Source of the DNA: Lentzea atacamensis
GTDB lineage: Bacteria > Actinomycetota > Actinomycetes > Mycobacteriales > Pseudonocardiaceae
NCBI RefSeq assembly: GCF_003269295.1
Contig: NZ_QLTT01000003.1
Span: 124,001-188,000, forward strand
Reading direction: 5' to 3'
DNA: 64,000 nt
Shown: piece after piece, positions 1-64,000 of the stretch
Numbering within the stretch: the stretch's first letter is position 1
How the letters are laid out: every line of letters starts with the position of its first letter
Notes under the pieces: generated by a model
Told to the model about the DNA's origin: nothing
Seen by the model: only the letters and a program-made list of their open reading frames with translations
Database searches by the model: none
Position numbers and translations under genes: made by a program

Positions 1-183
1 GTCCAGCTGTGGGAGTGCAACGGCACGGGCGCGCAACAGTGGCGCGTGCGGTCCGACGGCTCGGTGCGGAACCCGCAGTCGGGGCTGTGCCTGGACAACC
101 CCGGTGCGTCGACGACTCCCGGCACCCGCCTGAACATCTGGACCTGCAACGGTTCCGCGGCTCAGGCCTGGAAGTTCCGCTAG
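1..183 (+). CDS. C-terminal end of a secreted ricin B-type lectin (CBM13) protein, partial
   Basis: Only the last 60 codons are in the window; the gene enters from the left edge. The readable frame contains two QxW-type sites typical of the ricin-type beta-trefoil (AQQW near the start and AQAW at the end) and a CLDN motif, so this is the end of a CBM13 carbohydrate-binding module. In actinomycetes such modules usually sit at the C-terminus of secreted glycoside hydrolases, but the catalytic part lies outside and cannot be named. Its TAG stop (181-183) interlocks with the stop of the convergent methyltransferase gene in a shared CTAG. Confidence 0.85.
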   Translation, partial: VQLWECNGTGAQQWRVRSDGSVRNPQSGLCLDNPGASTTPGTRLNIWTCNGSAAQAWKFR

Positions 184-983
184 GGCTTGCGAGCGAGGCC
201 CACGTAGACGTCCTCCGGGCCACCTTCTCCGGCCGGGCCGAGTTCCGGGTGCCACTTCGGCGCCGGGACGACGCCCGGCTGGAGGATCTCCATGCCCGCG
301 AACATCGGCTCGAACTCCGCCAGGGACCGGAAGTACATCGGGTCGCGGCTGTGCTTCATGGCCTCGACGACGGCGCCCATCTCCTGCGGCTTGAAGTCCG
401 CGGTCAGGTGCGAGAGCGCGACCAGGCTGCCGGACGGCATGGCGTCGCGGTAGCGGGCGACGATCTCGGCGGGGCCCTTCTCGTCCGAGACGAAGTGCAG
501 CACGGCGACCATGAGCAGGCCGACCGGCCTGGAGAAGTCGATCAGGTCCTGCACGACCGGGTCGGAGAGGACGTCCTGGGGCCGGCACATGTCGGCCTGG
601 ACGACGCCCGCGTTGTCGTTGCCCTCCAGGATGAGCTGGCTGTGGGAGACCGCGACCTCGTCGTAGTCGACGTAGACCACGCGCGCGTCGGGGTTCTCCT
701 GCTGCACGATCTCGTGGACGTTGCCGACCGTCGGGATGCCCGAGCCGAGGTCGAGGAACTGGTCGATGCCCTGCTCCATCATCAGCAGGACGGCGCGGCG
801 CATGAACGAGCGGTTCGAGGACGCGATGGCGCGGCCGTCGCGCAGGACCTGCAGCACCTTCTCGCCGACCATGCGGTCCGATGCGAAGTTGTGGCCACCT
901 CCCAGCAGGAAGTCGTAGACGCGTGCCGCGCTGGGCACGTCCGTGTTGATTCCAGCGGGCACCCACGAAAAAGGCTCGGCCAT
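180..983 (-). CDS. SAM-dependent methyltransferase, S-adenosyl methyltransferase family (PF04672/DUF574)
   Basis: The protein has 267 residues, the usual length for this actinomycete-expanded family. It shows the family opening (VPSAARVYDFLLGGGHNF), a glycine-rich SAM-binding motif (FLDLGSGIPTVGNVHE) and an acidic strand end (VVYVDYDEVAV). Members are cytosolic class I methyltransferases whose substrates are mostly unknown, so no substrate is proposed. It is convergent with the lectin gene and its stop shares the CTAG at 180-183. The next upstream gene, on the same strand, is the TPR protein about 57 bases away, so the three minus-strand genes may be co-transcribed. Confidence 0.85.
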   Translation of the reverse strand: MAEPFSWVPAGINTDVPSAARVYDFLLGGGHNFASDRMVGEKVLQVLRDGRAIASSNRSFMRRAVLLMMEQGIDQFLDLGSGIPTVGNVHEIVQQENPDARVVYVDYDEVAVSHSQLILEGNDNAGVVQADMCRPQDVLSDPVVQDLIDFSRPVGLLMVAVLHFVSDEKGPAEIVARYRDAMPSGSLVALSHLTADFKPQEMGAVVEAMKHSRDPMYFRSLAEFEPMFAGMEILQPGVVPAPKWHPELGPAGEGGPEDVYVGLARKP

Positions 984-1040
984 GCGCAGAACCTACCTGT
1001 TTGCGCGCACGCGTGTACCGGCCCGGATCGGGTGAAAGGG

Positions 1041-2081
1041 TCAGCTGCGGCGTGCGAACCGGTGCGCGATGTGCTCCACCAGCACGGATGCGCCGGCGGT
1101 GCGAGCTTCCTGGTCCAGCCAGCGCAGCTGGTCGTCGACGCGCGCCGACCGCAGGTTCGCGGCGGCTGCCACGGCCTGCCCGCCGAGTTCGGCGGCGGTG
1201 GCCTTGTCGCCGATCGCGAGGTGGTTGCGGGCCAACGCGGTCAGGGTGAGCACCCGAGCGCGGACGCGGTCGTCGCCGTGGGTCTTTGCCTGCAGTGACG
1301 CGATTGCCCGCGCGGGATCGCTCAGGTCCCTGCGGTCGGCCCACGAGTTGTGCGCGGCGACGAAACCGAGCTGGAACGACTTCAGCGCGTCCTCAGGTGC
1401 GTTGTGGTGCAAGAACATCCGGCCCGCACGGGTCAGGATCGAGGCGATCAGCGCCTCGTTCTCCGCCTGCCGGGCCAGGGTCAGCGCCCGTGAGAAGTGC
1501 GGGAGGGCGACGCCGGGCATCCCGCTGTCGAACGCCGTCCAGCCCGCCAGTTCGTGCACTTCGGCAACCGCTGTCCACATCTCCTCGCCGCCGACGACGA
1601 TGAACGGCTCCACAGCGTGGAGGTGCTCCAACACCAAGGGATGGCAGGCAATCCCGCCGTATCGCCGGTCCAGCGCGCGCAACGCCTGTGTGCGTTCCTG
1701 CACCTCAGACGGCTCCACGCGGCCCACAGGTGCCGCGGCCGGTACCCAGTCGAAGGTCGGCGCACCGACCAGGACGCGCGCAGCGTGCTCCAGGAACCGT
1801 TGCCGGGCCTCGGAGTTCTCCCGGATCAGTTCCTCTGCCTCCTCGAACCCGTCGGCCACGGCGAGCCGGCACCACCGCGCGGCCTCGGAGTTCTCGCCGA
1901 GCGCGAACAGCACCCGCGCCAGCCGCACCGCCGCGTCACCGAGGCGCTGGTCGGCGGCGACCCGGAAGCGCACGGCGGCCTCGCGCAGGTCCCCCGCCCG
2001 TTCCGCGGCCTCGCCCAGGCGGTAGAGGCGTTCGACGGCCTCGTCGTGCTCGTGCTGGGCCAGCAGCTCCTCAATCCTCAT
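1041..2081 (-). CDS. TPR-repeat protein coupled to an ECF sigma factor
   Basis: This 346-residue soluble, alpha-helical protein has tetratricopeptide-like units, for example residues 5-80 (EAVERLYRLGEAAERAGDLR and the following helices) and the region around HFSRALTLARQAENEALIAS. No catalytic motif is visible. Its ATG lies inside the 3' end of the sigma factor gene, an 11-base overlap, which implies translational coupling. A TPR protein directly behind a small sigma factor is likely to act in the same signalling step, perhaps as a binding partner. That is inference from position only. Confidence 0.7.
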   Translation of the reverse strand: MRIEELLAQHEHDEAVERLYRLGEAAERAGDLREAAVRFRVAADQRLGDAAVRLARVLFALGENSEAARWCRLAVADGFEEAEELIRENSEARQRFLEHAARVLVGAPTFDWVPAAAPVGRVEPSEVQERTQALRALDRRYGGIACHPLVLEHLHAVEPFIVVGGEEMWTAVAEVHELAGWTAFDSGMPGVALPHFSRALTLARQAENEALIASILTRAGRMFLHHNAPEDALKSFQLGFVAAHNSWADRRDLSDPARAIASLQAKTHGDDRVRARVLTLTALARNHLAIGDKATAAELGGQAVAAAANLRSARVDDQLRWLDQEARTAGASVLVEHIAHRFARRS

Positions 2082-2559
2082 CAGACCCTCCGAGAATCCG
2101 CCGCAGTTCGGCCCGGCCGCGGGTGAGATGCGTCCGCACGGTCGACTCGCCGACCACGAGCACCGAGGCGATCTCGCTGACCGGGTAGCCGAGCAGGTGG
2201 TGCAACGCCACGACCTCGCGGTGCCTGGGGGACAGCCGGCGCAGGGCGGAGTGCAACGCCTCGGCCTCGTGCACCTGTTCCAGGACGTCGGCAGCGGGTA
2301 CCGCGACCAGCGGGGTCTCGTGCTGGTGCCGCTGCTGCCACCGTCGCATCAAGCGGATCGCGACTTTCAGCACCCACGCCTCGGGCTTGTCGTACGCGTG
2401 GATGTCGTCCCAACGGTGCTGCGCGATCAGCAACGCGTCTTGCGCGATGTCCTCGACCACGCGCGTGTCGCCGTTCAAGGCCGTCAGCGTCTTGGTCACC
2501 ACGGGCAGGCACGTGCGGAAGAACTCGGCGAAGCCCTGATCCGGCTCCGGTGTGCTCAA
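2071..2559 (-). CDS. ECF-type RNA polymerase sigma factor
   Basis: The protein has 162 residues with the two core ECF regions. Region 2 is at about residues 15-80 (VVEDIAQDALLIAQHRW, then a KPEAWVLKVAIRLMRRW stretch) and region 4 at about 100-155 (LSPRHREVVALHHLLGYPVS, then a helix-turn-helix ending STVRTHLTRGRAELRRIL). It is short for the family, with no C-terminal extension. It is followed with overlap by the TPR gene; no recognisable anti-sigma factor is adjacent. The upstream 440-base intergenic region would hold its promoter. Confidence 0.88.
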   Translation of the reverse strand: MSTPEPDQGFAEFFRTCLPVVTKTLTALNGDTRVVEDIAQDALLIAQHRWDDIHAYDKPEAWVLKVAIRLMRRWQQRHQHETPLVAVPAADVLEQVHEAEALHSALRRLSPRHREVVALHHLLGYPVSEIASVLVVGESTVRTHLTRGRAELRRILGGSDED

Positions 2560-3000
2560 CGGTCTTCCCTTCAGCGTCCGCTCGGGTCGTTCACCGCCCG
2601 TAGGCGACCTTCACCGGTGACAGGCGCTGAAGCCAGGAAAGGCTGAGTCGAACGCGCGTGTTCACCCGTTTAGCCTCATCGGTCGTTTGGTCAAGCCGTG
2701 ACATCCACGCACATGAATGACCCGGTAGAGCGAATATCCTCTGTGGACAGTCGCGCAGGGTTACACCTCGCTCGGAACCAGGATTCCGATCGTGGATCAA
2801 ATCTCACCCGACAAGGGAAAACCGTCTACGGAACGCAGTGAAAACTGGAAATCAAGCGGCCATCCTCGCGAGGAAAATTCATCAGGAAGTGTGACAAGTG
2901 GTCGTGTTTACCTGACTGATGGCGGGCGGAACTGCGGAAACGGTGGCATTTTCCAGGTTCCCGCAGTGTGCCCCGTCTCTTGCTGCCTAGGAGCGAATCC
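2560..3000. other. 440-base intergenic region between divergent sigma-factor and surface-protein genes
   Basis: I see no convincing gene here. It is less GC-rich than its flanks, as expected for a divergent promoter region. A perfect 10-base palindrome TCACCGGTGA lies at 2611-2620, close to the sigma gene start. The stretch 2931-2966 contains imperfect inverted repeats (GGAAC/GTTCC and CTGCGG/CCGCAG) just upstream of the surface-protein start. Small open frames in it lack coding character. No known riboswitch class was recognised. Confidence 0.5.
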
Positions 3001-6000
3001 GTGAAACGTCCGCTCGCCGCCGCGCTCGCCGCGCTGCTGGCCGCCTCATTCGCCGTGGTGATACCGACAGCGCACGCCGGTCCAGGTGACGGCACGCTGT
3101 CCGTGCAGGTCATCCGTGACGTGAACGGCAACGGCAACTACGACGCTGCCGTCGAGGTCGGTGTCCAGGGTGCTGCCGTGCTCGTCACCGACCCCGCAGG
3201 CAACATCGCGACCGGCACGACCGACGTGAACGGCAGCGTCACGGTCGGTCTCGGCCCGGTGAGCGGTGGCAAGTACCGCGTGCAGGTGAACCCGCCGGCC
3301 GGAAGCGTGCTGCAGCCGGCTCCCGCCGGCGGCACGCTCGAGAGCAACACGATGTTCGTGGACGTCTCCGGCGGCAAGAACGTCACCGTCACCACCGGCC
3401 TGTGGAACCCGGCCGACTACTGCCAGTCGAGCCCGACGCTCGCCACGGCGTGCCAGCGCGCGACCCGTGACCGCGACGGCAACAGCATGGTGAACGGTTC
3501 AGCTCGCTCGCTGGTCACCATGCCGTTCGACGCACGTGGAACGAACTCCGCACCGGCCCAGGTCGCGAACCAGGGCGCCACCGGGACGGTGTTCGGTCTC
3601 GCCTACCGCAAGCAGGACAAGCGGCTGTTCTCCGCCGCGTTCGCGAAGCGGCTCACCAACTACGGTCCCGGTGGTGCTGGCGCCATTTACGTCACGCCGG
3701 CCGCGGGCGGTGCGACGACCTTGTTCACCACCGTGCCCAACGCCGGTGGCGCTACGCACAACCACCAGACCAACTTCGACGGCGCCTTCTACGCGGTGCC
3801 GGGCACGCAAAGCCTCGGTGACATCGACATGTCCGAGGACGGCAGCGAGCTCTACGTCGTGAACATGGCCGACAAGAAGCTCTACGTCTACGACGCCACA
3901 CAGCCGACCGCTGCCGCCGCCAAGGCCTCGTACGTGATTCCCTCGGCCTGTCCGACCGCGAGCGACTGGCGGCCTGGCGCGCTGGGCGTGCGTGACGGCG
4001 TCGTGTACGTCGGTGGCGTCTGTTCCGGTGCGTCGACGAAGAAGATCGCCGACGTGAAGGCCGTCGTGATGACGTTCTCCGGCGGCTCCTTCAGCCCGCC
4101 GGTGCTGACGAAGGTGCTGGACTTCCAGCGTGGCAGGGCGTTCAACAACCGGCCGGCGAGCAACGTCTGGTACCCCTGGACCGACAACTGGAACGACACC
4201 GCCGCCAACGACCTGCGGCACAACTCGTACCCCATGCCGCTGCTGATCGACATCGGGGTGGAGAACAACGGCGATCTGGCGCTGGGCTTCCGCGACCGCT
4301 TCGGCGACATGGGCGGTTTCTGGATCCCCGCTCCCGACGGCAGCGGTGGCGAGTGGGAGACCGTGTCGGGCGGCGACCTCAACCGCGCCTGCAAGACCCC
4401 CACGGGCTACACGTGGCAGGGCACCGGCGGTTGCAAGAACAACCACGTCCACCCCAACGGCGGCAACGAGCAGGCGGCGGACGTCGTCGAGTACTACCCC
4501 GGTGAGTACTTCGCGTTCTCCGACACCAACTACGCGCCGCACCTCGAGACCGCGCAGGGTGCGGTGGCCCTGGTGCCCGGCGAGCTGCGGATGCCCGCGA
4601 TCGTGATGGACCCGACCGGTGTGCGCACCGGTGGTGTCGGCTGGTTCGATCGCGGCAACGGTTCGATGGCCAACACCTCGTACTCCAACGCCTACAAGAT
4701 CGTTGACGAGTTCACCGAGGGTTGGGGCAAGGCGAACGGTCTGGCCGACCTCGAGGCGCTGTGTGATCTGGCGCCGGTGCAGCTTGGCAACCGGGTCTGG
4801 TTCGACACCGACGCGGACGGTGTGCAGGACGGCGACGAACCGGCGGTCGCGGGTGTCAAGGTGACGGCGACGCCGTGTGCCGGTGGTGCCGCTCTGCCGG
4901 TGAAGACCACGAACGCCAAGGGCGAGTACTACTTCGGCGCTGCTGACGGTCTGAAGCCGGAGACCTGCTACAACCTCACGTTCGACTACAGCGGGGTGAA
5001 CACGGCCGCCCTGCCGGGTGCGCCGCCTGTTGAGAGTCTTCAGTGGACGGTCAAGGAAGCCGGTCCGGACCGGGTCGTCGATTCCAACGTGGACGCCGTG
5101 GGCAACACCCAGGTGACCACCGGCAAGTCCGGTACCGCCGACCACACGATCGACGCCGGTATCAACGCCAAGGTCACCAACTCCCTCGGTGATCTCGTGT
5201 GGGTCGACACCAACCGCAACGGCCTGCAGGATGCCGGTGAACCGGGCGTCCAGGGTGTGACCGTCGTGCTGAAGAAGGGTGACGGCACCCAGGTCGGCAC
5301 GCCGAAGCAGACCGACGCGCAGGGCACGTACCTGTTCGACCTGCTCGAAGACGGCACGTACATGGTGTGCTTCGACCTGTCGACGTTGCCCGCCCAGTAC
5401 GCCGGTTACGTGTTCACCGGCAAGGACGCGGGTGACGACACGAAGGACTCGGACGCGGATGCCGCGGACGGCTGCACCGCGACGACGACGCTGGGTGCTG
5501 CCAAACGTCAGGACCTGACGCTCGACGCGGGTCTGGTGCCGCCGAACAACAGGCTCGGTGACCTCGTGTGGGTCGACACCAACCGCAACGGCCTGCAGGA
5601 CGGCGACGAGCCGGGTGTGCCGGGCGTGACGGTGACGCTGAAGGACGGCTCCGGTGCGACCGTGGGCACGCCGAAGCAGACCGACGCGCAGGGCAAGTAC
5701 CTGTTCGACCAGCTGCCCAACGGCACGTACCAGGTGTGCTTCGACCTCTCGACCGCTCCGGCCGAGTACGCGGGCTACCTGCTGACGCGCCTGAACGCGG
5801 GCGACGACGCGTTGGACTCCGACGCCGACCCGGCGACGAAGTGCACGCACACCACCACGTTGGGCCCCGACAAGCGCGAGGACCTGACGCTGGACGCGGG
5901 TATCCGGCCGCCGAACACGCTCGGCGACTACGTGTGGATCGACACCAACAAGAACGGCGTCCAGGACGACGGCGAACCGCCGGTGCCCGGTGTGACCGTG

Positions 6001-8172
6001 AAGGTCGGTGACCTGACCACCACGACGGGTCCGGACGGCAAGTACGTCTTCGGCAAGCTGCCCGACGGCGAGTACACCGTCTGCTTCGACAAGACGACCC
6101 TGCCGGCGCAGTACGCGGACTACGTCCCGACGACGCCGAACGCCGGTGGCGACGACGCGAAGGACTCCGACGCGGCCGTCGACACGTGGTGTGCCCCGCC
6201 GACGAAGCTCGACGTGGACAGGCCCGAGGACCTGACGATCGATCTGGGTCTGATCCCGCCGGTGAACCGTCTCGGTGACTACGTGTGGATCGACGTCAAC
6301 AAGGACGGGTTGCAGGACGCCACTGACATCCCGGTCGAGGGCGTGACGGTGAAGCTGAACACCGGCGCGACCACGACGACGGACGCGCAGGGCAAGTACC
6401 TGTTCTCCGACCTGCCCGACGGCGAGTACACGGTGTGCTTCGATCTGGCGAACCTGCCCGCGGCGGTGAAGGACTACCTGGTCACCGCCAAGGACGCCGG
6501 TTCCGATGACGCGAAGGACTCCGATGCCGACCCGGCCACCGGTTGTGTGCCGGCCGTGACGCTGGGCGTGGGTCAGCGCGAGAACCTGACGCTGGACATG
6601 GGTCTGGTCTCGCCGCCGAACAAGCTCGGTGACTACGTCTGGGTCGACGCGAACCGCAACGGTGTGCAGGACGCGGGCGAGGCACCGGTGCCGGGTATGA
6701 CCGTGAAGGTGCTGGACGAGCAGGGCAACCAGGTCGGCGAGCCGGTGGTCACGGACGCGCAGGGCAAGTACCTGTTCGGCGACCTGCCGGACGGCACGTT
6801 CAAGGTCTGCTTCGGCCCGATGCCCGCGGGCATGTCGGACTTCCAGTTCACCAAGCCCAACGCCGGTGACGACGCCGCGGACTCCGATGCCGACCCGGCC
6901 ACGGGCTGCACTTCGGAGGTCACGCTCGGCCTCGGCAAGCGGGAGGACCTGACCCTGGACGCCGGCATCCACGCGCCGGTCAACAGGATCGGCGACTTCG
7001 TGTGGGTCGACGCGAACAACAACGGTCTGCAGGACGACGGCGAGAAGCCCGTCGAGGGCGTGACCGTGAAGCTGAACACCGGTGCCACCACGAAGACCGA
7101 CGCGCAGGGCAAGTACCTGTTCAGCGATCTTCCGGACGGCACGTACACGGTGTGCTTCGACATCGCGAACCTGCCGGCCGCGGTGGCGGACTACACGCTG
7201 ACCAAGGTCAACGCGGGTGACGACGCGAAGGACTCGGATGCCGATCCGGCAACGGGTTGCACGCTGCCCGTGACCCTCGGTGTGGGCCAGCGCGAGAACC
7301 TCACGCTGGACGCGGGTCTGGTCGCACCGCCGAACAGCATCGGCGACCTGGTGTGGTACGACACCAACCGCAACGGCGTGCAGGATCCGGGTGAGCCGGG
7401 CGTGCCCGGTGTGACGGTCACCCTGGTCGACGAGCAGGGCAATCCCGTCGGCGTGCCGGTGAAGACGGGGCCTGACGGCACGTACGAGTTCCCGAACATC
7501 CCGGACGGCACCTACAAGGTGTGCTTCGAGATGGGCGCTCTGCCCGGCCAGTACGCCGGGTACGTCGCGACGACGCCGAACGCCGGTGACGACGCGAAGG
7601 ACTCGGACGTGGATCCGGCGACCGGGTGCACGCCGCCGGTGACGGTCGGTGTGGGCCAGCGTGAGCAGAAACCGGCCCTGGGCCTGGTGCCGCCGACCAA
7701 CCGCGTTGGTGACCTCGTCTGGTACGACAACAACTCCAACGGGGTGCAGGACGCCGGCGAACCCGGTGTGCCGAACCTGCCGGTGTTCCTGCAGGACGGC
7801 AGCGGCAAGCCCGTTGCGCAGACGACGACCGACAAGGACGGCAAGTACCTGTTCACCGACCTTCCGGACGGTGAGTACAAGGTCTGCTTCAACGCCGATC
7901 CGCGGACGGGCCTGGTCGCTGGCCGCCAGCTGACCAAGCCGCACGTCGGGGACGACGGAAAGGACTCCGACGCCAACCCGGCGACCGGATGCACCCACGT
8001 CGTCAAGCTGGGCAAGGACAAGCGGGTGGACCTGACGCTCGACGCAGGTCTGCTGCCCAAGCCGCCGCTCGCCTCCACGGGTGCCGCGGTGTGGGCCCTG
8101 CTCGGCTCCGGCCTGGCCCTGCTGCTCGCCGGTGCGTTCATGACACTGGTCGCGCGCCGTCGCAGGTCCTAG
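3001..8172 (+). CDS. Sortase-anchored surface protein with nine SdrD/Cna-B repeats
   Basis: The GTG at 3001 is chosen because AGGAG (2989-2993) precedes it by 7 bases and it begins a clean Sec signal peptide (VKRPLAAALAALL...PTAHA, about 26 residues). The product has 1723 residues. After an N-terminal B-type fold (about 30-130) comes a region of about 450 residues resembling a beta-propeller (GDIDMSEDGSELYVVNMADK). Nine Ca-binding-like SdrD B repeats follow, each opening LGDxVWxDxNxNGxQDxGE. The tail is LASTG (1690-1694), a hydrophobic helix and RRRRS. LAxTG is the motif used by actinobacterial class E sortases, so wall anchoring is likely. It is probably an adhesin or stalk; the ligand is unknown. 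No sortase gene is nearby. Confidence 0.9.
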   Translation: MKRPLAAALAALLAASFAVVIPTAHAGPGDGTLSVQVIRDVNGNGNYDAAVEVGVQGAAVLVTDPAGNIATGTTDVNGSVTVGLGPVSGGKYRVQVNPPAGSVLQPAPAGGTLESNTMFVDVSGGKNVTVTTGLWNPADYCQSSPTLATACQRATRDRDGNSMVNGSARSLVTMPFDARGTNSAPAQVANQGATGTVFGLAYRKQDKRLFSAAFAKRLTNYGPGGAGAIYVTPAAGGATTLFTTVPNAGGATHNHQTNFDGAFYAVPGTQSLGDIDMSEDGSELYVVNMADKKLYVYDATQPTAAAAKASYVIPSACPTASDWRPGALGVRDGVVYVGGVCSGASTKKIADVKAVVMTFSGGSFSPPVLTKVLDFQRGRAFNNRPASNVWYPWTDNWNDTAANDLRHNSYPMPLLIDIGVENNGDLALGFRDRFGDMGGFWIPAPDGSGGEWETVSGGDLNRACKTPTGYTWQGTGGCKNNHVHPNGGNEQAADVVEYYPGEYFAFSDTNYAPHLETAQGAVALVPGELRMPAIVMDPTGVRTGGVGWFDRGNGSMANTSYSNAYKIVDEFTEGWGKANGLADLEALCDLAPVQLGNRVWFDTDADGVQDGDEPAVAGVKVTATPCAGGAALPVKTTNAKGEYYFGAADGLKPETCYNLTFDYSGVNTAALPGAPPVESLQWTVKEAGPDRVVDSNVDAVGNTQVTTGKSGTADHTIDAGINAKVTNSLGDLVWVDTNRNGLQDAGEPGVQGVTVVLKKGDGTQVGTPKQTDAQGTYLFDLLEDGTYMVCFDLSTLPAQYAGYVFTGKDAGDDTKDSDADAADGCTATTTLGAAKRQDLTLDAGLVPPNNRLGDLVWVDTNRNGLQDGDEPGVPGVTVTLKDGSGATVGTPKQTDAQGKYLFDQLPNGTYQVCFDLSTAPAEYAGYLLTRLNAGDDALDSDADPATKCTHTTTLGPDKREDLTLDAGIRPPNTLGDYVWIDTNKNGVQDDGEPPVPGVTVKVGDLTTTTGPDGKYVFGKLPDGEYTVCFDKTTLPAQYADYVPTTPNAGGDDAKDSDAAVDTWCAPPTKLDVDRPEDLTIDLGLIPPVNRLGDYVWIDVNKDGLQDATDIPVEGVTVKLNTGATTTTDAQGKYLFSDLPDGEYTVCFDLANLPAAVKDYLVTAKDAGSDDAKDSDADPATGCVPAVTLGVGQRENLTLDMGLVSPPNKLGDYVWVDANRNGVQDAGEAPVPGMTVKVLDEQGNQVGEPVVTDAQGKYLFGDLPDGTFKVCFGPMPAGMSDFQFTKPNAGDDAADSDADPATGCTSEVTLGLGKREDLTLDAGIHAPVNRIGDFVWVDANNNGLQDDGEKPVEGVTVKLNTGATTKTDAQGKYLFSDLPDGTYTVCFDIANLPAAVADYTLTKVNAGDDAKDSDADPATGCTLPVTLGVGQRENLTLDAGLVAPPNSIGDLVWYDTNRNGVQDPGEPGVPGVTVTLVDEQGNPVGVPVKTGPDGTYEFPNIPDGTYKVCFEMGALPGQYAGYVATTPNAGDDAKDSDVDPATGCTPPVTVGVGQREQKPALGLVPPTNRVGDLVWYDNNSNGVQDAGEPGVPNLPVFLQDGSGKPVAQTTTDKDGKYLFTDLPDGEYKVCFNADPRTGLVAGRQLTKPHVGDDGKDSDANPATGCTHVVKLGKDKRVDLTLDAGLLPKPPLASTGAAVWALLGSGLALLLAGAFMTLVARRRRS
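4783..8064 (+). repeat. Nine in-frame tandem SdrD B-type coding repeats
   Basis: Repeat starts, read from the LGD/IGD/VGD motif, are at 4783, 5185, 5554, 5920, 6271, 6625, 6988, 7339 and 7705 (residues 595, 729, 852, 974, 1091, 1209, 1330, 1447, 1569). Spacing is 402, 369, 366, 351, 354, 363, 351 and 366 bases. Each unit ends in a DSDADPATGC-like acidic motif followed by LTLDAG. The high similarity at DNA level makes copy-number change by recombination likely. Confidence 0.9.
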
Positions 8173-8191
8173 TCGAAAGGTTCTGATCGAC

Positions 8192-8229
8192 GCACCTGCC
8201 CCTGGGCCTCGTTTCCCAGGGGCAGGTGC
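8192..8229 (+). terminator. Rho-independent-type terminator after the surface-protein gene
   Basis: A perfect 15-base stem (GCACCTGCCCCTGGG at 8192-8206 with its complement at 8215-8229) encloses an 8-base loop and is followed by CCTTTC. It begins 20 bases after the TAG of the surface-protein gene. It could also serve the hydrolase remnant arriving from the other strand. Confidence 0.85.
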
Positions 8230-8233
8230 CCTT

Positions 8234-8425
8234 TCATGGAAGGAGATGACGGAAAGCGGCGATCGCGTGCTGCAGCTCCTGCGCCTCCCACACCGACACC
8301 CGCCAGTGCTCCGCGTTGGGGATCATGTCGCACATGTTCCTGCGGACGCCTCGAGAGGCGGGGAAGTGTGGCCCATCACCAAGATCGCTGGGCCGCCGGT
8401 GTCGACTGATACGGTGCTAGCCATG
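8234..8425 (-). pseudogene. Remnant of the C-terminus of an alpha/beta hydrolase
   Basis: Read on the minus strand, two frames together give a typical alpha/beta-hydrolase tail: TGGPAILVMGHTSPP in one frame, then MIPNAEHWRVSVWEAQELQH and AIAAFRHLLP followed by a stop in another. This is the strand, small helix and final helix of the fold, where the catalytic histidine would lie. The part upstream is absent and there is a frameshift around 8320-8350. It overlaps the region just upstream of the isomerase-like gene. The family assignment rests on pattern only. Confidence 0.4.
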
Positions 8426-8503
8426 GTGAAACCTCCCCAAGATGGGAGTATTTCCCCGCCTGCCGGACCGATGAGTTTCCGTCGGCTGATCCGTACCCCT
8501 GCC

Positions 8504-9082
8504 ATGACCGAAGAAATCCGGGCCGCCGTGGCGGCGGAACGACGTGACCAGGCAGAGCTCCTCGCCGGGCTCACCGAGGAGCAGTGGCACGCGCCGAGCC
8601 TGTGCGAGGGCTGGCGCGTCAAGGAGGTCGTCGCGCACACGACCCTGCCGTTCCGCAGCTCAGTCGGACGCGTGCTGCTGGAGACGCTCAAGTCCGCCGG
8701 CCGGTTCAACCACGCCTCCGACCGCATGGCCAGGAAAGACGCCGCGGCCCTGTCCATCGACGACCTGCTCGGCACCCTGAAGGCCAACATCGGCCACCCG
8801 TGGACCCCACCCGGCGGCGGCCCGGCCGGCGCGCTCTCGCACGACATCATCCACGGCCTCGACATCACGGTCGCGCTCGGACTCGACCGCCAGGTGCCGC
8901 ACGACCGCCTCAAGATCGTCCTCGACGGCATGAACCCGCGCAGCGTCAAGTACTTCGGCGCGGACCTCGACGGCAAGAGGCTGGAAGCCACCGACATGGA
9001 CTGGACGTTCGGCGAAGGCGAGCCGATCAGGAGGCCGGCTCAGGAGCTCCTGCTCCTCGTGTGCGGCCGCTCACTCGCCTGA
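8504..9082 (+). CDS. Maleylpyruvate isomerase/mycothiol-dependent (TIGR03083, DinB-like) family protein
   Basis: I chose the ATG at 8504 (192 residues) because the recognisable domain begins right there (MTEEIRAAVAAERRDQAELL). The longer open frame upstream overlaps the hydrolase remnant and lacks family character. The protein has the family pattern LTEEQWHAPSLCEGWRVKEVV followed by HT, the region that supplies metal-binding residues in the DinB-like fold, and later HDIIHGLDI with the second histidine pair. Relatives use mycothiol or are of unknown substrate. The 3' end overlaps the convergent marR-type gene by 12 bases. Confidence 0.8.
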   Translation: MTEEIRAAVAAERRDQAELLAGLTEEQWHAPSLCEGWRVKEVVAHTTLPFRSSVGRVLLETLKSAGRFNHASDRMARKDAAALSIDDLLGTLKANIGHPWTPPGGGPAGALSHDIIHGLDITVALGLDRQVPHDRLKIVLDGMNPRSVKYFGADLDGKRLEATDMDWTFGEGEPIRRPAQELLLLVCGRSLA

Positions 9083-9556
9083 CGAGGTCACCGCTTCACG
9101 CACCCGCGCCGTCGCCTCTGTCGTCGTCGCGAGGAACCGGGCCACCACCTGACGGTCTTCCGCGCTGAGCCGCTCCCACGCCGAGGAGAACTCGCGCGCG
9201 AGCGGCTGGAAGAACGTCGACGCCAGCGCCGTCGCCGTGGAGAGCACGCGGAGCTCGACGCGGCGGCGGTCGTCCGGGTCGCGGTCGCGGACCACGTGAC
9301 CGGCCCGCTCCAGCCGGTCCAGCACCGAGGTCGTGGCGGAGGCGCTCAGGTTCAGCGCCTTCGCGAGCGCGCCCGGTGTCATGGGGGAGCGGGCGGTCAT
9401 GATCAGGTTCAGGGCCGTCATGTCGGTCGGGTGCAGCTCGTGCGCCGCGCTGAAGATCTCCAGAAACCGGTTCGACTCCGCGACCAGCGCACGCAGCAGC
9501 ATGCTCAGGTCGTAGTCGCTTGCGTCGCTCACGGGGTCAGCATACTGTTCGTCCAT
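9071..9556 (-). CDS. MarR-family transcriptional regulator
   Basis: The protein has 161 residues with the MarR winged-helix core at about 45-115: MTPGALAKALNLSASATTSV forms the recognition helix and RDRDPDDRRRVELRVL the wing with its usual DxRRRxxxLT-like signature. It is divergent from the MMPL exporter, with only about 30 bases between the two starts, and an inverted repeat covers its own start codon. It most likely represses itself and the exporter until a ligand binds; the ligand is unknown. Confidence 0.9.
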   Translation of the reverse strand: MDEQYADPVSDASDYDLSMLLRALVAESNRFLEIFSAAHELHPTDMTALNLIMTARSPMTPGALAKALNLSASATTSVLDRLERAGHVVRDRDPDDRRRVELRVLSTATALASTFFQPLAREFSSAWERLSAEDRQVVARFLATTTEATARVREAVTSSGE

Positions 9557-9568
9557 CGAAAGATTCGA
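9556..9568. promoter_or_regulatory. Probable MarR operator between regulator and exporter
   Basis: TCGAA-AGA-TTCGA is a perfect inverted repeat that begins on the start codon of the MarR gene and lies 18 bases before the exporter start. A related half-site (ATCGAAGG) follows at 9571. Its position allows one dimer to block both divergent genes. The assignment is from symmetry and position only. Confidence 0.5.
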
Positions 9569-9585
9569 CGATCGAAGGAATGCGG

Positions 9586-11562
9586 ATGCGCGTCCTCGCC
9601 GGGATCCTGCTCGTCGTCTGGCTCGCGCTGGGTGGGTTCACCGGGCCGTACGCGGGCAAGCTCTCGGAGGTCGCGGAGAACGACAGCAGCGCGTTCCTGC
9701 CGAACTCCGCCGAGTCCACGCAGGTCGCTGAGCTGCAGAAGAAGTTCCAGCGCGCCAACGCGATCCCCGCGATCGTCGTGGTCGAACGGTCCGGCGGGCT
9801 GACCGACGAGGACAGGAAGTACCTCGCCGACCGCGGCAGGGGCTTCCAGGCGTCACCGGTGATCCCAGCACCCGGCGACAACGAGGCCGCCCAGCTCGTC
9901 GTGCTGCTCGACCCCGCGAAGGAGGTCCGCGACTCGGTCCTGCAGCTCCGCGACGGGGCGCGCGGTGCGCCACCAGGGCTGAAGGTGCTGGTCACCGGCC
10001 CGGCCGCGCAGATCGCCGACCTCGTCGAGGCGTTCGGCGGCATCGACGGGCTGCTGCTCGTCGTCGCGGGCGCGGTCGTCGCGTTGATCCTGCTCGTCGT
10101 CTACCGGAGTCCGCTGCTGCCGGTCGTGGTGCTGGTGTCGGCGGTGTTCGCGCTCGGGCTCGCCAGCTTCGTCGTGCACCTGCTGGCGAAGAACGACGTG
10201 CTGGCGCTGAACGGCCAAAGCCAGGGCATCCTCTCGATCCTCGTGTTCGGCGCGGCGACGGACTACGCGTTGCTGCTCGTGTCGAGATTCCGCGAGGAGC
10301 TGCGGGACACCCAGGACAGGTACACGGCCATCCGCACGGCGTGGCGCGGCACGATCGAACCCATCGCGGCCTCGGCCGGCACGGTGATCCTCGGCGTGCT
10401 GTGCCTGCTGTTCAGCGACCTCGACTCGAACAAGGGCCTCGGGCCGGTCGCCGCCATCGGCATCGGCGCCGCACTGCTCACCACGATGACGTTCCTGCCC
10501 GCGACGCTGGCGTTGCTCGGACGCGTGGCGTTCTGGCCGTTCGCGCCGAAGCTCGGCTCACCGCACCCGGAGACGACCGGGCTGTGGGGCCGCACGGCGG
10601 ACCTGGTGCGCCGCAGGCCACGCGCGATCTGGATCGTCACGACGCTCGTGCTGCTCGTCGGCGCCGCGTTCCTGCCGCAGCTCAAGGCGTCCGGTACAGC
10701 GCAGTCCGACGTGTTCCTGACCGAGGTCGAGTCCGTTGCGGGACAGGAGGTCCTGTCGAGGCACTTTCCCGGTGGGACCGGCTCGCCGACCGTCATCGTC
10801 GCAGCAGAGGGCAAGACCGCCGAAGTGCTTGAGAAGTCCAAAGTGGACGGCGTCGCCGACGTCCGGCCCACCGGCACGGCGGACGGGCTCGTCCGCGTCG
10901 AGGCCACGCTGAAGGACGCGCCGGACTCCGACGCGGCGGTGGCGACGGTCGAGCGCATCCGTGCGGCGGTGCACGGGATCGGCGACGCGAAGGTCGGTGG
11001 GCAGACGGCGACGTTGCTGGACACCAGGACGACGTCGGAACACGACCGGCTGCTGATCATCCCGATCGTGCTGGTCGTGATCTTCCTGGTGCTGGCGCTG
11101 CTGCTGAGGTCGTTGCTGGCGCCGGTGCTGCTGATCGCGACGGTCGTGCTGTCGTTCGCGGCCACCATGGGCGTCTCGGCGCTGGTGTTCAACCACGTCT
11201 TCGACTTCCCGGGTTCCGACCCGGTGGTGCCGCTGTTCGGGTTCGTGTTCCTGGTGGCGCTGGGCATCGACTACAACATCTTCCTGATGACCCGCGTCCG
11301 CGAGGAAACCCAGCGCCTGGGCACGGTCGAGGGCACGTTGCGGGGCCTCAGCCTGACCGGTGGCGTGATCACGTCGGCGGGTGTGGTGCTCGCGGCGACG
11401 TTCGCGGCGCTGGCCGTGCTGCCGATCCTGTTCCTGACGCAGATCGCGTTCATCGTGGCGTTCGGCGTCCTGCTGGACACGTTGCTGGTGCGGTCGTTGC
11501 TCGTGCCGGCGCTGTCGGTGGACATCGGTGGCCGAATCTGGTGGCCGTCGAAGCTGAGGTGA
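9586..11562 (+). CDS. MMPL/RND-family membrane exporter
   Basis: I prefer the ATG at 9586 (658 residues), six bases after AAGGA; an ATG two codons earlier is too close to the ribosome site. The architecture is duplicated: an N-terminal helix, an extracytoplasmic loop (about 30-150), five or six helices (about 165-340), a second loop (about 370-500) and a second helix bundle (about 505-650). The GxxxDY signature appears twice: FGAATDYALLLVSRFREEL and LGIDYNIFLMTRVREE. MMPL proteins export lipids, siderophores or drugs driven by protons. Control by the divergent MarR gene suggests an inducible efflux role; the substrate is unknown. Confidence 0.9.
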   Translation: MRVLAGILLVVWLALGGFTGPYAGKLSEVAENDSSAFLPNSAESTQVAELQKKFQRANAIPAIVVVERSGGLTDEDRKYLADRGRGFQASPVIPAPGDNEAAQLVVLLDPAKEVRDSVLQLRDGARGAPPGLKVLVTGPAAQIADLVEAFGGIDGLLLVVAGAVVALILLVVYRSPLLPVVVLVSAVFALGLASFVVHLLAKNDVLALNGQSQGILSILVFGAATDYALLLVSRFREELRDTQDRYTAIRTAWRGTIEPIAASAGTVILGVLCLLFSDLDSNKGLGPVAAIGIGAALLTTMTFLPATLALLGRVAFWPFAPKLGSPHPETTGLWGRTADLVRRRPRAIWIVTTLVLLVGAAFLPQLKASGTAQSDVFLTEVESVAGQEVLSRHFPGGTGSPTVIVAAEGKTAEVLEKSKVDGVADVRPTGTADGLVRVEATLKDAPDSDAAVATVERIRAAVHGIGDAKVGGQTATLLDTRTTSEHDRLLIIPIVLVVIFLVLALLLRSLLAPVLLIATVVLSFAATMGVSALVFNHVFDFPGSDPVVPLFGFVFLVALGIDYNIFLMTRVREETQRLGTVEGTLRGLSLTGGVITSAGVVLAATFAALAVLPILFLTQIAFIVAFGVLLDTLLVRSLLVPALSVDIGGRIWWPSKLR

Positions 11563-11577
11563 GTCAGGATTCCCGGC

Positions 11578-12681
11578 ATGACCTACACGGCACGCCAGCT
11601 CAACCGCGCGACGCTCGACCGGCAGATGTTGCTGCGGCGTGAGCCCGTTGACGTGCTGACCGCGGTCGAGCGGATCGTGGCGATCCAGGCCCAGGAGCCC
11701 GCGTCGCCGTACATCGCGTTGTGGAACCGGATTGAGGGCTTCGACCCTGCCGACCTGGACCAGGCGTTCACGAGCGGGGCGATCCGCAAGGCCGCGATGA
11801 TGCGGATCACGTTGCACGCCGTCACCGTCGCCGACCACGAGGTGTTCCACCACGCGATGCTGCCCGTGTTGCGCGCGTCCCGGCTGAACGACAAGCGTTT
11901 CAGGGCCATGGGACTCACGATCGAGCGGGCCGACGAGGTGCTGGCGCACCTGCTCGAGTTCGCCGCCGAGCCGAGGACCAAACCGGAGCTGGAAGAGCTG
12001 CTGCACTCGCACGTCGGCGACGTGGGGGAGCCGGGCATCTGGTGGGCGCTGGCCGCCTACGCGCCCATGGTGCGGGTGCCGACCGGTGGTCCGTGGGCGT
12101 TCGGGCCGCGGCTGTCGTTGCAGACCGCGGTGATCGAGCCGCGCGAGCGGATGGCGGCGCTGACCGAGATGCTGCGCCGCTACCTCACCGGGTTCGGGCC
12201 CGCGACCATTGCGGACATGAACCAGTTCACCATGGTGCCACGCACGTCCATCAAGGAAGCGCTGGAACGGCTGGACCTGGTGAAGACCGGCGACCACTAC
12301 GACGTTCCGGATCGGACGGTTCCGGACGAGGACACCCCGGCGCCGCCGCGGCTGATGGCCATGTGGGACAGCACATTGCTCGCCTACGCCGATCGCAGCC
12401 GGATCATCCCCGATCAGTACCGCAAGGCCGTGATCCGCAACAACGGCGACACACTGCCGACTCTTCTCGTCGACGGTCATGTGGCAGGGGTCTGGCGTCC
12501 GGCCGAGGACGGCGGCATCGAGGCGACCGCCTTCCACGCCCTGAGCGAGGAACAGTGGGCCGGTCTCGCCGAGGAGGCCAGGGCGCTGCGGAAGTTCCTC
12601 GGTGACCGGGACCCACAGGTCTACCGGCGTTTCAACCGCTGGTGGGCCGGTCTGCCGGTCTCCGACGTCCGAGTTCTGTGA
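11578..12681 (+). CDS. AlkZ-like DNA glycosylase, HTH_42 family (PF06224)
   Basis: This 367-residue winged-helix protein has the expected AlkZ length. The sequence IVAIQAQEPASP places glutamines at residues 37 and 39. This is the QxQ pair that is catalytic in Streptomyces AlkZ, which unhooks interstrand cross-links made by azinomycin; YcaQ/AlkX-type relatives have QxD instead. The C-terminal region (LLAYADRSRIIP, then WWAGLPVSDVRVL) is also typical. It starts 15 bases after the MMPL gene, so the two are probably co-transcribed. An exporter plus a cross-link glycosylase would fit resistance to a DNA-damaging toxin. The function is inferred from the family; many HTH_42 members are untested. Confidence 0.8.
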   Translation: MTYTARQLNRATLDRQMLLRREPVDVLTAVERIVAIQAQEPASPYIALWNRIEGFDPADLDQAFTSGAIRKAAMMRITLHAVTVADHEVFHHAMLPVLRASRLNDKRFRAMGLTIERADEVLAHLLEFAAEPRTKPELEELLHSHVGDVGEPGIWWALAAYAPMVRVPTGGPWAFGPRLSLQTAVIEPRERMAALTEMLRRYLTGFGPATIADMNQFTMVPRTSIKEALERLDLVKTGDHYDVPDRTVPDEDTPAPPRLMAMWDSTLLAYADRSRIIPDQYRKAVIRNNGDTLPTLLVDGHVAGVWRPAEDGGIEATAFHALSEEQWAGLAEEARALRKFLGDRDPQVYRRFNRWWAGLPVSDVRVL

Positions 12682-12705
12682 ATACGTCAAGATCCACAAA
12701 GGGCC

Positions 12706-12846
12706 ATGCACAAGTCACTGTTCCTCCACCCTGCATGGAGGAAAGCTCAATGTTCCAACGAGAAAGCGCGCCGCTACAACCAGTTCACCCCTGGCCAGAA
12801 CACCCGCACGCAGAGCGCCTGGACGGCGTACCGCAGCGGTAGGTGA
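12706..12846 (+). CDS. Small ORF of 46 codons, doubtful
   Basis: From ATG 12706 a basic peptide can be read (MHKSLFLHPAWRK, later RRYNQFTPGQNTRTQSAW) ending at TGA 12844-12846. A competing 30-residue frame starts at ATG 12750 behind a much better ribosome site (GGAGG at 12737-12741) and ends at 12842. Only one can be the main product and I cannot tell which. A terminator-like hairpin directly follows, which supports a transcript ending here. The C-terminal half of the 46-residue frame looks protein-like and could also be a gene remnant. No family was recognised. Confidence 0.25.
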   Translation: MHKSLFLHPAWRKAQCSNEKARRYNQFTPGQNTRTQSAWTAYRSGR

Positions 12847-12860
12847 TCCAGCCCGAGTGG

Positions 12861-12889
12861 AGGGACGTTGCTCGATGAGCGGCGTCCCT
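12861..12889 (+). terminator. Hairpin terminator candidate
   Basis: AGGGACG (12861-12867) pairs with CGTCCCT (12883-12889), and GCTC/GAGC extends the stem inside. TTCGCTTTCTT follows. It would end transcription from the exporter-glycosylase pair and the small ORF. Confidence 0.6.
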
Positions 12890-12934
12890 TTCGCTTTCTT
12901 GCTTGGAGAGCTGCCAACGGCCAAGCTGTGACAG

Positions 12935-13324
12935 GTGACAGATCCCGTGCCGCACATGTCGGGCGTCGATCATCCCGAGGTCGACGAGATGCTCAGCGAG
13001 GTCGTGCACCAGCTCTTCGCGGCGAACCTCGACCTGCAGACGGTGCTGGGTGTGTTCAGCAGGCAGCAGGGCGCCGGCCGCGACCGCGTGCACGCCGTCA
13101 TCGACCGGCTCGACGACACCATCGCCGCCATCCACCACGCGGGCGCGCGGCTGCAGATCTCGCTGGCCGACCAGGCCGCCCTCAACCAGGCCAGGGGAGT
13201 GCTGGCCGCGCGGCGGGACATCTCCGTCGCGGAAGCGTCCGACCTGATCACCGGCCACGCAGCACGGCACGAGCTGGACGTCTCCGCCGTCGCCCGTGCC
13301 GTGCTGGCCGGAGATCACCTGTAG
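12935..13324 (+). CDS. ANTAR-type protein with a histidine-kinase-like dimerisation segment lacking the phospho-histidine
   Basis: The protein has 129 residues. Residues about 80-128 (LNQARGVLAARRDISVAEAS...VAR) match the three-helix ANTAR RNA-binding domain that acts in transcription antitermination. Residues about 20-75 (EMLSEVVHQLFAANLDLQ, then RVHAVIDRLDDTIAAIHHAG) resemble the HisKA_3 dimerisation helices of DevS-type kinases, which normally read LHDHVIQRLFA and DLDxTIRDIR. At the phospho-acceptor position this protein has leucine, so it is probably a dimerising, non-phosphorylated ANTAR regulator. It stands alone with no kinase or receiver domain beside it. The start may also be ATG 12956. 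Confidence 0.65.
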   Translation: MTDPVPHMSGVDHPEVDEMLSEVVHQLFAANLDLQTVLGVFSRQQGAGRDRVHAVIDRLDDTIAAIHHAGARLQISLADQAALNQARGVLAARRDISVAEASDLITGHAARHELDVSAVARAVLAGDHL

Positions 13325-13331
13325 CGACCCG

Positions 13332-14055
13332 GTCAGACCTTCTGGTGCTCGGCCGGCCGCATCTCGGGAACCGTTCCGTTGGGCGCAGTCTCGTGTGCCG
13401 TCTCGGTGCGGCGAGCCGCTCGGTGATGGTGCCGCCCTCGGGAGTGCCGGTGGGTGACGGGATCTTGCTCAGCAGGTACCCGGCGTGGCTCACCGCGAGC
13501 AGCACGAGCAGCGTGTCCGAGAACGCGGGCAGCCCGCCGATGCCCGCGGGGTTGTCGACGGCCCTGAGCGCCGCCACCGCCTGCGCGCCGTAGGCCAGCA
13601 GCAGGAGGATCGTGATGAGGAAGTTCTGGAACTTCGCCAGGTCGATCGACTTGCCCGCCGACGCGCCTTCCTCGACGGTCAGCATCTCCCAGACCCGGCC
13701 GCCTCCCCTTCCCCGGGGTGGGCCGCGACCGAGTCCGGCCGCGTCGTGCTCTTCACGACCTTGATCGCAGCCGCCCCCACCGCGGAACCGATCGCGATGC
13801 TGAGCAACGTCAGCACCTGACCGGGGATGGTGAACCCGGCGACGTCGACCTGCCCGGTCGCGAACCGCCCGAACGCCATGCCGCTGACGAGAGACAGCAG
13901 CACGACGGTCCACATCATCATCTGCAGGCGGGACAGGCTGTACGGCCGCGCGCGTCCCGCAGGACGTTCTGCGCGCCGAGAGTGCCGGGAACCGCGACCG
14001 CGAGCAGCACGATGACGAGAGCGGACACGAGCCAAGCCCAGAACGTGGTCGGCAT
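13332..14055 (-). pseudogene. Membrane-protein gene with three apparent frameshifts
   Basis: A good start exists at ATG 14055 with GAGGAGG just upstream. The first segment encodes a signal or membrane helix (MPTTFWAWLVSALVIVLLAV...GTLGAQNV). After a shift near 13950 the second frame gives LQMMMWTVVLLSLVSGMAFG and a further helix to KVVKSTTRPDSVAAHPGEG. After a shift near 13700 the third gives LAKFQNFLITILLLLAYGAQ and LVLLAVSHAGYLLSKIPSPT. A last shift near 13415 restores a tail ending PEMRPAEHQKV and a stop at 13332. About 240 residues and four helices were probably encoded. Every break lies in a G/C run, so sequencing indels remain possible. Confidence 0.7.
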
Positions 14056-14151
14056 GGCGGCCTCCTCGTTACGCCTTTCGGACGCTGTGAGGAGTACGTC
14101 GTCGCGAGGTGACCAGGTGCTATCACACGGGGTAACGATTCGGGGGTTGAT

Positions 14152-14307
14152 CTACCAGTGGCAGGCGGTGTCCGGCTCGCAGCACGGCGCCAGAAACCGG
14201 CAGCTCGGGCAGATCCACTTGGAACCGTTGCCGTAAGGACGCAGGTCGTCGGACTCGCACTGCGGGCACTGGGGGAGTTGGACGGTCTTCCTGGCCGGCT
14301 CGGTCAC
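14152..14307 (-). CDS. Small zinc-ribbon protein of 51 residues
   Basis: From GTG 14307 (an in-frame GTG at 14316 is also possible) the frame reads VTEPARKTVQLPQCPQCESD with a later WICPSCRF and CCEPDTACHW, ending at TAG 14152-14154. Two CxxC knuckles about 20 residues apart make a zinc ribbon. The start is 7-16 bases after the stop of the upstream kinase gene on the same strand, so the two form an operon. The role is unknown; similar small ribbons are common in actinomycetes and are often described as transposase-like or rubredoxin-like. Confidence 0.65.
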   Translation of the reverse strand: MTEPARKTVQLPQCPQCESDDLRPYGNGSKWICPSCRFLAPCCEPDTACHW

Positions 14308-14322
14308 GCGTGACACGGTACT

Positions 14323-15021
14323 TCAGGTGGTGCGCGGGCGCGGGTCGGCGAGGTCGTCGTAGTCGATCACGAGGCTCGCCCGCCTCGCCGGTTCGCACTT
14401 CGCGAGGTAGAGCCGCTGGCCTTCGACGTACCGATGGTTGCGCGGGTCGTCCGGATCGGACGGACTGCCGTCGCGCACCGCCATCCGCGCGACGGAAACC
14501 GCGAAGTCGACGGACAGGAACACCGAGAAGTCCCAGTGCTCCACGAGCTCGTCGCGGTGCAGGAAGATGCCGTCCACCAACAGGATCGCCGGACGTGACA
14601 CGACTTCCTCCGGTGCGTCGACGTACTCGTCCGTCGCCAGGTCGTGGCTCGCGCGCCGGAACGGCCGGCCGGCGGCGAACGGCACGAGCAGGTGACCGGC
14701 GAACCTCTCGTGGTCGAAGCTGTCCAGGAAGAAGCCCTCCGGGGACACCGGGCCGCGCCGGTGGCGGATCTCGCGCGGGTGGTGGAAGTCGTCCACGGAG
14801 GCGCGGACGACTGTGCGGCCGCGGGACCGCAGCACCGCGGCGAGGTCGTCGCAGAACGTCGTCTTGCCCGCGCCGTCCACTCCGTCCACCGCGACCAGGC
14901 CGTCGGCGGGCAGCAGGCCGGCAACGGTGTTCAGCACCCCGGTTCGCGTCACGGCACCGACGATCTCACGGAAAGTCACCGTGACGGGCCCCATCGGATG
15001 AGACCCACGTCTCCTGAGCAT
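14323..15021 (-). CDS. Uridine kinase-like P-loop kinase
   Basis: The protein has about 232 residues, or 223 if ATG 14994 is used; neither start has a good ribosome site. Walker A is AVDGVDGAGKTTF near residues 44-56. RASVDDFHHPREIRHRRG matches the D-D-F-H element in the uridine/pantothenate kinase group, and PAILLVDGIFLHRDELVEHW corresponds to the strand carrying the Walker B-like acidic residue. A lid-type RYVEGQRLYL segment follows. It probably phosphorylates a nucleoside or small alcohol; the substrate cannot be fixed. It is divergent from the kdp operon and shares the intergenic region with it. Confidence 0.8.
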   Translation of the reverse strand: MLRRRGSHPMGPVTVTFREIVGAVTRTGVLNTVAGLLPADGLVAVDGVDGAGKTTFCDDLAAVLRSRGRTVVRASVDDFHHPREIRHRRGPVSPEGFFLDSFDHERFAGHLLVPFAAGRPFRRASHDLATDEYVDAPEEVVSRPAILLVDGIFLHRDELVEHWDFSVFLSVDFAVSVARMAVRDGSPSDPDDPRNHRYVEGQRLYLAKCEPARRASLVIDYDDLADPRPRTT

Positions 15022-15029
15022 CAAGAACG

Positions 15030-15078
15030 CGTAAGGGCCGCCCCCAAGCCCGTAAGGACGTTGTCAGGCATCGCCTGA
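15030..15078. promoter_or_regulatory. Direct repeats and palindrome upstream of the kdp operon
   Basis: CGTAAGG occurs at 15030-15036 and again at 15051-15057, 21 bases or two helical turns apart, the spacing expected for tandem binding of an OmpR-type regulator such as KdpE. A perfect inverted repeat TCAGGC-ATC-GCCTGA follows at 15064-15078. Both lie between the divergent kinase gene and the kdp leader peptide. Regulator identity is inferred. Confidence 0.4.
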
Positions 15079-15146
15079 TCAGGGATTTCCTGCTGCACGC
15101 TGCCGGGTGTCATCAAGAAGACCTCGTCGTTGAAGGGAGCGGCGTC

Positions 15147-15230
15147 ATGGCCGACCTGGCCTGCGCGTTGCTGCTGATCGGGAGTTTCGTCGTGCTGGGC
15201 CTGACCGTGCGCGGACTGGAGAAGTTGTGA
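15147..15230 (+). CDS. 27-residue membrane peptide leading the kdp operon
   Basis: MADLACALLLIGSFVVLGLT followed by VRGLEKL is a single hydrophobic helix with a basic C-terminal end. AAGGGAG at 15132-15138 is well placed 8 bases before the ATG. Its stop overlaps the GTG of kdpF, so the two are translationally coupled. It resembles KdpF in size and topology but not in sequence, so it may be a second small subunit or a leader peptide. Its function is unknown. Confidence 0.6.
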   Translation: MADLACALLLIGSFVVLGLTVRGLEKL

Positions 15231-15328
15231 GCGGCACGGGACTCGTTGCGAACGCCGTCGCGGGCGTCCTCGCGCTCCTGCTGATCGTCTACCTGTTCAT
15301 CGCACTCATCAGGCCGGAGAAGTTCTGA
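15227..15328 (+). CDS. kdpF: KdpF, small stabilising subunit of the K+-ATPase
   Basis: This 33-residue peptide (VSGTGLVANAVAGVLALLLI...RPEKF) has the single helix and the terminal RPEKF signature of KdpF. It binds and stabilises the KdpABC complex in the membrane. Its GTG overlaps the preceding peptide and its TGA overlaps the ATG of kdpA (TGATG). Confidence 0.9.
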   Translation: MSGTGLVANAVAGVLALLLIVYLFIALIRPEKF

Positions 15329-16950
15329 TGTCACCTCTCGTGGCCGGCCTGGTGCAGGCCGGCATCCTCGTCGCGGCCCTGGCGGTCGTGTACCGGCCCC
15401 TCGGCGACCACATGGCTCGCGTGTTCGAGCACAAGAGCCACTCGAAGCTGGAGAAGGCGATCTACCGCTTCGCCCGGATCGACCCGGATGCCGAGCAGAA
15501 GTGGAGCACCTACGCGTACGGCGTGCTGGGCTTCTCGTTGGTCGGCATCGTGTTCCTGTACGTGATCCAGCGCCTGCAGGCCTTGCTCCCGTTCGGCTTC
15601 GACCGGGGCAACGTCGGGCCTGCAATGGCGTTCAACACCGCCATCAGCTTCGTGACCAACACGAACTGGCAGTCGTACGTGCCGGAAGCCGTCATGGGCC
15701 ACACGGTCCAGATGATCGGGCTGACCGTGCAGAACTTCGTGTCGGCGGCGGTCGGGCTCGCCGTCGCGGTGGCGTTGATCCGCGGTTTCGTGCGGCACCA
15801 GACCGACCGGCTCGGCAACTTTTGGGTCGACCTCACCCGAGGCACCATCCGGATCCTGCTGCCGATCGCCTTCGTCTTCGCCGTCGTGCTGATCGCACTC
15901 GGCGTCACGATGAGCCTCAAGTCCGGCGTGGACGTTGACGGGCAGACCATCGCGAACGCTCCCGTGGCGAGCCAGGAGGCCATCAAGGAGCTCGGCACCA
16001 ACGGCGGTGGCGTCCTCAACGCGAACTCGGCGCACCCGTTCGAGAATCCCGGCGAGTGGACCAACCTGGTCGAGATCTTCCTGATCCTGGTGATCCCGGT
16101 GTCGCTCACCCGCACGTTCGGCCGGCTCGTCGGCCAGCACAGGCAGGGGTACGTGCTGCTGAGCGTCATGGCCACGATCTGGACCGCGATGCTCGCCGTG
16201 ATCTGGGGAGCGGAGGCGAGCGGGCTCAGGCCGTTGGAGGGCAAGGAACTCCGCTTCGGCATCGCCGGCAGTGCGATCTTCGCGGACGCCACCACGGGCA
16301 CGTCGACCGGCGCGGTGAACTCGTTGCACGACAGCTACACCGGGCTCGGGGGCGGCGGTGCGCTGCTGAACATGCTGTTCGGCGAGATGACGCCGGGCGG
16401 GGTGGGCACGGGCATCTACAGCATCCTGGTGATGGCGGTCATCGCGATGTTCCTGGCCGGTCTGATGGTCGGCCGCACACCGGAGTACCTGGGCAAGAAG
16501 CTGGGGCGCAAGGAGGTCACGGCCGCCGCGGTGTCGATCCTCGCGATGCCGGCGGTGCTGCTGGTCGGCGCGGGCATCACGGCGATTCTGCCAAGCACAC
16601 GGGGAGCGTTGAACAACCCCGGTGCGCACGGCCTGTCGGAGATCCTCTACGCGTACGCGTCGGCGTCGAACAACAACGGGTCGGCCTTCGGCGGCATCAC
16701 CGCGACCAGCGACTGGTTCCAGTCGTCGCTGGGGCTGTGCATGCTGTTCGGCCGGTTCGTGCCGATCATCGCGGTGCTGGCGCTGGCCGGATCCCTGGCC
16801 GCGCAGAAGAAGGTGCCGGTCACGGCGGGCACGCTGCCCACCACCGGACCGCTGTTCGCGAGCCTGCTCACCGGCTCGATCGTGCTGGTCGCCGCGCTGA
16901 CCTTCGTTCCCGCTCTCGCTCTCGGTCCCATCGCGGAGGCACTGCAGTGA
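15328..16950 (+). CDS. kdpA: KdpA, potassium-channel-like subunit of the Kdp ATPase
   Basis: The 540-residue polytopic membrane protein has the expected length. The four selectivity-filter-like turns are visible, for example [13 protein letters not shown] and [14 protein letters not shown]-like segments, plus the [13 protein letters not shown] region near residues 445-460. It binds and admits K+, which KdpB drives inward with ATP. It overlaps kdpF by one base and kdpB by 4 bases. Confidence 0.97.
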
Positions 16951-18938
16951 CCGCCACACTCGACCAGCCCGTTCCCGTGCGGACGAAGACGATCACACGG
17001 GCCCACCTCGTGGACGCGGTGCCCGAGGCGTTCCGGAAGCTCCACCCGCGCCACCAGCTGCGCAACCCCGTCATGTTCGTCGTCTGGGCGGGTTCGTCGC
17101 TGGTCACGGTCTGCACGGTCACCGATCCGAGCGTGTTCACCATCTCGGTGACGCTGTGGTTGTGGTTCACCGTGCTCTTCGCGAACCTCGCCGAGGCCGT
17201 CGCGGAAGGCCGCGGCAAGGCGCAGGCGGACTCGCTCAGGAAGACCAAGAAGGACGCCGTCGCGCGGCTCGTGAACGGTGACGTCGTCGCCGGTACCGAG
17301 TTGAAGATCGGTGACCTGGTGGTCGTCGGGGCGGGCGAGGTCATCCCCGGTGACGGTGACGTCGTCGAAGGCATCGCCACCGTGGACGAGTCGGCCATCA
17401 CCGGTGAGTCCGCGCCGGTGATCCGCGAGTCCGGCGGTGACCGGTCCGCGGTCACGGGCGGCACCACCGTGCTGTCCGACCGGATCGTCGTGCGGATCAC
17501 CACCAGGCCGGGCGAGTCCTTCGTGGACCGGATGATCGCGCTGGTCGAAGGCGCCGAACGGCAGAAGACGCCGAACGAGATCGCGCTGACCATCCTGCTG
17601 TCCACGCTGACGATCATCTTCCTGCTCGCCGTGGTGGCGCTGCAGCCGTTCGCGATCTACTCCGGTGGCGAGCAGTCGGTCGTCGTGCTGACCGCGTTGC
17701 TGGTCTGCCTCATCCCGACGACGATCGGAGCGTTGCTGTCCGCCATCGGCATCGCGGGCATGGACCGGCTGGTGCAGCGCAACGTGCTGGCCACGTCCGG
17801 CAAGGCCGTGGAGGCGGCGGGCGACATCGACACGTTGCTGCTCGACAAGACCGGCACGATCACGTGGGGAAACCGCAGGGCGACCGAGTTCATCCCGGTC
17901 GGACCGACGTCCCACGAGAAGCTCGTGGCGGCCGCGCGGCTCGCGAGCCTGGCCGACGAGACGCCGGAAGGCCGCAGCATTCTGGAGCTCGCGGGCGGGC
18001 GGCCCGCCACCGATCACGAGAAGACGGGCGAGTTCGTCCCTTTCACCGCGCAGACAAGGATGTCCGGCATCGACCTGGACGGCAGGAGCATCCGCAAGGG
18101 CGCCGCGTCCGCGTTCGAGCTGACCGAGACGGCCCGCGGGGTCGTGGACGAGATCAGCGCGCAGGGCGGCACTCCGCTCGTCGTGGCGCAGGACGGCGAG
18201 GTGCTTGGCGTCATCCGGCTGTCCGACGTGGTGAAGCCCGGCATGAAGGAACGCTTCGCCGAACTGCGCGCGATGGGCATCCGCACGGTCATGGTCACCG
18301 GCGACAACCCGTTGACGGCTCGTGCGATCGCGGAGGAGGCGGGCGTGGACGACTTCCTCGCCGAGGCCAAGCCCGAGGACAAGATGGCCCTGATCCGCAA
18401 GGAGCAGGAGGGTGGCCGCCTGGTCGCGATGACGGGGGACGGCACCAACGACGCGCCCGCGCTGGCGCAGTCGGACGTCGGCGTCGCGATGAACACCGGC
18501 ACGTCGGCCGCGAAGGAGGCCGGCAACATGGTCGACCTCGACTCGGACCCGACCAAGCTCATCGAGATCGTGGAGATCGGCAAGCAGCTGCTGATCACGC
18601 GCGGTGCGCTGACGACGTTCTCCGTGGCGAACGACCTGGCCAAGTACTTCGCGATCCTGCCGGCGATGTTCGCGGCGATCTACCCGGCGCTCGACCGGCT
18701 CAACATCATGCACCTGGCCACGCCGCGGTCCGCGATCCTGTCGGCGGTGATCTTCAACGCGGTGGTCATCGTGGCGCTGATCCCGCTGGCGCTCAAGGGC
18801 GTCCGCTACCGGCCGTCCAGCGCGTCCGCGCTGCTGCGGCGCAACCTGCTGATCTACGGCCTCGGCGGCATCGTGACGCCGTTCGCCGGGATCTGGCTGA
18901 TCGACCAGCTCGTGCGACTCGTCCCCGGGATCGGCTGA
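16947..18938 (+). CDS. kdpB: KdpB, P-type ATPase catalytic subunit
   Basis: The GTG at 16947 overlaps the kdpA stop and gives 663 residues. The phosphorylated aspartate is D300 in [12 protein letters not shown]. The TGES actuator motif (AITGESAPV) and the hinge [13 protein letters not shown] are intact. Together with KdpA it forms the high-affinity K+ pump used when potassium is scarce. The open frame extends far upstream inside kdpA, but that part lacks family similarity. Confidence 0.97.
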
Positions 18939-18939
18939 C

Positions 18940-19470
18940 ATGGACAACTTTCTGAAGCAGTCGTGGGCGGGTCTGCGGATCCTGCTCGCGCTCACCGTGC
19001 TCCTCGGCGTGCTGTACCCGCTGGCGGTCTGGGGTGTCTCGCGGCTCCCCGGTCTGCACGACAACGCCGAAGCGGTCGGCACCACGCTCGTCGCCGTCAC
19101 GCGTGAAGGCGACAAGTACTTCGTGCCGAGGCCGTCCGCCGCGACGCTGCCCGCGTCCGGTGGCTCCAACAAGGGGGAGCTGAACGAGGACTACACGAAG
19201 GTCGTCGCCGAGCGGCGGGTGGCGGTGGCCCAGCGTGAGGGCGTCTCCGAGAACCAGGTTCCGCAGGACGCCGTCACCGCCTCGGCTTCTGGTCTCGACC
19301 CGCACATCAGCCCGGAATATGCCGCGTTGCAGGTGCCCCGCGTGGCGCGCGCGTCCGGGCTGCCGGTGGAGAAGGTCCGGGAGCTGGTCGCTGCCAGCAC
19401 CGGGGGCACCTTCACCACCACCGTCAACGTGACGGCGTTGAACCGTGCCATCGACGCTGCCACCCGTTGA
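18940..19470 (+). CDS. kdpC: KdpC subunit of the Kdp ATPase
   Basis: The protein has 176 residues. An N-terminal helix (GLRILLALTVLLGVLYPLAV) anchors a soluble domain with the family motifs YFVPRPSA, SGLDPHISPEYA and VARASGLPVEKV. It starts one base after the kdpB stop. KdpC stabilises nucleotide binding in the complex. Its 3' end overlaps the kdpD start by 26 bases. Confidence 0.96.
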   Translation: MDNFLKQSWAGLRILLALTVLLGVLYPLAVWGVSRLPGLHDNAEAVGTTLVAVTREGDKYFVPRPSAATLPASGGSNKGELNEDYTKVVAERRVAVAQREGVSENQVPQDAVTASASGLDPHISPEYAALQVPRVARASGLPVEKVRELVAASTGGTFTTTVNVTALNRAIDAATR

Positions 19471-21958
19471 CGGTCGCCGGGGTGAGCTGAGGATCTACCT
19501 CGGCGCCGCTCCCGGCGTCGGCAAGACCTTCGCCGCGCTCGGCGAAGCTCACCGGCGCCGGGAGCGCGGCACCGACGTGGTCGTCGGACTCGTGGAGACC
19601 CACGACCGGGAGAAGACAGCCTCACTGCTCGACGGCCTGGAAGTGGTGCCGCGCAAGGTGATGCGGCACCGCGGCGTCGACGTGTCCGAAATGGACGTGG
19701 ACGCGATCCTCGCGCGCAGACCCGAGGTCGCGGTGGTCGACGAGCTCGCACACACCAACGTGCCGGGCTCGCGCAACGAGAAGCGCTGGCAGGACGTCGA
19801 GGAACTGCTCGACGCGGGCATCGACGTCCTGTCCACGGTCAACGTCCAGCACCTGGAGTCGCTCAACGACGTCGTGGAGCGGATCACCGGTGTGCGGCAA
19901 CGGGAAACCGTGCCGGACGAGGTCGTCCGCCGCGCCGAACAGGTCGAGCTGGTGGACATCACCCCGGAGGCGCTGCGCCGCCGGCTCGCCCACGGCAACG
20001 TCTACGCCGCGCACAAGATCGATGCCGCGCTGGGCAACTACTTCCGGCCCGGCAACCTGACCGCGTTGCGCGAGCTCGCCCTGCTGTGGGTCGCGGACCA
20101 GGTCGACGTGGCGTTGCAGCGGTACCGCAGCGAGAAGTCGATCACCGACACCTGGGAGGCGCGAGAACGGGTCGTCGCCGCGATCACCGGCGGCGCGGAG
20201 AGCGAGACGCTGATCCGGCGGGCCCGGCGGATCGCCGTACGGGCAGGGGCCGAACTGCTCGTCGTGCACGTGATGCGCGGGGACGGGCTGACCGGTGTGA
20301 CCCCCGAACACATCGCCCGCTCGCGCAAGATCACCGAGGACGTCGGCGCGACGTTCCACTCCGTCGTCGGCGACGACGTGCCGACGGCATTGCTGGAGTT
20401 CGCCCGCGGGGTCAACGCCACCCAGCTCGTGCTCGGGACTTCGCGCAGGTCACGCCTCGCGCGGGCGTTCGACGAGGGCATCGGCGCGGCCGTGGTGCAG
20501 GAGTCCGGCGCGATCGACGTGCACATGGTCACGCACGACGAGGCGCGGCGCGGACCGCGGTGGAAGATCGGCGCCGACCCGTTGCCGTCACGGCGCCGGC
20601 TGATCGGCTGGGGCCTGTCCCTGGTGCTGCCCGCAGCCGTCACCTGGCTGGGCATGCTGTGGCGCGACGAGCTCGACTTCTCGACAGATCTCGTCGCGTT
20701 CCTGCTGGTCACGTGCGTGGTCGCGATCGCGGGCGGCCTCGGCCCCGCGTTGTTCTGCGCGGTCGCCGGCGCAGGGCTGCTGAACTTCTTCTTCACCGAG
20801 CCGTACCACAGCCTCGCGGTGAACTCGCCGGAGAACGTGATCACGCTCGTGGCCATGGTGATCGTCGCGACCGTGGTGGCGCTGACGGTCGACAGGGCGG
20901 CCAGGCTGGCGGAGCAGGGTGCGCGGGCGCGGACAGAGGCCGCGTTGCTGGCCTCGTACTCGCGGACCGTGCTGACCTCGCCGTACCCGCTGGCCCGGCT
21001 GCTGGAGAAGATCCGCGAGAACTTCGGCCTGGAGTCCGTCGCGCTGCTGGAACGGTGTGGTGGCGCCTGGGAACGCGTCGCGTGCGTGGGCCCGCGGCCG
21101 TGCGACGAACCGGACGAGGGCGACGCGGACGTGCTGGTGACGCCGGACGTCCACCTGGTGCTGCGCGGCCGGACCTTGCCCGCGAGCGATCAGCGGGTGC
21201 TGGAGGCCGCGGCCGGGCAGGCGCTGATGGCGTGGCGGCAGCAGCGAATGGCCGACGAGGCACGCGACGCCCAGCGCAGGGCCGAGACGACCGAGCTGCG
21301 CACGGCGTTGCTGTCGGCGGTCGGGCACGACCTGCGGACGCCGTTGACGTCGATCAAAGCCGCGATCGGCAGCCTGCGGGACGAGACGCTGCCGCTGTCC
21401 GCGGAGGACGTCCGGGAGCTGATGGCGACGGTCGAGGAGTCGGCGGACCGGCTGACCGGACTGGTGGACAACCTCCTGGACTCGTCACGGCTCGCCACCG
21501 GTTCGGTGGAGCCGGTGCTGCGGCCCGTCAGCTACTACGAGGCCGTCGCCAGGGCACTGGCCGGCGTCGACGAGCAGGTTTCCGTTGTCGTGGACGAACA
21601 TCTGCCGCTGGTGCTGGCCGATCTGGGCCTGCTGGAACGAGTCGTGGCCAACGTCGTGGACAACGCGTTGCGGCACGGGACACCGGGACCGGTCGCGATC
21701 AGAGCCAGCCGCCACGGCTCGCAGGTGGAGCTGCGGGTCGTCGACCACGGCAAGGGACTGCCGAAGAAGACGGGAGACCGGATCTTCGCGCCTTTCCAAC
21801 GACTCGGCGACCGTGACGCGACACCGGGCGTCGGCCTCGGGCTCAGCGTCGCCAAGGGCTTCACCGCCGCCATGGGCGGTGAGATCAGCGCGGAGGACAC
21901 ACCGGGCGGCGGGCTCACCATCGTGATCTCGCTGCCAGCTCACGAGGAGTCAGGATGA
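19445..21958 (+). CDS. kdpD: KdpD sensor histidine kinase
   Basis: The GTG at 19445 gives 837 residues; no better start lies downstream before the KdpD domain. The order is KdpD nucleotide-binding domain with Walker A (GAAPGVGKT, about 20-28) and VVDELAHTNVPGSRN, a universal-stress-like domain (about 250-370), four helices of DUF4118 (about 395-490), a GAF-like part, HisKA with H628 in VGHDLRTPLTS, and HATPase with the N box (VVANVVDNALRH). It senses potassium and turgor and phosphorylates KdpE, whose start it overlaps (ATGA). Confidence 0.95.
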   Translation: MPSTLPPVDGRRGELRIYLGAAPGVGKTFAALGEAHRRRERGTDVVVGLVETHDREKTASLLDGLEVVPRKVMRHRGVDVSEMDVDAILARRPEVAVVDELAHTNVPGSRNEKRWQDVEELLDAGIDVLSTVNVQHLESLNDVVERITGVRQRETVPDEVVRRAEQVELVDITPEALRRRLAHGNVYAAHKIDAALGNYFRPGNLTALRELALLWVADQVDVALQRYRSEKSITDTWEARERVVAAITGGAESETLIRRARRIAVRAGAELLVVHVMRGDGLTGVTPEHIARSRKITEDVGATFHSVVGDDVPTALLEFARGVNATQLVLGTSRRSRLARAFDEGIGAAVVQESGAIDVHMVTHDEARRGPRWKIGADPLPSRRRLIGWGLSLVLPAAVTWLGMLWRDELDFSTDLVAFLLVTCVVAIAGGLGPALFCAVAGAGLLNFFFTEPYHSLAVNSPENVITLVAMVIVATVVALTVDRAARLAEQGARARTEAALLASYSRTVLTSPYPLARLLEKIRENFGLESVALLERCGGAWERVACVGPRPCDEPDEGDADVLVTPDVHLVLRGRTLPASDQRVLEAAAGQALMAWRQQRMADEARDAQRRAETTELRTALLSAVGHDLRTPLTSIKAAIGSLRDETLPLSAEDVRELMATVEESADRLTGLVDNLLDSSRLATGSVEPVLRPVSYYEAVARALAGVDEQVSVVVDEHLPLVLADLGLLERVVANVVDNALRHGTPGPVAIRASRHGSQVELRVVDHGKGLPKKTGDRIFAPFQRLGDRDATPGVGLGLSVAKGFTAAMGGEISAEDTPGGGLTIVISLPAHEESG

Positions 21959-22632
21959 CGTCAGTGCTGGTGGTCGATGACGAACCGCAGATCGTCCGGG
22001 CGTTGAGGATCAACCTCAGCGCGCGCGGATACAACGTGATGACGGCCTACGACGGCAAGTCCGCCCTGGGCGTCGCCGTGGAGGGCAAACCGGACGTCGT
22101 CGTGCTGGACCTGGGCCTGCCCGACATCGACGGCGTCGACGTGATCGCCGGCCTGCGCGGCTGGTCGACGATCCCGATCATCGTCCTGTCCGCCCGCACC
22201 GACTCCGCGGCCAAGGTCGAGGCCCTCGACGCGGGTGCCGACGACTACGTGACCAAACCGTTCGGGATGGACGAGCTGCTGGCCCGGTTGCGCGCCGCCG
22301 TGCGACGGGGTTTGGCGCGCGAGGCCGGCGATCCCGTGGTGCAGACGGCGTCGTTCGTCGTCGACCTGGTGGTGAAGAAGGTCTGGCGAGATGACCGCGA
22401 GGTGCACCTCACGCCCACCGAGTGGGGGCTGGTGGAGATCCTCGCGCGCAACCCCGGCCGGCTCGTGTCGCAGAAGCAGCTGCTGCAGGAGGTGTGGGGG
22501 CCGATGCACGTCAACGAGTCCCAGTACCTGCGTGTGTACTTCGCGCAGCTGCGGCGGAAGCTGGAAACCGATCCGGCGCGTCCCCGTCACCTGATCACGG
22601 AGCCCGGGATGGGGTATCGGCTGGAACTCTGA
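21955..22632 (+). CDS. kdpE: KdpE response regulator, OmpR family
   Basis: The protein has 225 residues: a receiver domain with phospho-acceptor D52 (VVVLDLGLPDIDG), the switch lysine in DDYVTKPFGMDELLAR, and a winged-helix DNA-binding domain (LTPTEWGLVEILARNPGRLV to MGYRLEL). It completes a full kdp operon with its own regulators. The likely target is the repeat region at 15030-15078. Confidence 0.95.
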   Translation: MTSVLVVDDEPQIVRALRINLSARGYNVMTAYDGKSALGVAVEGKPDVVVLDLGLPDIDGVDVIAGLRGWSTIPIIVLSARTDSAAKVEALDAGADDYVTKPFGMDELLARLRAAVRRGLAREAGDPVVQTASFVVDLVVKKVWRDDREVHLTPTEWGLVEILARNPGRLVSQKQLLQEVWGPMHVNESQYLRVYFAQLRRKLETDPARPRHLITEPGMGYRLEL

Positions 22633-22650
22633 CGGTTGACGCGGAGGGCG

Positions 22651-22664
22651 TGAGAGCGCTTCCA
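22651..22664. promoter_or_regulatory. LacI-family (CebR-like) operator upstream of the glucanase
   Basis: TGAGAGCGCTTCCA closely resembles the CebR/CelR box TGGGAGCGCTCCCA, with a palindromic AGCGCT core and two mismatches. It lies 43 bases before the GH16 start. LacI-type sugar repressors use such boxes to control glucan-degrading enzymes. The regulator is not in the window. Confidence 0.6.
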
Positions 22665-22706
22665 TAGACGTAGCCGCCGCACGATCGTGACAGAGAGGTC
22701 ATCATC

Positions 22707-23621
22707 GTGGCTCGAAAACTGCGGTACGCCCTGCTGGGCCTCCTGCTGGCGCTCCCACTCTCCGGCGCCGCGCAGGCAGCGGTCCCACCGACCCCACCCG
22801 GCTGGACCCTGGCCTGGTCGGACGACTTCAACGGCCCGAACAACTCGGCCCCGAACCCGAACAACTGGATTGTCGACATCGGCCACGGTTATCCCGGCGG
22901 CCCGGGCAACTGGGGCACCGGCGAGATCCAGCGGTACACCAACGACCGCGCCAACCTGCGCCTCGACGGCACCGGCAACCTCCGAATCATCCCACTGCGC
23001 GCGGCCAACGGCGAGTGGACCTCCGCGCGCATCGAAACTCGCCGCTCGAACTTCAAGGCACCCGCCGGCGGCGTGCTGCGCATCGAGGGACGCATCCAGA
23101 TGCCGAACATCACCGGCACCGGCGCGCTGGGCTACTGGCCCGCGTTCTGGGCACTGGGCGCGCCCTACCGCGGCAACTACTGGAACTGGCCGGGCATCGG
23201 CGAGTTCGACGTCATGGAGAACGTCAACGGCATCAACAGCGTCTGGGGCGTGCTGCACTGCGGCGTGAACCCCGGCGGCCCGTGCAACGAAACCAACGGC
23301 CTCGGCGCGTCCCGTGCCTGCCCCGGCAGCCAGTGCCCAGGCAACTTCCACACCTACCGCTTCGAGTGGGACCGCTCGGTCAGCCCCAACCAGTTGCGCT
23401 GGTACGTCGACGGCCAGCAGTACCACGTCGTGCGGCAGAACCAGATGGACGCCGGGACGTGGAACAACATGACGTCCCACCAGGGTTACTTCATCCTGCT
23501 GAACGTGGCGATGGGTGGCGCGTTCCCGAACGGTGTGGCCGGCCGCGCCACCCCGACCCCGCAGACCACGCCGGGCCGTTCGATGGCGGTGGACTACGTG
23601 GCGGTGTGGACGCGCCCGTGA
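22707..23621 (+). CDS. Secreted family GH16 endo-beta-glucanase (laminarinase type)
   Basis: The GTG start with AGAGAGG upstream gives 304 residues. A Sec signal peptide ends at about AQA (residue 24). The catalytic GH16 signature ExDxxE is GEFDVMENV, with nucleophile E166, D168 and acid/base E171. There is no attached carbohydrate-binding module. Retaining GH16 enzymes with this signature usually cut beta-1,3 or mixed beta-1,3-1,4 glucans of fungi, algae or plants. The preceding CebR-like operator suggests induction by an oligosaccharide. Confidence 0.92.
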   Translation: MARKLRYALLGLLLALPLSGAAQAAVPPTPPGWTLAWSDDFNGPNNSAPNPNNWIVDIGHGYPGGPGNWGTGEIQRYTNDRANLRLDGTGNLRIIPLRAANGEWTSARIETRRSNFKAPAGGVLRIEGRIQMPNITGTGALGYWPAFWALGAPYRGNYWNWPGIGEFDVMENVNGINSVWGVLHCGVNPGGPCNETNGLGASRACPGSQCPGNFHTYRFEWDRSVSPNQLRWYVDGQQYHVVRQNQMDAGTWNNMTSHQGYFILLNVAMGGAFPNGVAGRATPTPQTTPGRSMAVDYVAVWTRP

Positions 23622-23726
23622 CCGGCGCCACCGTGATCGTCAGAATCACGTCAAGGTGAGGGCCGGCGGTGTCAGGGTCCCGTCCGGGCGGTGGGCACGT
23701 GCGGGTGATCGGCGTGCAATCGGGAC

Positions 23727-25037
23727 ATGACACTCGCGGAGTTGCTGCCCAGCATCGGCTGTTCCACCGAGCCGGTGCTGGAAGAGGGTCTGTGGCCGGA
23801 CGGGACGCACCTGTCCGGCTCGGACCTCGTCATCGGTGGAGTCCCCGCCACGCGGCTCGCGGCCCAGTTCGGCACGCCCTGCCAGGTGCTGGACGAGGCG
23901 ACGGTGCGCAACCGCGCCAAGGCCTTCGTCGCGGCGCTGCCGGAAGCGGAGGTCGTGTTCGCGGGCAAGTCGTTGCCGTGCCCCGAGGTCTACCGGTGGA
24001 TGGCCTCTGTCGGGCTGTCGCTCGACGTGTCCTCCGCCGGTGAGCTCGCCCTGGCGCGCGCCGCGGGCTTTCCGGCCGGGCGAATCGTCATGCACGGCAA
24101 CGTGAAAACCGGCGAGGACCTGAAAGCCGCGCTGGAGTACGGGGTTTCGCGGATCGTCGTGGACTCGTTCGACGAGATCGCCCAGCTCGGTGCTCTCGCG
24201 CGGCACGGCCAGGAAGTCATGATCCGGGTGACGCCGGGAGTGGACGCGCACACCCATGCCGCTGTCTCGACCGGTGTGGAGGACCAGAAGTTCGGGTTCT
24301 CGCTGGCTTCCGGCGCCGCTCTCGAAGCCGTTCTGCGAGTGGTCGAGCAGCCCTCACTCAGGCTCGTCGGCCTGCACTGCCACATCGGCTCGCAGGTGCG
24401 GCACGTGGCGTCGTACGAGGAAACCGTGCGGCGCATGGTTGGCCTGATCGCTTCCTGCGGCGTCCGCGTCGAGCAACTCGATCTCGGCGGCGGCTTCTGC
24501 GCGCCGTACCTGCCGGGGGAGTCGTCGTTCGACCTCTTCGGCTTCGCGCAACGCGTTCGCGGCACGTTGAGCTACGAGTGCGCGCTGCATCGCGTGCCGG
24601 TACCGCGCATCCTGATCGAGCCGGGACGTTCGATCGTCGCGAACGCGGGCGTCACGCTGTACCGGGTCTGCGCGGTCAAACGCGGCGCCCGCACGTTCGT
24701 GGCGGTGGACGGCGGCATGAGCGACAACCCGCGCCCGGCCCTGTACAGCGCCAAGTACGCGGTCCGGCTCGTCGGCCGTGGCGGGAAGCTGCGGCCGGTG
24801 ACCGTGGTCGGACGGCACTGCGAGGCCGGGGACGTGCTGGCGGAGAACGTGTTGCTGCCCGCCGACGTGCACGCGGGTGATGTGCTCGCGGTGCCGGTGA
24901 CGGGCGCGTACCACCACGCGCTGGCGTCGAACTACAACCAGGTCGGCCGGCCGCCCGTCGTCGCGGTGCGGGACGGGCTGGCGCGGCCGATCGTGCGGCG
25001 CGAGACCGAGGAGGACCTGCTGCGGCGCTATGTCTAG
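23727..25037 (+). CDS. lysA: Diaminopimelate decarboxylase-type PLP enzyme
   Basis: This 436-residue fold-III decarboxylase carries the PLP lysine as K81 in VVFAGKSLPC, the phosphate-binding HCHIGSQ and DLGGGFCAPYLPG, EPGRSIVANAG, the DGGMSDNPRPALY loop and the active-site cysteine in CEAGDVLA. SNYN near the C-terminus is also typical. These favour meso-diaminopimelate to lysine over ornithine or arginine decarboxylation. It is not next to other lysine genes and may be a second copy. Its stop shares CTAG with the convergent SnoaL-like gene. Confidence 0.85.
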   Translation: MTLAELLPSIGCSTEPVLEEGLWPDGTHLSGSDLVIGGVPATRLAAQFGTPCQVLDEATVRNRAKAFVAALPEAEVVFAGKSLPCPEVYRWMASVGLSLDVSSAGELALARAAGFPAGRIVMHGNVKTGEDLKAALEYGVSRIVVDSFDEIAQLGALARHGQEVMIRVTPGVDAHTHAAVSTGVEDQKFGFSLASGAALEAVLRVVEQPSLRLVGLHCHIGSQVRHVASYEETVRRMVGLIASCGVRVEQLDLGGGFCAPYLPGESSFDLFGFAQRVRGTLSYECALHRVPVPRILIEPGRSIVANAGVTLYRVCAVKRGARTFVAVDGGMSDNPRPALYSAKYAVRLVGRGGKLRPVTVVGRHCEAGDVLAENVLLPADVHAGDVLAVPVTGAYHHALASNYNQVGRPPVVAVRDGLARPIVRRETEEDLLRRYV

Positions 25038-25453
25038 GGCTTGACGGCCTGGGCGACCAGCCAGCTGTCCTCGTGCATCAGGTAACGCGTGATCTTGCCG
25101 TCGCGGACGGTGAACTCCTGCACGAACCGCGTCTCGATCCACTTCCCGGTGGCCTGGACCTGCGAGCGGAGATCACCGGTGCGCACGGCCAGCGCGCCGT
25201 CGACCAGTGTGGCGTCGACGTCGAACCGGTCCGGCGTCAGGTACTTCGGCACGTCCTCGGCGTAGAACGCGCGGACCTCGGCCCGCGTGGCGCGTTTGCC
25301 GATCCACGGCACGGTGGCGGTGTCGCCGGGGATCTCCCAGTCCACCTCCTCCGCGAACAGGGCGGCCAGGCCGTCCACGTCCCACGCCCGCATCAGGCGG
25401 TCGAACTCGGCGATCACGGCACGGGTATCTTCGGTCGACATACCTCCACCCAT
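25034..25453 (-). CDS. SnoaL-like/NTF2-fold protein
   Basis: The protein has 139 residues (135 from the internal ATG at 25441, which sits too close to GGAGGT). The pattern is that of a SnoaL-like cone: TRAVIAEFDRLMRAWDVDGL, LFAEEVDWEIPGD and a C-terminal ITRYLMHEDSWL. Members act as small-molecule isomerases or hydrolases or bind ligands; no substrate can be given. Confidence 0.75.
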   Translation of the reverse strand: MGGGMSTEDTRAVIAEFDRLMRAWDVDGLAALFAEEVDWEIPGDTATVPWIGKRATRAEVRAFYAEDVPKYLTPDRFDVDATLVDGALAVRTGDLRSQVQATGKWIETRFVQEFTVRDGKITRYLMHEDSWLVAQAVKP

Positions 25454-25485
25454 ACCAGGTTGATCGTTCTACTGCGAAGTCGAAC

Positions 25486-25770
25486 GTGTTTTCCGTAAGC
25501 ATCGCGCTGAACCGGGTCGTGCCGGGCCTGCGCGACGCGGCACGTTCCGGCGCACCGAGCCAGATCTGGGCCGCCGTCGCCATCGCGCTGCCGAAGCTGT
25601 GGACGCACAACCGGGTCGCGGACGTGCTCGAGCTCGCGGTCGAGCTGGCGCAGCAGGTCAAGCCGGACGGGAACGTCAGCGGCCTCGCGGAGGTCGCCGC
25701 GCGCAAGGGTTCCAGCAAGGCCGTCGTGCAGGCGAAGCGCCTGGTGGCCGCGCTGGAGCTGTCCGGCTGA
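25486..25770 (+). CDS. Hypothetical small helical protein, 94 residues
   Basis: The GTG start gives a compact, mostly helical protein without signal peptide or membrane segment (VFSVSIALNRVVPGLRDAAR, then WAAVAIALPKLWTHNRVADV). I do not recognise the family. The start is divergent from the SnoaL-like gene, 32 bases away. Coding is supported by third-position GC and the lack of a better frame. Confidence 0.5.
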   Translation: MFSVSIALNRVVPGLRDAARSGAPSQIWAAVAIALPKLWTHNRVADVLELAVELAQQVKPDGNVSGLAEVAARKGSSKAVVQAKRLVAALELSG

Positions 25771-25806
25771 CGGCCGTCAGCCCGCGTACCGGCCTAGGAT
25801 GACGGC

Positions 25807-26118
25807 ATGGAGCTGGGACAGATCGTCGCGGAACGACTGATCGAGGGTGTGGCACCGGACGGATCACACGTCGAGGTGGTGATCAGGTTCGGTGCCCCGC
25901 GCCCCGATCCGTTGAGCAGCAACGGTGACTGGCGGTGTCCACATCAGATCGTGGGCTTGGGCGACGACTCGGTCGGTGCCGCGCACGGCGTGGACTCGTT
26001 GCAGGCGTTGCTGCTCAGCGTCTACGCGGTGCGGCTGAAGCTGGCCGAGTCGGGCAGCACCCTCGACTGGCTGGGCGCGCCCGACTTCGGCCTGACCATC
26101 GCTCCCGCGCTCAGCTAG
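25807..26118 (+). CDS. Hypothetical protein, DUF6968-like
   Basis: This 103-residue soluble protein has a beta-rich N-terminal half (VEVVIRFGAPRPDP), a central CPHQIVGLGDDS and a helical LQALLLSVYAVRLKLAESG. The CPxQIxGLGDD element recalls the DUF6968 family of unknown function. It ends in an 8-base overlap with the convergent phosphodiesterase gene. Function unknown. Confidence 0.6.
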   Translation: MELGQIVAERLIEGVAPDGSHVEVVIRFGAPRPDPLSSNGDWRCPHQIVGLGDDSVGAAHGVDSLQALLLSVYAVRLKLAESGSTLDWLGAPDFGLTIAPALS

Positions 26119-27034
26119 CGAAAACGGGGTAGTGGTCCGAGAAGTCCGTGTAGGTGTACTTGCGGCCCCACGACCAGATCGACCACTGAGGACTCTTCGC
26201 GCGCCGCGTTTCGTTGCGCAACACCGGTCCCTGGATCGTCAGCACGTAGTCGAGGTGCTCGGACGCGTACTCGGGCCCGTACTGGTCGCGGCAGACGCTG
26301 TTGTCCGCGCAGTCCCACGAGAACGGGTGTCCGGTCACCTCGGGTGTTGAAGCGCCCAGTTCGGCGACCATCCGCGGGAACTCGTCACTCGCCATGACGA
26401 CGTTCAGATCACCCGCCACGTACACCGGCTCGGACGCCGGGATGCTCCTCGCGGCGAGGAACGCCTTGATCTCGGCACGTTGCTTCGTCCGGTAGCCGGC
26501 CGGAGCGCTCGTGCAGGTGGAGTCCTCCGCCTGCATGTGCGTGCCGATCACGTGCATCGGCCCGGCCGGCGCCTCGATCCGCACGTACGCGAAACCCTTG
26601 TTGGAGAACCAGTCCGCTCCGCACGCATCGCGGTAGACGTGCTGGACGCGCGTGGTGATCGGCCACCTGCTCAGCACCGCGACCCCGCCGTCCTCCGGCG
26701 TCGAGGAGCTGTAGGCACCCGACGTGACGTCCCACCCGGCGGTGCTGCGACCGAGCACCGGCGTCTGGTGCGGGTAGGTGTCGCGGAGGTTGGCGAGCAA
26801 CCGGTCGGAGGCGGCGTTGTCGAACGCCTCCTGCAGCACGACGACGTCCTGACCGTTCAGCACGCCGGTGCTGTCGATCAGGTCGGCCCGCGCCAGCTGA
26901 CCCCAGTTCGGGTAGAGGTTGCGGGACAGCATGAACACGTTGTGGGTGGCGATCTTCGGGGCGGCCGGTGCGGCGACCGCGGGGGCGACCGGGATCGTGA
27001 GCGCGACGGCGGCGGCGAGCGTGATCAGGCGCAT
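26111..27034 (-). CDS. Secreted sphingomyelin phosphodiesterase-like DNase I-fold enzyme
   Basis: The protein has 307 residues with a signal peptide (to about AVAAPA, residue 24). Metal and catalytic residues of the endonuclease/exonuclease/phosphatase fold are in place: THNVFMLSRNLYPNW, VLQEAFDN with the Mg-binding glutamate, VIGTHMQAEDS, VAGDLNVVMASDEFP and the terminal SDHYPVFAS histidine. This set fits bacterial neutral sphingomyelinases. No accessory domain follows. A role in phospholipid scavenging or haemolysis is inferred from the family. Confidence 0.82.
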   Translation of the reverse strand: MRLITLAAAVALTIPVAPAVAAPAAPKIATHNVFMLSRNLYPNWGQLARADLIDSTGVLNGQDVVVLQEAFDNAASDRLLANLRDTYPHQTPVLGRSTAGWDVTSGAYSSSTPEDGGVAVLSRWPITTRVQHVYRDACGADWFSNKGFAYVRIEAPAGPMHVIGTHMQAEDSTCTSAPAGYRTKQRAEIKAFLAARSIPASEPVYVAGDLNVVMASDEFPRMVAELGASTPEVTGHPFSWDCADNSVCRDQYGPEYASEHLDYVLTIQGPVLRNETRRAKSPQWSIWSWGRKYTYTDFSDHYPVFAS

Positions 27035-27109
27035 GCGGCCGATGGTGAAGGACGTGAGAATCCTTCACAACCGTGCAGCGGTGTCGTATCGATCAAGCGT
27101 TGATGAACT

Positions 27110-27796
27110 TCAGCGCAACCGGTCGAGGTCCGCGCCCGACTTGTCGACCAGGGCGCGCATCGCGCCGTAGGCGGCCTCGGCGTCCCGTGCGGCGATCGCG
27201 TCCAGCACGGCGCGGTGCGACGGCACCGGATCGTCGTCCACCGACCCGTGCACGAGCTTGTCCCGCTCGGCGAGGCCGATCGCGATGATCTGCTCGACCT
27301 GCGTCAGGAACGCGTTGTGCGTGGCGGCCATCAGCAGCCGGTGGAACTCCAGGTCTGCACGGACGGTCGCGGCGAGGTCGCGTGCCGAGGCCATCCGGTC
27401 CAGGGCTGCGGACAGGGCCTCGATGTCCGCGTCGGTGGCGCGCTCGGCGGCCAGGCGGGCTGCGGCGGGCTCGACGATGACCCGCATCTCCGTGAGTTCC
27501 TCGAACAGGCTGTGATCGGCGTTGGCCTGGGTCTGCCAGCGCATCACGTCGGTGTCGAGCAGGTTCCACGACGTGCGCGGCTGCACGAACGTGCCGCGCT
27601 TCTGCCTGGCGTCGATCATGCCCTTGGCCGAGAGCACCTTCAGCGCCTCGCGCAGTGCTGTCAGCGACACGTCCAGTTCTTCGCGCAACGCCGGAAGATC
27701 GAGGGTGTCGCCCTCGCCGATCTCGCCGGCCAGGATCCGGCCGGCCAGCGCCTCGACGGTCTGGCCGTGCACGCCCCGCAGCCGCTTCTCGTTCAT
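27110..27796 (-). CDS. FCD-type GntR transcriptional regulator of the galactoside locus
   Basis: The protein has 228 residues: a winged helix (about 15-75, LDLPALREELDVSLTALREA, KRGTFVQPR) and a C-terminal FCD ligand domain with metal-binding residues in FHRLLMAATHN and SHRAVLDAI. FadR-family regulators of this type control sugar-acid pathways (DgoR, UxuR). It is divergent from the sugar ABC transporter, and an AT-rich palindromic site lies between them and again before the aldolase/SDR genes. A galactonate-type ligand is plausible because dgoD is in the locus. Confidence 0.85.
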   Translation of the reverse strand: MNEKRLRGVHGQTVEALAGRILAGEIGEGDTLDLPALREELDVSLTALREALKVLSAKGMIDARQKRGTFVQPRTSWNLLDTDVMRWQTQANADHSLFEELTEMRVIVEPAAARLAAERATDADIEALSAALDRMASARDLAATVRADLEFHRLLMAATHNAFLTQVEQIIAIGLAERDKLVHGSVDDDPVPSHRAVLDAIAARDAEAAYGAMRALVDKSGADLDRLR

Positions 27797-27817
27797 GGCG
27801 CCAGATCATACGGCACT

Positions 27818-27865
27818 CATAAATTATGAATTATTCTTGACTTGATCATGGTGGCAGCGCAGTCT
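27818..27865 (+). promoter_or_regulatory. Promoter and operator copy 1 of the galactoside regulon
   Basis: CATAAATTATGAATTATT followed by CTTGAC (27818-27841) is an AT-rich, partly palindromic block ending in a -35 box (TTGACT, 27837-27842). CAGTCT at 27860-27865 is a possible -10 after a 17-base spacer. The ATG of the binding-protein gene follows 7 bases later, suggesting a leaderless transcript. Copy 2 at 33308 differs at one base in 24. Confidence 0.7.
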
Positions 27866-27872
27866 GTCCGCC

Positions 27873-29135
27873 ATGGACAGGCGTCACTTCCTCCGCGTCA
27901 CCGCCGCCGCGGGAGCCGGGCTGCTGGTCGGCGGCACAGCTTCCTGCGCCACGTCGGCGTCCTCCGGCCCGGTCACGCAGACCGCGGGCACGGTCTCGAT
28001 CCAGTCGAACCTCTCGGCGCCCGCGGCGAAGGCGGCGATCGAGGCACTGGTCAAGGCGTTCAACGACAGGAAAGGCGCGCAGGCCTCGGTCAACACCGTG
28101 GCCTCCGAGACCTTCCGCACCCAGCTGCCGAGCTACCTCACCTCGGCCAACCCTCCCGACCTGTTCACCTGGTACCCCGGCTCACTTCTCAAGGGGTACG
28201 AGGAGAAAGGGCTGCTGCTCGACGTCGGCGACGTGTGGCGGACCATGGGCGACTACTCGCAGCCGTTCAAGACGTTGAGCGGCAAGGTGTTCATCCCGAC
28301 CACCTACTACTGGTGGGGATTCTTCTACCGCAAGTCCAACTTCGCCAAGTGGGGCGTCACCCCGCCGACGACCTGGGCCGAGTTCGTCGCGCTGTGCAAG
28401 ACGTTGCAGGGCAAGGGTGTCATCCCGCTCGGCATGGGTGCGGGATCCGATTCGCCGTGGACGGCGTCGAGCTGGTTCGATCACTTCAACATCCGCGTCA
28501 ACGGTGCGCCGTTCCACCGTGAGCTCCTCGCGGGCAGGCAGCGGTTCGACGACCCGAAGGTCAAGGCGATCTTCACGCCGTGGCGCGAAGTGCTGCCCTT
28601 CACCGATCCGAACGGCACCGCGATCGGCTTCCAGGAGGCCACGACCGCTTTGCTGCAGGGCCGCACCGGCATGCTGCTCACCGGTGCGTTCTTCGCCGAC
28701 GCTGCACCGAAGGACGCGCTGGAGGACGTCGACTTCTTCCGCTTCCCGATCATCGACCCGAAGGTGCCGCTCGCCGAGGAGGGCCCGACCGACGGCTTCT
28801 TCGCGAGCTCGAAGTCCCCGCACGTCAAGGAGCTCAAGGAGTTCCTGACCTTCGCGGCGACCGCGGAGGGCCAGGAGGTCTACATCAGGAACTCCTCCGG
28901 CACGATCCTGCCGACCAACCCGAAGGCGAAGGACTCCGGCACGCCCCTCGTGCAGAAGGGGCGCCGGCACCTCGAGGAGGCCGCGGAGATCACGCAGTTC
29001 TTCAACCGCGACTCGAGCGACGCGCTGCAGCCCACCGCCGACGCCGCGCTGGTCAAGTTCCTGCAGCAACCGGACCAGCTGGACACGATTCTCGCGGACT
29101 GGCAGAAGGCCGCGCAGCAGGTGTGGTCGGCCTGA
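27873..29135 (+). CDS. Sugar ABC transporter substrate-binding lipoprotein
   Basis: This 420-residue family 1 solute-binding protein begins with a Tat-type twin arginine (MDRRHFLRV) and a lipobox ending at C25 (GGTASC), so it is a lipoprotein exported folded. The typical SBP core follows (NPPDLFTWYPGSLLKGYEEK, WAEFVALCKTLQGKGVIPLG). There is no Shine-Dalgarno site before the ATG, in line with the leaderless promoter. It probably captures galactosides such as melibiose or raffinose, judging by the linked alpha-galactosidase. Confidence 0.9.
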   Translation: MDRRHFLRVTAAAGAGLLVGGTASCATSASSGPVTQTAGTVSIQSNLSAPAAKAAIEALVKAFNDRKGAQASVNTVASETFRTQLPSYLTSANPPDLFTWYPGSLLKGYEEKGLLLDVGDVWRTMGDYSQPFKTLSGKVFIPTTYYWWGFFYRKSNFAKWGVTPPTTWAEFVALCKTLQGKGVIPLGMGAGSDSPWTASSWFDHFNIRVNGAPFHRELLAGRQRFDDPKVKAIFTPWREVLPFTDPNGTAIGFQEATTALLQGRTGMLLTGAFFADAAPKDALEDVDFFRFPIIDPKVPLAEEGPTDGFFASSKSPHVKELKEFLTFAATAEGQEVYIRNSSGTILPTNPKAKDSGTPLVQKGRRHLEEAAEITQFFNRDSSDALQPTADAALVKFLQQPDQLDTILADWQKAAQQVWSA

Positions 29136-29136
29136 G

Positions 29137-29964
29137 ATGAGTCGCCGAGTCCCTCCTGTCCTGCTGCTGTTCGTGCTCGTCCCGTTGCTGGTGGAGGGGT
29201 TCTGGGTCTTCTGGCCCGCGCTGCAGGGGTTCTGGCTCGCGCTGACGAACTGGGACGGGGTGTCAGCGCCCCGGTTCGTCGGTGCCGGCAACTTCGCCCG
29301 GATGATCGACGACCCGGTGTTCCACACCGCCGTCACCAACACCGCGATCTGGCTGGTGCTGTTCGGCGGGCTGTCCGCGGCCGGTGGTCTGGGGCTCGCG
29401 GTGCTGCTGCAGAAGGAACGCCGGGGCGTCGGGATCTACCGGGCGGCGCTGTTCGTGCCGGTGGTGTTCTCGCTCGTCGCCACGTCGCTGATCTGGCAGG
29501 TGCTGTACCAGCCGGGCTGGATCTTCGACTCCTCGCCGCTGGCCGACCCCGGCACGGCGCTGTACGCGGTGCTGGTTCCCGCGCTGTGGCGGCAGGCCGG
29601 GTACGTGATGGTGCTGTACCTGGCCGGGCTCAAGGGAATCGACCCAGGTCTCCACGAGGCGGCCACTTTGGACGGTGCCACGGCCTGGCAGAAGTTCACC
29701 CACGTCACCTGGCCGCAGCTGCGGTCGGTCAACTCGGTCGTGCTGTCGGTCATCGTGATCGACTCGCTGCGCTCGTTCGACGTGGTGTGGTCGATGACGC
29801 GCGGCGGGCCCTACCACTCGTCCGAGCTGCTCAGCACGTACATGTACTCGACCGCGTTCCAGTCGCTGAAGCTCGGTTACGCGAGCGCTCTGGCGGTCGT
29901 GATCTTCGTCCTCGCGTTCGGCGTGATCGTGACGTACCTCGTCCGCGCGTTCCGGGAGAACTGA
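29137..29964 (+). CDS. Sugar ABC transporter permease, MalF type
   Basis: This 275-residue inner membrane protein has six helices. The EAA loop that docks the ATPase is HEAATLDGATAWQKFTHVTW followed by PQL. It starts one base after the binding-protein stop. No ATPase gene is in the locus, so a shared MsiK-type ATPase is probably used, as is common in actinomycetes. Confidence 0.92.
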   Translation: MSRRVPPVLLLFVLVPLLVEGFWVFWPALQGFWLALTNWDGVSAPRFVGAGNFARMIDDPVFHTAVTNTAIWLVLFGGLSAAGGLGLAVLLQKERRGVGIYRAALFVPVVFSLVATSLIWQVLYQPGWIFDSSPLADPGTALYAVLVPALWRQAGYVMVLYLAGLKGIDPGLHEAATLDGATAWQKFTHVTWPQLRSVNSVVLSVIVIDSLRSFDVVWSMTRGGPYHSSELLSTYMYSTAFQSLKLGYASALAVVIFVLAFGVIVTYLVRAFREN

Positions 29965-30773
29965 TGTCCAATCGCGTTTTCCACGTCGTGGCGGGCACGA
30001 TCTCCGTGCTCTGGCTACTGCCGATCGCGGCAGTGATCATCACCGCTTTCCGGTCGTTCGACGACATCGCCGCCAACGGGCTGGCCGCCGTCCCGCAGTC
30101 GTTCACGCTCGCCGGGTTCGCCGACGCGTGGACCAACGGCGGCGCGGGCGCGATGTGGAACAGCGTCCTCGTCACGGTTCCGACGGTGTTCCTGTCACTG
30201 GCGCTCAGCTCCGCTGCCGCGTACGCGTTGAGCCGCTTCGAGATCCCCGGCCGGCGCACGGTCATCCTGCTGATGCTGGCGGGGAACCTGCTGCCGCCGC
30301 AGATCCTGCTGGTGCCGGTGTCGAAGCTGACCGAGCTGCTCGGGATCTACGACACCTTGTTCGCGCTGGTAGTGGTGCAGGTCGGGTTCGGTCTCGGCTT
30401 CTACACGTTCGTGCTGCAGGGCTTCATGCGCGCCATGCCGAACGAGGTCCAGGAGGCGGCGACGATCGACGGCGCCGGTCCCGTGCAGATCTTCTGGCGG
30501 ATCGTGCTGCCGATGACCAGGCCCGCTCTGGCGGCGTTGGCCGCGCTGGCGTTCACCTGGATCTTCAACGACCTGCTGTGGGCGATCACCGTGCTGCGGT
30601 CGTCGTCCGTCATGCCGGTGACGCCCGCGCTGCTGGCGTTGCAGGGTCAGTACGTGTCGAACTGGAACGTCATCGCGGCGGGTTCGGTGATCGCGGCGAT
30701 CCCGACGGTGGCGGTGTTCCTGCGGTTCCAGCGGCACTTCATCTCCGGACTCGCGGTGGGAGCGGTGAAATGA
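29964..30773 (+). CDS. Sugar ABC transporter permease, MalG type
   Basis: The ATG at 29964 overlaps the previous stop by one base and gives 269 residues. Six helices are visible, and the EAA loop is QEAATIDGAGPVQIFWRIVL with PMTRP. It partners the MalF-type permease. The TGA overlaps the start of the alpha-galactosidase gene (ATGA), so uptake and hydrolysis are translationally coupled. Confidence 0.92.
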   Translation: MSNRVFHVVAGTISVLWLLPIAAVIITAFRSFDDIAANGLAAVPQSFTLAGFADAWTNGGAGAMWNSVLVTVPTVFLSLALSSAAAYALSRFEIPGRRTVILLMLAGNLLPPQILLVPVSKLTELLGIYDTLFALVVVQVGFGLGFYTFVLQGFMRAMPNEVQEAATIDGAGPVQIFWRIVLPMTRPALAALAALAFTWIFNDLLWAITVLRSSSVMPVTPALLALQGQYVSNWNVIAAGSVIAAIPTVAVFLRFQRHFISGLAVGAVK

Positions 30774-32713
30774 CCTGGACCCTGAGGATGGCGACCACCT
30801 CCTACACGGTGGCCGTCGAACCCGGCGGCCGCTGGGCGGAACTGGTGGCCTGGGGCCCGCACGGGGTCGAAGCCGGGCCGTCGCCGCTCAAGAACCTCGG
30901 CGAGATCCACTTCATCACCGAGGCCGACGCGGCACCGGTCGAGTACGTGCCGCGCGGGCAGCGTCCGTTCACCGGCGCAGACCTGGAGCTGGCCGGCGAC
31001 TCGTGGTTCACCTTCGACGGCGCCGCGGAGTCGGACGGCGTGCTGCGGCTGGCGTTCGTCGACGAGATCGCCGGACTCGGGACCGTGCTGTGCTACCGGC
31101 CGGAAAGCACCGTTGACGTGCTTTCGCGCTGGGTTGAAGTGACCAACACGTCCGGCCGGTCCTTGCGGCTGGACCGGATCGGATCGGCGGGCGTGTGCCT
31201 GCCGGTGCGCGGCCCACGACTGTCCTTTCTGCACGGTGAGTGGGCTCGCGAGTTCCAGCTGGAACACGTGGACCTGCCCGCGGGCGGGTTCCGGATCGGC
31301 AGCTCCTACGGCGTTCCCGGGCACAATTACGCGCCCTGGTTGTCCGTGGACGACACGTGGGGTGTGTCGCTGGCATGGTCCGGTTCCTGGGAGATCACGG
31401 CCGAGGTCGAGCCTTCCGGACTCACGCGCCTGCGTGCCGGAATGCTCGGCCCGGTCGTGGTCGAGACCGGGGAGACCTTCACGACGCCCGAGGTGGCGCT
31501 GGCGTGCTCGACGGACGGCCTGGCCCGCGTCTGGCACGCCTACGACCGGTTGCGATCGAGGCCCGTTCGCAAGCCCGTCCTCTACAACTCCTGGGAGGCG
31601 ACGGGATTCGACGTCTCGCTGCCGGAACAGCGAGAGCTGGCCACGATCGCCGCGGACCTCGGGGCCGAGCTGTTCGTGGTGGACGACGGCTGGTTCACCG
31701 GCCGCCACGACGACTCCGGCGGACTCGGCGACTGGTACCCGGAGTCACCGGACTTCGGCGCGTTCGTCGAGGACGTCCGGGCGATGGGCCTGGAGTTCGG
31801 CCTGTGGGTCGAACCGGAGTGCGTGAGCCCGAAGTCGAAGCTCCACGCCGAGCACCCGGACTGGGTCTACCGCACCGAGGGTCGCGAACCCACGCTGATC
31901 CGCAACCAGCTGCTGCTCAACCTCGGCCTGCCGGAGGTGTACGAGTTCGTGATCTCCACCCTGGACCGGCTGCTGACCGGTTGTCGGATCAGCTACCTCA
32001 AGTGGGACCTGAACCGGCCCGCCACCGAACGCCCCGGCGAGCTGGACAACGCCCACGTCCGCAACTACTGGCGCGTCCTGGACCACCTGCGTGCGCGGCA
32101 TCCGCACGTGCTCGTGGAGGGCTGCGCGGGCGGCGGCGGCCGGACCGACCTCGCCACGACGGGCCGCGTGGACGTGGTGTGGCCCAGCGACAACACCGGG
32201 CCGCTGGACCGGCTGAAGATCCAGCGCGGGTTCCTGCACATGCACGCCCCGCACCTGATGTCGTCGTGGGTGACCGACGCGCCCGGCATGTTCGACGCCC
32301 GCCCGCGTTCGCTCAAGTTCCGCTTCGTCCTCGCCATGGCCGGTGTGCTCGGCATCGGCGCTGACGTCCGGCACTGGTCTCAGGACGAACGCGAAGAGGC
32401 CGCCGTGCTCATCAAGCGGTACAAGGGCATCCGCGACGTCGTGCACCACGGCGAGGTGCACCTGCTCAACGACGCGATCCAATACTCCGGGACCGACCGC
32501 GTGGTCGTGCTGGCCTGGCACACGGGATCGCTGACGGGCGTGCCGGTGGTGCCCGGCCAGTCCTCGCGGGTCAGGCTGAAGGGCCTGACCGCTCAGTCCT
32601 ATGTGGACGAGAACGGTGACGTGTACTCCGGCGCGCACCTGACGCACGTCGGGCTGCCGTTCGACTGGTCTCGGACGAACGACGCCGACATGGTGGTGCT
32701 ACGTCCGTACTAG
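30770..32713 (+). CDS. Cytosolic GH36 alpha-galactosidase
   Basis: The ATG at 30770 gives 647 residues with no signal peptide. An N-terminal beta-sandwich (about 1-270) precedes the catalytic barrel. The nucleophile is D413 in YLKWDLNRP and the acid/base D474 in WPSDNTGP. VVDDGWFTGRHDDSGGLGDW and EGCAGGGGR are the family's substrate loops. It hydrolyses alpha-1,6-galactosides taken up by the preceding transporter. The 3' end overlaps the convergent aldolase gene by 15 bases. Confidence 0.93.
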   Translation: MTWTLRMATTSYTVAVEPGGRWAELVAWGPHGVEAGPSPLKNLGEIHFITEADAAPVEYVPRGQRPFTGADLELAGDSWFTFDGAAESDGVLRLAFVDEIAGLGTVLCYRPESTVDVLSRWVEVTNTSGRSLRLDRIGSAGVCLPVRGPRLSFLHGEWAREFQLEHVDLPAGGFRIGSSYGVPGHNYAPWLSVDDTWGVSLAWSGSWEITAEVEPSGLTRLRAGMLGPVVVETGETFTTPEVALACSTDGLARVWHAYDRLRSRPVRKPVLYNSWEATGFDVSLPEQRELATIAADLGAELFVVDDGWFTGRHDDSGGLGDWYPESPDFGAFVEDVRAMGLEFGLWVEPECVSPKSKLHAEHPDWVYRTEGREPTLIRNQLLLNLGLPEVYEFVISTLDRLLTGCRISYLKWDLNRPATERPGELDNAHVRNYWRVLDHLRARHPHVLVEGCAGGGGRTDLATTGRVDVVWPSDNTGPLDRLKIQRGFLHMHAPHLMSSWVTDAPGMFDARPRSLKFRFVLAMAGVLGIGADVRHWSQDEREEAAVLIKRYKGIRDVVHHGEVHLLNDAIQYSGTDRVVVLAWHTGSLTGVPVVPGQSSRVRLKGLTAQSYVDENGDVYSGAHLTHVGLPFDWSRTNDADMVVLRPY

Positions 32714-33289
32714 GGCCTGGATGGCCTCGATCGGCGTGCGGGCGAGGGCCGACCCGACCCCGCACGCCACCGCGCCGGCCTCCAGCCACGCGGGAACGTC
32801 GGCCGGTGCCACGCCACCCGTCGGCACCAGCGGCGCGTACGGCAGCACTGCCAGCACGTCCCTGACCCACTGCGGTGTGGGCGCCGGAAACACCTTCACG
32901 GCGTCCGCCCCGGCTTCCAGCGCCCGCACGACCTCGGACACGGTGCCGGCGCCGGGCAGCACCGCTGCCCCGTACCGGTGCCCGGCCCGGATCACCGATT
33001 CCTCCAGGTTCGGCGCCACCAGGAACTGTGCGCCCGCCCGCACGGCGGCCACGGCGGAAGCCTCGTCGAGCACGCTGCCGGCACCGATCGTCGCCGCGGG
33101 GTGCGTCTCACGGAGCTGCCGGATCGCCTCCAGCGCACCGGGGTTGGTCAGCGGGAGCTCGAGAGACGTGAGGCCCGCGTCCAGCAGCGGAACAGCGGCC
33201 TTGACCGCCGAGGACGCGTCGGAGGTGCGGATGATCGCGATGACGCCCTGCCGCACGACTGCCCGGGTGATCTCGTAGCGGTAGCTCAC
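32699..33289 (-). CDS. KDPG/KDPGal-type aldolase
   Basis: The GTG at 33289 gives 196 residues; an upstream ATG at 33310 lies inside the operator. The class I aldolase barrel is clear: RQGVIAIIRTSDASSAV, LTSLELPLTNPGALEAI with the catalytic glutamate, TIGAGSVLDEA and the Schiff-base lysine in ADAVKVFPAPT. Given dgoD nearby, it most likely splits 2-keto-3-deoxy-6-phosphogalactonate to pyruvate and glyceraldehyde-3-phosphate. It is divergent from the SDR/dgoD pair, so one operator may control both sides. Confidence 0.85.
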   Translation of the reverse strand: MSYRYEITRAVVRQGVIAIIRTSDASSAVKAAVPLLDAGLTSLELPLTNPGALEAIRQLRETHPAATIGAGSVLDEASAVAAVRAGAQFLVAPNLEESVIRAGHRYGAAVLPGAGTVSEVVRALEAGADAVKVFPAPTPQWVRDVLAVLPYAPLVPTGGVAPADVPAWLEAGAVACGVGSALARTPIEAIQALVRT

Positions 33290-33307
33290 GCCACCCAGGC
33301 TACTACA

Positions 33308-33355
33308 CATAAATTAGGAATTATTCTTGACACTCGCAGGTCACGCGGGCAGGCT
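33308..33355 (+). promoter_or_regulatory. Promoter and operator copy 2 of the galactoside regulon
   Basis: CATAAATTAGGAATTATT followed by CTTGAC (33308-33331) repeats the site at 27818 with one mismatch in 24 bases. TTGACA (33327-33332) is the -35, and CAGGCT (33350-33355) a possible -10 after 17 bases. An ATG lies 6 bases further on, the same geometry as copy 1. Confidence 0.7.
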
Positions 33356-33361
33356 CACCGC

Positions 33362-33523
33362 ATGGAATCGGCACAGTCCGTGCTACTGCTGGACCGGACA
33401 GTGGTGCGCGGACCGGACAACAGGGTCCACCGGCAGAAGTTCTGGGAGAACGTGCATGAAGTGCGCGGTGGTGTCGGGTGCGGCAGCGGGAGTCGGTGCA
33501 GCCACGGCACGGCACTTGATTGA
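33362..33523 (+). CDS. Possible leaderless 53-residue ORF before the SDR gene
   Basis: The ATG at 33362 sits exactly where the predicted transcript would start. The frame reads MESAQSVLLLDRTVVRGPDN and continues RVHRQKFWENVHEVRG before a low-complexity end at TGA 33523. It overlaps the SDR start (33456) in another frame. It may be a regulatory upstream ORF or the N-terminal relic of a lost gene. No family was recognised. Confidence 0.35.
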   Translation: MESAQSVLLLDRTVVRGPDNRVHRQKFWENVHEVRGGVGCGSGSRCSHGTALD

Positions 33524-34136
33524 GAACGGGTACCGGGTGATCGGCATCGACCTGACGGGTGATGTCGCCGTCCAGGGCGATGTCAGCGACCCCGAAACCT
33601 GGCGGCGGGCGGTGGAACTGAGCGGCGGCGGCGTGGACGCGTTGGTGAGCAACGCCTACACGGTCACCGTGGCTCCGCTGGACGAGACGACGCCCGCCGA
33701 GTGGGACCGTCAGCTCGCGGTCAACCTCGGCGGCGCCTTCCACGGCCTGCGTGCCTGCCTGCCGTCACTGCGGCAGCGGGGCGGCTCGGTCGTGCTCGTC
33801 TCGTCGGTGCACGCGCATTTCGGCATCCCGGGACACGGCGCGTACGCGGCCTCGAAAGGCGGGCTGGTGGCTCTGACCCGCCAGCTCGCCGTCGAGTACG
33901 CCCCGCACGTCCGGGTCAACGCGGTCCTGCCCGGTCCCGTGCTGACGGCGGCGTGGGACCGGGTGTCCGTCGAGGATCGGGAACGCAGTGCCCGGGCCAC
34001 CCCGGCCGGACGCCTCGGCGATCCGGCAGAGGTGGCGTCGGTGATCGGTTTTCTGTTGTCTCCGGGGGCGTCGTTCGTGACGGGCGCGGAGATTCTGGTC
34101 GACGGCGGCTGGTCCGCGGCGAAGGACTCTTCATGA
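33456..34136 (+). CDS. Short-chain dehydrogenase, candidate galactose dehydrogenase
   Basis: The ATG at 33456 gives 226 residues. The Rossmann motif is VVSGAAAGVGAATA, the catalytic serine is in VVLVSSVHAHFG, and YAASK holds the Tyr and Lys. ILVDGGWSA is the usual C-terminal end. In this locus it could oxidise galactose (or galactonate-related sugars) to the lactone that feeds DgoD. That substrate is inferred from context. Its TGA overlaps the dgoD ATG. Confidence 0.8.
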   Translation: MKCAVVSGAAAGVGAATARHLIENGYRVIGIDLTGDVAVQGDVSDPETWRRAVELSGGGVDALVSNAYTVTVAPLDETTPAEWDRQLAVNLGGAFHGLRACLPSLRQRGGSVVLVSSVHAHFGIPGHGAYAASKGGLVALTRQLAVEYAPHVRVNAVLPGPVLTAAWDRVSVEDRERSARATPAGRLGDPAEVASVIGFLLSPGASFVTGAEILVDGGWSAAKDSS

Positions 34137-35275
34137 AGGTGACGGCGGTCGAGACGTTCCTGGTCGAGCCCCGCTGGTTGTTCCTGAAGGTGAGCACGGA
34201 CGAGGGGGTGACGGGCTGGGGCGAGCCCGTGGTCGAGGGCAGGGCCGAGACGGTCCGCGCGGCCGTGCACGAGCTCGCCGAGCTGGTGATCGGCCAGGAC
34301 CCGTTGCGCGTGGAGGACCTCTGGCAGGTCCTGAGGCGCGGCGGTTTCTACCGCGGCGGCCCGGTGTTGTCGTCGGCGCTCGCCGGCTACGACCACGCGT
34401 TGTGGGACATCGCCGGCAAGGCACGTGGCCTGCCGGTCCACGAGCTTCTGGGCGGGCCGGTCCGCGACCGCGTCCGCGCCTACTCGTGGGTGGCCGGCGA
34501 CCGGCCCGACGGCGTCTTCGAAGCGGTGGCACGACAGGTCGAGGCGGGCTTCAGCGCGGTGAAGATGAACGCCACGGCCGAGATGCGGCCCATCGCCTCG
34601 CCCGCCGACGCCGAGGCCGTGCTGGACCGTGCCCGCGAGGCCCGCGAGGCGCTGGGACCTCGCGGCGACCTGGCGATCGACTTCCACGGCCGCGTTTCTC
34701 CCGCCATGGCACGACGTCTGGTGCGCATGCTCGAAGAGGTGCAGCCGATGTTCGTCGAAGAGCCGGTGCTGCCCGAGCTGCCGGTCGAGGTGCTGGCGTC
34801 GGTGGTCTCCGCGTCGACCGTGCCGATCGCGACGGGGGAGCGGCTCTACTCGCGCTGGGAGTTCAAGCCCGTGCTGGACGCGGGCGTTGCCGTCGTGCAG
34901 CCCGATCCCTCGCACGCCGGTGGGATCTCGGAGCTGCGGCGCATCGGGTCGCTGGCGGAGATCTACGGCGCTTCGATCGCGCCGCACTGTCCACTCGGGC
35001 CGATCTCGCTCGCTGCGTCGTTGCAGGTCGCGTTCACCACGCCGAACTTCCTGATCCAGGAACACAGTGCGGGCATGCACTACCACGGCACCGACCCCGC
35101 GTACCTCGTGGACATGGCGCCTGTGCGGGTGGTGGACGGCTGGCTCGCCCGTCCCACCGGACCCGGGCTCGGCGTGGAGGTCGACGAGGCGGCGGTGCGG
35201 AGGGCCGCGGAGACCGGGCACGCGTGGCGGTCACCGATCTGGCGGCACGACGACGGCGGGTTCGCGGAGTGGTGA
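34133..35275 (+). CDS. dgoD: D-galactonate dehydratase
   Basis: The ATG at 34133 gives 380 residues, the E. coli DgoD length. This enolase-superfamily enzyme shows FSAVKMNATAEM, the metal ligands in AIDFHGRVS, FVEEPVLPE and ATGERLYSR, the base histidine in APHCPLGPISLA, and the DgoD-specific tail WRSPIWRHDDGGFAEW. It converts D-galactonate to 2-keto-3-deoxygalactonate. The 2-keto-3-deoxygalactonate kinase needed before the aldolase is not in the window. Confidence 0.92.
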   Translation: MKVTAVETFLVEPRWLFLKVSTDEGVTGWGEPVVEGRAETVRAAVHELAELVIGQDPLRVEDLWQVLRRGGFYRGGPVLSSALAGYDHALWDIAGKARGLPVHELLGGPVRDRVRAYSWVAGDRPDGVFEAVARQVEAGFSAVKMNATAEMRPIASPADAEAVLDRAREAREALGPRGDLAIDFHGRVSPAMARRLVRMLEEVQPMFVEEPVLPELPVEVLASVVSASTVPIATGERLYSRWEFKPVLDAGVAVVQPDPSHAGGISELRRIGSLAEIYGASIAPHCPLGPISLAASLQVAFTTPNFLIQEHSAGMHYHGTDPAYLVDMAPVRVVDGWLARPTGPGLGVEVDEAAVRRAAETGHAWRSPIWRHDDGGFAEW

Positions 35276-35302
35276 TTGCTGTGCACGCATACGATCGTGC
35301 GC

Positions 35303-35881
35303 ATGACGCAAGAAGACGGTGAGCTGGACAGCCTCGTGCGCAAGCGGATCCGTGCTCTCCGGGTGGCGCAGGGCTGGTCGCTCGACGAGCTGGCGAGCCG
35401 CGCCCGGCTCAGCCCGTCGTCGCTCAGCCGCATCGAGAACGGCCAGCGCCGCCTCGCCCTCGACCAGCTCGTCACGCTGGCCAGGGCGCTGGACACGTCG
35501 CTCGACCAGCTGGTCGAGACCGACACCGACGACGTGATCGTCAGCCCGATGATCGACGGCACCCACGGCGGGATGCGATGGCCGATCAAGGCGGAGCCCG
35601 GCATGACCGTGATGCGCCAGCGGATGACGACCCCGCCGCCGGACAACCCCTCCGCCCTGCGCGCCCACCCCGGCCGCGAGTGGCTGGTCGTCCTGTCCGG
35701 CACCGCGATCCTGCTGCTGGGCAACCGCCGCCTGCGGGTGGAGGCCAACCAGGCCGCCGAGTTCCCGACGATGCTGCCGCACGCGATCGGCACCGCGGGT
35801 GGTCCGTGCGACGTCCTGGGAATCTTCGACCGCGAGGCCCGTCGCGGGCACCGCGACAGGAAGACTCCGGCAGACGCCTGA
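35303..35881 (+). CDS. XRE-type regulator with cupin sensor domain
   Basis: The ATG at 35303 gives 192 residues. The helix-turn-helix is at about 12-65 (VAQGWSLDELASRARLSPSS, LSRIENGQRRLALDQL) and a cupin at about 105-180 (REWLVVLSGTAILLLGNRRL, EFPTMLPHAI). This HTH plus cupin design is common in regulators of small-molecule metabolism. A palindrome lies 34 bases after its stop, before the methyltransferase gene, and could be its target. Confidence 0.85.
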   Translation: MTQEDGELDSLVRKRIRALRVAQGWSLDELASRARLSPSSLSRIENGQRRLALDQLVTLARALDTSLDQLVETDTDDVIVSPMIDGTHGGMRWPIKAEPGMTVMRQRMTTPPPDNPSALRAHPGREWLVVLSGTAILLLGNRRLRVEANQAAEFPTMLPHAIGTAGGPCDVLGIFDREARRGHRDRKTPADA

Positions 35882-35914
35882 TCTTGCGCGCCCGGCCTGC
35901 CGAACCTCGATCGT

Positions 35915-35931
35915 CTTGCCGAATTGGCAAG
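35915..35931. promoter_or_regulatory. Palindrome before the methyltransferase pair
   Basis: CTTGCC-GAATT-GGCAAG is a perfect 6+6 inverted repeat. TACCTT at 35960-35965 is a reasonable -10 placed 6 bases before the ATG of the methyltransferase, pointing to a leaderless transcript with this operator around -50. The adjacent XRE-cupin protein is the likely binder. Confidence 0.45.
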
Positions 35932-35971
35932 GTGTCGTGCGGATGGCGCACGGCAGTCCTACCTTGGCCCT

Positions 35972-36697
35972 ATGAATCACGGACACGACCAAGCGGAGAT
36001 CCTCGACCTGGACGCGGAGGTCGTCGCCGAACACACCGCGTCCATCACCGAGTGGCTGCCCACGGCGGACCCGCGGCAGATCGTGGACCTCGGGTGCGGC
36101 ACCGGCGCGGGGACGTTCGCGCTGCTCGGCCGCTTCCCGGAGGCGCACGTCACCGCCGTCGACGCGTCGGTCGACCACCTGCAGCGCCTGCGGGACAAGG
36201 CCTGCGAGCACGGCCTGACCGGCCGCGTCAGCACGGTCCAGGCCGACCTCGACGCGGAGTGGCCGGACCTCGGCACTCCCGACCTGGTCTGGGCTTCGGC
36301 GTCCATGCACCACATGGCCGATCCTGATCGTGTACTCCGCCAGGTGCACGGCACGCTGGCACCCGGCGGCCTGCTGGCTGTCGTCGAGCTCGCCGGCATG
36401 CCGAAGTTCCTCCCGGACGACGCTCCCGAGAGCCGCTTCGAGCAGCACCACCACGACGAACGCGTGCCTCACCGGGGCGCGGACTGGGGCCCGAAGCTGA
36501 CCGCTGCAGGCTTCACCGTCGAGGGCGAGCGCACGGTCTCCGTCCGCATCGAACAGTCCGCTGCGGTGGAACGTTATGCGCGCGTTGTCCTGCAAAGGCT
36601 TCTCGACCCCGACGCCCTCGAACGAGTTCTGCGCCGCGACGACCTTGTCCTGCGCAGCGAACGCACCGTGTGGGCGGCTAGGAAGGAAATCGCGTGA
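35972..36697 (+). CDS. Class I SAM-dependent methyltransferase
   Basis: The protein has 241 residues. Motif I is IVDLGCGTGAGTFALLGRFP, the acidic strand-2 end is VTAVDASVDHLQ, and ASASMHHMADPDRVLRQV is typical of small-molecule methyltransferases. The C-terminal half holds a histidine-rich EQHHHDERVPHRGADW loop. The substrate is unknown. Its TGA overlaps the GTG of the next gene, so they form a two-gene operon. Confidence 0.88.
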   Translation: MNHGHDQAEILDLDAEVVAEHTASITEWLPTADPRQIVDLGCGTGAGTFALLGRFPEAHVTAVDASVDHLQRLRDKACEHGLTGRVSTVQADLDAEWPDLGTPDLVWASASMHHMADPDRVLRQVHGTLAPGGLLAVVELAGMPKFLPDDAPESRFEQHHHDERVPHRGADWGPKLTAAGFTVEGERTVSVRIEQSAAVERYARVVLQRLLDPDALERVLRRDDLVLRSERTVWAARKEIA

Positions 36698-37746
36698 CCT
36701 ACGAGGAATGGCGCCAGGCCAGATGGGACGAGGTCGCCGGCCCCGGCGGCAAGGCCAAGGTCGTCGCCAAGGGCACGGTGAGCGGTCACGAACCCCAAGT
36801 CCTGGCAGGGATTCCGGGGGAGTGGCGGGTCAACGAAGCGGGCGCGTTGATGCACGCGAACTCCGAAGTGCCCAACGGCGTCGCGCTGGAGTTCGACGGG
36901 GGCCTCGTGGGCTTCGCAGGCGGCGCGGACGGTCACTACGGCGTGGTCGTCATGGACCCGGAAGCACCAGCCCCGAGCGCCATCGACACCTACCCCTACG
37001 ACCCGGCATGGATCTTTGAGGGCGAGTTCCGGGCGGCAGAGGGCCGCCGCGTCGAGGTGGAACACCTGACGTCTCCCCGCACCACCGAGTCCGTCCTCGC
37101 GCCGGTCGACCTCGTCGTCACGATCAACGGCACCGAGCACGTGTTGACGGTCATCGAAACCATGCCGGGTCAACGACTCGTCGTCTTCACCGACGAGACC
37201 AGCGGAACCGAGACACCCGGCATCGGCCGCTGGCTGGTGCTCCCACAGCTGGAGCCCGGCACCAGGCTGACCGTCGACTTCAACCAGGCCACGCTCTCGC
37301 ACCACCACCTGGCTCCGTCCGTCTTCACCTGTCCACTTTCCCCTCCCGGCAACCATCTCCCCATCCGGGTCGAAGCAGGAGAACGCGCGTTCATGTACGA
37401 CCTCAAGGACAAGGCCATCACCTACCTGCGCCACCTGGAGAACCGCGAGTGGGACGCCGCGCGGGGGATGTGCTCGCCGACGGCAACGGTCTGGCACAAC
37501 GACGGGAAGGGTGACTCGTCGATCCAGGAGAACATCGCCGGCATGGCTGCCCAGATCGAGCCGATCGAGTCGATGCGCTACGACATCACCCGGCAGTTCG
37601 CGCAGGACGGTGAGGTGTTGCAGCAGCACGTCATCAGCGTCGTGATGAAGGACGGGGCGCTGTTCCAGGTGGATGCCGCCGTGTACTTCCGGTTCGAGGA
37701 CGGGCTGATCACCCGGATCGAGGAGTACGCGAGCCTGCCCGGCTAG
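36694..37746 (+). CDS. DUF1684 domain fused to a SnoaL-like domain
   Basis: The protein has 350 residues. About residues 1-235 match DUF1684: RLVVFTDETSGTETPGIGRW, DFNQATLSHHHLAPSVFTCP and LSPPGNHLPIRVEAGE, whose family consensus is DFNxAYNPPCAxxxxxxCPLPPxxNxLxxxxxAGE. From residue about 236 (DLKDKAITYLRHLENREWDA to ITRIEEYASL) a SnoaL/NTF2 fold follows. I do not know this pairing from a characterised protein. It is co-transcribed with the methyltransferase and its stop shares CTAG with the ROK gene. Confidence 0.8.
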   Translation: MTYEEWRQARWDEVAGPGGKAKVVAKGTVSGHEPQVLAGIPGEWRVNEAGALMHANSEVPNGVALEFDGGLVGFAGGADGHYGVVVMDPEAPAPSAIDTYPYDPAWIFEGEFRAAEGRRVEVEHLTSPRTTESVLAPVDLVVTINGTEHVLTVIETMPGQRLVVFTDETSGTETPGIGRWLVLPQLEPGTRLTVDFNQATLSHHHLAPSVFTCPLSPPGNHLPIRVEAGERAFMYDLKDKAITYLRHLENREWDAARGMCSPTATVWHNDGKGDSSIQENIAGMAAQIEPIESMRYDITRQFAQDGEVLQQHVISVVMKDGALFQVDAAVYFRFEDGLITRIEEYASLPG

Positions 37747-38819
37747 CCGCGGGACGCCTCCACCAGTGCCGTCCTCAACCGGCTGAGCGCGTCGGCCCGC
37801 GCACCGGTCAACGACGGTTCGCGGACCGACGCCGCGGCCACCGCCACCGCCCGCGGCCCGGTGGTGATCAGATCAAGCAGTGCCGGACCCCACGGCCCGC
37901 CCACCACGACGACCGCTGGATCGGCGAGGGTCACCAGGGCGGTGACGACACCGCCGATCGCCCGCGCCACCACGCTCAGCACCTCGTCGTCCGCGGCCAG
38001 CAGGCGCGCCACGTCGATCGCGGTGGATCCGGTCTGCCGCAACCCGAGTTCGCCGAACACCTCGATGAACGGTGTGGCCACCCCGGACGGGCCGATCGTG
38101 ATGAGGTGCGCGATCTCGCCCGCCAGCCCTGAATGTCCCCGCCGCACCTCGCCGTCGCTGACGAGCGCGCAGCCGAGGCCCTCGCCGAGGTACAGGTAGG
38201 CGAAGTCCGCGACACCGCTCGCGACGTGCTCGGCCTGTGCCGCCCAGTTCACGTCGTTGTCCACGATCACAGGGCCGCCGAGGAACGGCCGCAGCACCTC
38301 GACCGGGTCCAGCGCGCCGACGAGGAACGGCGAGTCGGGCAGCTGCACGAGCCGTCCGGTGTGCCGGTCGACCGGATCGGCCGCGCTCACCACGGCGAGC
38401 CGCACCTGCCGTCCCGCAACGGCTTCCACGGCCGCGACCGGCAGCACCCCGGCAACCTCGGCAGGGTCGGCGATGGGGTGATGCGACCGGGAAACGACGT
38501 CTCCGTAGGCATCGACGCACTCGGCCGTCACACCGCCGGGCGCGATCATGACCACCAGGGCGACGCCGACGTCGGCGAGGCTGTAGAACGAACCGACCCG
38601 CCCGCGTCCGCGCCCGCCCTGCGTGCGTTCGCCGGTGTCCGCCACCAGGCCGAGCTCGACCAGGCGGCGCACGCTCTCGCCCACGGTCGGCTTCGACAGT
38701 CCCGTGGTGACCGCCAGTTCGGCCCGCGTCTGCCTTCGAGAGGCCATCAACGAGCGCAACACGTGCTCGTCGGAGATCGAGCGCAGCAGCTCCTGGGACG
38801 GCTTGGTCACGCAGCACAT
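37743..38819 (-). CDS. ROK-family transcriptional regulator
   Basis: The protein has 358 residues: a winged helix (about 15-75, RAELAVTTGLSKPTVGESVR, LVELGLVADTG) followed by the sugar-kinase-like ROK fold. VIVDNDVNWAAQAEH and the glycine-rich YLGEGLGCALVSDGEV are visible. The ROK metal site with its cysteines (CxCGxxGC) is not seen, so it may have lost that feature. It is divergent from the DUF1479 gene and probably represses it through the palindrome at 38868. Confidence 0.88.
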   Translation of the reverse strand: MCCVTKPSQELLRSISDEHVLRSLMASRRQTRAELAVTTGLSKPTVGESVRRLVELGLVADTGERTQGGRGRGRVGSFYSLADVGVALVVMIAPGGVTAECVDAYGDVVSRSHHPIADPAEVAGVLPVAAVEAVAGRQVRLAVVSAADPVDRHTGRLVQLPDSPFLVGALDPVEVLRPFLGGPVIVDNDVNWAAQAEHVASGVADFAYLYLGEGLGCALVSDGEVRRGHSGLAGEIAHLITIGPSGVATPFIEVFGELGLRQTGSTAIDVARLLAADDEVLSVVARAIGGVVTALVTLADPAVVVVGGPWGPALLDLITTGPRAVAVAAASVREPSLTGARADALSRLRTALVEASRG

Positions 38820-38867
38820 TCTAGTTAGAGGGCTTGCCTACAAAGCGGCGACACGCCTATGGTTCTA

Positions 38868-38884
38868 AGTAAGGAGGCCTTACT
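38868..38884. promoter_or_regulatory. Palindromic operator between ROK regulator and DUF1479 gene
   Basis: AGTAAGG-AGG-CCTTACT is a perfect 7+7 inverted repeat, 49 bases from the ROK start and directly upstream of the ribosome site (AAGGAG, 38887-38892) of the DUF1479 gene. Binding here would block that gene. Confidence 0.5.
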
Positions 38885-38898
38885 GGAAGGAGTCGGAA

Positions 38899-40083
38899 GT
38901 GCTGCCGAACTGGGAGACCACCCCTGATGACCTGCCGAAAGCCATCCGCGAGGTGAAGAAGGCGATCAGGGCGAACATCGAGGCGTCCGGACGTACCGTC
39001 GAGGAGGTCTTCGCGGTCGTCGAGCAACGGATTCGCCGCGAGGTCGAGGACGTCAAGACCGGCCAGGCCTGGCCGGTGATCGACTACGCGGACATCGAGG
39101 CCGGCACCGCGTCCACCGACCTGGTCCGCAGGCGCGGCTGTCTGGTGGTGAGGAACCACTTCGGCCGCGACCAGGCACTGGCCTGGGACAAGTCCATTGT
39201 GGACTACGTGGAGAGCAACCGGTTCTTCGAGAACTACCGCGGCCCCGGCGACGACTTCTTCGGCAGCGTCGGCTCGAAGCCCGAGATCTACCCGATCTAC
39301 TGGTCACCCGCGCAGTTGGAAGCCAGGCGGCACGAACGCATGGCCACGGTGCGGCGATTCCTGAACAGCCTGTGGCAGAGCGACGGCTGGTTCGACCCCG
39401 GCCGCGACGTGTTGTACCCGGACCGCATCCGCCGCCGTCCGCCCGGAGCGAAGTCCGGTGGCCTCGGCACCCACCTCGACCCCGGCACGCTCGACCTGTG
39501 GATGACGCGGGAGTACCAGCAGGCGTTCCGGCACCTGTTCAACGGCACGGTCGAGCAGTACGACCCGTGGGACGCCGCGCACCGCACCACGGGGCCGCAG
39601 TACCCGGGAACCACGATGTGTTCGGTGTTCCGCACGTTCCAGGGCTGGACCGCGCTGTCGGACATGGACCACGACCAGGGCGTGCTGCACACCGTCCCGA
39701 TCCCGGGCGCGATGGCGTACCTGATGCTCCGGCCGCTGCTCGACGACGTGCCGGACGACGACATGTGCGGTGTGACGGTCAACCAGGTCTTCCCGGTGAG
39801 CGCCGAACACCACCCGCTGCTGCTCGAAGCGTTGAGCGGCATCCCGGACGTCAAGGCAGGCGACTCCGTCTGGTGGCACTGCGACATGATCCACAGCGTC
39901 GCGCCGGTGACGAACCAGAAGGGCTGGGGCAACGTCATGTACATCCCGGCCGCACCCTGGTGCCCGCGCAACGAGCGCTACGCCGAGGAGATCGAGCGCG
40001 CGTTCAGGACGGGATCGAGTCCGAGCGACTTCCCGGAGGAGCACTACGAACGCGACTGGCCCAACCGCTCACGGCCCGAATAG
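38899..40083 (+). CDS. DUF1479 family protein, putative Fe(II)/2-oxoglutarate oxygenase
   Basis: The GTG start, six bases after AAGGAG, gives 394 residues. It matches the YbiU-like DUF1479 family: GCLVVRNHFGRDQALAWD, a HLD motif in LGTHLDPGTLDLWM, and DSVWWHCDMIHSVAPVTNQK with the second histidine. The HxD...H triad fits a cupin-fold iron oxygenase. Control by a sugar-type ROK regulator suggests a role in carbohydrate or sugar-acid oxidation, but no substrate is known to me. Confidence 0.85.
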   Translation: MLPNWETTPDDLPKAIREVKKAIRANIEASGRTVEEVFAVVEQRIRREVEDVKTGQAWPVIDYADIEAGTASTDLVRRRGCLVVRNHFGRDQALAWDKSIVDYVESNRFFENYRGPGDDFFGSVGSKPEIYPIYWSPAQLEARRHERMATVRRFLNSLWQSDGWFDPGRDVLYPDRIRRRPPGAKSGGLGTHLDPGTLDLWMTREYQQAFRHLFNGTVEQYDPWDAAHRTTGPQYPGTTMCSVFRTFQGWTALSDMDHDQGVLHTVPIPGAMAYLMLRPLLDDVPDDDMCGVTVNQVFPVSAEHHPLLLEALSGIPDVKAGDSVWWHCDMIHSVAPVTNQKGWGNVMYIPAAPWCPRNERYAEEIERAFRTGSSPSDFPEEHYERDWPNRSRPE

Positions 40084-41319
40084 CACCCGGAACACCGCGC
40101 CCTCACCCGGCGCGGTGTCCAGCTCGATCCGCCAGCCGTGCGCCGCGACCAGCGCCGCCACGATCGCCAGCCCCAGCCCGGTGCCGCCGGGCCCGCGCGC
40201 GGAATCCACGCGGTAGAACCGTTCGAACACCTTGGAAGCCTGCTCCGGCTCCAGCCCGGGTCCGTGATCGGCCACCTCGATCACCCCAGGAGCGAGCCGC
40301 ACCTCGATCGGCGAACCCGCGGGCGTGTGGATCAGGGCGTTGTCGAGCAGGTTGGTCAGCACCTGCCGCACGCGAGCTTCATCACCGTCAACGAGCACGG
40401 GCTCACCAGGCAGTTCCAGCGACACCGTGCGTTCCGGATCCCGCACCCGTGCCTCGACCACCGCGTCCGTGACGGGCACGACCAGGTCCACAGTGGACAG
40501 GTTCAGCGGTTGCTCGGAGTCGAGCCGCGCCAGCTGCAGCAGATCCTCGACCAGCAACCCCATCCGCGCGGCCTGGTCTTCGATGCGCCGCAACACCTCG
40601 GCGGCATCCGAAGCGGCACCCTGCCGGTAGAGCTCGGCATACCCCCGAATCGACGTCAACGGCGTCCGCAGCTCGTGCGACGCATCGGCGACGAACTGCC
40701 GCATCCGGTTCTCCGAGCTCACCCGCACCGCGAACGCCTGCTCGATCTGCCCGAGCATCGTGTTCAGCGCCGAGGCCAGCCGCCCGACCTCGCTGCCCGG
40801 CTGCCGCACCGGCACGCGGCGCGAAAGGTCACCGGCCGCGATCTCGCCGGCCACCTGCTCGACCTCCTCCAACGCCCGCGTGGACGCGCGGACGAGCGCA
40901 TAACCGGCCATCCCCACGAGAATCAGCGCGCCCAGGCTGATCAGCAGGAACGCCAGCCGCAGGTCGGCGACCGCGTTGTCGACCTCCGACTGGTCGGCCG
41001 CCGCGATCAGCTCCTCCCCGTCGAACTGGCGCATCACCAGCCGGTGCGAGCCCACCGTGACGTGCTCGCCGGGCGTCAGCGTGCCGTACGCGGGCAGGTC
41101 CTCGACCGGGGTGCCGGCCAGCACTCCGTCGGCGTCGCGCAGCACCATGTTCTCCCGCAGGGGAAGCACCCTCGGCATCGACACCACCCGGTCCAGCCGC
41201 GCGTCGAGCTGGCCCAGCAGGTAGTTCTCCATCACCTTCGAGCCGATCAGCCACGTGCTGAACAGGCCCGCCGCCACCAGGGCGACGAGCACGACCACCA
41301 GCCGCACGCGCAACGTCAT
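40069..41319 (-). CDS. Sensor histidine kinase
   Basis: The protein has 416 residues with two helices (about 5-25 and 140-165) flanking an extracellular domain. HAMP follows (VEQVAGEIAAGDLSRRVPV), then HisKA with its H box (DASHELRTPLTSIRGYAEL) and HATPase with N, G1 and G2 boxes (LTNLLDNALIHTP, VADHGPGL, GGTGLGLAIV). Its ATG overlaps the response regulator stop. It is the last gene of the six-gene operon and overlaps the DUF1479 gene by 15 bases tail to tail. Confidence 0.93.
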   Translation of the reverse strand: MTLRVRLVVVLVALVAAGLFSTWLIGSKVMENYLLGQLDARLDRVVSMPRVLPLRENMVLRDADGVLAGTPVEDLPAYGTLTPGEHVTVGSHRLVMRQFDGEELIAAADQSEVDNAVADLRLAFLLISLGALILVGMAGYALVRASTRALEEVEQVAGEIAAGDLSRRVPVRQPGSEVGRLASALNTMLGQIEQAFAVRVSSENRMRQFVADASHELRTPLTSIRGYAELYRQGAASDAAEVLRRIEDQAARMGLLVEDLLQLARLDSEQPLNLSTVDLVVPVTDAVVEARVRDPERTVSLELPGEPVLVDGDEARVRQVLTNLLDNALIHTPAGSPIEVRLAPGVIEVADHGPGLEPEQASKVFERFYRVDSARGPGGTGLGLAIVAALVAAHGWRIELDTAPGEGAVFRVLFGP

Positions 41320-42008
41320 GGGCGGATCATGTACCCGAGACCGCGGACAGTGTGGATCAAGCGCGGCTCGACCGCGTCCACTTTGCGCCGCAGGTACGAG
41401 ATGTACGACTCGACCACGCCGACGTCACCGTCGAAGTCGTGCGACCACACCTGGTCGAGGATCTGCGCCTTGGACAGCACCCGCCCGCTGTTGCGCATCA
41501 GGTAGTGCAGCAGCCGGAACTCGGTCGGCGACAGCTCCACCACCTGCGAGCCGCGCCGCACGATGTGGCTCTCCACGTCCAGCGAGAGATCGCCGCAGGT
41601 CAGCTGCTCGCTCTCGTGGCCGGGCCGGGTGCGGCGCAGCACGGCCGTGACGCGCGCGATGACCTCCTCCAGGCTGAACGGCTTGGTGATGTACCCGTCG
41701 CCGCCGACCGTCAGGCCGGTGATCCGGTCGTCCGGGCTGTCCCGCGCGGTCAGGTACAGCACCGGCACCCGCACGCCACCGGCCCGCAACCGCCGCACCA
41801 CCTCGAAGCCGTCGCGGTCGGGCAGCATCACGTCCAGCAGCACCAGGTCCGGCGTGTCGGTGCGGGCGGACTGCAGGGCCTCGCCGCCGGTCGCCGCGCT
41901 GGACACGGCGAACCCCGCGAACCGCAGGCTCGCGCACAGCAGCTCGCGGATGCTGGGTTCGTCCTCGACGACGAGCAACCTGCCACGTTCCACGCGTTGA
42001 TCCTGCAT
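41316..42008 (-). CDS. OmpR-family response regulator
   Basis: The protein has 230 residues: a receiver domain with the phospho-aspartate in LVLLDVMLPDRDGFEV and the switch lysine in YITKPFSLEEV, then a winged helix (VVELSPTEFRLLHYLMRNSG to GLGYMIRP). It starts with a one-base overlap with the preceding gene and overlaps the kinase gene by 4 bases. It probably controls this transporter operon itself. Confidence 0.93.
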   Translation of the reverse strand: MQDQRVERGRLLVVEDEPSIRELLCASLRFAGFAVSSAATGGEALQSARTDTPDLVLLDVMLPDRDGFEVVRRLRAGGVRVPVLYLTARDSPDDRITGLTVGGDGYITKPFSLEEVIARVTAVLRRTRPGHESEQLTCGDLSLDVESHIVRRGSQVVELSPTEFRLLHYLMRNSGRVLSKAQILDQVWSHDFDGDVGVVESYISYLRRKVDAVEPRLIHTVRGLGYMIRP

Positions 42009-42475
42009 CAGCCGTTGGGCGGGCGCTGGGTCAGCGTCTGCGCGGTCACCGTGCCGTCCTCGCCGGGCTGGCCCTGCACGACTACCTGCTGGCCCGGCTT
42101 CAGGTCGGTCAGCTTGCCGTCGGACGTGATCTGCACCTTCGTCGAGTCCGAAGTGGACACCTTGACGATCTCGCCGTTCTGGGTCTTCACGAACACCGTG
42201 GTGCCCTCGACGTGGTCGATCATGCCGATGGTGCCGCGCCCGTTCGTCCGGTTCGTCCCGGACGGCGGCGTGCCGTTGAACTGCCGTGCGGCGTTCGGGC
42301 GGTTCGGGTTCTGCGCGGAGCCGAAGGACTTCTGCACGAACACCCCGCCGACGAACGCGACGATGGCGAGCACCGCGACGCCCAGGACGATCGTGCTCCT
42401 GCCGAAGCCGGTCCTGCGCTCTTTCAGCTCAGCCGTCAGGTCGTTCTCGAGCGGCTGGTCGAGTGGGTTGGTCAC
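42008..42475 (-). CDS. Membrane-anchored DUF5666/OB-like small protein
   Basis: The protein has 155 residues: a cytosolic start, one helix (STIVLGVAVLAIVAFVGGVF) and an extracellular domain with GMIDHVEGTTVFVKTQNGEI, VQITSDGKLTDLKPGQQVVV and GTVTAQTLTQ. This small beta-barrel pattern fits DUF5666-type proteins. It sits 11 bases after the permease gene and could be an envelope accessory of the transporter or the signal input for the kinase. Confidence 0.75.
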   Translation of the reverse strand: MTNPLDQPLENDLTAELKERRTGFGRSTIVLGVAVLAIVAFVGGVFVQKSFGSAQNPNRPNAARQFNGTPPSGTNRTNGRGTIGMIDHVEGTTVFVKTQNGEIVKVSTSDSTKVQITSDGKLTDLKPGQQVVVQGQPGEDGTVTAQTLTQRPPNG

Positions 42476-42486
42476 TTGCCGAACTC

Positions 42487-43677
42487 CTATTCGTGCCGGA
42501 GGGCTTCGATGGGACGGAGCTTCGCCGCGCGCGAGGCGGGGTAGCTGCCGAAGAACAGGCCGATCAGCGCCGACACCGCGAACGCGAGCAGCACCGACGA
42601 CGGCACGAGCACCGGCTGGATGCCCGCGATGGTGAACCGGCTGCCGATCACGCCCGCCGCGACACCCAGCGCGCCGCCGAAGAGACTCAGCAGCGTCGCC
42701 TCGATCAGGAACTGGCCGAGGATCGACGAGCGCGGTGCCCCCACCGCCTTGCGGATGCCGATCTCGCGGATCCGCTCGGTGACGGTCACCAGCATGATGT
42801 TCGTGATGCCGATTCCACCCACCAGCAACGAGATCGCCGCCACCGACGCGAGCAGCACGGTGAACGTCTCCGTCGTCGCGGTCCGTGCGGTGAGCAGCTG
42901 GTCCTGGCTCAGGATCCGGTAGTCCGGCGTGCCGGTGACCTTGTGCCGGCCGTTGAGGATCGTCGTCACCTGGGCCGACGCGTTCGGCAACGCGTCGGCC
43001 GACCGCGCCTGCACGACGATCTGGGTGAGGCTGCCGTAACCGGTCAACGCGTTCTGCGTGGTCGTCAGCGGTGCCACGGCCATGTCGTCGGCGTCCTGCA
43101 ACCCGCTGGACCCCTTCGCCGCGAGCACTCCGACGACGGTGAACGGGATGTTGTTGACCAGCATGGACTTCCCGACCGGATCGACGCCGGGGAAGAGCTG
43201 CGTGGCCACGGTAGCGCCGATCACCACGACCTTGCGCGCCTGCTGAACGTCGTTGTCGGAGAACAGGTTCCCCTGCGCGACACCGCTGTTCGTCGTGTCG
43301 AAGTAGCGCGGATCCGTGCCGATGAACTGGCTGATCGGGTAGCTGGTGCCGCCGAAACCCGCGGTCGCCTGCACGGACACGACCGGCGACGCGTACTTGA
43401 CGTCGGGGGAGTCGGGGCCGACGAGCGCCGCCGCGTCCGCCGTGGTCAGCGGCTTGACCGTGCTGCCGGGCTGGGCGCGCTGCGGGCTGATGGTGAGGAT
43501 GTTGGTGCCCAGCCCCGCGATGCTCTGCTGCACGGAGCTGGACGCGCCGTTGCCGACCGCGATCAGCAGGATCACCGAAGCGACACCGATGAGGATGCCG
43601 AGCGTGGTGAGGCCCGACCGCATCTTGTTCGCGGTCAGTCCGCGCACCGCGAACGCCGCAATCTCCACGACTCTCAC
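42487..43677 (-). CDS. MacB-like ABC transporter permease (FtsX family)
   Basis: The protein has 396 residues: the N-terminal helix (MRSGLTTLGILIGVASVILL), a large extracellular MacB_PCD domain (about 50-250), then three helices of the FtsX domain (VAAISLLVGGIGITNIMLVT, IREIGIRKAVGAPRSSIL). It works with the ATPase and adaptor encoded upstream, with which it overlaps by 4 bases. In a Gram-positive cell there is no outer-membrane partner, so it exports to the wall zone or transmits force. Confidence 0.92.
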   Translation of the reverse strand: MRVVEIAAFAVRGLTANKMRSGLTTLGILIGVASVILLIAVGNGASSSVQQSIAGLGTNILTISPQRAQPGSTVKPLTTADAAALVGPDSPDVKYASPVVSVQATAGFGGTSYPISQFIGTDPRYFDTTNSGVAQGNLFSDNDVQQARKVVVIGATVATQLFPGVDPVGKSMLVNNIPFTVVGVLAAKGSSGLQDADDMAVAPLTTTQNALTGYGSLTQIVVQARSADALPNASAQVTTILNGRHKVTGTPDYRILSQDQLLTARTATTETFTVLLASVAAISLLVGGIGITNIMLVTVTERIREIGIRKAVGAPRSSILGQFLIEATLLSLFGGALGVAAGVIGSRFTIAGIQPVLVPSSVLLAFAVSALIGLFFGSYPASRAAKLRPIEALRHE

Positions 43678-44354
43678 ACCAGCACCCCTGCCACTCGGCC
43701 GTCGACCACGCGAACCGTGCGCATGGCGTGGGCGGCGACCTCGTCCTCGTGCGTGATCAGCACGACGGTGCGGCCGCTGGCGTGCAGGCGGTCCAGGATG
43801 CCGAGGACCTCGCGGCTGGAGTCGGTGTCGAGGTTTCCGGTCGGCTCGTCGGCGAGCACGATCGCGGGTGACGTGACGAGCGCACGGGCGATGGCGACGC
43901 GTTGTTGTTGGCCGCCGGACAGTTCGTTGGGGCGGTGGTGCGTGCGATCGCTCAGGCCGACGAGATCGAGCGCGGCCAGCGCGCGTTCCCGGCGTTGGGC
44001 GCGGCGGATCCCCGCGTACACCAGCGGAAGTTCCACGTTCGCGAGCGCGGTGGTTCTCGGCACCAGGTTGAAGGACTGGAAGACGAACCCGATTTTCCGG
44101 TTGCGCAGCAGCGAAAGCTGCTCCTCGTCGAAGTCACCGGTGTCGATGCCGTCGAGCAGGTACTTGCCGGAAGTCGGCACGTCGAGGCAGCCGAGGATGT
44201 TCAGCAACGTCGACTTGCCCGACCCGGACGCGCCCATGATCGCGATGTACTCGCCCTTCTCGACGGTGAGGTCGAGGCCTCTGAGAGCGTGCACGGCCGT
44301 GTCGCCGGAGCCGTAGGTCTTGCGGAGGTTCCTGACCTCGATGACGGGGCTCAT
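43674..44354 (-). CDS. MacB/LolD-type ABC transporter ATPase
   Basis: The protein has 226 residues with all ABC motifs: Walker A (MGASGSGKSTLLNILG), Q loop (FVFQSFNLVPRTT), signature (NELSGGQQQRVAIARAL), Walker B (IVLADEPTGNLDTDSS) and the H loop (VVLITHEDEVA). It powers the FtsX-type permease. It overlaps both neighbours by 4 bases. Confidence 0.95.
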   Translation of the reverse strand: MSPVIEVRNLRKTYGSGDTAVHALRGLDLTVEKGEYIAIMGASGSGKSTLLNILGCLDVPTSGKYLLDGIDTGDFDEEQLSLLRNRKIGFVFQSFNLVPRTTALANVELPLVYAGIRRAQRRERALAALDLVGLSDRTHHRPNELSGGQQQRVAIARALVTSPAIVLADEPTGNLDTDSSREVLGILDRLHASGRTVVLITHEDEVAAHAMRTVRVVDGRVAGVLV

Positions 44355-45397
44355 CGGCCGAACCCGCCGTTGGTGCGCTGGCCGCCCGTGCCGGGGATGT
44401 TGCCTTGCTGCTGCTGGCGGTTCGTGTTGGTCGAGGTGGTCACCGGTGGCAGCACGACCTCCTCACCGGCGGTCAGACCGGACTTGATCTCCACGTACTG
44501 GTCACCGCGCACGCCGACCTCGACGGTCTTGCGTGTCTCCACGCCGTTCTCCATCACCTGGACCGTGCTCTGGTTGCCGACGGTCTGCACGGCGGCCGCG
44601 GGGACGGCGAGCACGTTCGACACCTGGCTGACGGTGATCTCGACGCTCGCCGACTGACCCGGCCGCAGCCCTGCCGGCGGGGCGGTGAGCGACAGCGTCA
44701 CGCCGTACTGGACGACGTTGTTCGACGTGGTGGGGGTGAGGTCGACCTGGGCGACCTTGGCCTGGATCGGCTGCGTGGCCATGGCGTTGACCGTGACGGT
44801 CGCCGCCTGGTCGGCCTTGAGCTTGCTGACGTCGGACTCGGAGACGTTCGCGTGCAGCACGAGGTTCTTCAGGTCGGTGACGACGGCGAACCCGGAGGCG
44901 CTGCCGCCGACCTTCTGCCCGACAGAACCGGTGACCGAGGTGATCGTGCCGTCACCGGGGGCGGTCAACGTGGTGGCCGCGAGCGCGTCCTGCGCCTGCT
45001 TCAACGCGAGCTCGGCCTGCCGGTACGCCGTGGTGGCCGTGCCCTTCAGGGCCGCGGTGTCGAGGTTGCCCTGCGCGATGTCGACCTGCAGCTGCGCCTG
45101 CGTCGGGTCGAGCTTCGCGAGCTGCTGGCCCTTGGTGACCGCGTCACCGACCTTGACGTTGACCTCGGTGACCGTGCCGCTGGTGCCGAACGACGCGGTG
45201 GCGCTGAACGAGCTCTGCACCGTGCCCGCCGCCGTGACCACCTCGCTGACGTCGCGGTTGGCGGCCGTGGCGGTGCGTGCGGTGGGCTGAGCGTTGCCGG
45301 AGGAGCCGAAGAACACCAGGTAGCCGGCCACACCGGCACCGAGGAGCACCACCACCAGCAGTCCGTTGATCAACAAGGATCTGCGACGTCGAGTCAT
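44351..45397 (-). CDS. MacA/HlyD-type adaptor protein of the ABC exporter
   Basis: The ATG at 45397 (MTRRRRSLLINGLLVVVLLG) gives 348 residues and a proper N-terminal anchor; the longer frame adds an unlikely leader. A lipoyl/barrel-sandwich half (VSEVVTAAGTVQSSFSATAS), a short hairpin (about 115-155), the second half (TLTAPGDGTITSVTGSVGQK) and beta-barrel domains follow. The tail is Gln/Asn/Gly rich. It opens the six-gene operon and probably joins the permease to its substrate outside the membrane. Confidence 0.9.
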   Translation of the reverse strand: MTRRRRSLLINGLLVVVLLGAGVAGYLVFFGSSGNAQPTARTATAANRDVSEVVTAAGTVQSSFSATASFGTSGTVTEVNVKVGDAVTKGQQLAKLDPTQAQLQVDIAQGNLDTAALKGTATTAYRQAELALKQAQDALAATTLTAPGDGTITSVTGSVGQKVGGSASGFAVVTDLKNLVLHANVSESDVSKLKADQAATVTVNAMATQPIQAKVAQVDLTPTTSNNVVQYGVTLSLTAPPAGLRPGQSASVEITVSQVSNVLAVPAAAVQTVGNQSTVQVMENGVETRKTVEVGVRGDQYVEIKSGLTAGEEVVLPPVTTSTNTNRQQQQGNIPGTGGQRTNGGFGR

Positions 45398-45528
45398 GGG
45401 CTGGGATGGTCGTCCGCCAAGCTGTAGACAGGCTGCGAGATTCCTGGCAGTTTCCTGATGATCGGGCATTCCGTTTTCACCCGAATGAGCAGATTCGTGC
45501 TCGAAGAGCAAGCTCTAGCGTCGAGGTC

Positions 45529-46377
45529 ATGGCCACGACCACTCCATCCACCGCATACAGCAGGGATTTGGGCGACGAGCTGCGCCGGTTGCGCGAGACT
45601 TGTACCGGTTTGACCGGTGCCGCGCTGGCTGTCCGGCTCGGCTGGGATCCGAGCAAGGTGTCGACCGTCGAACGCGGCAAGTTCCGTCCCAGTGAGATCG
45701 ACCTCGTGCAGTACTTGTCCATGTGCGGCAAGGACATCGACTTCTTCGAGGACTTCAGGCGGCGTTACCGCAACGCCTTCGAGGAATACATCGTCCAGGT
45801 GCCGGACAACCTGCGCACGATGGCGATGGCCGAGTCCACTGCAAAGAAGATCGTGGCCTACGACGCGCAGACAGTCCCGGGGCTCCTGCAGACGCCTGAG
45901 TATGCCGATGGTGTCTACCGGGTCGCTGGTCTGGTGACCGAAGAGCGAATCCCTGCACTCGTGCAGTTCCGGACGGATCGTCAGGCGATCCTGCGTCGAC
46001 ACAATCGGCCGACTTGCTTGTTCTACGTCCATGAGCATGCGTTGCAGACGCGAGTCGGCGACGACCGGGTCATGGAAGATCAGTACGCCCGGTTGCTCTT
46101 CAACGTGCACCTTGTTCGGATCATCCCCGCCGACACGGCTGTGATCGCATCCAGCTGCACGTTGTGGGAGTACGAGAAGGCCATGTCGATAGCGTTCGTC
46201 GAGACCGATCTTGCCAACGTGTTCGTGCAAGATCCAGGCGCGATCGTGCGGACGCGGCTGCTGTTCGACCGCTTGGCCGCAGTCGCCTTGGATGAGGAAC
46301 AATCGCGGAGGATGCTGGCGGAGTACGTCGGCCGACCGCGAGAGGACCTCGATGACGCAGGAACGCGCATGGCGTAA
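45529..46377 (+). CDS. XRE-type regulator with DUF5753 domain
   Basis: The ATG at 45529 gives 282 residues. The HTH is at about 12-70 (GDELRRLRETCTGLTGAALA, WDPSKVSTVERGKFRPSEI) and DUF5753 from about 105 (IVAYDAQTVPGLLQTPEYAD to TRLLFDRLAAVALDEEQSRR). It is one of the very common actinomycete pairs with a DUF397 gene, related to the BldB/WhiJ-type systems that affect development. GC content is slightly lower than in its neighbours. Confidence 0.92.
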   Translation: MATTTPSTAYSRDLGDELRRLRETCTGLTGAALAVRLGWDPSKVSTVERGKFRPSEIDLVQYLSMCGKDIDFFEDFRRRYRNAFEEYIVQVPDNLRTMAMAESTAKKIVAYDAQTVPGLLQTPEYADGVYRVAGLVTEERIPALVQFRTDRQAILRRHNRPTCLFYVHEHALQTRVGDDRVMEDQYARLLFNVHLVRIIPADTAVIASSCTLWEYEKAMSIAFVETDLANVFVQDPGAIVRTRLLFDRLAAVALDEEQSRRMLAEYVGRPREDLDDAGTRMA

Positions 46378-46525
46378 GAGCAGTTACAGCGGCGGTGCGG
46401 AGGACGGGAACTGCGTCGAGGTGTCGCTCGCCCACGACGCGCTCGTCCGCGACTCGAAGAACCCGTCCGGAGGCGTTCTGACCTTTGGTTTTGGTGCCTG
46501 GAAAATCTTCATCGAAAATCGTTGA
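46352..46525 (+). CDS. DUF397 protein, partner of the XRE/DUF5753 regulator
   Basis: The ATG at 46352 lies inside the 3' end of the regulator gene (26-base overlap) and encodes 57 residues. The DUF397 signature is clear: WRKSSYSGGAEDGNCVEV and VRDSKNPSGGVLTF. These small proteins are thought to antagonise or assist the neighbouring XRE protein. It is too short for default gene finders with a 60-codon limit. Confidence 0.92.
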   Translation: MTQERAWRKSSYSGGAEDGNCVEVSLAHDALVRDSKNPSGGVLTFGFGAWKIFIENR

Positions 46526-46582
46526 ACCGTCTCCCGTCTCACCACGTGTTCCCGCCGTCGAACGGGATCGAGGGGACGGGTC

Positions 46583-48151
46583 ATGGACGAGAAGACGGTG
46601 CTGCTGGGCAAGGTCGGCCCAACGGTGATCCTGCCGCGCCAGGGCGGTCAGGTGGTGCCGTTGCGCCAGACCGCCCCGCTGCGGGTGGACGTCGCGGGCG
46701 GCGGTCCGGTGGGCCTGGCGTTCGCCTGAACCCTGAAGTCGCTGCTGGGTGACCAGGTCTCGGTGCGCGTCCACGACCGCCGCTGGATGCGCCGCGGCAA
46801 CCGCGTCGTGTGGCGCGGCACCGCCGAGGGCAACAACCGCCGCGAGCAGGTGGTGACGTTGCAGAGCAACGTCTGGGCCGCCCTGCCTTCCGCCGTCCAG
46901 CAACGCCTCTTCGTGCCCGGCAAGTTCTCCGAGATGTGGCCGCTGGGCCCCGATTCCCCGGAGTCGAAGGGCCGCCCGCGCAACATCAAGATCCGCTGGA
47001 TCGAGGATGCCCTGCTCGACATGGCCCAGGACACCTACGGCATCGAGGTGATCCCTGAGGCCTACGTCCGCCCCGACCGCTGGGACGGCCTGCACGTCCT
47101 CGCCATCGCCGACGGCGCCCGCTCCGCCACCCGCGACTCGCTGTCGGCCCACTTCGGCACGCCGAGCCGCGAACTGTTCTCAGTGGACGGTTCCCCGCTG
47201 GACGAGCGCGTCCTGGGCATCCGAGTGACGGCGAAGGTCCCCGACGAGCACACCGTGCCGCTGACCGTGGCGCAGAACCGTTTCCTCTTCAACTCGCTCG
47301 GCGGCGGCTTCATCAACATGCGCCTGACCGCCGAGGAAGCCTCCGAGATCGTGGCCCTGGGCGAGAACGGCCCGGTGTCGTGCATCGGCAACACCGGCTG
47401 CACGATGCGTCCCTCCGGCGGACGTTTCGTGTGCGACCGCCACCGCGCCGTCTTCAAGCCGTCCGTGGACAAGCTTTCCTACCTGTGGCCACGAATTCTG
47501 GACGGCCTGCGCTTCTTCGGCGTGGGCGCCGCCGACGTCGTCGGCATCACGTCGTTCACGCTCGGCATGACCCAGATGTCGAAGTTCACCGCCCAGCTCG
47601 CCCCGTCGACCTTCGGCTTCCTGCTCGGCGACGCCGCCAACTCCCTGCACTTCTGGCCGGGCCGAGGCCTGAACACCGGCCTGAAGAGCGCGCTGTCCCT
47701 CGCCGTGAACCTGCAGAAGCGCTGGCGCGGCAAGGCTTTCCGCGCCGCCGACTTCGCTGCGCACGAAGGCATCATGCAGCAGCTGCAGTACCGCGAGAAG
47801 TCCCGCGCCTGGACCACGATGCTCATGCCCGACTCCGAGGGCGTGCCGCGCGGCATCGAGGACCGCATCCGCGAGGGCCTGCAGGGCCCGTTCGACCGCG
47901 CGACTCTGGTCTCGACGCTGTTCGAGCGCGTTCTCGACATCAAGAAGCGCCTCGGTGGCCGCATGGGGACTTTGGCGACCGACGAGTGGTACTACGGCCG
48001 CATCAACGCCATGGACGTCCGCACGCTGAAGGTCATGGTGGAGTCCGGCCCGTGGATCACCCGTGAGATCGGCGGCGAAGAGGTCGTCGTCCCCGCCGCC
48101 AAGGCTTCCTCACCAGAGCCGATCCGGCGGGGGCTGTCGCTGGTCAGTTAG
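46583..48151 (+). pseudogene. FAD-dependent monooxygenase gene interrupted by an in-frame TGA
   Basis: The ATG at 46583 follows GAGGGG and encodes 48 residues ending VAGGGPVGLAFA, the FAD-binding GxGxxG motif, then TGA at 46727-46729. The same frame continues without shift (TLKSLLGDQVSVRVHDRRWM) for another 473 codons to 48151. That part includes VLAIADGARSATRDSL and FLLGDAANSLHFWPGRGLNT, the second FAD motif with GDA. Translation from 46763 alone would lack the dinucleotide motif. A nonsense mutation from TGG or TGC, a sequencing error, or UGA readthrough are the options; there is no visible sign of selenocysteine machinery. Confidence 0.75.
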
Positions 48152-49151
48152 CCAGGTACACCCAGGCGTCCGCGCCCGAACCGAGCCGCACCAGGGCTCG
48201 CCGGTAGTCGTCGACCTCGTAGATGTCGGCCGCGGCGAGCTCCGCGGCCGTCACCTCCAGCATCGTGCCGGAGGTCGCGTCCGCGGGGTCGCCGGTGTGC
48301 CGGACTATCGGATGCCGGTCCGTACCGCTGACCTCGACCACGGCCGGATCGGTGATCGTCACCCAGTCCTGCCGATAGCCGGGCAGCACGTCCACCTTGC
48401 CGACCAGCGTCCGCCCGAAGTGCTCGATCTGCACCGACGGCGTCTGCAACGTCCCGTACGAGAAGAGGTTCACCACCGCATCAGCCGGCCCGCCGATCCG
48501 CCGCAACACGGGGTTCGCGACGTCCTCGTTGCCGAGCACCACCGTCGCGCTTTCCGCCGGCCCGACCTCGTCGAGGTACCGGCGGCTGGCCGCGTGATAC
48601 CGCTGCTCGAAGGCGCGACGAGCCTGGTCGAGGCCGCCGAGCAGTTCCGTGTCCCGGCGCGTGCCGCGTTCGTGCGCGACCTCGAACGGCGTGTCGACGA
48701 AGACCACCTCGTCCCACACCAGCTCCCGCTGCAGAAAGCTGCCGTCGACCACCAGCACGAGGTCTTCCGGCGCCTCGACCGGCGGCTCGTCGATCGGCGT
48801 GTCCGAGTGCAGGTCGATGATCCGCTCCCGGTACTTGCGATCTCCACCGGGCCCGAGCGGGTCGAGGACCAGACGCTGGAACGACGCGAAGTCGTAGGCG
48901 TCGGCGTAGTAGCCGTCCGCCGAGTCCCGCCCTTGCCGATGCCTCACAGCCCGCGGGTTGTGGAACCCGTCCATCGACAGGTGCGCCGCGGCCCGCCCAC
49001 GTGCGGCGACTGCAGCGGTCAGCTCACGGGCGAGCGTGGTCTTGCCTGCCGCGGTGATCCCGTCCACGGCCACCCGCAGCGGACGTCCGGGAAGCTGAGC
49101 AGTGAGGTGGTCGGCGATCCTGCCCAGTACGCGGGCCCGTGGTGTGATCAT
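48144..49151 (-). CDS. Uridine kinase-like domain fused to a gamma-glutamylcyclotransferase-like (AIG2) domain
   Basis: The protein has 335 residues. Residues 1-about 215 form a uridine-kinase-like P-loop domain: VAVDGITAAGKTTLARELTA, SMDGFHNPRAVRHRQGRDSA and LVLVVDGSFLQRELVWDEVV. Residues about 226-335 begin VNLFSYGTLQTPSVQIEHFG and continue RTLVGKVDVLPGY, the start of the GGCT/AIG2 fold, which normally opens its own gene at MVNLFSYGTLQ. At the joint an in-frame GTG remains at the ancestral start position, so a fusion of two neighbouring genes is likely. It overlaps the monooxygenase by 8 bases. Confidence 0.8.
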   Translation of the reverse strand: MITPRARVLGRIADHLTAQLPGRPLRVAVDGITAAGKTTLARELTAAVAARGRAAAHLSMDGFHNPRAVRHRQGRDSADGYYADAYDFASFQRLVLDPLGPGGDRKYRERIIDLHSDTPIDEPPVEAPEDLVLVVDGSFLQRELVWDEVVFVDTPFEVAHERGTRRDTELLGGLDQARRAFEQRYHAASRRYLDEVGPAESATVVLGNEDVANPVLRRIGGPADAVVNLFSYGTLQTPSVQIEHFGRTLVGKVDVLPGYRQDWVTITDPAVVEVSGTDRHPIVRHTGDPADATSGTMLEVTAAELAAADIYEVDDYRRALVRLGSGADAWVYLAN

Positions 49152-49166
49152 GAGTCCGAGCCTATG

Positions 49167-49601
49167 TCAGTCCTCGGCAGCGATGACGTCGGAAAGGCTC
49201 ACGGCGGGACGGCCGAGCATCGCCGTCAGCACGCTGCGTTGGCGCCCGGTCAACGAGGCCACGAAGATCACGGCGCCGGCGTCGGCCTGCTCGCACACGG
49301 CAGCCACCTCGCGAACCTTCCCGTAGCTCAGCAAGGTCCGCGAGGAAAAGGGTAGGCTCATCTTCTTGACGCCGCCGTGCGACACACCACGTCTCTGCAC
49401 GATCTGCGAGACGACTCGTGCGCCGCGTGCGGCCAGTGCATCGGCTGCCGAGGCCATGAGCGCCGCGAAGTCCTTCTGTTTGGCGGAGAAGTAGCCCACG
49501 AGCACCACGTCGGTCCCCGCGACGTCGAGCTGCGGAGCCTCGCGTGGACGCTGCGCAGGACGCCGAGCCGAGCGCCGGTCGCGTCTGCGGGACTGATGCA
49601 T
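49167..49601 (-). CDS. Stand-alone HflX N-terminal-like domain protein
   Basis: The protein has 144 residues. After a basic, probably disordered start ([20 protein letters not shown]) it matches the nucleotide-binding N-terminal domain of the ribosome GTPase HflX: DVVLVGYFSAKQKDFAALMA, VVSQIVQRRGVSHGGVKKMS, and SYGKVREVAAVCEQADAGAV, where HflX has IGSGKVEE. There is no GTPase domain with P-loop. It may bind the ribosome or compete with HflX. The function is inferred from that similarity only. Confidence 0.65.
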   Translation of the reverse strand: MHQSRRRDRRSARRPAQRPREAPQLDVAGTDVVLVGYFSAKQKDFAALMASAADALAARGARVVSQIVQRRGVSHGGVKKMSLPFSSRTLLSYGKVREVAAVCEQADAGAVIFVASLTGRQRSVLTAMLGRPAVSLSDVIAAED

Positions 49602-49655
49602 GCACCACAGGCTAGGTCGCCGGTGCGCCAGGGCGACACGGGTTTTGCGGTGCGG

Positions 49656-51239
49656 CTAGTCCTCCTCGACCTCGCGCCGGGACAACCGCACCTCCTCGAC
49701 GTCGAGCTTGCGCTGCACCGCCCGCAGCACGATGTCGTCGATCGCCCGTTCGTCGCGCAACCGCACCACTGTCGCCCGCTTGTGCGCGATCAGCTCAAGC
49801 CTCAACGCCGTGTACTCGAGCTCGGACTGCGCCACCTCCTCGTCGCCGGCCTCCTTGGCCCGCCTGACTTCCAGGTGGTGTTCGTACTCGGCGAGTGCCC
49901 GTTTGTAGACGACGTCGCTCACGCCCAGCCTGTCGGCGATACGCGGCAGGGCCTCGTAGGCCTCTTCGGACGCCGTCGACTGGGCCAGCCGCAGCTCCTC
50001 GTCCAGCGCCGTGTCCTCAGGCAGCTGAGAGAAGCGGATGATCGAAGGCAGCAGCACGGCCTGCACGATCAACGTCAGCACGACCACGCCCGACGTGATG
50101 AGGATGATCTCCTCGCGGAACGGGAAAGGCGCGCCACCGACCACCGTCTCGGGCACGGCCAGCGCGGCCGCCAGCGACACCGCTCCGCGGAAGCCGGCGG
50201 CGGACGAGACGAGGCGTTGGCGTGCGCCCACGCGGCGAAGGCGTTGCTGGGGGCGGCGGTCGATCGCGCGGATGACGTACGGAGTCGTGTAGCTCCACAA
50301 AAGGCGCGTGCCTGCCACGGTCAGCGCCACCAGGCCGATCGCGCCGAACGCTGTGAGGATCTCGGAGCCGTCCAGCGTGCGGATTGCGCCGTTTGCCTGG
50401 AGTCCGATCAGGACGAACAGGGCGCCGTTGAGCAGGAACGTGGCGATGCTCCAGAAAGCGGTGCTCTGCTGGCGGGTGTCGGCCGGCACGATGCGCGGAC
50501 CGACCTGCGACAGCGTCAAACCGCACACGACGACCGCGATCACGCCCGAACCGTGCGCCACTTCGGCCAGCAGGAAGGCGGTGAACGGCGTCAGGATGCT
50601 CACCACGCTCTCGTGCAACGGGCTGTCGAGCCGCTTGCGCACCTGGACGGCCAGCCAGGCGATCGCCAGACCCGCGAGCGCGCCGCCCGCGTAGGAGAGC
50701 AGCAGCCGCAACCCGACCACGCCGGTGCTGAACTCCTGCTCACCGGTGGTGACGGCGACCGCGATCGCGTAGATCACGAGCGCGGTGCCGTCGTTGATCA
50801 GGGACTCGGCGCGCAGGATGGTCGTGGTGCGGCGCGGCATGCCCCGTGCGATGGCCGCCACGGCGGTCGCGTCGGTCGGGGCCAGTGCCGCGCCGAGCAC
50901 CCACGCCGGGCCCCAGTCGAGGCCCAGCGCGTGGGCCACCGAGGCGACCGCGGCCGCCGTCGCGAGCACCAGAAGCGTGCTGAGCAGCACGATCGGGCGC
51001 AGGTTGCTGCGGATCTCCCGCAGCGAGGTGTTGAGGCTCTCCCAGTAGAGCAGGGCCGGGAGGAAGATCAGCAGCATCGCCTCCGGCGGCAGGCTGACCG
51101 ACTCCAGGGCGGGAACGAAGCCGAGCACCGCGCCGCAGACGACGAGCAGCACCGGTGCGGCGAGGCGCAACCGTCCTGACACGACACTGCTCGCCAGGAT
51201 GCAGACGCCCAGCACCACCACGAGTTCGAGACCGAGCAT
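49656..51239 (-). CDS. Na+/H+ antiporter, CPA1/NhaP type
   Basis: The protein has 527 residues. Twelve or so helices occupy residues about 1-390, including the ion-site motif in WVLGAALAPTDATAVAAIAR and the ESLINDGTALVIYAIAV motif with the conserved ND pair. A charged, helical cytosolic tail of about 120 residues (EAYEALPRIADRLGVSDVVY to EVRLSRREVEED) is typical of bacterial NhaP/YjcE members. It exchanges sodium or potassium for protons. Confidence 0.92.
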   Translation of the reverse strand: MLGLELVVVLGVCILASSVVSGRLRLAAPVLLVVCGAVLGFVPALESVSLPPEAMLLIFLPALLYWESLNTSLREIRSNLRPIVLLSTLLVLATAAAVASVAHALGLDWGPAWVLGAALAPTDATAVAAIARGMPRRTTTILRAESLINDGTALVIYAIAVAVTTGEQEFSTGVVGLRLLLSYAGGALAGLAIAWLAVQVRKRLDSPLHESVVSILTPFTAFLLAEVAHGSGVIAVVVCGLTLSQVGPRIVPADTRQQSTAFWSIATFLLNGALFVLIGLQANGAIRTLDGSEILTAFGAIGLVALTVAGTRLLWSYTTPYVIRAIDRRPQQRLRRVGARQRLVSSAAGFRGAVSLAAALAVPETVVGGAPFPFREEIILITSGVVVLTLIVQAVLLPSIIRFSQLPEDTALDEELRLAQSTASEEAYEALPRIADRLGVSDVVYKRALAEYEHHLEVRRAKEAGDEEVAQSELEYTALRLELIAHKRATVVRLRDERAIDDIVLRAVQRKLDVEEVRLSRREVEED

Positions 51240-51257
51240 GGCCTCAAGATAGGCGGA

Positions 51258-51566
51258 TCACGCGCTCAGCGCGGCATCCAGTTCGGCCAGCAGCCGTGAC
51301 TTGGGTCGCGCTCCCACGATCTGGTGGATCGGCGCGCCGTCGCGGAACAACAGCATCGTGGGCAGCGACATGACCTGGTAGTCGCGTGCGGTGGCGGTGT
51401 TCTCGTCCGCGTTGATCTTCAGAACGGTCAGGTCGTCGCGTTCGCGGTCGATCTCGTCGAGCACCGGCGAGAGCATGTGGCACGGCCCGCACCACTGCGC
51501 CCAGAACTCGACGAGAACGGTGCCGGTGCTCACCTGCGAGGCGAACGTGGCGTCGGTCAGCTGCAC
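51258..51566 (-). CDS. trxA: Thioredoxin
   Basis: The GTG at 51566, six bases after AAGGAG, gives 102 residues. The active site is W25-C-G-P-C29 in FWAQWCGPCHML, and the cis-proline is in VMSLPTMLLFRDG. It overlaps the MerR gene by about 10 bases, so the regulator and thioredoxin are translated together. It reduces protein disulfides with thioredoxin reductase (not in the window). Confidence 0.95.
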   Translation of the reverse strand: MQLTDATFASQVSTGTVLVEFWAQWCGPCHMLSPVLDEIDRERDDLTVLKINADENTATARDYQVMSLPTMLLFRDGAPIHQIVGARPKSRLLAELDAALSA

Positions 51567-51943
51567 TGGAACTCCTTGGGTTCGGCCACGAGGCACGGGT
51601 CTTGGAAGGCGAGTCTGGCCAGCAGGAACTCCCGCACCGCCTGGAGCCGCTCCAGGCACGCGTCCACCTCGGCGAGCTTGCGCCGGTAGACGTCCCGCGA
51701 GTCGGGACACGAGTCGCCGGACTCGTGCCCGGCGCGCAGGCACGCCACGAACGGCCTGGTGTCTTCGAGGGACATCCCGACCGCCTGCAGCGACTGGATC
51801 TCCCGCACCAGCCGCAGATCGTGCTCGTCGTACTCGCGGTAGCCGTTCGACGTGCGCTGAGCCTCCAGCAGGCCCTGGGACTCGTAGAAACGCAGCGCAC
51901 GGGTGGTGGTGCCGGCTCGCTTGGCCAGTTCGCCGATCCTCAT
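51557..51943 (-). CDS. MerR-family, probably redox-sensing regulator of trxA
   Basis: The ATG at 51943 gives 128 residues. The MerR winged helix is MRIGELAKRAGTTTRALRFY to YREYDEHDLRLV, followed by the dimer coiled coil. Four cysteines (CLRAGHESGDSCPDS, DPCLVAEPKEFQCS) suggest metal or thiol sensing. It is followed with overlap by trxA and preceded by a 20-base palindrome, so autoregulated redox control is the simplest reading. Confidence 0.88.
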   Translation of the reverse strand: MRIGELAKRAGTTTRALRFYESQGLLEAQRTSNGYREYDEHDLRLVREIQSLQAVGMSLEDTRPFVACLRAGHESGDSCPDSRDVYRRKLAEVDACLERLQAVREFLLARLAFQDPCLVAEPKEFQCS

Positions 51944-51953
51944 GCACCGAACG

Positions 51954-53005
51954 CTAAACCTTGACGCGCACGTCAAGGCAACCTTTTCGGTCAGCGGCAG
52001 GGACGGGTGACCGGTGCCTGGTGGTCCGCATGGCCGCCGCGGACAGCAGCCCGAGCAACAACACGCCGATCGGCAGCAAGAACGAGATCTTGACCGCGTC
52101 CGTCAGCCCGTTCTGCAGGACGTGGTTGGCGAGCTGTCGTGCCTGGTCGGCGACCGCCGGTGGCAGGTCCGGCGGGAGCGGGGGAGCGTCGTCCCCGAAC
52201 CGGCCGATGCCGCCTCCCGCGTCGGCGAAGCAGCTGACGAAGGGTTGCCGGAACTCGGCGGGCAACGCGAGCGCGGCCTCGTCCGCCCTCCTGGCCGTGG
52301 ACGCGGTGATCTGCGCCTGCAGCAGCACACCGACCGCCGCGCTGCCGAGCACCCCCGCCGGTCTGACGGGCGGTGTTGAAGATGCGCGACGCGCTGCCGA
52401 CGAGTTCGCGGTCGACCGAGCCGATGGTCACGTTGCTCATCGGGGAGAAGATGAACCCGACACCGAGACCGCACAGCAACAGCCCGGGAAGCACGGTCGA
52501 CGGCGAGCTCACCGGGGTGATCAACAGTGCGATGACGCCGAGGCCCGTGGACAGCGTGAGCAAGCCGAACATCAACAGGTACTTGGGGTTCATCCGGTCC
52601 GACAGCCGGCCGACGAACGGTGCGGCGCTGCCGGACAGCACGGCCATCGGCGCGATCAGCAGTCCTGTGTCGGCCGGGGACAGTCCGAGCACCGACTGGG
52701 CGTAGATGACCAGCAGAAGCGGCATGCTCGTCATGACGAACCCGACGGCCACCGCGGACAGGCTGCCGCGGAGAAGTCGCGGTTGTCGAAGACCTGCAAC
52801 GGGAGCAGTGGCGCGCGGCGATTCATTCGTTGCCACAGAACGAAACCGACCAGCAGCACACCCGTCCCGATGATGTCGAAGACACACCGATACCCGCACC
52901 GACCGTGCTCCACTCGTACCTCCGTCCATTTTGGAGGCCGAAGACGACGCAGAACATGCCGGCGCCGCAGAGCAGGATTCCCAGCAGGTCGAACCGGTGC
53001 GCGTT
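51954..53005 (-). pseudogene. Remnant of a DHA2 (EmrB/QacA)-type MFS exporter
   Basis: Only the second half of a 14-helix exporter is left, in at least four frames. From the 5' end: NAHRFDLLGILLCGAGMFCV; after a shift near 52880, VFDIIGTGVLLVGFVLWQRM and LLPLQVFDNRDFSAA; after a shift near 52765, LSAVAVGFVMTSMPLLLVIY to SASRIFNTARQTGG; after a shift near 52360, VLGSAAVGVLLQAQITASTA to the stop at 51954. The first six or seven helices are missing. The winged-helix gene on the other strand starts where they should be. Confidence 0.8.
51959..51978. promoter_or_regulatory. MerR operator/promoter palindrome
   Basis: CCTTGACG-CGCA-CGTCAAGG is a perfect 8+8 inverted repeat 15 bases upstream of the merR start. 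Its minus-strand arm contains a TTGACG -35 box, the usual placement for MerR-type activators that bind inside an overlong spacer. Confidence 0.7.
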
Positions 53006-53031
53006 CTTGGGTTGCGAGGAGGCGATCTGTC

Positions 53032-53465
53032 ATGCGGTTCGGCATCACCATCGACACCGTCGACGAAGACACCGCGTTACGGCTGCTCAGCGCGCTGAAC
53101 GGGGTGGCCCTCGCGCACCAGGGCGAGGATGAGGACGTGGAGGTGCGGATCCTGCCGGACACGCGCCAGGTGCTGCTCCGCGACGTGCCCGTCGACCTCA
53201 CCAGGCTGGAGTTCGAGCTGTTGCTGCACCTCTGCGAGCATCCCGGCCGCGTGCACCGCCGCTGTGAGCTCCTGGCTGCGGTGTGGGGCGTCAGCGACGA
53301 CTGCAGCGGCGCCCGCACCGTCGACGTGCACGTCCGGCGGGTCCGGCAGAAGCTCGGCGACGCGGCCGGCGTGATCCAGACGGTGCGCGGCGTCGGTTAC
53401 CTGGTCGCCTCGACCGGCGGGTGCGGATCGACCGCTCGCCGAACGTGGTGCGGCTGGCCGGATGA
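53032..53465 (+). CDS. Winged-helix DNA-binding protein with a probable frameshift near its end
   Basis: From ATG 53032 a 130-residue protein can be followed: an N-terminal ligand-like part (MRFGITIDTVDEDTALRLLS) and an OmpR-type winged helix (LTRLEFELLLHLCEHPGRVH, RTVDVHVRRVRQKLG, VRGVGYLVASTG). It lacks a receiver domain. In the starting frame the ORF runs on to 54069 through the phosphotransferase gene, which is implausible. One base shift at the G run near 53418 gives VRIDRSPNVVRLAG and a stop at 53463-53465. It is either a real frameshift or a sequencing indel. Confidence 0.6.
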
Positions 53466-53543
53466 GCGGTGCAAAAGCAGTTGCTCCGCTCTGAAGCCCG
53501 GTGTTGCATGCGAGGACACCGAGTTTCCCGGGGGGAGTGGCCG

Positions 53544-54416
53544 ATGCACGACGGCGAGGTCGCGACGGATGTGTCCCTTGTGGACGAACTCGTCCGCGCG
53601 CAGTTCCCGCGCTGGCACGGCCTCCCGATCACGCACGTCGCGCACGGTGGCACCGGCCACGCGATCTACCGCCTCGGCGACGAACTGGCGGTCCGCCTCC
53701 CGCGCATCGAATGGGCCGGCGACCAGGCCGGACGCGACGCCGCGACGCTGCCGAAGCTCGCCCCGCACCTTCCTGTCGCGGTTCCGGAACCGCTGGAACT
53801 GGGCGAGCCCACCGAGAACTACCCGTACCCCTGGTCGATCGTGCGCTGGCTCAGCGGTGACATCGCCCCGGTCGACGCGGTCGCCGGCGACACCGGGATC
53901 CGCCTGGCCGAGGTGGTCCAGGCGTTGCAGAAGATCGACACCGGCGACGAGCCGTGGACCACCTACCGAGGCCGGCTGGACCTCTCCACCGGCGACGAGG
54001 ACGTGCGCAGGTCGATCGCGGAACTCGGCGATGACCCGAGGCTCGTCGCCGTGTGGGAGGAAGCGCTGAGCGCGCCGTGGTGGACCGGGCCGGGCCGCTG
54101 GCTGCACGCCGATCTGCACCAGGGCAACCTGCTGTTCACCGGCGGCGAGCTGACCGGCGTGATCGACTGGGGTGCCGCGGGCGTGGGCGACCCGGCGGCG
54201 GACCTCATGACCGCCTGGTTGTTCCTCGACGAACGCGGCCGCGAGGCGTTCCGGCGCGAGCTGCGCGAGTTCGACGACGCGACCTGGGCCCGCGCGCGTG
54301 GCTGGGCGCTGCACCTCGCTGTGCTCGCGCTGCCGTACTACCGCGACACCAACCCGTTGCTCGCAGGCATCGCGCGCCACACCCTGGGCCAGCTACTGGC
54401 GGAACGCTCCTGGTGA
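53544..54416 (+). CDS. Aminoglycoside phosphotransferase-family (APH) kinase
   Basis: The ATG at 53544, behind GGGGGAG, gives 290 residues. The ATP-binding lobe has FRIGDE-like YRLGDELAVRLPRIEWAG, the catalytic loop is WLHADLHQGNLLFTGG, and the metal aspartate is in VIDWGAAGVGDPAADL. This is the APH(3')/macrolide kinase-like fold (PF01636). Such genes in actinomycetes often act on unknown small molecules, so resistance should not be assumed. It overlaps the convergent araC-type gene by 24 bases. Confidence 0.85.
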   Translation: MHDGEVATDVSLVDELVRAQFPRWHGLPITHVAHGGTGHAIYRLGDELAVRLPRIEWAGDQAGRDAATLPKLAPHLPVAVPEPLELGEPTENYPYPWSIVRWLSGDIAPVDAVAGDTGIRLAEVVQALQKIDTGDEPWTTYRGRLDLSTGDEDVRRSIAELGDDPRLVAVWEEALSAPWWTGPGRWLHADLHQGNLLFTGGELTGVIDWGAAGVGDPAADLMTAWLFLDERGREAFRRELREFDDATWARARGWALHLAVLALPYYRDTNPLLAGIARHTLGQLLAERSW

Positions 54417-55232
54417 CATGCCCGCCTCGCGGGTGAAGAACTTGGTGAAGTTGGTGGCCTCGCTGAACCCCAGCCGATGTCCGATCGCCGCGGACGACAG
54501 GTCGGTGTGCACGAGCAGGCGTTTGGCCTCCAGTGCCACGCGAGCGTCGATCAACGCCTTCGCAGACCGGCCCGTGGCGGCCAGGCAGATGCGGTTGAGG
54601 CTGCGCAACGAGTAGCCGATGCGCGCCGCGTACTCGGCGGCGTTCCGCGTGGCAGCGAACGAACGCTCGAGCTCCTGCTGGAAGCGTTCGAACCTGGCGT
54701 CGCTGTGCTCGGGGCCGGCGTCGTGCGGCAGGCGAGCGATGCGCAGCAGCAACGCGCCCAGCAACTGGCGGAGCAGGTCGACCGGCTCGTTCGTCAGCAC
54801 GTTGCGGCGGTACTCCTGCCGGAGGTCCTGCACGGCGCGGGTGACGACCGCCCGCTCGGCCTTGGGGATGGTGCGCACCGCCGGGCCGAACGGGCTGAGC
54901 ACCGGGCGCGTGCCGTCGAGCGGTGGCGGGAACGCCGGGGTGAAAAGGACCATGAACGCCTCGGCGTCGCCCTGAGGGAGACGGAGTACGCGGCCGGGGC
55001 TGACGTGCAGCAGCGTGCCCGGCACGCACGTGTGGTCCACGAAATCGACCATGGTGGTGCAGCTGCCCGCGGTGACCAGCAACATCTGGTGGAAGTCGGT
55101 GCGGTGCACCTTCGTCAGCGTGTCGTCGGTGAGCCTGCGACGGAGCACGGCGAGGTCGAGCACCTCCATGCCGAGCCGGCCGCGGTCGGGGTTGCTGAAG
55201 CCGAACTGGGCGACCTGTCCACTTTTGACCAT
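54393..55232 (-). CDS. AraC-family transcriptional regulator
   Basis: The protein has 279 residues. An N-terminal cupin-like sensor (HQMLLVTAGSCTTMVDFVDH, PGRVLRLPQG) is followed by the double HTH of AraC at about 185-275: AAEYAARIGYSLRSLNRICL, then SSAAIGHRLGFSEATNFTKF and FTREAGMSPGAFR. It is divergent from the tandem SnoaL-like gene, 56 bases away, which is its probable target. Confidence 0.9.
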   Translation of the reverse strand: MVKSGQVAQFGFSNPDRGRLGMEVLDLAVLRRRLTDDTLTKVHRTDFHQMLLVTAGSCTTMVDFVDHTCVPGTLLHVSPGRVLRLPQGDAEAFMVLFTPAFPPPLDGTRPVLSPFGPAVRTIPKAERAVVTRAVQDLRQEYRRNVLTNEPVDLLRQLLGALLLRIARLPHDAGPEHSDARFERFQQELERSFAATRNAAEYAARIGYSLRSLNRICLAATGRSAKALIDARVALEAKRLLVHTDLSSAAIGHRLGFSEATNFTKFFTREAGMSPGAFRQ

Positions 55233-55288
55233 GGTGAGGCGTGATCCTACCTCGTCCCCCGGCTGGTTGATGGGGAATCTTCGGAGCC

Positions 55289-56035
55289 ATGGACAACAAG
55301 GAACTCGTGCTCAAGGCCGCCGGCGAACTCTTCGGTGACAAGGATCCGTCCGCTGTGGACCGTTGGGTTTCGCCGGACTACCGCCAACACAGCGCGCTTA
55401 TCGGTGACGGTCCCGAGGCGCTGCGCGGGCTTGTCGCTGATCTTCCCGAGGGCTTCCACTACGAACTGGCGCGCGTGATCGCCGACGACGATCTCGTTGC
55501 GCTGCACGGTGTTTACCACGGGTTCGGTCCAGAGCCGCTGGTGGCGTTCGACCTCTTCCGGGTCGAGAACGGCAAGCTCGCCGAGCACTGGGACGCGCTC
55601 ACCCCGGTTGTGCGGGAGACGGCCGGTGGACGGTCTCAAACGGGCGGTCGGTCGTTCGGAGGTGACACCGAGCACTCCCGCGCTCTCGTCAGCGAGTTCG
55701 CGCAGCGCGTCCTGCAGGACGCCGACTACTCGGTGCTGACCGACTACATCTCCACCGAGACCTACCTGCAGCACAACCCGGAGGCCGCCGACGGTCTCAC
55801 CGGTTTCGGTGCCGCCGCCGCGAAGTGGGCGGGCGAAGGTAAGAACCTGGTCTACAAGACGATCCACAAAGCTGTGGCCGAGGGCGATCTCGTGCTGCTG
55901 CAGTCCGAGGGCGAGTTCGGCGAGCCGGTCGCGTACTGGGACCTGTTCCGGGTCGAGAACGGCAGGATCGTCGAGCACTGGGACGTGATCACGCCGATCC
56001 CGGCGTCGCTGCCGCACACCAACGGCCTCTTCTGA
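55289..56035 (+). CDS. Tandem SnoaL-like domain protein
   Basis: The protein has 248 residues and two SnoaL-like (NTF2-fold) units. The first is at about 5-110 (YRQHSALIGDGPEALRGLVA, AFDLFRVENGKLAEHWDALT) and the second at about 130-240 (YLQHNPEAADGLTGFGAAAA, YWDLFRVENGRIVEHWDVIT). The repeated DLFRVENGxxxEHWD pattern marks an internal duplication. Such YesE/SnoaL-like proteins often handle small reactive carbonyl or polyketide compounds. Control by the divergent AraC protein is inferred. Confidence 0.85.
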   Translation: MDNKELVLKAAGELFGDKDPSAVDRWVSPDYRQHSALIGDGPEALRGLVADLPEGFHYELARVIADDDLVALHGVYHGFGPEPLVAFDLFRVENGKLAEHWDALTPVVRETAGGRSQTGGRSFGGDTEHSRALVSEFAQRVLQDADYSVLTDYISTETYLQHNPEAADGLTGFGAAAAKWAGEGKNLVYKTIHKAVAEGDLVLLQSEGEFGEPVAYWDLFRVENGRIVEHWDVITPIPASLPHTNGLF

Positions 56036-56193
56036 CCACGCTCACCGCGAGCTGCAGGTTTCCGTTCGATGAACTCGTGCCGCGCGTCCTGTGCGGGCGG
56101 ATCACCGCGGCAGGGGAGACGACGGAAGGAGTGGAGATGGGCAAACTTGTGCCGCGGAGGCCATAGCACGCCGCGCCATCCGCGAACTGGCGT

Positions 56194-56219
56194 AATGCGC
56201 CCCGCCGTTCGGGGCCATT
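56194..56219 (+). terminator. Hairpin terminator candidate behind the tandem SnoaL gene
   Basis: GCCCCG-CCGTT-CGGGGC (56199-56215), extended by AATG/CATT on either side with one bulged C, makes a 10-pair stem. There is no clear U tract. It separates the SnoaL gene from the PKS operon. Confidence 0.45.
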
Positions 56220-56368
56220 CGTCAGGTTACGTATGTGAGAAAGTTTCACTACCCCTCTCGACGGCACCCGTGGTTTGTGCGTACGGTGAGGCATCGTAAC
56301 GTACTGGCGAGTAGGTAGTGAGCTGAATTCCTTTCTCCCCACCCCTGCACGGTGAGGAAGCGAGCGCA
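56220..56368 (+). promoter_or_regulatory. Probable promoter region of the PUFA-type PKS operon
   Basis: A possible sigma-70-type promoter is TTGTGC (56275-56280), a 16-base spacer and TAACGT (56297-56302), leaving a leader of about 60 bases. The stretch is AT-richer than the surroundings. GTTACG (56226-56231) and CGTAAC (56295-56300) form an inverted pair around it that could be an operator. A GAGGAAG ribosome site precedes the GTG at 56369. The rest of the 333-base gap holds no gene I can support. Confidence 0.4.
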
Positions 56369-59300
56369 GTGGACATGCTGTCGGATCGAGAACGGGTGCT
56401 GTGCCTGAGTCCGTTCGGCACCCCGAACCCGGCCCTCGTGGTCGCGGCTGAACGAGCGGGTGGAGTCGGTGTGCTCGATCTTGGAGCACATGCTGCCCGT
56501 GATCTGGGGCGCGTCACCGCGCGTCACGAGGGTGCGTTCGCGGTGCGGCTGCACGGGCCGTTGGCGGTGGACTTGCCGGACGCGGTCGACACCGTGGTGG
56601 TTGATCTCGTTCGGCATCTTCCGAACCTGGCTGAGCTGGGTGAACGCCGGATCCTCGCCGTGGTCACCTCGGTGGCGGAGGCCGCTGAGGCGATCGCGGC
56701 GGGAGCTACCGGGCTGATCGCCAAGGGTGCCGAGGCCGGTGGCCGGGTGGGTGGTTCGCCCGCCTTCGTGCTGCTTCAGCAGGTGCTCGCGCTGACCGAT
56801 CTGCCGGTCTGGGTGGCCGGGTCGATCGGGGCCGGCACGGCTGCCGCGGCGGTGGCCGGTGGGGCGCGCGGAGTGGTGCTGGAAGGGCAGCTCGCGCTGG
56901 TCGCGGAGGTCCGGAAACACATTTCCGATGAAATTGTCAACGTCCTCCGCGCGATGGACGGCGCCGACACCGCCGTGAACGACGGAGTGCGTGTGCATGT
57001 TCGTCAGAACACGCTCGAAATTGGCCAGGAAGGCGCGTTCGCGGAATTCAATCGCCTCTCGTTTGGGACCGTTGGAGGCGTGGTCGGCGCGATTCAGCGG
57101 GGCATTCGCGACAATCTCGCGCAGGCGGCCGAGCACCGCTCGATTCGGACCGGCGGGACGTTCTGCGAGCGTGTGCCGGGGCTGCGTTACCCGATCGCGC
57201 AGGGGCCGATGACGCGGGTCAGCGACCAGCCCGCGTTCGCCGCGGCCGTCGCCGAGGGTGGTGCGCTGCCGTTTCTCGCACTCGCGTTGATGGAGGGCAC
57301 CGCCGTCCGCGAGCTGCTGGAAGAAACCTCGCGGAAGCTCGGAGACCGGCCCTGGGGCGTTGGTCTGCTCGGCTTCGCGCCACCGGAGCTCAGGGCGCGC
57401 CAGCTGGAGGCCGTGCTGGCGGTGCGGCCGAAGTACGCGATCGTCGCCGGTGGCACGCCCGCGCAGGCGCGCGAGCTGGAGGACGCGGGGATCGAGGCGT
57501 TCCTGCACGTGCCGTCGCCCGCGTTGCTGCGCCGGTTCCTCGACGAGGGCGCGCGCAAGTTCGTCTTCGAGGGCTCGGAGTGTGGCGGTCACACGGGTCC
57601 TCGAACCAGCTTCACGCTGTGGCAGCAGCAGATCGACGTGCTGCGCGGGCGTGAGAAGGGCGTCACGGCACTGTTCGCGGGCGGCATCCACGACGCGCGC
57701 TCGGCTGCCATGATCGATGCGATGACCGCGCCGATCGCGGCACGCGGTGCGGCGATCGGTGTTCTCGTCGGCACGGCCTACCTGTTCACCGAGGAAGCGG
57801 TCACGCACGGCGCGATCCAGCCGGTGTTCCAGCAGGTCGCGCTCGAGTGCGAGGACACCGCGCTGCTGGAGACCTCGCCCGGCCACGCGGTTCGCTGTGC
57901 GCAGACGTCCTATGTGGACACGTTCGAGCAGAAGCGCGCCGAGCTCGCCGGCCTGCCCAAGCAGGAGAGCTGGGAGCGGCTCGAACAGCTCAACCTCGGC
58001 CGGCTCCGGCTCGCGAGCCGCGGGCTCGTCCGCGATGCCGGCGGGCTCAAGGAGGTCGGCGAGGACGAACAGCGCCGCGAAGGCATGTTCATGATCGGCC
58101 AGGTCGCGGCGCTGCGGTCCGAGCGCACCACGATCGCGGAGCTGCACGAGGACATCGTCTCCGGTGTGCTGCCGGAGACCGGCTCGGACGTCGCCGAGCA
58201 GGAGCCGCTGGACGTCGCCATCGTCGGCATGGCCGCGATCATGCCCGGCGCGCGGGACGTGGCCGAGTTCTGGGCGAACGTGCTCAAGGGCACGGACTCC
58301 ATCACCGAGATCCCGCCGGACCGCTGGTCGCCCGAACGCTACGGCAGCCCGTTCAGGTGGGGCGGGTTCATCCCGCGCACGGCGTTCGACCCGCTCGCGT
58401 ACGGCATCCCGCCCACCTCGCTGACCTCGATCGAACCCGCGCAGCTGCTGGCGCTGGAGGTGTCGGCCCGCGCGTTGAAGGACGCCGGGTATGCGACGCG
58501 CGTGTTCGACCGCGAACGCACGGCGGTGATCTTCGGTGCCGAGGCCGGTGCCGATCTCGCGACCGCCTACACGATCCGCACCGCATTGCCCGCGCTGGGA
58601 ATCCGCGGCCTCGACGACCACCTGCCCGCGCTGACCGAGGACTCGTTCCCCGGCGTGCTGGGCAACGTTATCTCCGGTCGCGTGGCGAACCGGCTCGACC
58701 TCGGTGGCGCCAACTACACGGTCGACGCGGCCTGCGCGTCCAGCCTCGCCGCGCTCGACGTGGCGTGCAAGGAACTCGTCGGCGGCACCAGCGACATGGT
58801 GTTGTGCGGCGCGGTCGACCTGCACAACAGCGCGCACGACTACCAGATGTTCGCGTCCGTCAAGGCGTTGTCCGCCAAGGGGCGGTGCGCCACGTTCGAC
58901 TCGGCTGCGGACGGCATCGCGCTCGGTGAGGGCGTGGCCTGTCTGGTGCTGAAGCGGTTGCCGGACGCGGAACGGGACGGCGACCGGGTCTACGCCGTGA
59001 TCAAGGGCATCGGCGCGTCCAGCGACGGCCGGTCGATGGGCCTCACCGCGCCACGTCCGGAAGGTCAGCAACGAGCGCTGCGTCGTGCCTACGCGTCGGC
59101 TGGTCTGCCGGTCACGTCCGTCGGACTGGTCGAGGCGCACGGCACCGGAACCGTGGTGGGCGACCGGACCGAGCTCGCGTCGCTGACCGAGATGTTCACC
59201 GGGGTCGAGCCGGGCACGTGCACGATCGGCTCGGTGAAGTCGCAGATCGGGCACACCAAGTGCGCGGCGGGCCTCGCGGGCGTCATCAAGGCGGCGCTGG

Positions 59301-62300
59301 CCGTGCACACCGGACTGCGGCCCGGCACGTTGCACGTCAAGCAGCCCAACGCCTTCTGGGACGCGCGGACCAGCCCCTTCGCGTTCGGCCACCGCACGTG
59401 GGCCCGGCCGACCGGCGAACGCGTGGCGGGTGTGAGCGCGTTCGGCTTCGGCGGCACCAACTTCCACACCGTCATCGCCGGGTACTCCGGCGCCGACGAG
59501 CCACGCCACGGCCTGACCGCATGGCCCGCCGAACTGTTCCTGATCCGCGGTGAGGACCCCGAGGCAGCGCAACGGGAAGCAGCTCGCCTCACCGCGCTGG
59601 TGGACGAGCGCACACCGTTGCGTTCCCTGGCTGCTGCGTGCGGCAACGGGCCTGTTCAGGCGGCCTTCGTTGTGAGCGATCACAACGGCCTGCGGGCAGC
59701 GCTCGCGGACGTCGAGGCCTGGCGTTCGAGCGAGACCGTCCGGCTGGGCGGCGGTGAGCGGCCGAAGATCGCGTTCCTCTACCCCGGCCAGGGCAGCCAG
59801 CGACCGGGCATGCTGCTCGACCTCGTCACGGCCTTCCCGCGACTGCAGGAGTTCGTGGACGCACGGTACGAGCGGGTGATGTACCCGCCGGTTGCGCTCA
59901 CCGCCGACGACGTCGCGAAGCAACGCGCGGAGATCACCGACACGCGGATGGCACAGCCGACGCTCGGCATCGCCGGGCTGATGGTCACCGCGCTCCTGGA
60001 ATCCGTTGGTGTGCGGCCGGATCTGGCCGGTGGCCACAGCTATGGCGAACTGGTCGCGCTCGCGGCCTCCGGCGTGTTCGAGCCCACCGTCCTGCTCGAC
60101 CTCAGCGTCGCCCGTGCCGAGACGATGCTGGAGGCCGTGGGGGAGGACCCCGGCACGATGGCCGCGGTGTCCGCGTCGCTCGCCGACGTCGAGGCGCTGC
60201 TGCCGCCGGACGTCGTGGTGGCCAACCACAACGCGCCCGACCAGGTTGTGATCTCCGGTCCCACCAAGGCCGTGGAGAACGCCGTCGAAGTGCTGCGCAA
60301 CGCCGGGTTGAGCGTGAAGAACATCCCGGTCGCGGCCGCGTTCCACAGCCCGTTGATGGCGGGTGCCCGTGACAGGTTCGCTGCTCGTCTCGCGGAGATG
60401 TCCATCGGTGAGACGGCTTTCCCGGTCTGGTCGAACGTGACCGCGCAACCCCACACCGACGTGCGGGAGGGCCTGTCCGCGCAGCTCGCGGGCCGGGTGC
60501 GGTTCGTGGACCAGATCGAGTCGATGTACGCGGCCGGCGCGCGGATCTTCGTAGAGGCCGGACCGGGTGGCGTGCTGACGTCGCTGGTGGGCAGGACCCT
60601 CGGCGACCGGCCGCACCAGGCGTTGCGCTGCGACGACCACGTGACGTTCCTGCGCACGCTCGCGGAGCTCGCGGTCGCCGGCGTCGAGGTGGACGCCGCA
60701 CCGCTGTTCGAGGACAGGGCCGAACCGGCCACGGCCGTGCCGCAGCGGCCGTCCTGGTACGTGGATGGAGGTCTCGTGCGCGACGCGAACGGCGACGCAC
60801 TGCCCGGCGGGCTGCGGCCCGCCACCGAGTTCCCGACCCTGCGCGCCGGAGCGGGGCTCAGTCGTGACGAGATCATCGAGAAGTTCCTGGACGGCATGCG
60901 GGACGCGGTCAGCGCCCAGCGCGACGTCCTGCTGAGCTACCTCGGCAACGCTCCCGCCGTTCCGGCACCGATGCCGGTGATCGAGCAGGCGAAGGCGCCG
61001 GAACCGCAGGCGAAGCCGCAGGAGGACGTCGCGACGGTGGTGCTGCGGACGATCAGCGACCGCACGGGTTACCCGGTCGAGATGCTGCAGCCGGGCCTGG
61101 ACCTGGAAGCGGACCTGTCGATCGACTCGATCAAGCGGACGGAGATCGTCGGCGAGCTGGCCCAGGAACTGGGCGCCGCCGGGTCGATCGACGAGCTGGC
61201 GCAGATCAAGACGATCGAAGGCATCGTCGGCTGGTTCGGCGCCACGCCCGCCAGTGCTCCGGCGAAGGATGTCAAGGCGATCGTGCTCCAGACGATCAGC
61301 ACCCGCACGGGTTACCCGGTCGAGATGCTGCAGCCGGGCCTGGACCTGGAAGCGGATCTCTCGATCGACTCGATCAAGCGGACGGAGATCGTCGGCGAGC
61401 TGGCCCAGGAGCTGGGCGCGACCGGTGAGATCGACGAGCTGGCGCGGCTGAAGACGATCGAGGCGATCGTGGCGTGGTTCGGTGCCGGGCAAGTGGCGTC
61501 TGCAAGTACCACCAACTCGCAGCCGGCAGTACTCGCGGACGCGCCGACGACGGGCCGTCTCGTGCGGCTCGTGCCGCAGGTCGTGCCGTGCGAGCCCGCC
61601 GAACCCGCCGACCTCACCGGCAAGACGGTCCTGATCGTCGACGACAACGGCATCGGTCTCGAGCTCGCCGACCTCCTGGAACGCCACACCGCCCGCCCGC
61701 GCGTCGAACCGGTCTTCCCGGACGACCTGACCGGCATCGACGTCGTGGTTCGGCTCGGCGGACGGCTGCCGGAGGCGTTCAGCGAGGTCAAGGCCTGCGT
61801 GACCAAGGGCGTGAGCCTCCTCGTCGTCACGACGGGCGGCGGCACGTTCGGCTTCGACCACACCCCGGACGAGCTGCCCGCGGACATCGGACTGCACGGC
61901 CTGATCCGCACGGCCGCGCTCGAGCACCCGGACCTCGTGGTGCGCGCGGTCGACGTCAACACCAAGGAAAGCCACCGCGACATCGCCACCGCCCTGCTCA
62001 CCGAGATCGGCCCCGGCCCCGCGGTCGTCGGCTACCACGCGGGCAGGCGGCAGGTCATCGAGGCGGTGCCGGCGGAGCTCGCGCCGAGCACCCTCAACCT
62101 CGACGCCGACAGCGTGGTGCTGCTGACCGGTGGCGCCCGCGGCATCACCGCTCTGGTCGCGACCGCGCTCGCCGAACGCACCGGCTGCCACGTCGAGCTG
62201 CTCGGCCGCACCCCGATCGCGCCGGAGGACCACCGGCTCGCCCACGCCACGACCGAGCCCGCGCTCGTGAAGGCGTTGTTCGAGCTGGGGCACACGACGG

Positions 62301-62878
62301 ACGTTCCCGCGATGGCGCGCAAGGTGCTCGCCGAACGCGAGGTCCGTCAGACCGTGGAACGCCTGCGCGTCAAGGCGTCGAGCGTCAGGTACCACGAGTG
62401 CGACGTCACCGACGCCGAAGCCGTCGCGAAGGTGCTCGACGACATCAAGGCGCGGTTCGGCCGGATCGACGGCGTCATCCACGGTGCGGGTGTGCTGGAC
62501 GACAAGCTGATCGCGGACAAGACCCAGGAGTCGTTCAACCGGGTCTGGGCCACGAAGGTGAACGGCGCCAAGGAGTTCCGCGACGGCTTCCTGGTTCTCT
62601 TCGGCAGCGTCAGCGGTGTGTTCGGCAACCGCGGCCAGGCCGACTACTCGGCCGCGAACGACGCCCTCGACCTGATGGCGAGGTTCTGGGGCACGCAACG
62701 CCGGGTCGTGGCCGTCGACTGGGGTCCCTGGGCCGGCGCGGGCATGGTGGTCGGGCTCGCCGGCGAGTACGCGCGCCGCGGCATCCCGCTGATCGACCCG
62801 GAGCAGGGCGTCACCGCGCTCCTCGACGAAATCGCCGGCGGCTCGGACGTCCAGGTGGTCTACCGATGGGAGGCATAG
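56369..62878 (+). CDS. PUFA-synthase-like iterative PKS: NPD-NPD-KS-AT-ACP-ACP-KR
   Basis: The GTG at 56369 has GAGGAAG 8 bases upstream; 2169 residues. Two FMN-type nitropropane-dioxygenase barrels come first: about 1-230 (KGAEAGGRVGGSPAFV) and about 265-545 (YPIAQGPMTRVS, GSECGGHTGPR), the type that acts as enoyl reductase (PfaD) in PUFA synthases. KS about 614-1040 has C789 in DAACASS, EAHGTGTVVGD and IGHTKCAAG. AT about 1130-1430 has GHSYGE with S1224. Two ACPs carry DSIK with S1587 and S1668. KR about 1900-2150 has TGGARGI and Y2093. No DH is present. The LSIDSIKRTEIVGEL form of the ACPs points to Pfa/heterocyst-glycolipid synthases rather than modular PKS. Product unknown. Confidence 0.88.
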   Translation: MDMLSDRERVLCLSPFGTPNPALVVAAERAGGVGVLDLGAHAARDLGRVTARHEGAFAVRLHGPLAVDLPDAVDTVVVDLVRHLPNLAELGERRILAVVTSVAEAAEAIAAGATGLIAKGAEAGGRVGGSPAFVLLQQVLALTDLPVWVAGSIGAGTAAAAVAGGARGVVLEGQLALVAEVRKHISDEIVNVLRAMDGADTAVNDGVRVHVRQNTLEIGQEGAFAEFNRLSFGTVGGVVGAIQRGIRDNLAQAAEHRSIRTGGTFCERVPGLRYPIAQGPMTRVSDQPAFAAAVAEGGALPFLALALMEGTAVRELLEETSRKLGDRPWGVGLLGFAPPELRARQLEAVLAVRPKYAIVAGGTPAQARELEDAGIEAFLHVPSPALLRRFLDEGARKFVFEGSECGGHTGPRTSFTLWQQQIDVLRGREKGVTALFAGGIHDARSAAMIDAMTAPIAARGAAIGVLVGTAYLFTEEAVTHGAIQPVFQQVALECEDTALLETSPGHAVRCAQTSYVDTFEQKRAELAGLPKQESWERLEQLNLGRLRLASRGLVRDAGGLKEVGEDEQRREGMFMIGQVAALRSERTTIAELHEDIVSGVLPETGSDVAEQEPLDVAIVGMAAIMPGARDVAEFWANVLKGTDSITEIPPDRWSPERYGSPFRWGGFIPRTAFDPLAYGIPPTSLTSIEPAQLLALEVSARALKDAGYATRVFDRERTAVIFGAEAGADLATAYTIRTALPALGIRGLDDHLPALTEDSFPGVLGNVISGRVANRLDLGGANYTVDAACASSLAALDVACKELVGGTSDMVLCGAVDLHNSAHDYQMFASVKALSAKGRCATFDSAADGIALGEGVACLVLKRLPDAERDGDRVYAVIKGIGASSDGRSMGLTAPRPEGQQRALRRAYASAGLPVTSVGLVEAHGTGTVVGDRTELASLTEMFTGVEPGTCTIGSVKSQIGHTKCAAGLAGVIKAALAVHTGLRPGTLHVKQPNAFWDARTSPFAFGHRTWARPTGERVAGVSAFGFGGTNFHTVIAGYSGADEPRHGLTAWPAELFLIRGEDPEAAQREAARLTALVDERTPLRSLAAACGNGPVQAAFVVSDHNGLRAALADVEAWRSSETVRLGGGERPKIAFLYPGQGSQRPGMLLDLVTAFPRLQEFVDARYERVMYPPVALTADDVAKQRAEITDTRMAQPTLGIAGLMVTALLESVGVRPDLAGGHSYGELVALAASGVFEPTVLLDLSVARAETMLEAVGEDPGTMAAVSASLADVEALLPPDVVVANHNAPDQVVISGPTKAVENAVEVLRNAGLSVKNIPVAAAFHSPLMAGARDRFAARLAEMSIGETAFPVWSNVTAQPHTDVREGLSAQLAGRVRFVDQIESMYAAGARIFVEAGPGGVLTSLVGRTLGDRPHQALRCDDHVTFLRTLAELAVAGVEVDAAPLFEDRAEPATAVPQRPSWYVDGGLVRDANGDALPGGLRPATEFPTLRAGAGLSRDEIIEKFLDGMRDAVSAQRDVLLSYLGNAPAVPAPMPVIEQAKAPEPQAKPQEDVATVVLRTISDRTGYPVEMLQPGLDLEADLSIDSIKRTEIVGELAQELGAAGSIDELAQIKTIEGIVGWFGATPASAPAKDVKAIVLQTISTRTGYPVEMLQPGLDLEADLSIDSIKRTEIVGELAQELGATGEIDELARLKTIEAIVAWFGAGQVASASTTNSQPAVLADAPTTGRLVRLVPQVVPCEPAEPADLTGKTVLIVDDNGIGLELADLLERHTARPRVEPVFPDDLTGIDVVVRLGGRLPEAFSEVKACVTKGVSLLVVTTGGGTFGFDHTPDELPADIGLHGLIRTAALEHPDLVVRAVDVNTKESHRDIATALLTEIGPGPAVVGYHAGRRQVIEAVPAELAPSTLNLDADSVVLLTGGARGITALVATALAERTGCHVELLGRTPIAPEDHRLAHATTEPALVKALFELGHTTDVPAMARKVLAEREVRQTVERLRVKASSVRYHECDVTDAEAVAKVLDDIKARFGRIDGVIHGAGVLDDKLIADKTQESFNRVWATKVNGAKEFRDGFLVLFGSVSGVFGNRGQADYSAANDALDLMARFWGTQRRVVAVDWGPWAGAGMVVGLAGEYARRGIPLIDPEQGVTALLDEIAGGSDVQVVYRWEA
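61061..61419 (+). repeat. Near-identical tandem ACP-coding repeats, 243-base period
   Basis: A block of about 116 bases at 61061-61176 recurs at 61304-61419, exactly 81 codons later, with only about three differences, all synonymous. Both encode YPVEMLQPGLDLEADLSIDS and IKRTEIVGELAQELGA. The linker parts between them differ more. Confidence 0.9.
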
Positions 62879-64000
62879 CGATCGTCGGCATCGGCGCGGT
62901 CTTCCCCGGCGCCCCTGATGCCACGACGTTCTGGCGCAACATCGTCACCGGTGTCGACGCCATCGGGCAGATCCCGGCAGGACGCTGGGACCCCGCCACC
63001 TACTACGACCAGGACAGCACCACCGGCGACAGGTTCTACTGCCGCAAGGGCGGGTTCGTCGACGACCTGGCCGAGTTCGACCCGACCAGGTTCGGCATCA
63101 TGCCGTCCACAGTGGACGGCGCGGAGCCCGACCAGCTGCTCGCCCTCGGCACGGCCGCCGAGGCCATCGCGGACGCGGGCGGCGAATCGGCTCTGCCGGA
63201 CCGGAATCGGGTCGGCGTGGTCGTCGGACGCGGCGGCTATCTGACGCCCGGCTGTGCGCGGCTCGACCAGCGGGTCCGGCTCGCTGACGAGGTCGTCTCG
63301 GTGGTCCGCGACCTCTTCCCGAACCTGGCCGGCGCGGACCTGGACACGGTCCGCCGGACCATCCGCGATCGCCTGGGGCCGGAGCAGCCGGAGTCGTCCA
63401 TCGGCCTCGTGCCGAACCTCGCGGCGTCGCGGATCGCCAACCGGTTCGACCTCAAGGGCACCGCCTACACGGTGGACGCGGCCTGCGCGTCCGGGCTGGT
63501 CGCCGTCGAGCACGCCGTCCGCGAGCTTCAGGAGGGCCGCGCGGACGCCATGCTCGCCGGGGCGGTGCACGTCTGCCACCACCCGACGTTGTGGAGCGTC
63601 TTCACCCAGCTCCGCGCGTTGAGCCCGAGCGAGCGCATCAGGCCGTTCGACGCCACCGCGGACGGCACGCTGCTGTCCGAAGGTGTCGGCATGGTCGTGC
63701 TGAAGCGGCTGGAGGACGTCGGCGACGAGCGCGTCTACGCGGTGATCCGCGGCATCGGCACGGCCAGCGACGGACGCGCGACCAGCATGATGACGCCCAA
63801 CCCCGAGGGCCAGCTCCTTGCCGTGCAACGGGCATGGGCCAGTGCGGGACTCGACCCGCGGAGGGACGGGCTCGGCCTGATCGAGGCCCACGGCACCGCC
63901 ACGCCCGCCGGTGACGCCGCCGAACTGCAGACGATGATCAACGCGTTCGGCGACCAGGGCGACGAGATCGGCATCGGCACGGTGAAGTCGATGATCGGTC
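62866..64000 (+). CDS. Second PKS subunit, ketosynthase start, partial
   Basis: The ATG at 62866 overlaps the end of the first PKS gene by 13 bases, so the two are translationally coupled. The visible 378 residues are a ketosynthase: GGIAIVGIGAVFPGAPDATT, active cysteine C207 in DAACASGLVAVE, and EAHGTATPAGD. It runs out of the window after GTVKSMIG, where the third catalytic histidine would come next. By analogy with PfaC/HglE-type subunits, a second KS-like chain-length factor and dehydratases would be expected downstream. That is a prediction. Confidence 0.88.
   Translation, partial: MGGIAIVGIGAVFPGAPDATTFWRNIVTGVDAIGQIPAGRWDPATYYDQDSTTGDRFYCRKGGFVDDLAEFDPTRFGIMPSTVDGAEPDQLLALGTAAEAIADAGGESALPDRNRVGVVVGRGGYLTPGCARLDQRVRLADEVVSVVRDLFPNLAGADLDTVRRTIRDRLGPEQPESSIGLVPNLAASRIANRFDLKGTAYTVDAACASGLVAVEHAVRELQEGRADAMLAGAVHVCHHPTLWSVFTQLRALSPSERIRPFDATADGTLLSEGVGMVVLKRLEDVGDERVYAVIRGIGTASDGRATSMMTPNPEGQLLAVQRAWASAGLDPRRDGLGLIEAHGTATPAGDAAELQTMINAFGDQGDEIGIGTVKSMIG

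What the first reader, a model, noticed from the sequence alone, without database searches (positions are those of the whole stretch)
56369..64000. PUFA-synthase-like PKS with two fused nitropropane-dioxygenase barrels
In classical Pfa systems the enoyl reductase (PfaD) is a separate gene. Here two NPD-type barrels sit at the N-terminus of the KS-AT-ACP2-KR subunit, and a second KS gene is coupled by a 13-base overlap. With two ACPs and no DH in the first subunit, the DH and chain-length-factor work must lie downstream. The first barrel keeps KGAEAGG and the second has SECGG, so one may be catalytic and one structural. The product could be an unusual secondary lipid, long-chain glycolipid aglycone or polyene.
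Basis: partly seen in the sequence, partly recalled or inferred. Interest (0 to 1): 0.78.

Follow-up and report, generated by a model that had tools for sequence, protein, structure and literature searches.

The report
Long-chain lipid synthase with paired reductases
These genes encode a two-part enzyme that very probably builds a long fatty chain for a sugar-bearing lipid; it belongs to a known but chemically unexplored family, whose members carry a second, apparently inactive copy of one enzyme domain that the papers I found do not describe.

Summary
The window gene encodes NPD1-NPD2-KS-AT-ACP2-KR and overlaps a second KS gene by 13 bases. Sequence right of the window (same genome) shows the rest: KS-AT-DH with a truncated PPTase end, then a discrete ACP, alpha/beta hydrolase, GT1 glycosyltransferase, methyltransferase and a galactokinase-like gene. 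All 23 same-genus genomes searched have the barrel pair. In the best 80 loci of a capped genome scan, 78 have both barrels and KS in one frame. KS1 is sister to PfaA and apart from modular PKSs; its clade holds the Ars phenolic-lipid type. Most likely it is an iterative very-long-chain fatty acyl synthase feeding a methylated glycolipid, resembling the uncharacterised fused 'pfaDA + pfaBC-PPTase' synthases already in print. Not found in print: both barrels are complete FabK-like folds, and the first lacks the catalytic His in all 101 aligned sequences (two of them gapped there) while staying under purifying selection, so it may be a built-in, catalytically dead dimer partner.

The parts
56375..62878 (+). 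PKS1: fused NPD1-NPD2-KS-AT-ACP-ACP-KR subunit (in-frame GTG at 56369 is an alternative start)
56375..57133 (+). NPD1: complete FabK-like (beta/alpha)8 barrel with lid, lacks motif-I Met and catalytic His (Arg instead); putative non-catalytic partner
57146..58174 (+). NPD2: FabK-like enoyl reductase barrel, invariant QGPMT and ECGGH motifs; putative FMN-dependent catalytic ER
58211..59482 (+). KS1: ketosynthase, Cys-His-His intact, sister clade to PfaA KS
59774..60604 (+). AT1: acyltransferase, GHSYGE Ser and AAFHS His (malonyl-type reading is recalled)
61028..61243 (+). ACP1 with DSIKR phosphopantetheine site (Ser codon 61127)
61271..61486 (+). ACP2 with DSIKR phosphopantetheine site (Ser codon 61370)
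62114..62734 (+). KR: ketoreductase domain
62866..64000 (+). PKS2 (part inside the window): KS2; the gene runs on to contig C3:190531 as KS-AT-DH-truncated PPTase, 1221 aa. Beyond it, in contig C3 (L009 positions 11532-16191 plus 178999): ACP, alpha/beta hydrolase, GT1 glycosyltransferase, methyltransferase with hydrophobic stretches, galactokinase-like protein
62866..62878 (+). 13-base overlap of PKS1 and PKS2 (translational coupling inferred)

Best explanation
A two-subunit iterative type I 'secondary lipid' synthase. Proposed cycle: AT1 loads malonyl units on the tandem ACPs; KS1, with KS2 as an optional second condensing enzyme, extends the chain; KR in PKS1 and the PKS-type DH in PKS2 process the beta-carbon; the FabK-like NPD2 barrel reduces the enoyl-ACP with FMN and NAD(P)H; NPD1 is a complete but catalytically dead barrel that pairs with NPD2 inside one chain, replacing the partner that TIM-barrel enoyl reductases otherwise obtain by dimerising. 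The long acyl chain is handed to the discrete ACP and released or transferred by the alpha/beta hydrolase, glycosylated by the GT1 enzyme and methylated by the probably membrane-anchored methyltransferase, giving a methylated envelope glycolipid. PPTase is supplied in trans. Shown: gene content, linkage, motifs, KS phylogeny, predicted folds. Inferred: iteration, saturation, chain length, order of tailoring, product, and the pseudo-dimer.
Against: No product is known and none of the chemistry was measured. The pseudo-dimer rests on one AlphaFold2 chain model without coordinates to inspect; the interface was not compared with a FabK dimer. NPD1 keeps some flavin-site features (Glu 101 of 101, GGIG), so it may still bind FMN. 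The DH and ER could act only in some cycles, giving a polyene or hydroxylated chain. The DH His and Asp are seen in 67 and 60 of 75 relatives, the rest mostly gaps. MT homologues are missing in half of the loci with room for them. The barrel tree is weak (long-branch warnings, one PfaD row mis-sliced by me). HglE and enediyne KS are not in the KS tree.
Confidence: 0.68

Rival explanations
1. A true PUFA synthase variant in which PfaD is fused to PfaA, making a polyunsaturated fatty acid.
For: KS1 groups with PfaA KS; DSIKR tandem ACPs; TIGR02813 PfaA scores 836 bits; a 2026 paper describes such loci elsewhere as fused pfaDA (PMC13291983, passages).
Against: TIGR02813 score is below its cut-off of 1010; ER is FabK-like, not PfaD; no CLF (KS2 triad 75 of 75); DH is PKS-type, no FabA-type DH/isomerase pair reported; only two ACPs. 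In the same class, Pfa-type genomes carry a separate PfaD near PfaA.
Confidence: 0.12
2. An iterative PKS for a glycosylated polyene or partly reduced polyketide antibiotic, with the ER used only in some cycles.
For: MGT-like GT1 glycosyltransferase, methyltransferase and alpha/beta hydrolase are typical of antibiotic tailoring; plasmid-borne six-gene sets.
Against: Matched in 23 of 23 same-genus genomes at 69-94% identity over the barrel pair, unlike patchy antibiotic clusters; no transporter or resistance gene among the six genes after PKS2 that were scanned; KS1 outside modular KS.
Confidence: 0.2
3. NPD1 is a decaying duplicate without function, not a working partner.
For: His in 0 of 101 rows and motif I Met in 1 of 101; less conserved than NPD2 in 100 of 100 relatives; trimmed in L034 and L036; not detected in L104.
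Against: Full barrel and lid still predicted at pLDDT 96.8; dN/dS 0.24, much as AT and KR; retained in relatives from several phyla, with Glu and glycines of its own signature kept.
Confidence: 0.2
4. Both barrels bind FMN and act, e.g. on different chain lengths.
For: NPD1 keeps the motif III Glu and glycines; thraustochytrid ERb and ERc both bind FMN (PMC13311796, passages).
Against: NPD1 has the catalytic His in none and the motif I Met in one of 101 rows, unlike ERb and ERc, which both keep the His.
Confidence: 0.1

Closest known systems
Fused 'pfaDA + pfaBC-PPTase' secondary lipid synthases, described for Aquimarina and Flavobacterium and likened to Renibacterium (PMC13291983); Renibacterium, Actinosynnema, Frankia and S. 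avermitilis are Type M of Shulse and Allen 2011 (PMC3098273)
   Same: ER fused in front of KS-AT-ACP-KR; second gene carries AT, DH and, in relatives, a PPTase end; uncharacterised product; actinobacterial membership
   Different: Here the ER is shown to be two FabK-like barrels, the first without catalytic His; the PPTase catalytic lobe is gone in this clade; a discrete ACP, hydrolase, GT and MT follow. The Type M strains themselves were not compared; a Candidatus Frankia locus (L061) was.
ArsA/ArsD of the phenolic lipid operon (Type P; Azotobacter vinelandii, Beijerinckia indica)
   Same: The Beijerinckia ArsA-like gene has NPD1-NPD2-KS-AT-ACP-KR, and its ArsD-like gene has DH-PPTase; KS1 on the same side of the branch
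   Different: No type III PKS among the neighbours scanned here; here subunit 2 has an extra KS-AT; the partner genes are GT and MT
PfaA-PfaD PUFA synthases (EPA, DHA)
   Same: PfaA-type KS as sister, tandem DSIKR ACPs, KS-AT-ACP-KR order
   Different: No separate PfaD, FabK-like ER, no CLF, PKS-type DH, two ACPs
Thraustochytrid PUFA synthase ERb-ERc heterodimer (PMC13311796)
   Same: Two TIM-barrel ER domains in one synthase
   Different: There PfaD-like, 75-80% alike, both with His and FMN, on two chains; here FabK-like, in tandem on one chain, one without His

Membership tests
Fused-ER secondary lipid synthase clade (pfaDA type; holds Ars-type KS) | ER barrel fused to KS-AT-ACP-KR in one chain | tested here: met
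Fused-ER secondary lipid synthase clade (pfaDA type; holds Ars-type KS) | KS1 inside the clade, grouping with PfaA, outside modular PKS | tested here: met
   51 rows one side of a branch (SH-aLRT 91, under the 95 star), 98* with PfaA; HglE and PKSE not in the tree
Fused-ER secondary lipid synthase clade (pfaDA type; holds Ars-type KS) | Partner subunit with DH in the next gene | tested here: met
   (catalytic His and Asp kept in the window's gene)
Fused-ER secondary lipid synthase clade (pfaDA type; holds Ars-type KS) | PPTase at the end of the partner subunit (usual in the clade, not defining) | tested here: not met
   ACPS over cut-off in 4 of 4 relatives, none in the window's gene; catalytic lobe missing or unrecognisable here and in Umezawaea, Kibdelosporangium and Actinocrispum
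Shulse and Allen Type M | KS grouping with Type M members | tested here: inconclusive
   No named Type M strain was fetched; a Candidatus Frankia locus has the architecture up to an incomplete KS (L061); Figure 1 is not held
PUFA synthase (PfaABCD) | PfaA score over TIGR02813 cut-off | tested here: not met
   836.4 against 1010.1 bits
PUFA synthase (PfaABCD) | PfaD-type enoyl reductase | tested here: not met
   PfaD over cut-off in 5 of 9 genomes, not in this one (20.8 bits, elsewhere)
PUFA synthase (PfaABCD) | KS-CLF pair | tested here: not met
   one KS in PKS2 with intact triad, as in 75 of 75 relatives
Ars phenolic lipid synthase (Type P) | Type III PKS genes alongside | tested here: not met
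   none among the six genes after PKS2 and the two upstream that were scanned
FabK enoyl reductase (equivalog) | TIGR03151 cut-off 453.1 bits | tested here: not met
   101.7 (NPD2) and 38.9 (NPD1) bits: FabK-like, not FabK
FabK enoyl reductase (equivalog) | FabK fold | tested here: met
Modular type I PKS | KS among modular KS | tested here: not met
   8 modular KS and one other KS of the own genome form a separate clade (100*)

The most novel reading that the evidence does not exclude
A widespread bacterial synthase family carries a covalent enoyl-reductase pseudo-dimer: two tandem FabK-like barrels in one chain, of which the first has lost the catalytic histidine throughout and serves as the dimer half and perhaps ACP dock for the second. 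[quoted passage not shown] the product here would be a genus-wide methylated glycolipid not yet described.
Probability: 0.5. Interest if true: 0.58.

Novelty: new member of a known kind. Interest (0 to 1): 0.42.

Why it matters
The family is large (554 encoding stretches in one capped pattern scan) and its actinobacterial type has no assigned product in the papers I saw, so an envelope lipid shared by a whole genus may be waiting to be found. The barrel pair offers a ready test of how iterative synthases dimerise their enoyl reductase: a built-in dead partner can be removed in one gene. It also corrects the shorthand 'fused PfaD', at least for the loci examined here.

Tried and rejected
PUFA product: rejected on DH type, lack of CLF and of PfaD (rival 1). 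CLF in KS2: rejected, the triad is intact. Type III PKS or Ars membership: no such gene among those scanned. Naming the cluster Type M outright: left open, because its member strains were not fetched and the figure is not held. Tree of barrels: NPD1 (28 rows) is one clade at 100*, NPD2 (28 rows) at 86, but whether they are sisters is unresolved; long branches were flagged, and I sliced one PfaD row (L170) at a wrong GGH motif, so I do not use its distances. In one search the row labelled ACP1+2 in fact covers ACP2 and linker, so it is not cited. In the KS tree one of the six rows called PfaA (L145) comes from a gene below the TIGR02813 cut-off. SnoaL and AraC upstream: not part of the core, seen in 5 of 7 genus loci (L040-L046). 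VIA-align one search tests mainly NPD2; NPD1 was therefore folded and searched alone. Literature: 10 searches ran; going by listed titles and abstract starts, none is on tandem ER barrels in one chain. Most subscription journals are missing from that library, the original Ars biosynthesis papers were not seen, and figures and supplements were not seen.

Full report
What is there. The window lies at 124001-188000 of contig C3 of a 9.3-Mb genome. Named loci with 87-91% identity over the barrels are six Lentzea records and one record titled Nocardia sp., so the genome is probably a Lentzea (inference). The frame at 56369-62878 encodes two NMO-type barrels, KS, AT, two ACPs and KR. Its start is better placed at the ATG 56375. 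PKS2 begins at 62866 and, read from the genome beyond the window, is 1221 aa: KS, AT, a two-part PKS dehydratase and a short C-terminal tail. Seven genes in all run head to tail: PKS1, PKS2, ACP, alpha/beta hydrolase, GT1-type glycosyltransferase (Pfam UDPGT over cut-off; nearest NCBIfam model the macrolide MGT, below cut-off), methyltransferase with three hydrophobic stretches, and a weakly galactokinase-like protein. A GH3 gene follows on the other strand.

How general it is. All 23 other genomes of the genus that were searched match the barrel pair; in one it is split over two contig ends. Among 148 genomes drawn from the class, 21 have the barrel pair at E <= 1e-40, the window's own genome being one of them. 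Of these 80, 78 have NPD1, NPD2 and KS in one frame, 61 a separate KS-AT frame and 54 a KS-AT-DH frame; many of the loci are cut short by contig ends. Where enough sequence follows PKS2 in the loci examined, the ACP is present in 48 of 48, the hydrolase in 15 of 15, GT in 12 of 13 and MT in 6 of 12 (near-duplicate loci were not removed, and 4 of the 13 are of the window's genus). Two Streptomyces plasmids carry the six-gene set, with transposase genes nearby; they share identical ACP and hydrolase accessions, so they are not independent.

Phylogeny. In a tree of 110 KS domains (family rows from 51 loci, of about 100 held, plus references) the fused KS1 rows (51, including the Beijerinckia Ars locus) form one side of a branch with support 91. 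With 6 PfaA and 2 PfaA-like KS they form a group at 98*, while modular KS form a separate clade (100*). KS2 rows (37) are one clade (100*). KS rows under 380 residues were dropped, and HglE and enediyne references are not in it. KS2 keeps its Cys-His-His triad in 75 of 75 relatives; KS1 Cys is kept in 99 and each His in 98 of 100, the rest gaps or X. KS2 was not found in L026, L028, L029, the single-chain fusion L076, or the Ars locus, so it is not essential to the machine.

The lost PPTase. Relatives end PKS2 in a PPTase domain (ACPS over cut-off in 4 of 4 scanned, one of them the Ars-type protein). In the window's gene and those of Umezawaea, Kibdelosporangium and Actinocrispum the first lobe remains but the GIDIE and WxAKEA lobe is missing or unrecognisable (22 sequences aligned). 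The genome has one PPTase-family match over cut-off elsewhere, in a 217-aa frame, which could serve in trans (inference).

What it most likely does. Long-chain acyl synthesis is the safest reading, because the nearest relative with a known role, ArsA, makes C23-C25 acyl chains (PMC4824345, passages; C22-C26 per PMC13291983, passages) and PfaA is the next. KR, DH and ER together allow full reduction. Linked GT and MT argue for a methylated glycolipid. Occurrence in every genome of the genus searched argues for a structural role over an occasional antibiotic. None of this is measured.

Place among known things. Shulse and Allen 2011 (PMC3098273; section 5 parts 1-2, section 19 and passages) list Type M (Actinosynnema, Frankia, Renibacterium, S. 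avermitilis) without product, and a 2026 paper (PMC13291983, abstract and passages) describes fused pfaDA and pfaBC-PPTase genes resembling Renibacterium. The window's cluster is thus a new member of a known, unexplored kind. My additions are the FabK-like nature of the fused ER, the conserved His-less first barrel, the absent CLF, the conserved downstream set and the clade-specific PPTase loss.

Noticed in passing
L076:1993-12087 (Actinobacteria MAG): One open frame of 3365 aa holds NPD1-NPD2-KS-AT-KR-AT-DH-PPTase, i.e. the two subunits fused and without KS2.
   Followed up: partly
L026, L028, L029 (same family as the window's genome): PKS2 homologues match only from about the AT onwards: the second KS is not found while AT, DH and following genes remain.
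   Followed up: partly
L009:15415-16191 (contig C3, right of the window): A 258-aa protein with weak galactokinase signatures (below cut-offs) ends the operon; a sugar-kinase relative beside a glycosyltransferase is odd and its activity doubtful.
   Followed up: no
55289-56035: Gene with two SnoaL-type stretches just upstream, next to a divergent AraC-type regulator gene (54393-55232); seen together in 5 of 7 genus loci.
   Followed up: partly
51954-53318 (minus strand): MFS transporter-like translation appears spread over several frames, as if the gene were broken (read by eye from the ORF list only; described, not mended).
   Followed up: no
L024 and L174 (Streptomyces plasmids): The six-gene set sits on linear plasmids typed as mobilizable, with transposase genes close by, so it may move between hosts.
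   Followed up: partly
L099 (Sciscionella), PKS2 C-terminus: The PPTase lobe also looks cut short here, apparently independently of the window's clade.
   Followed up: no
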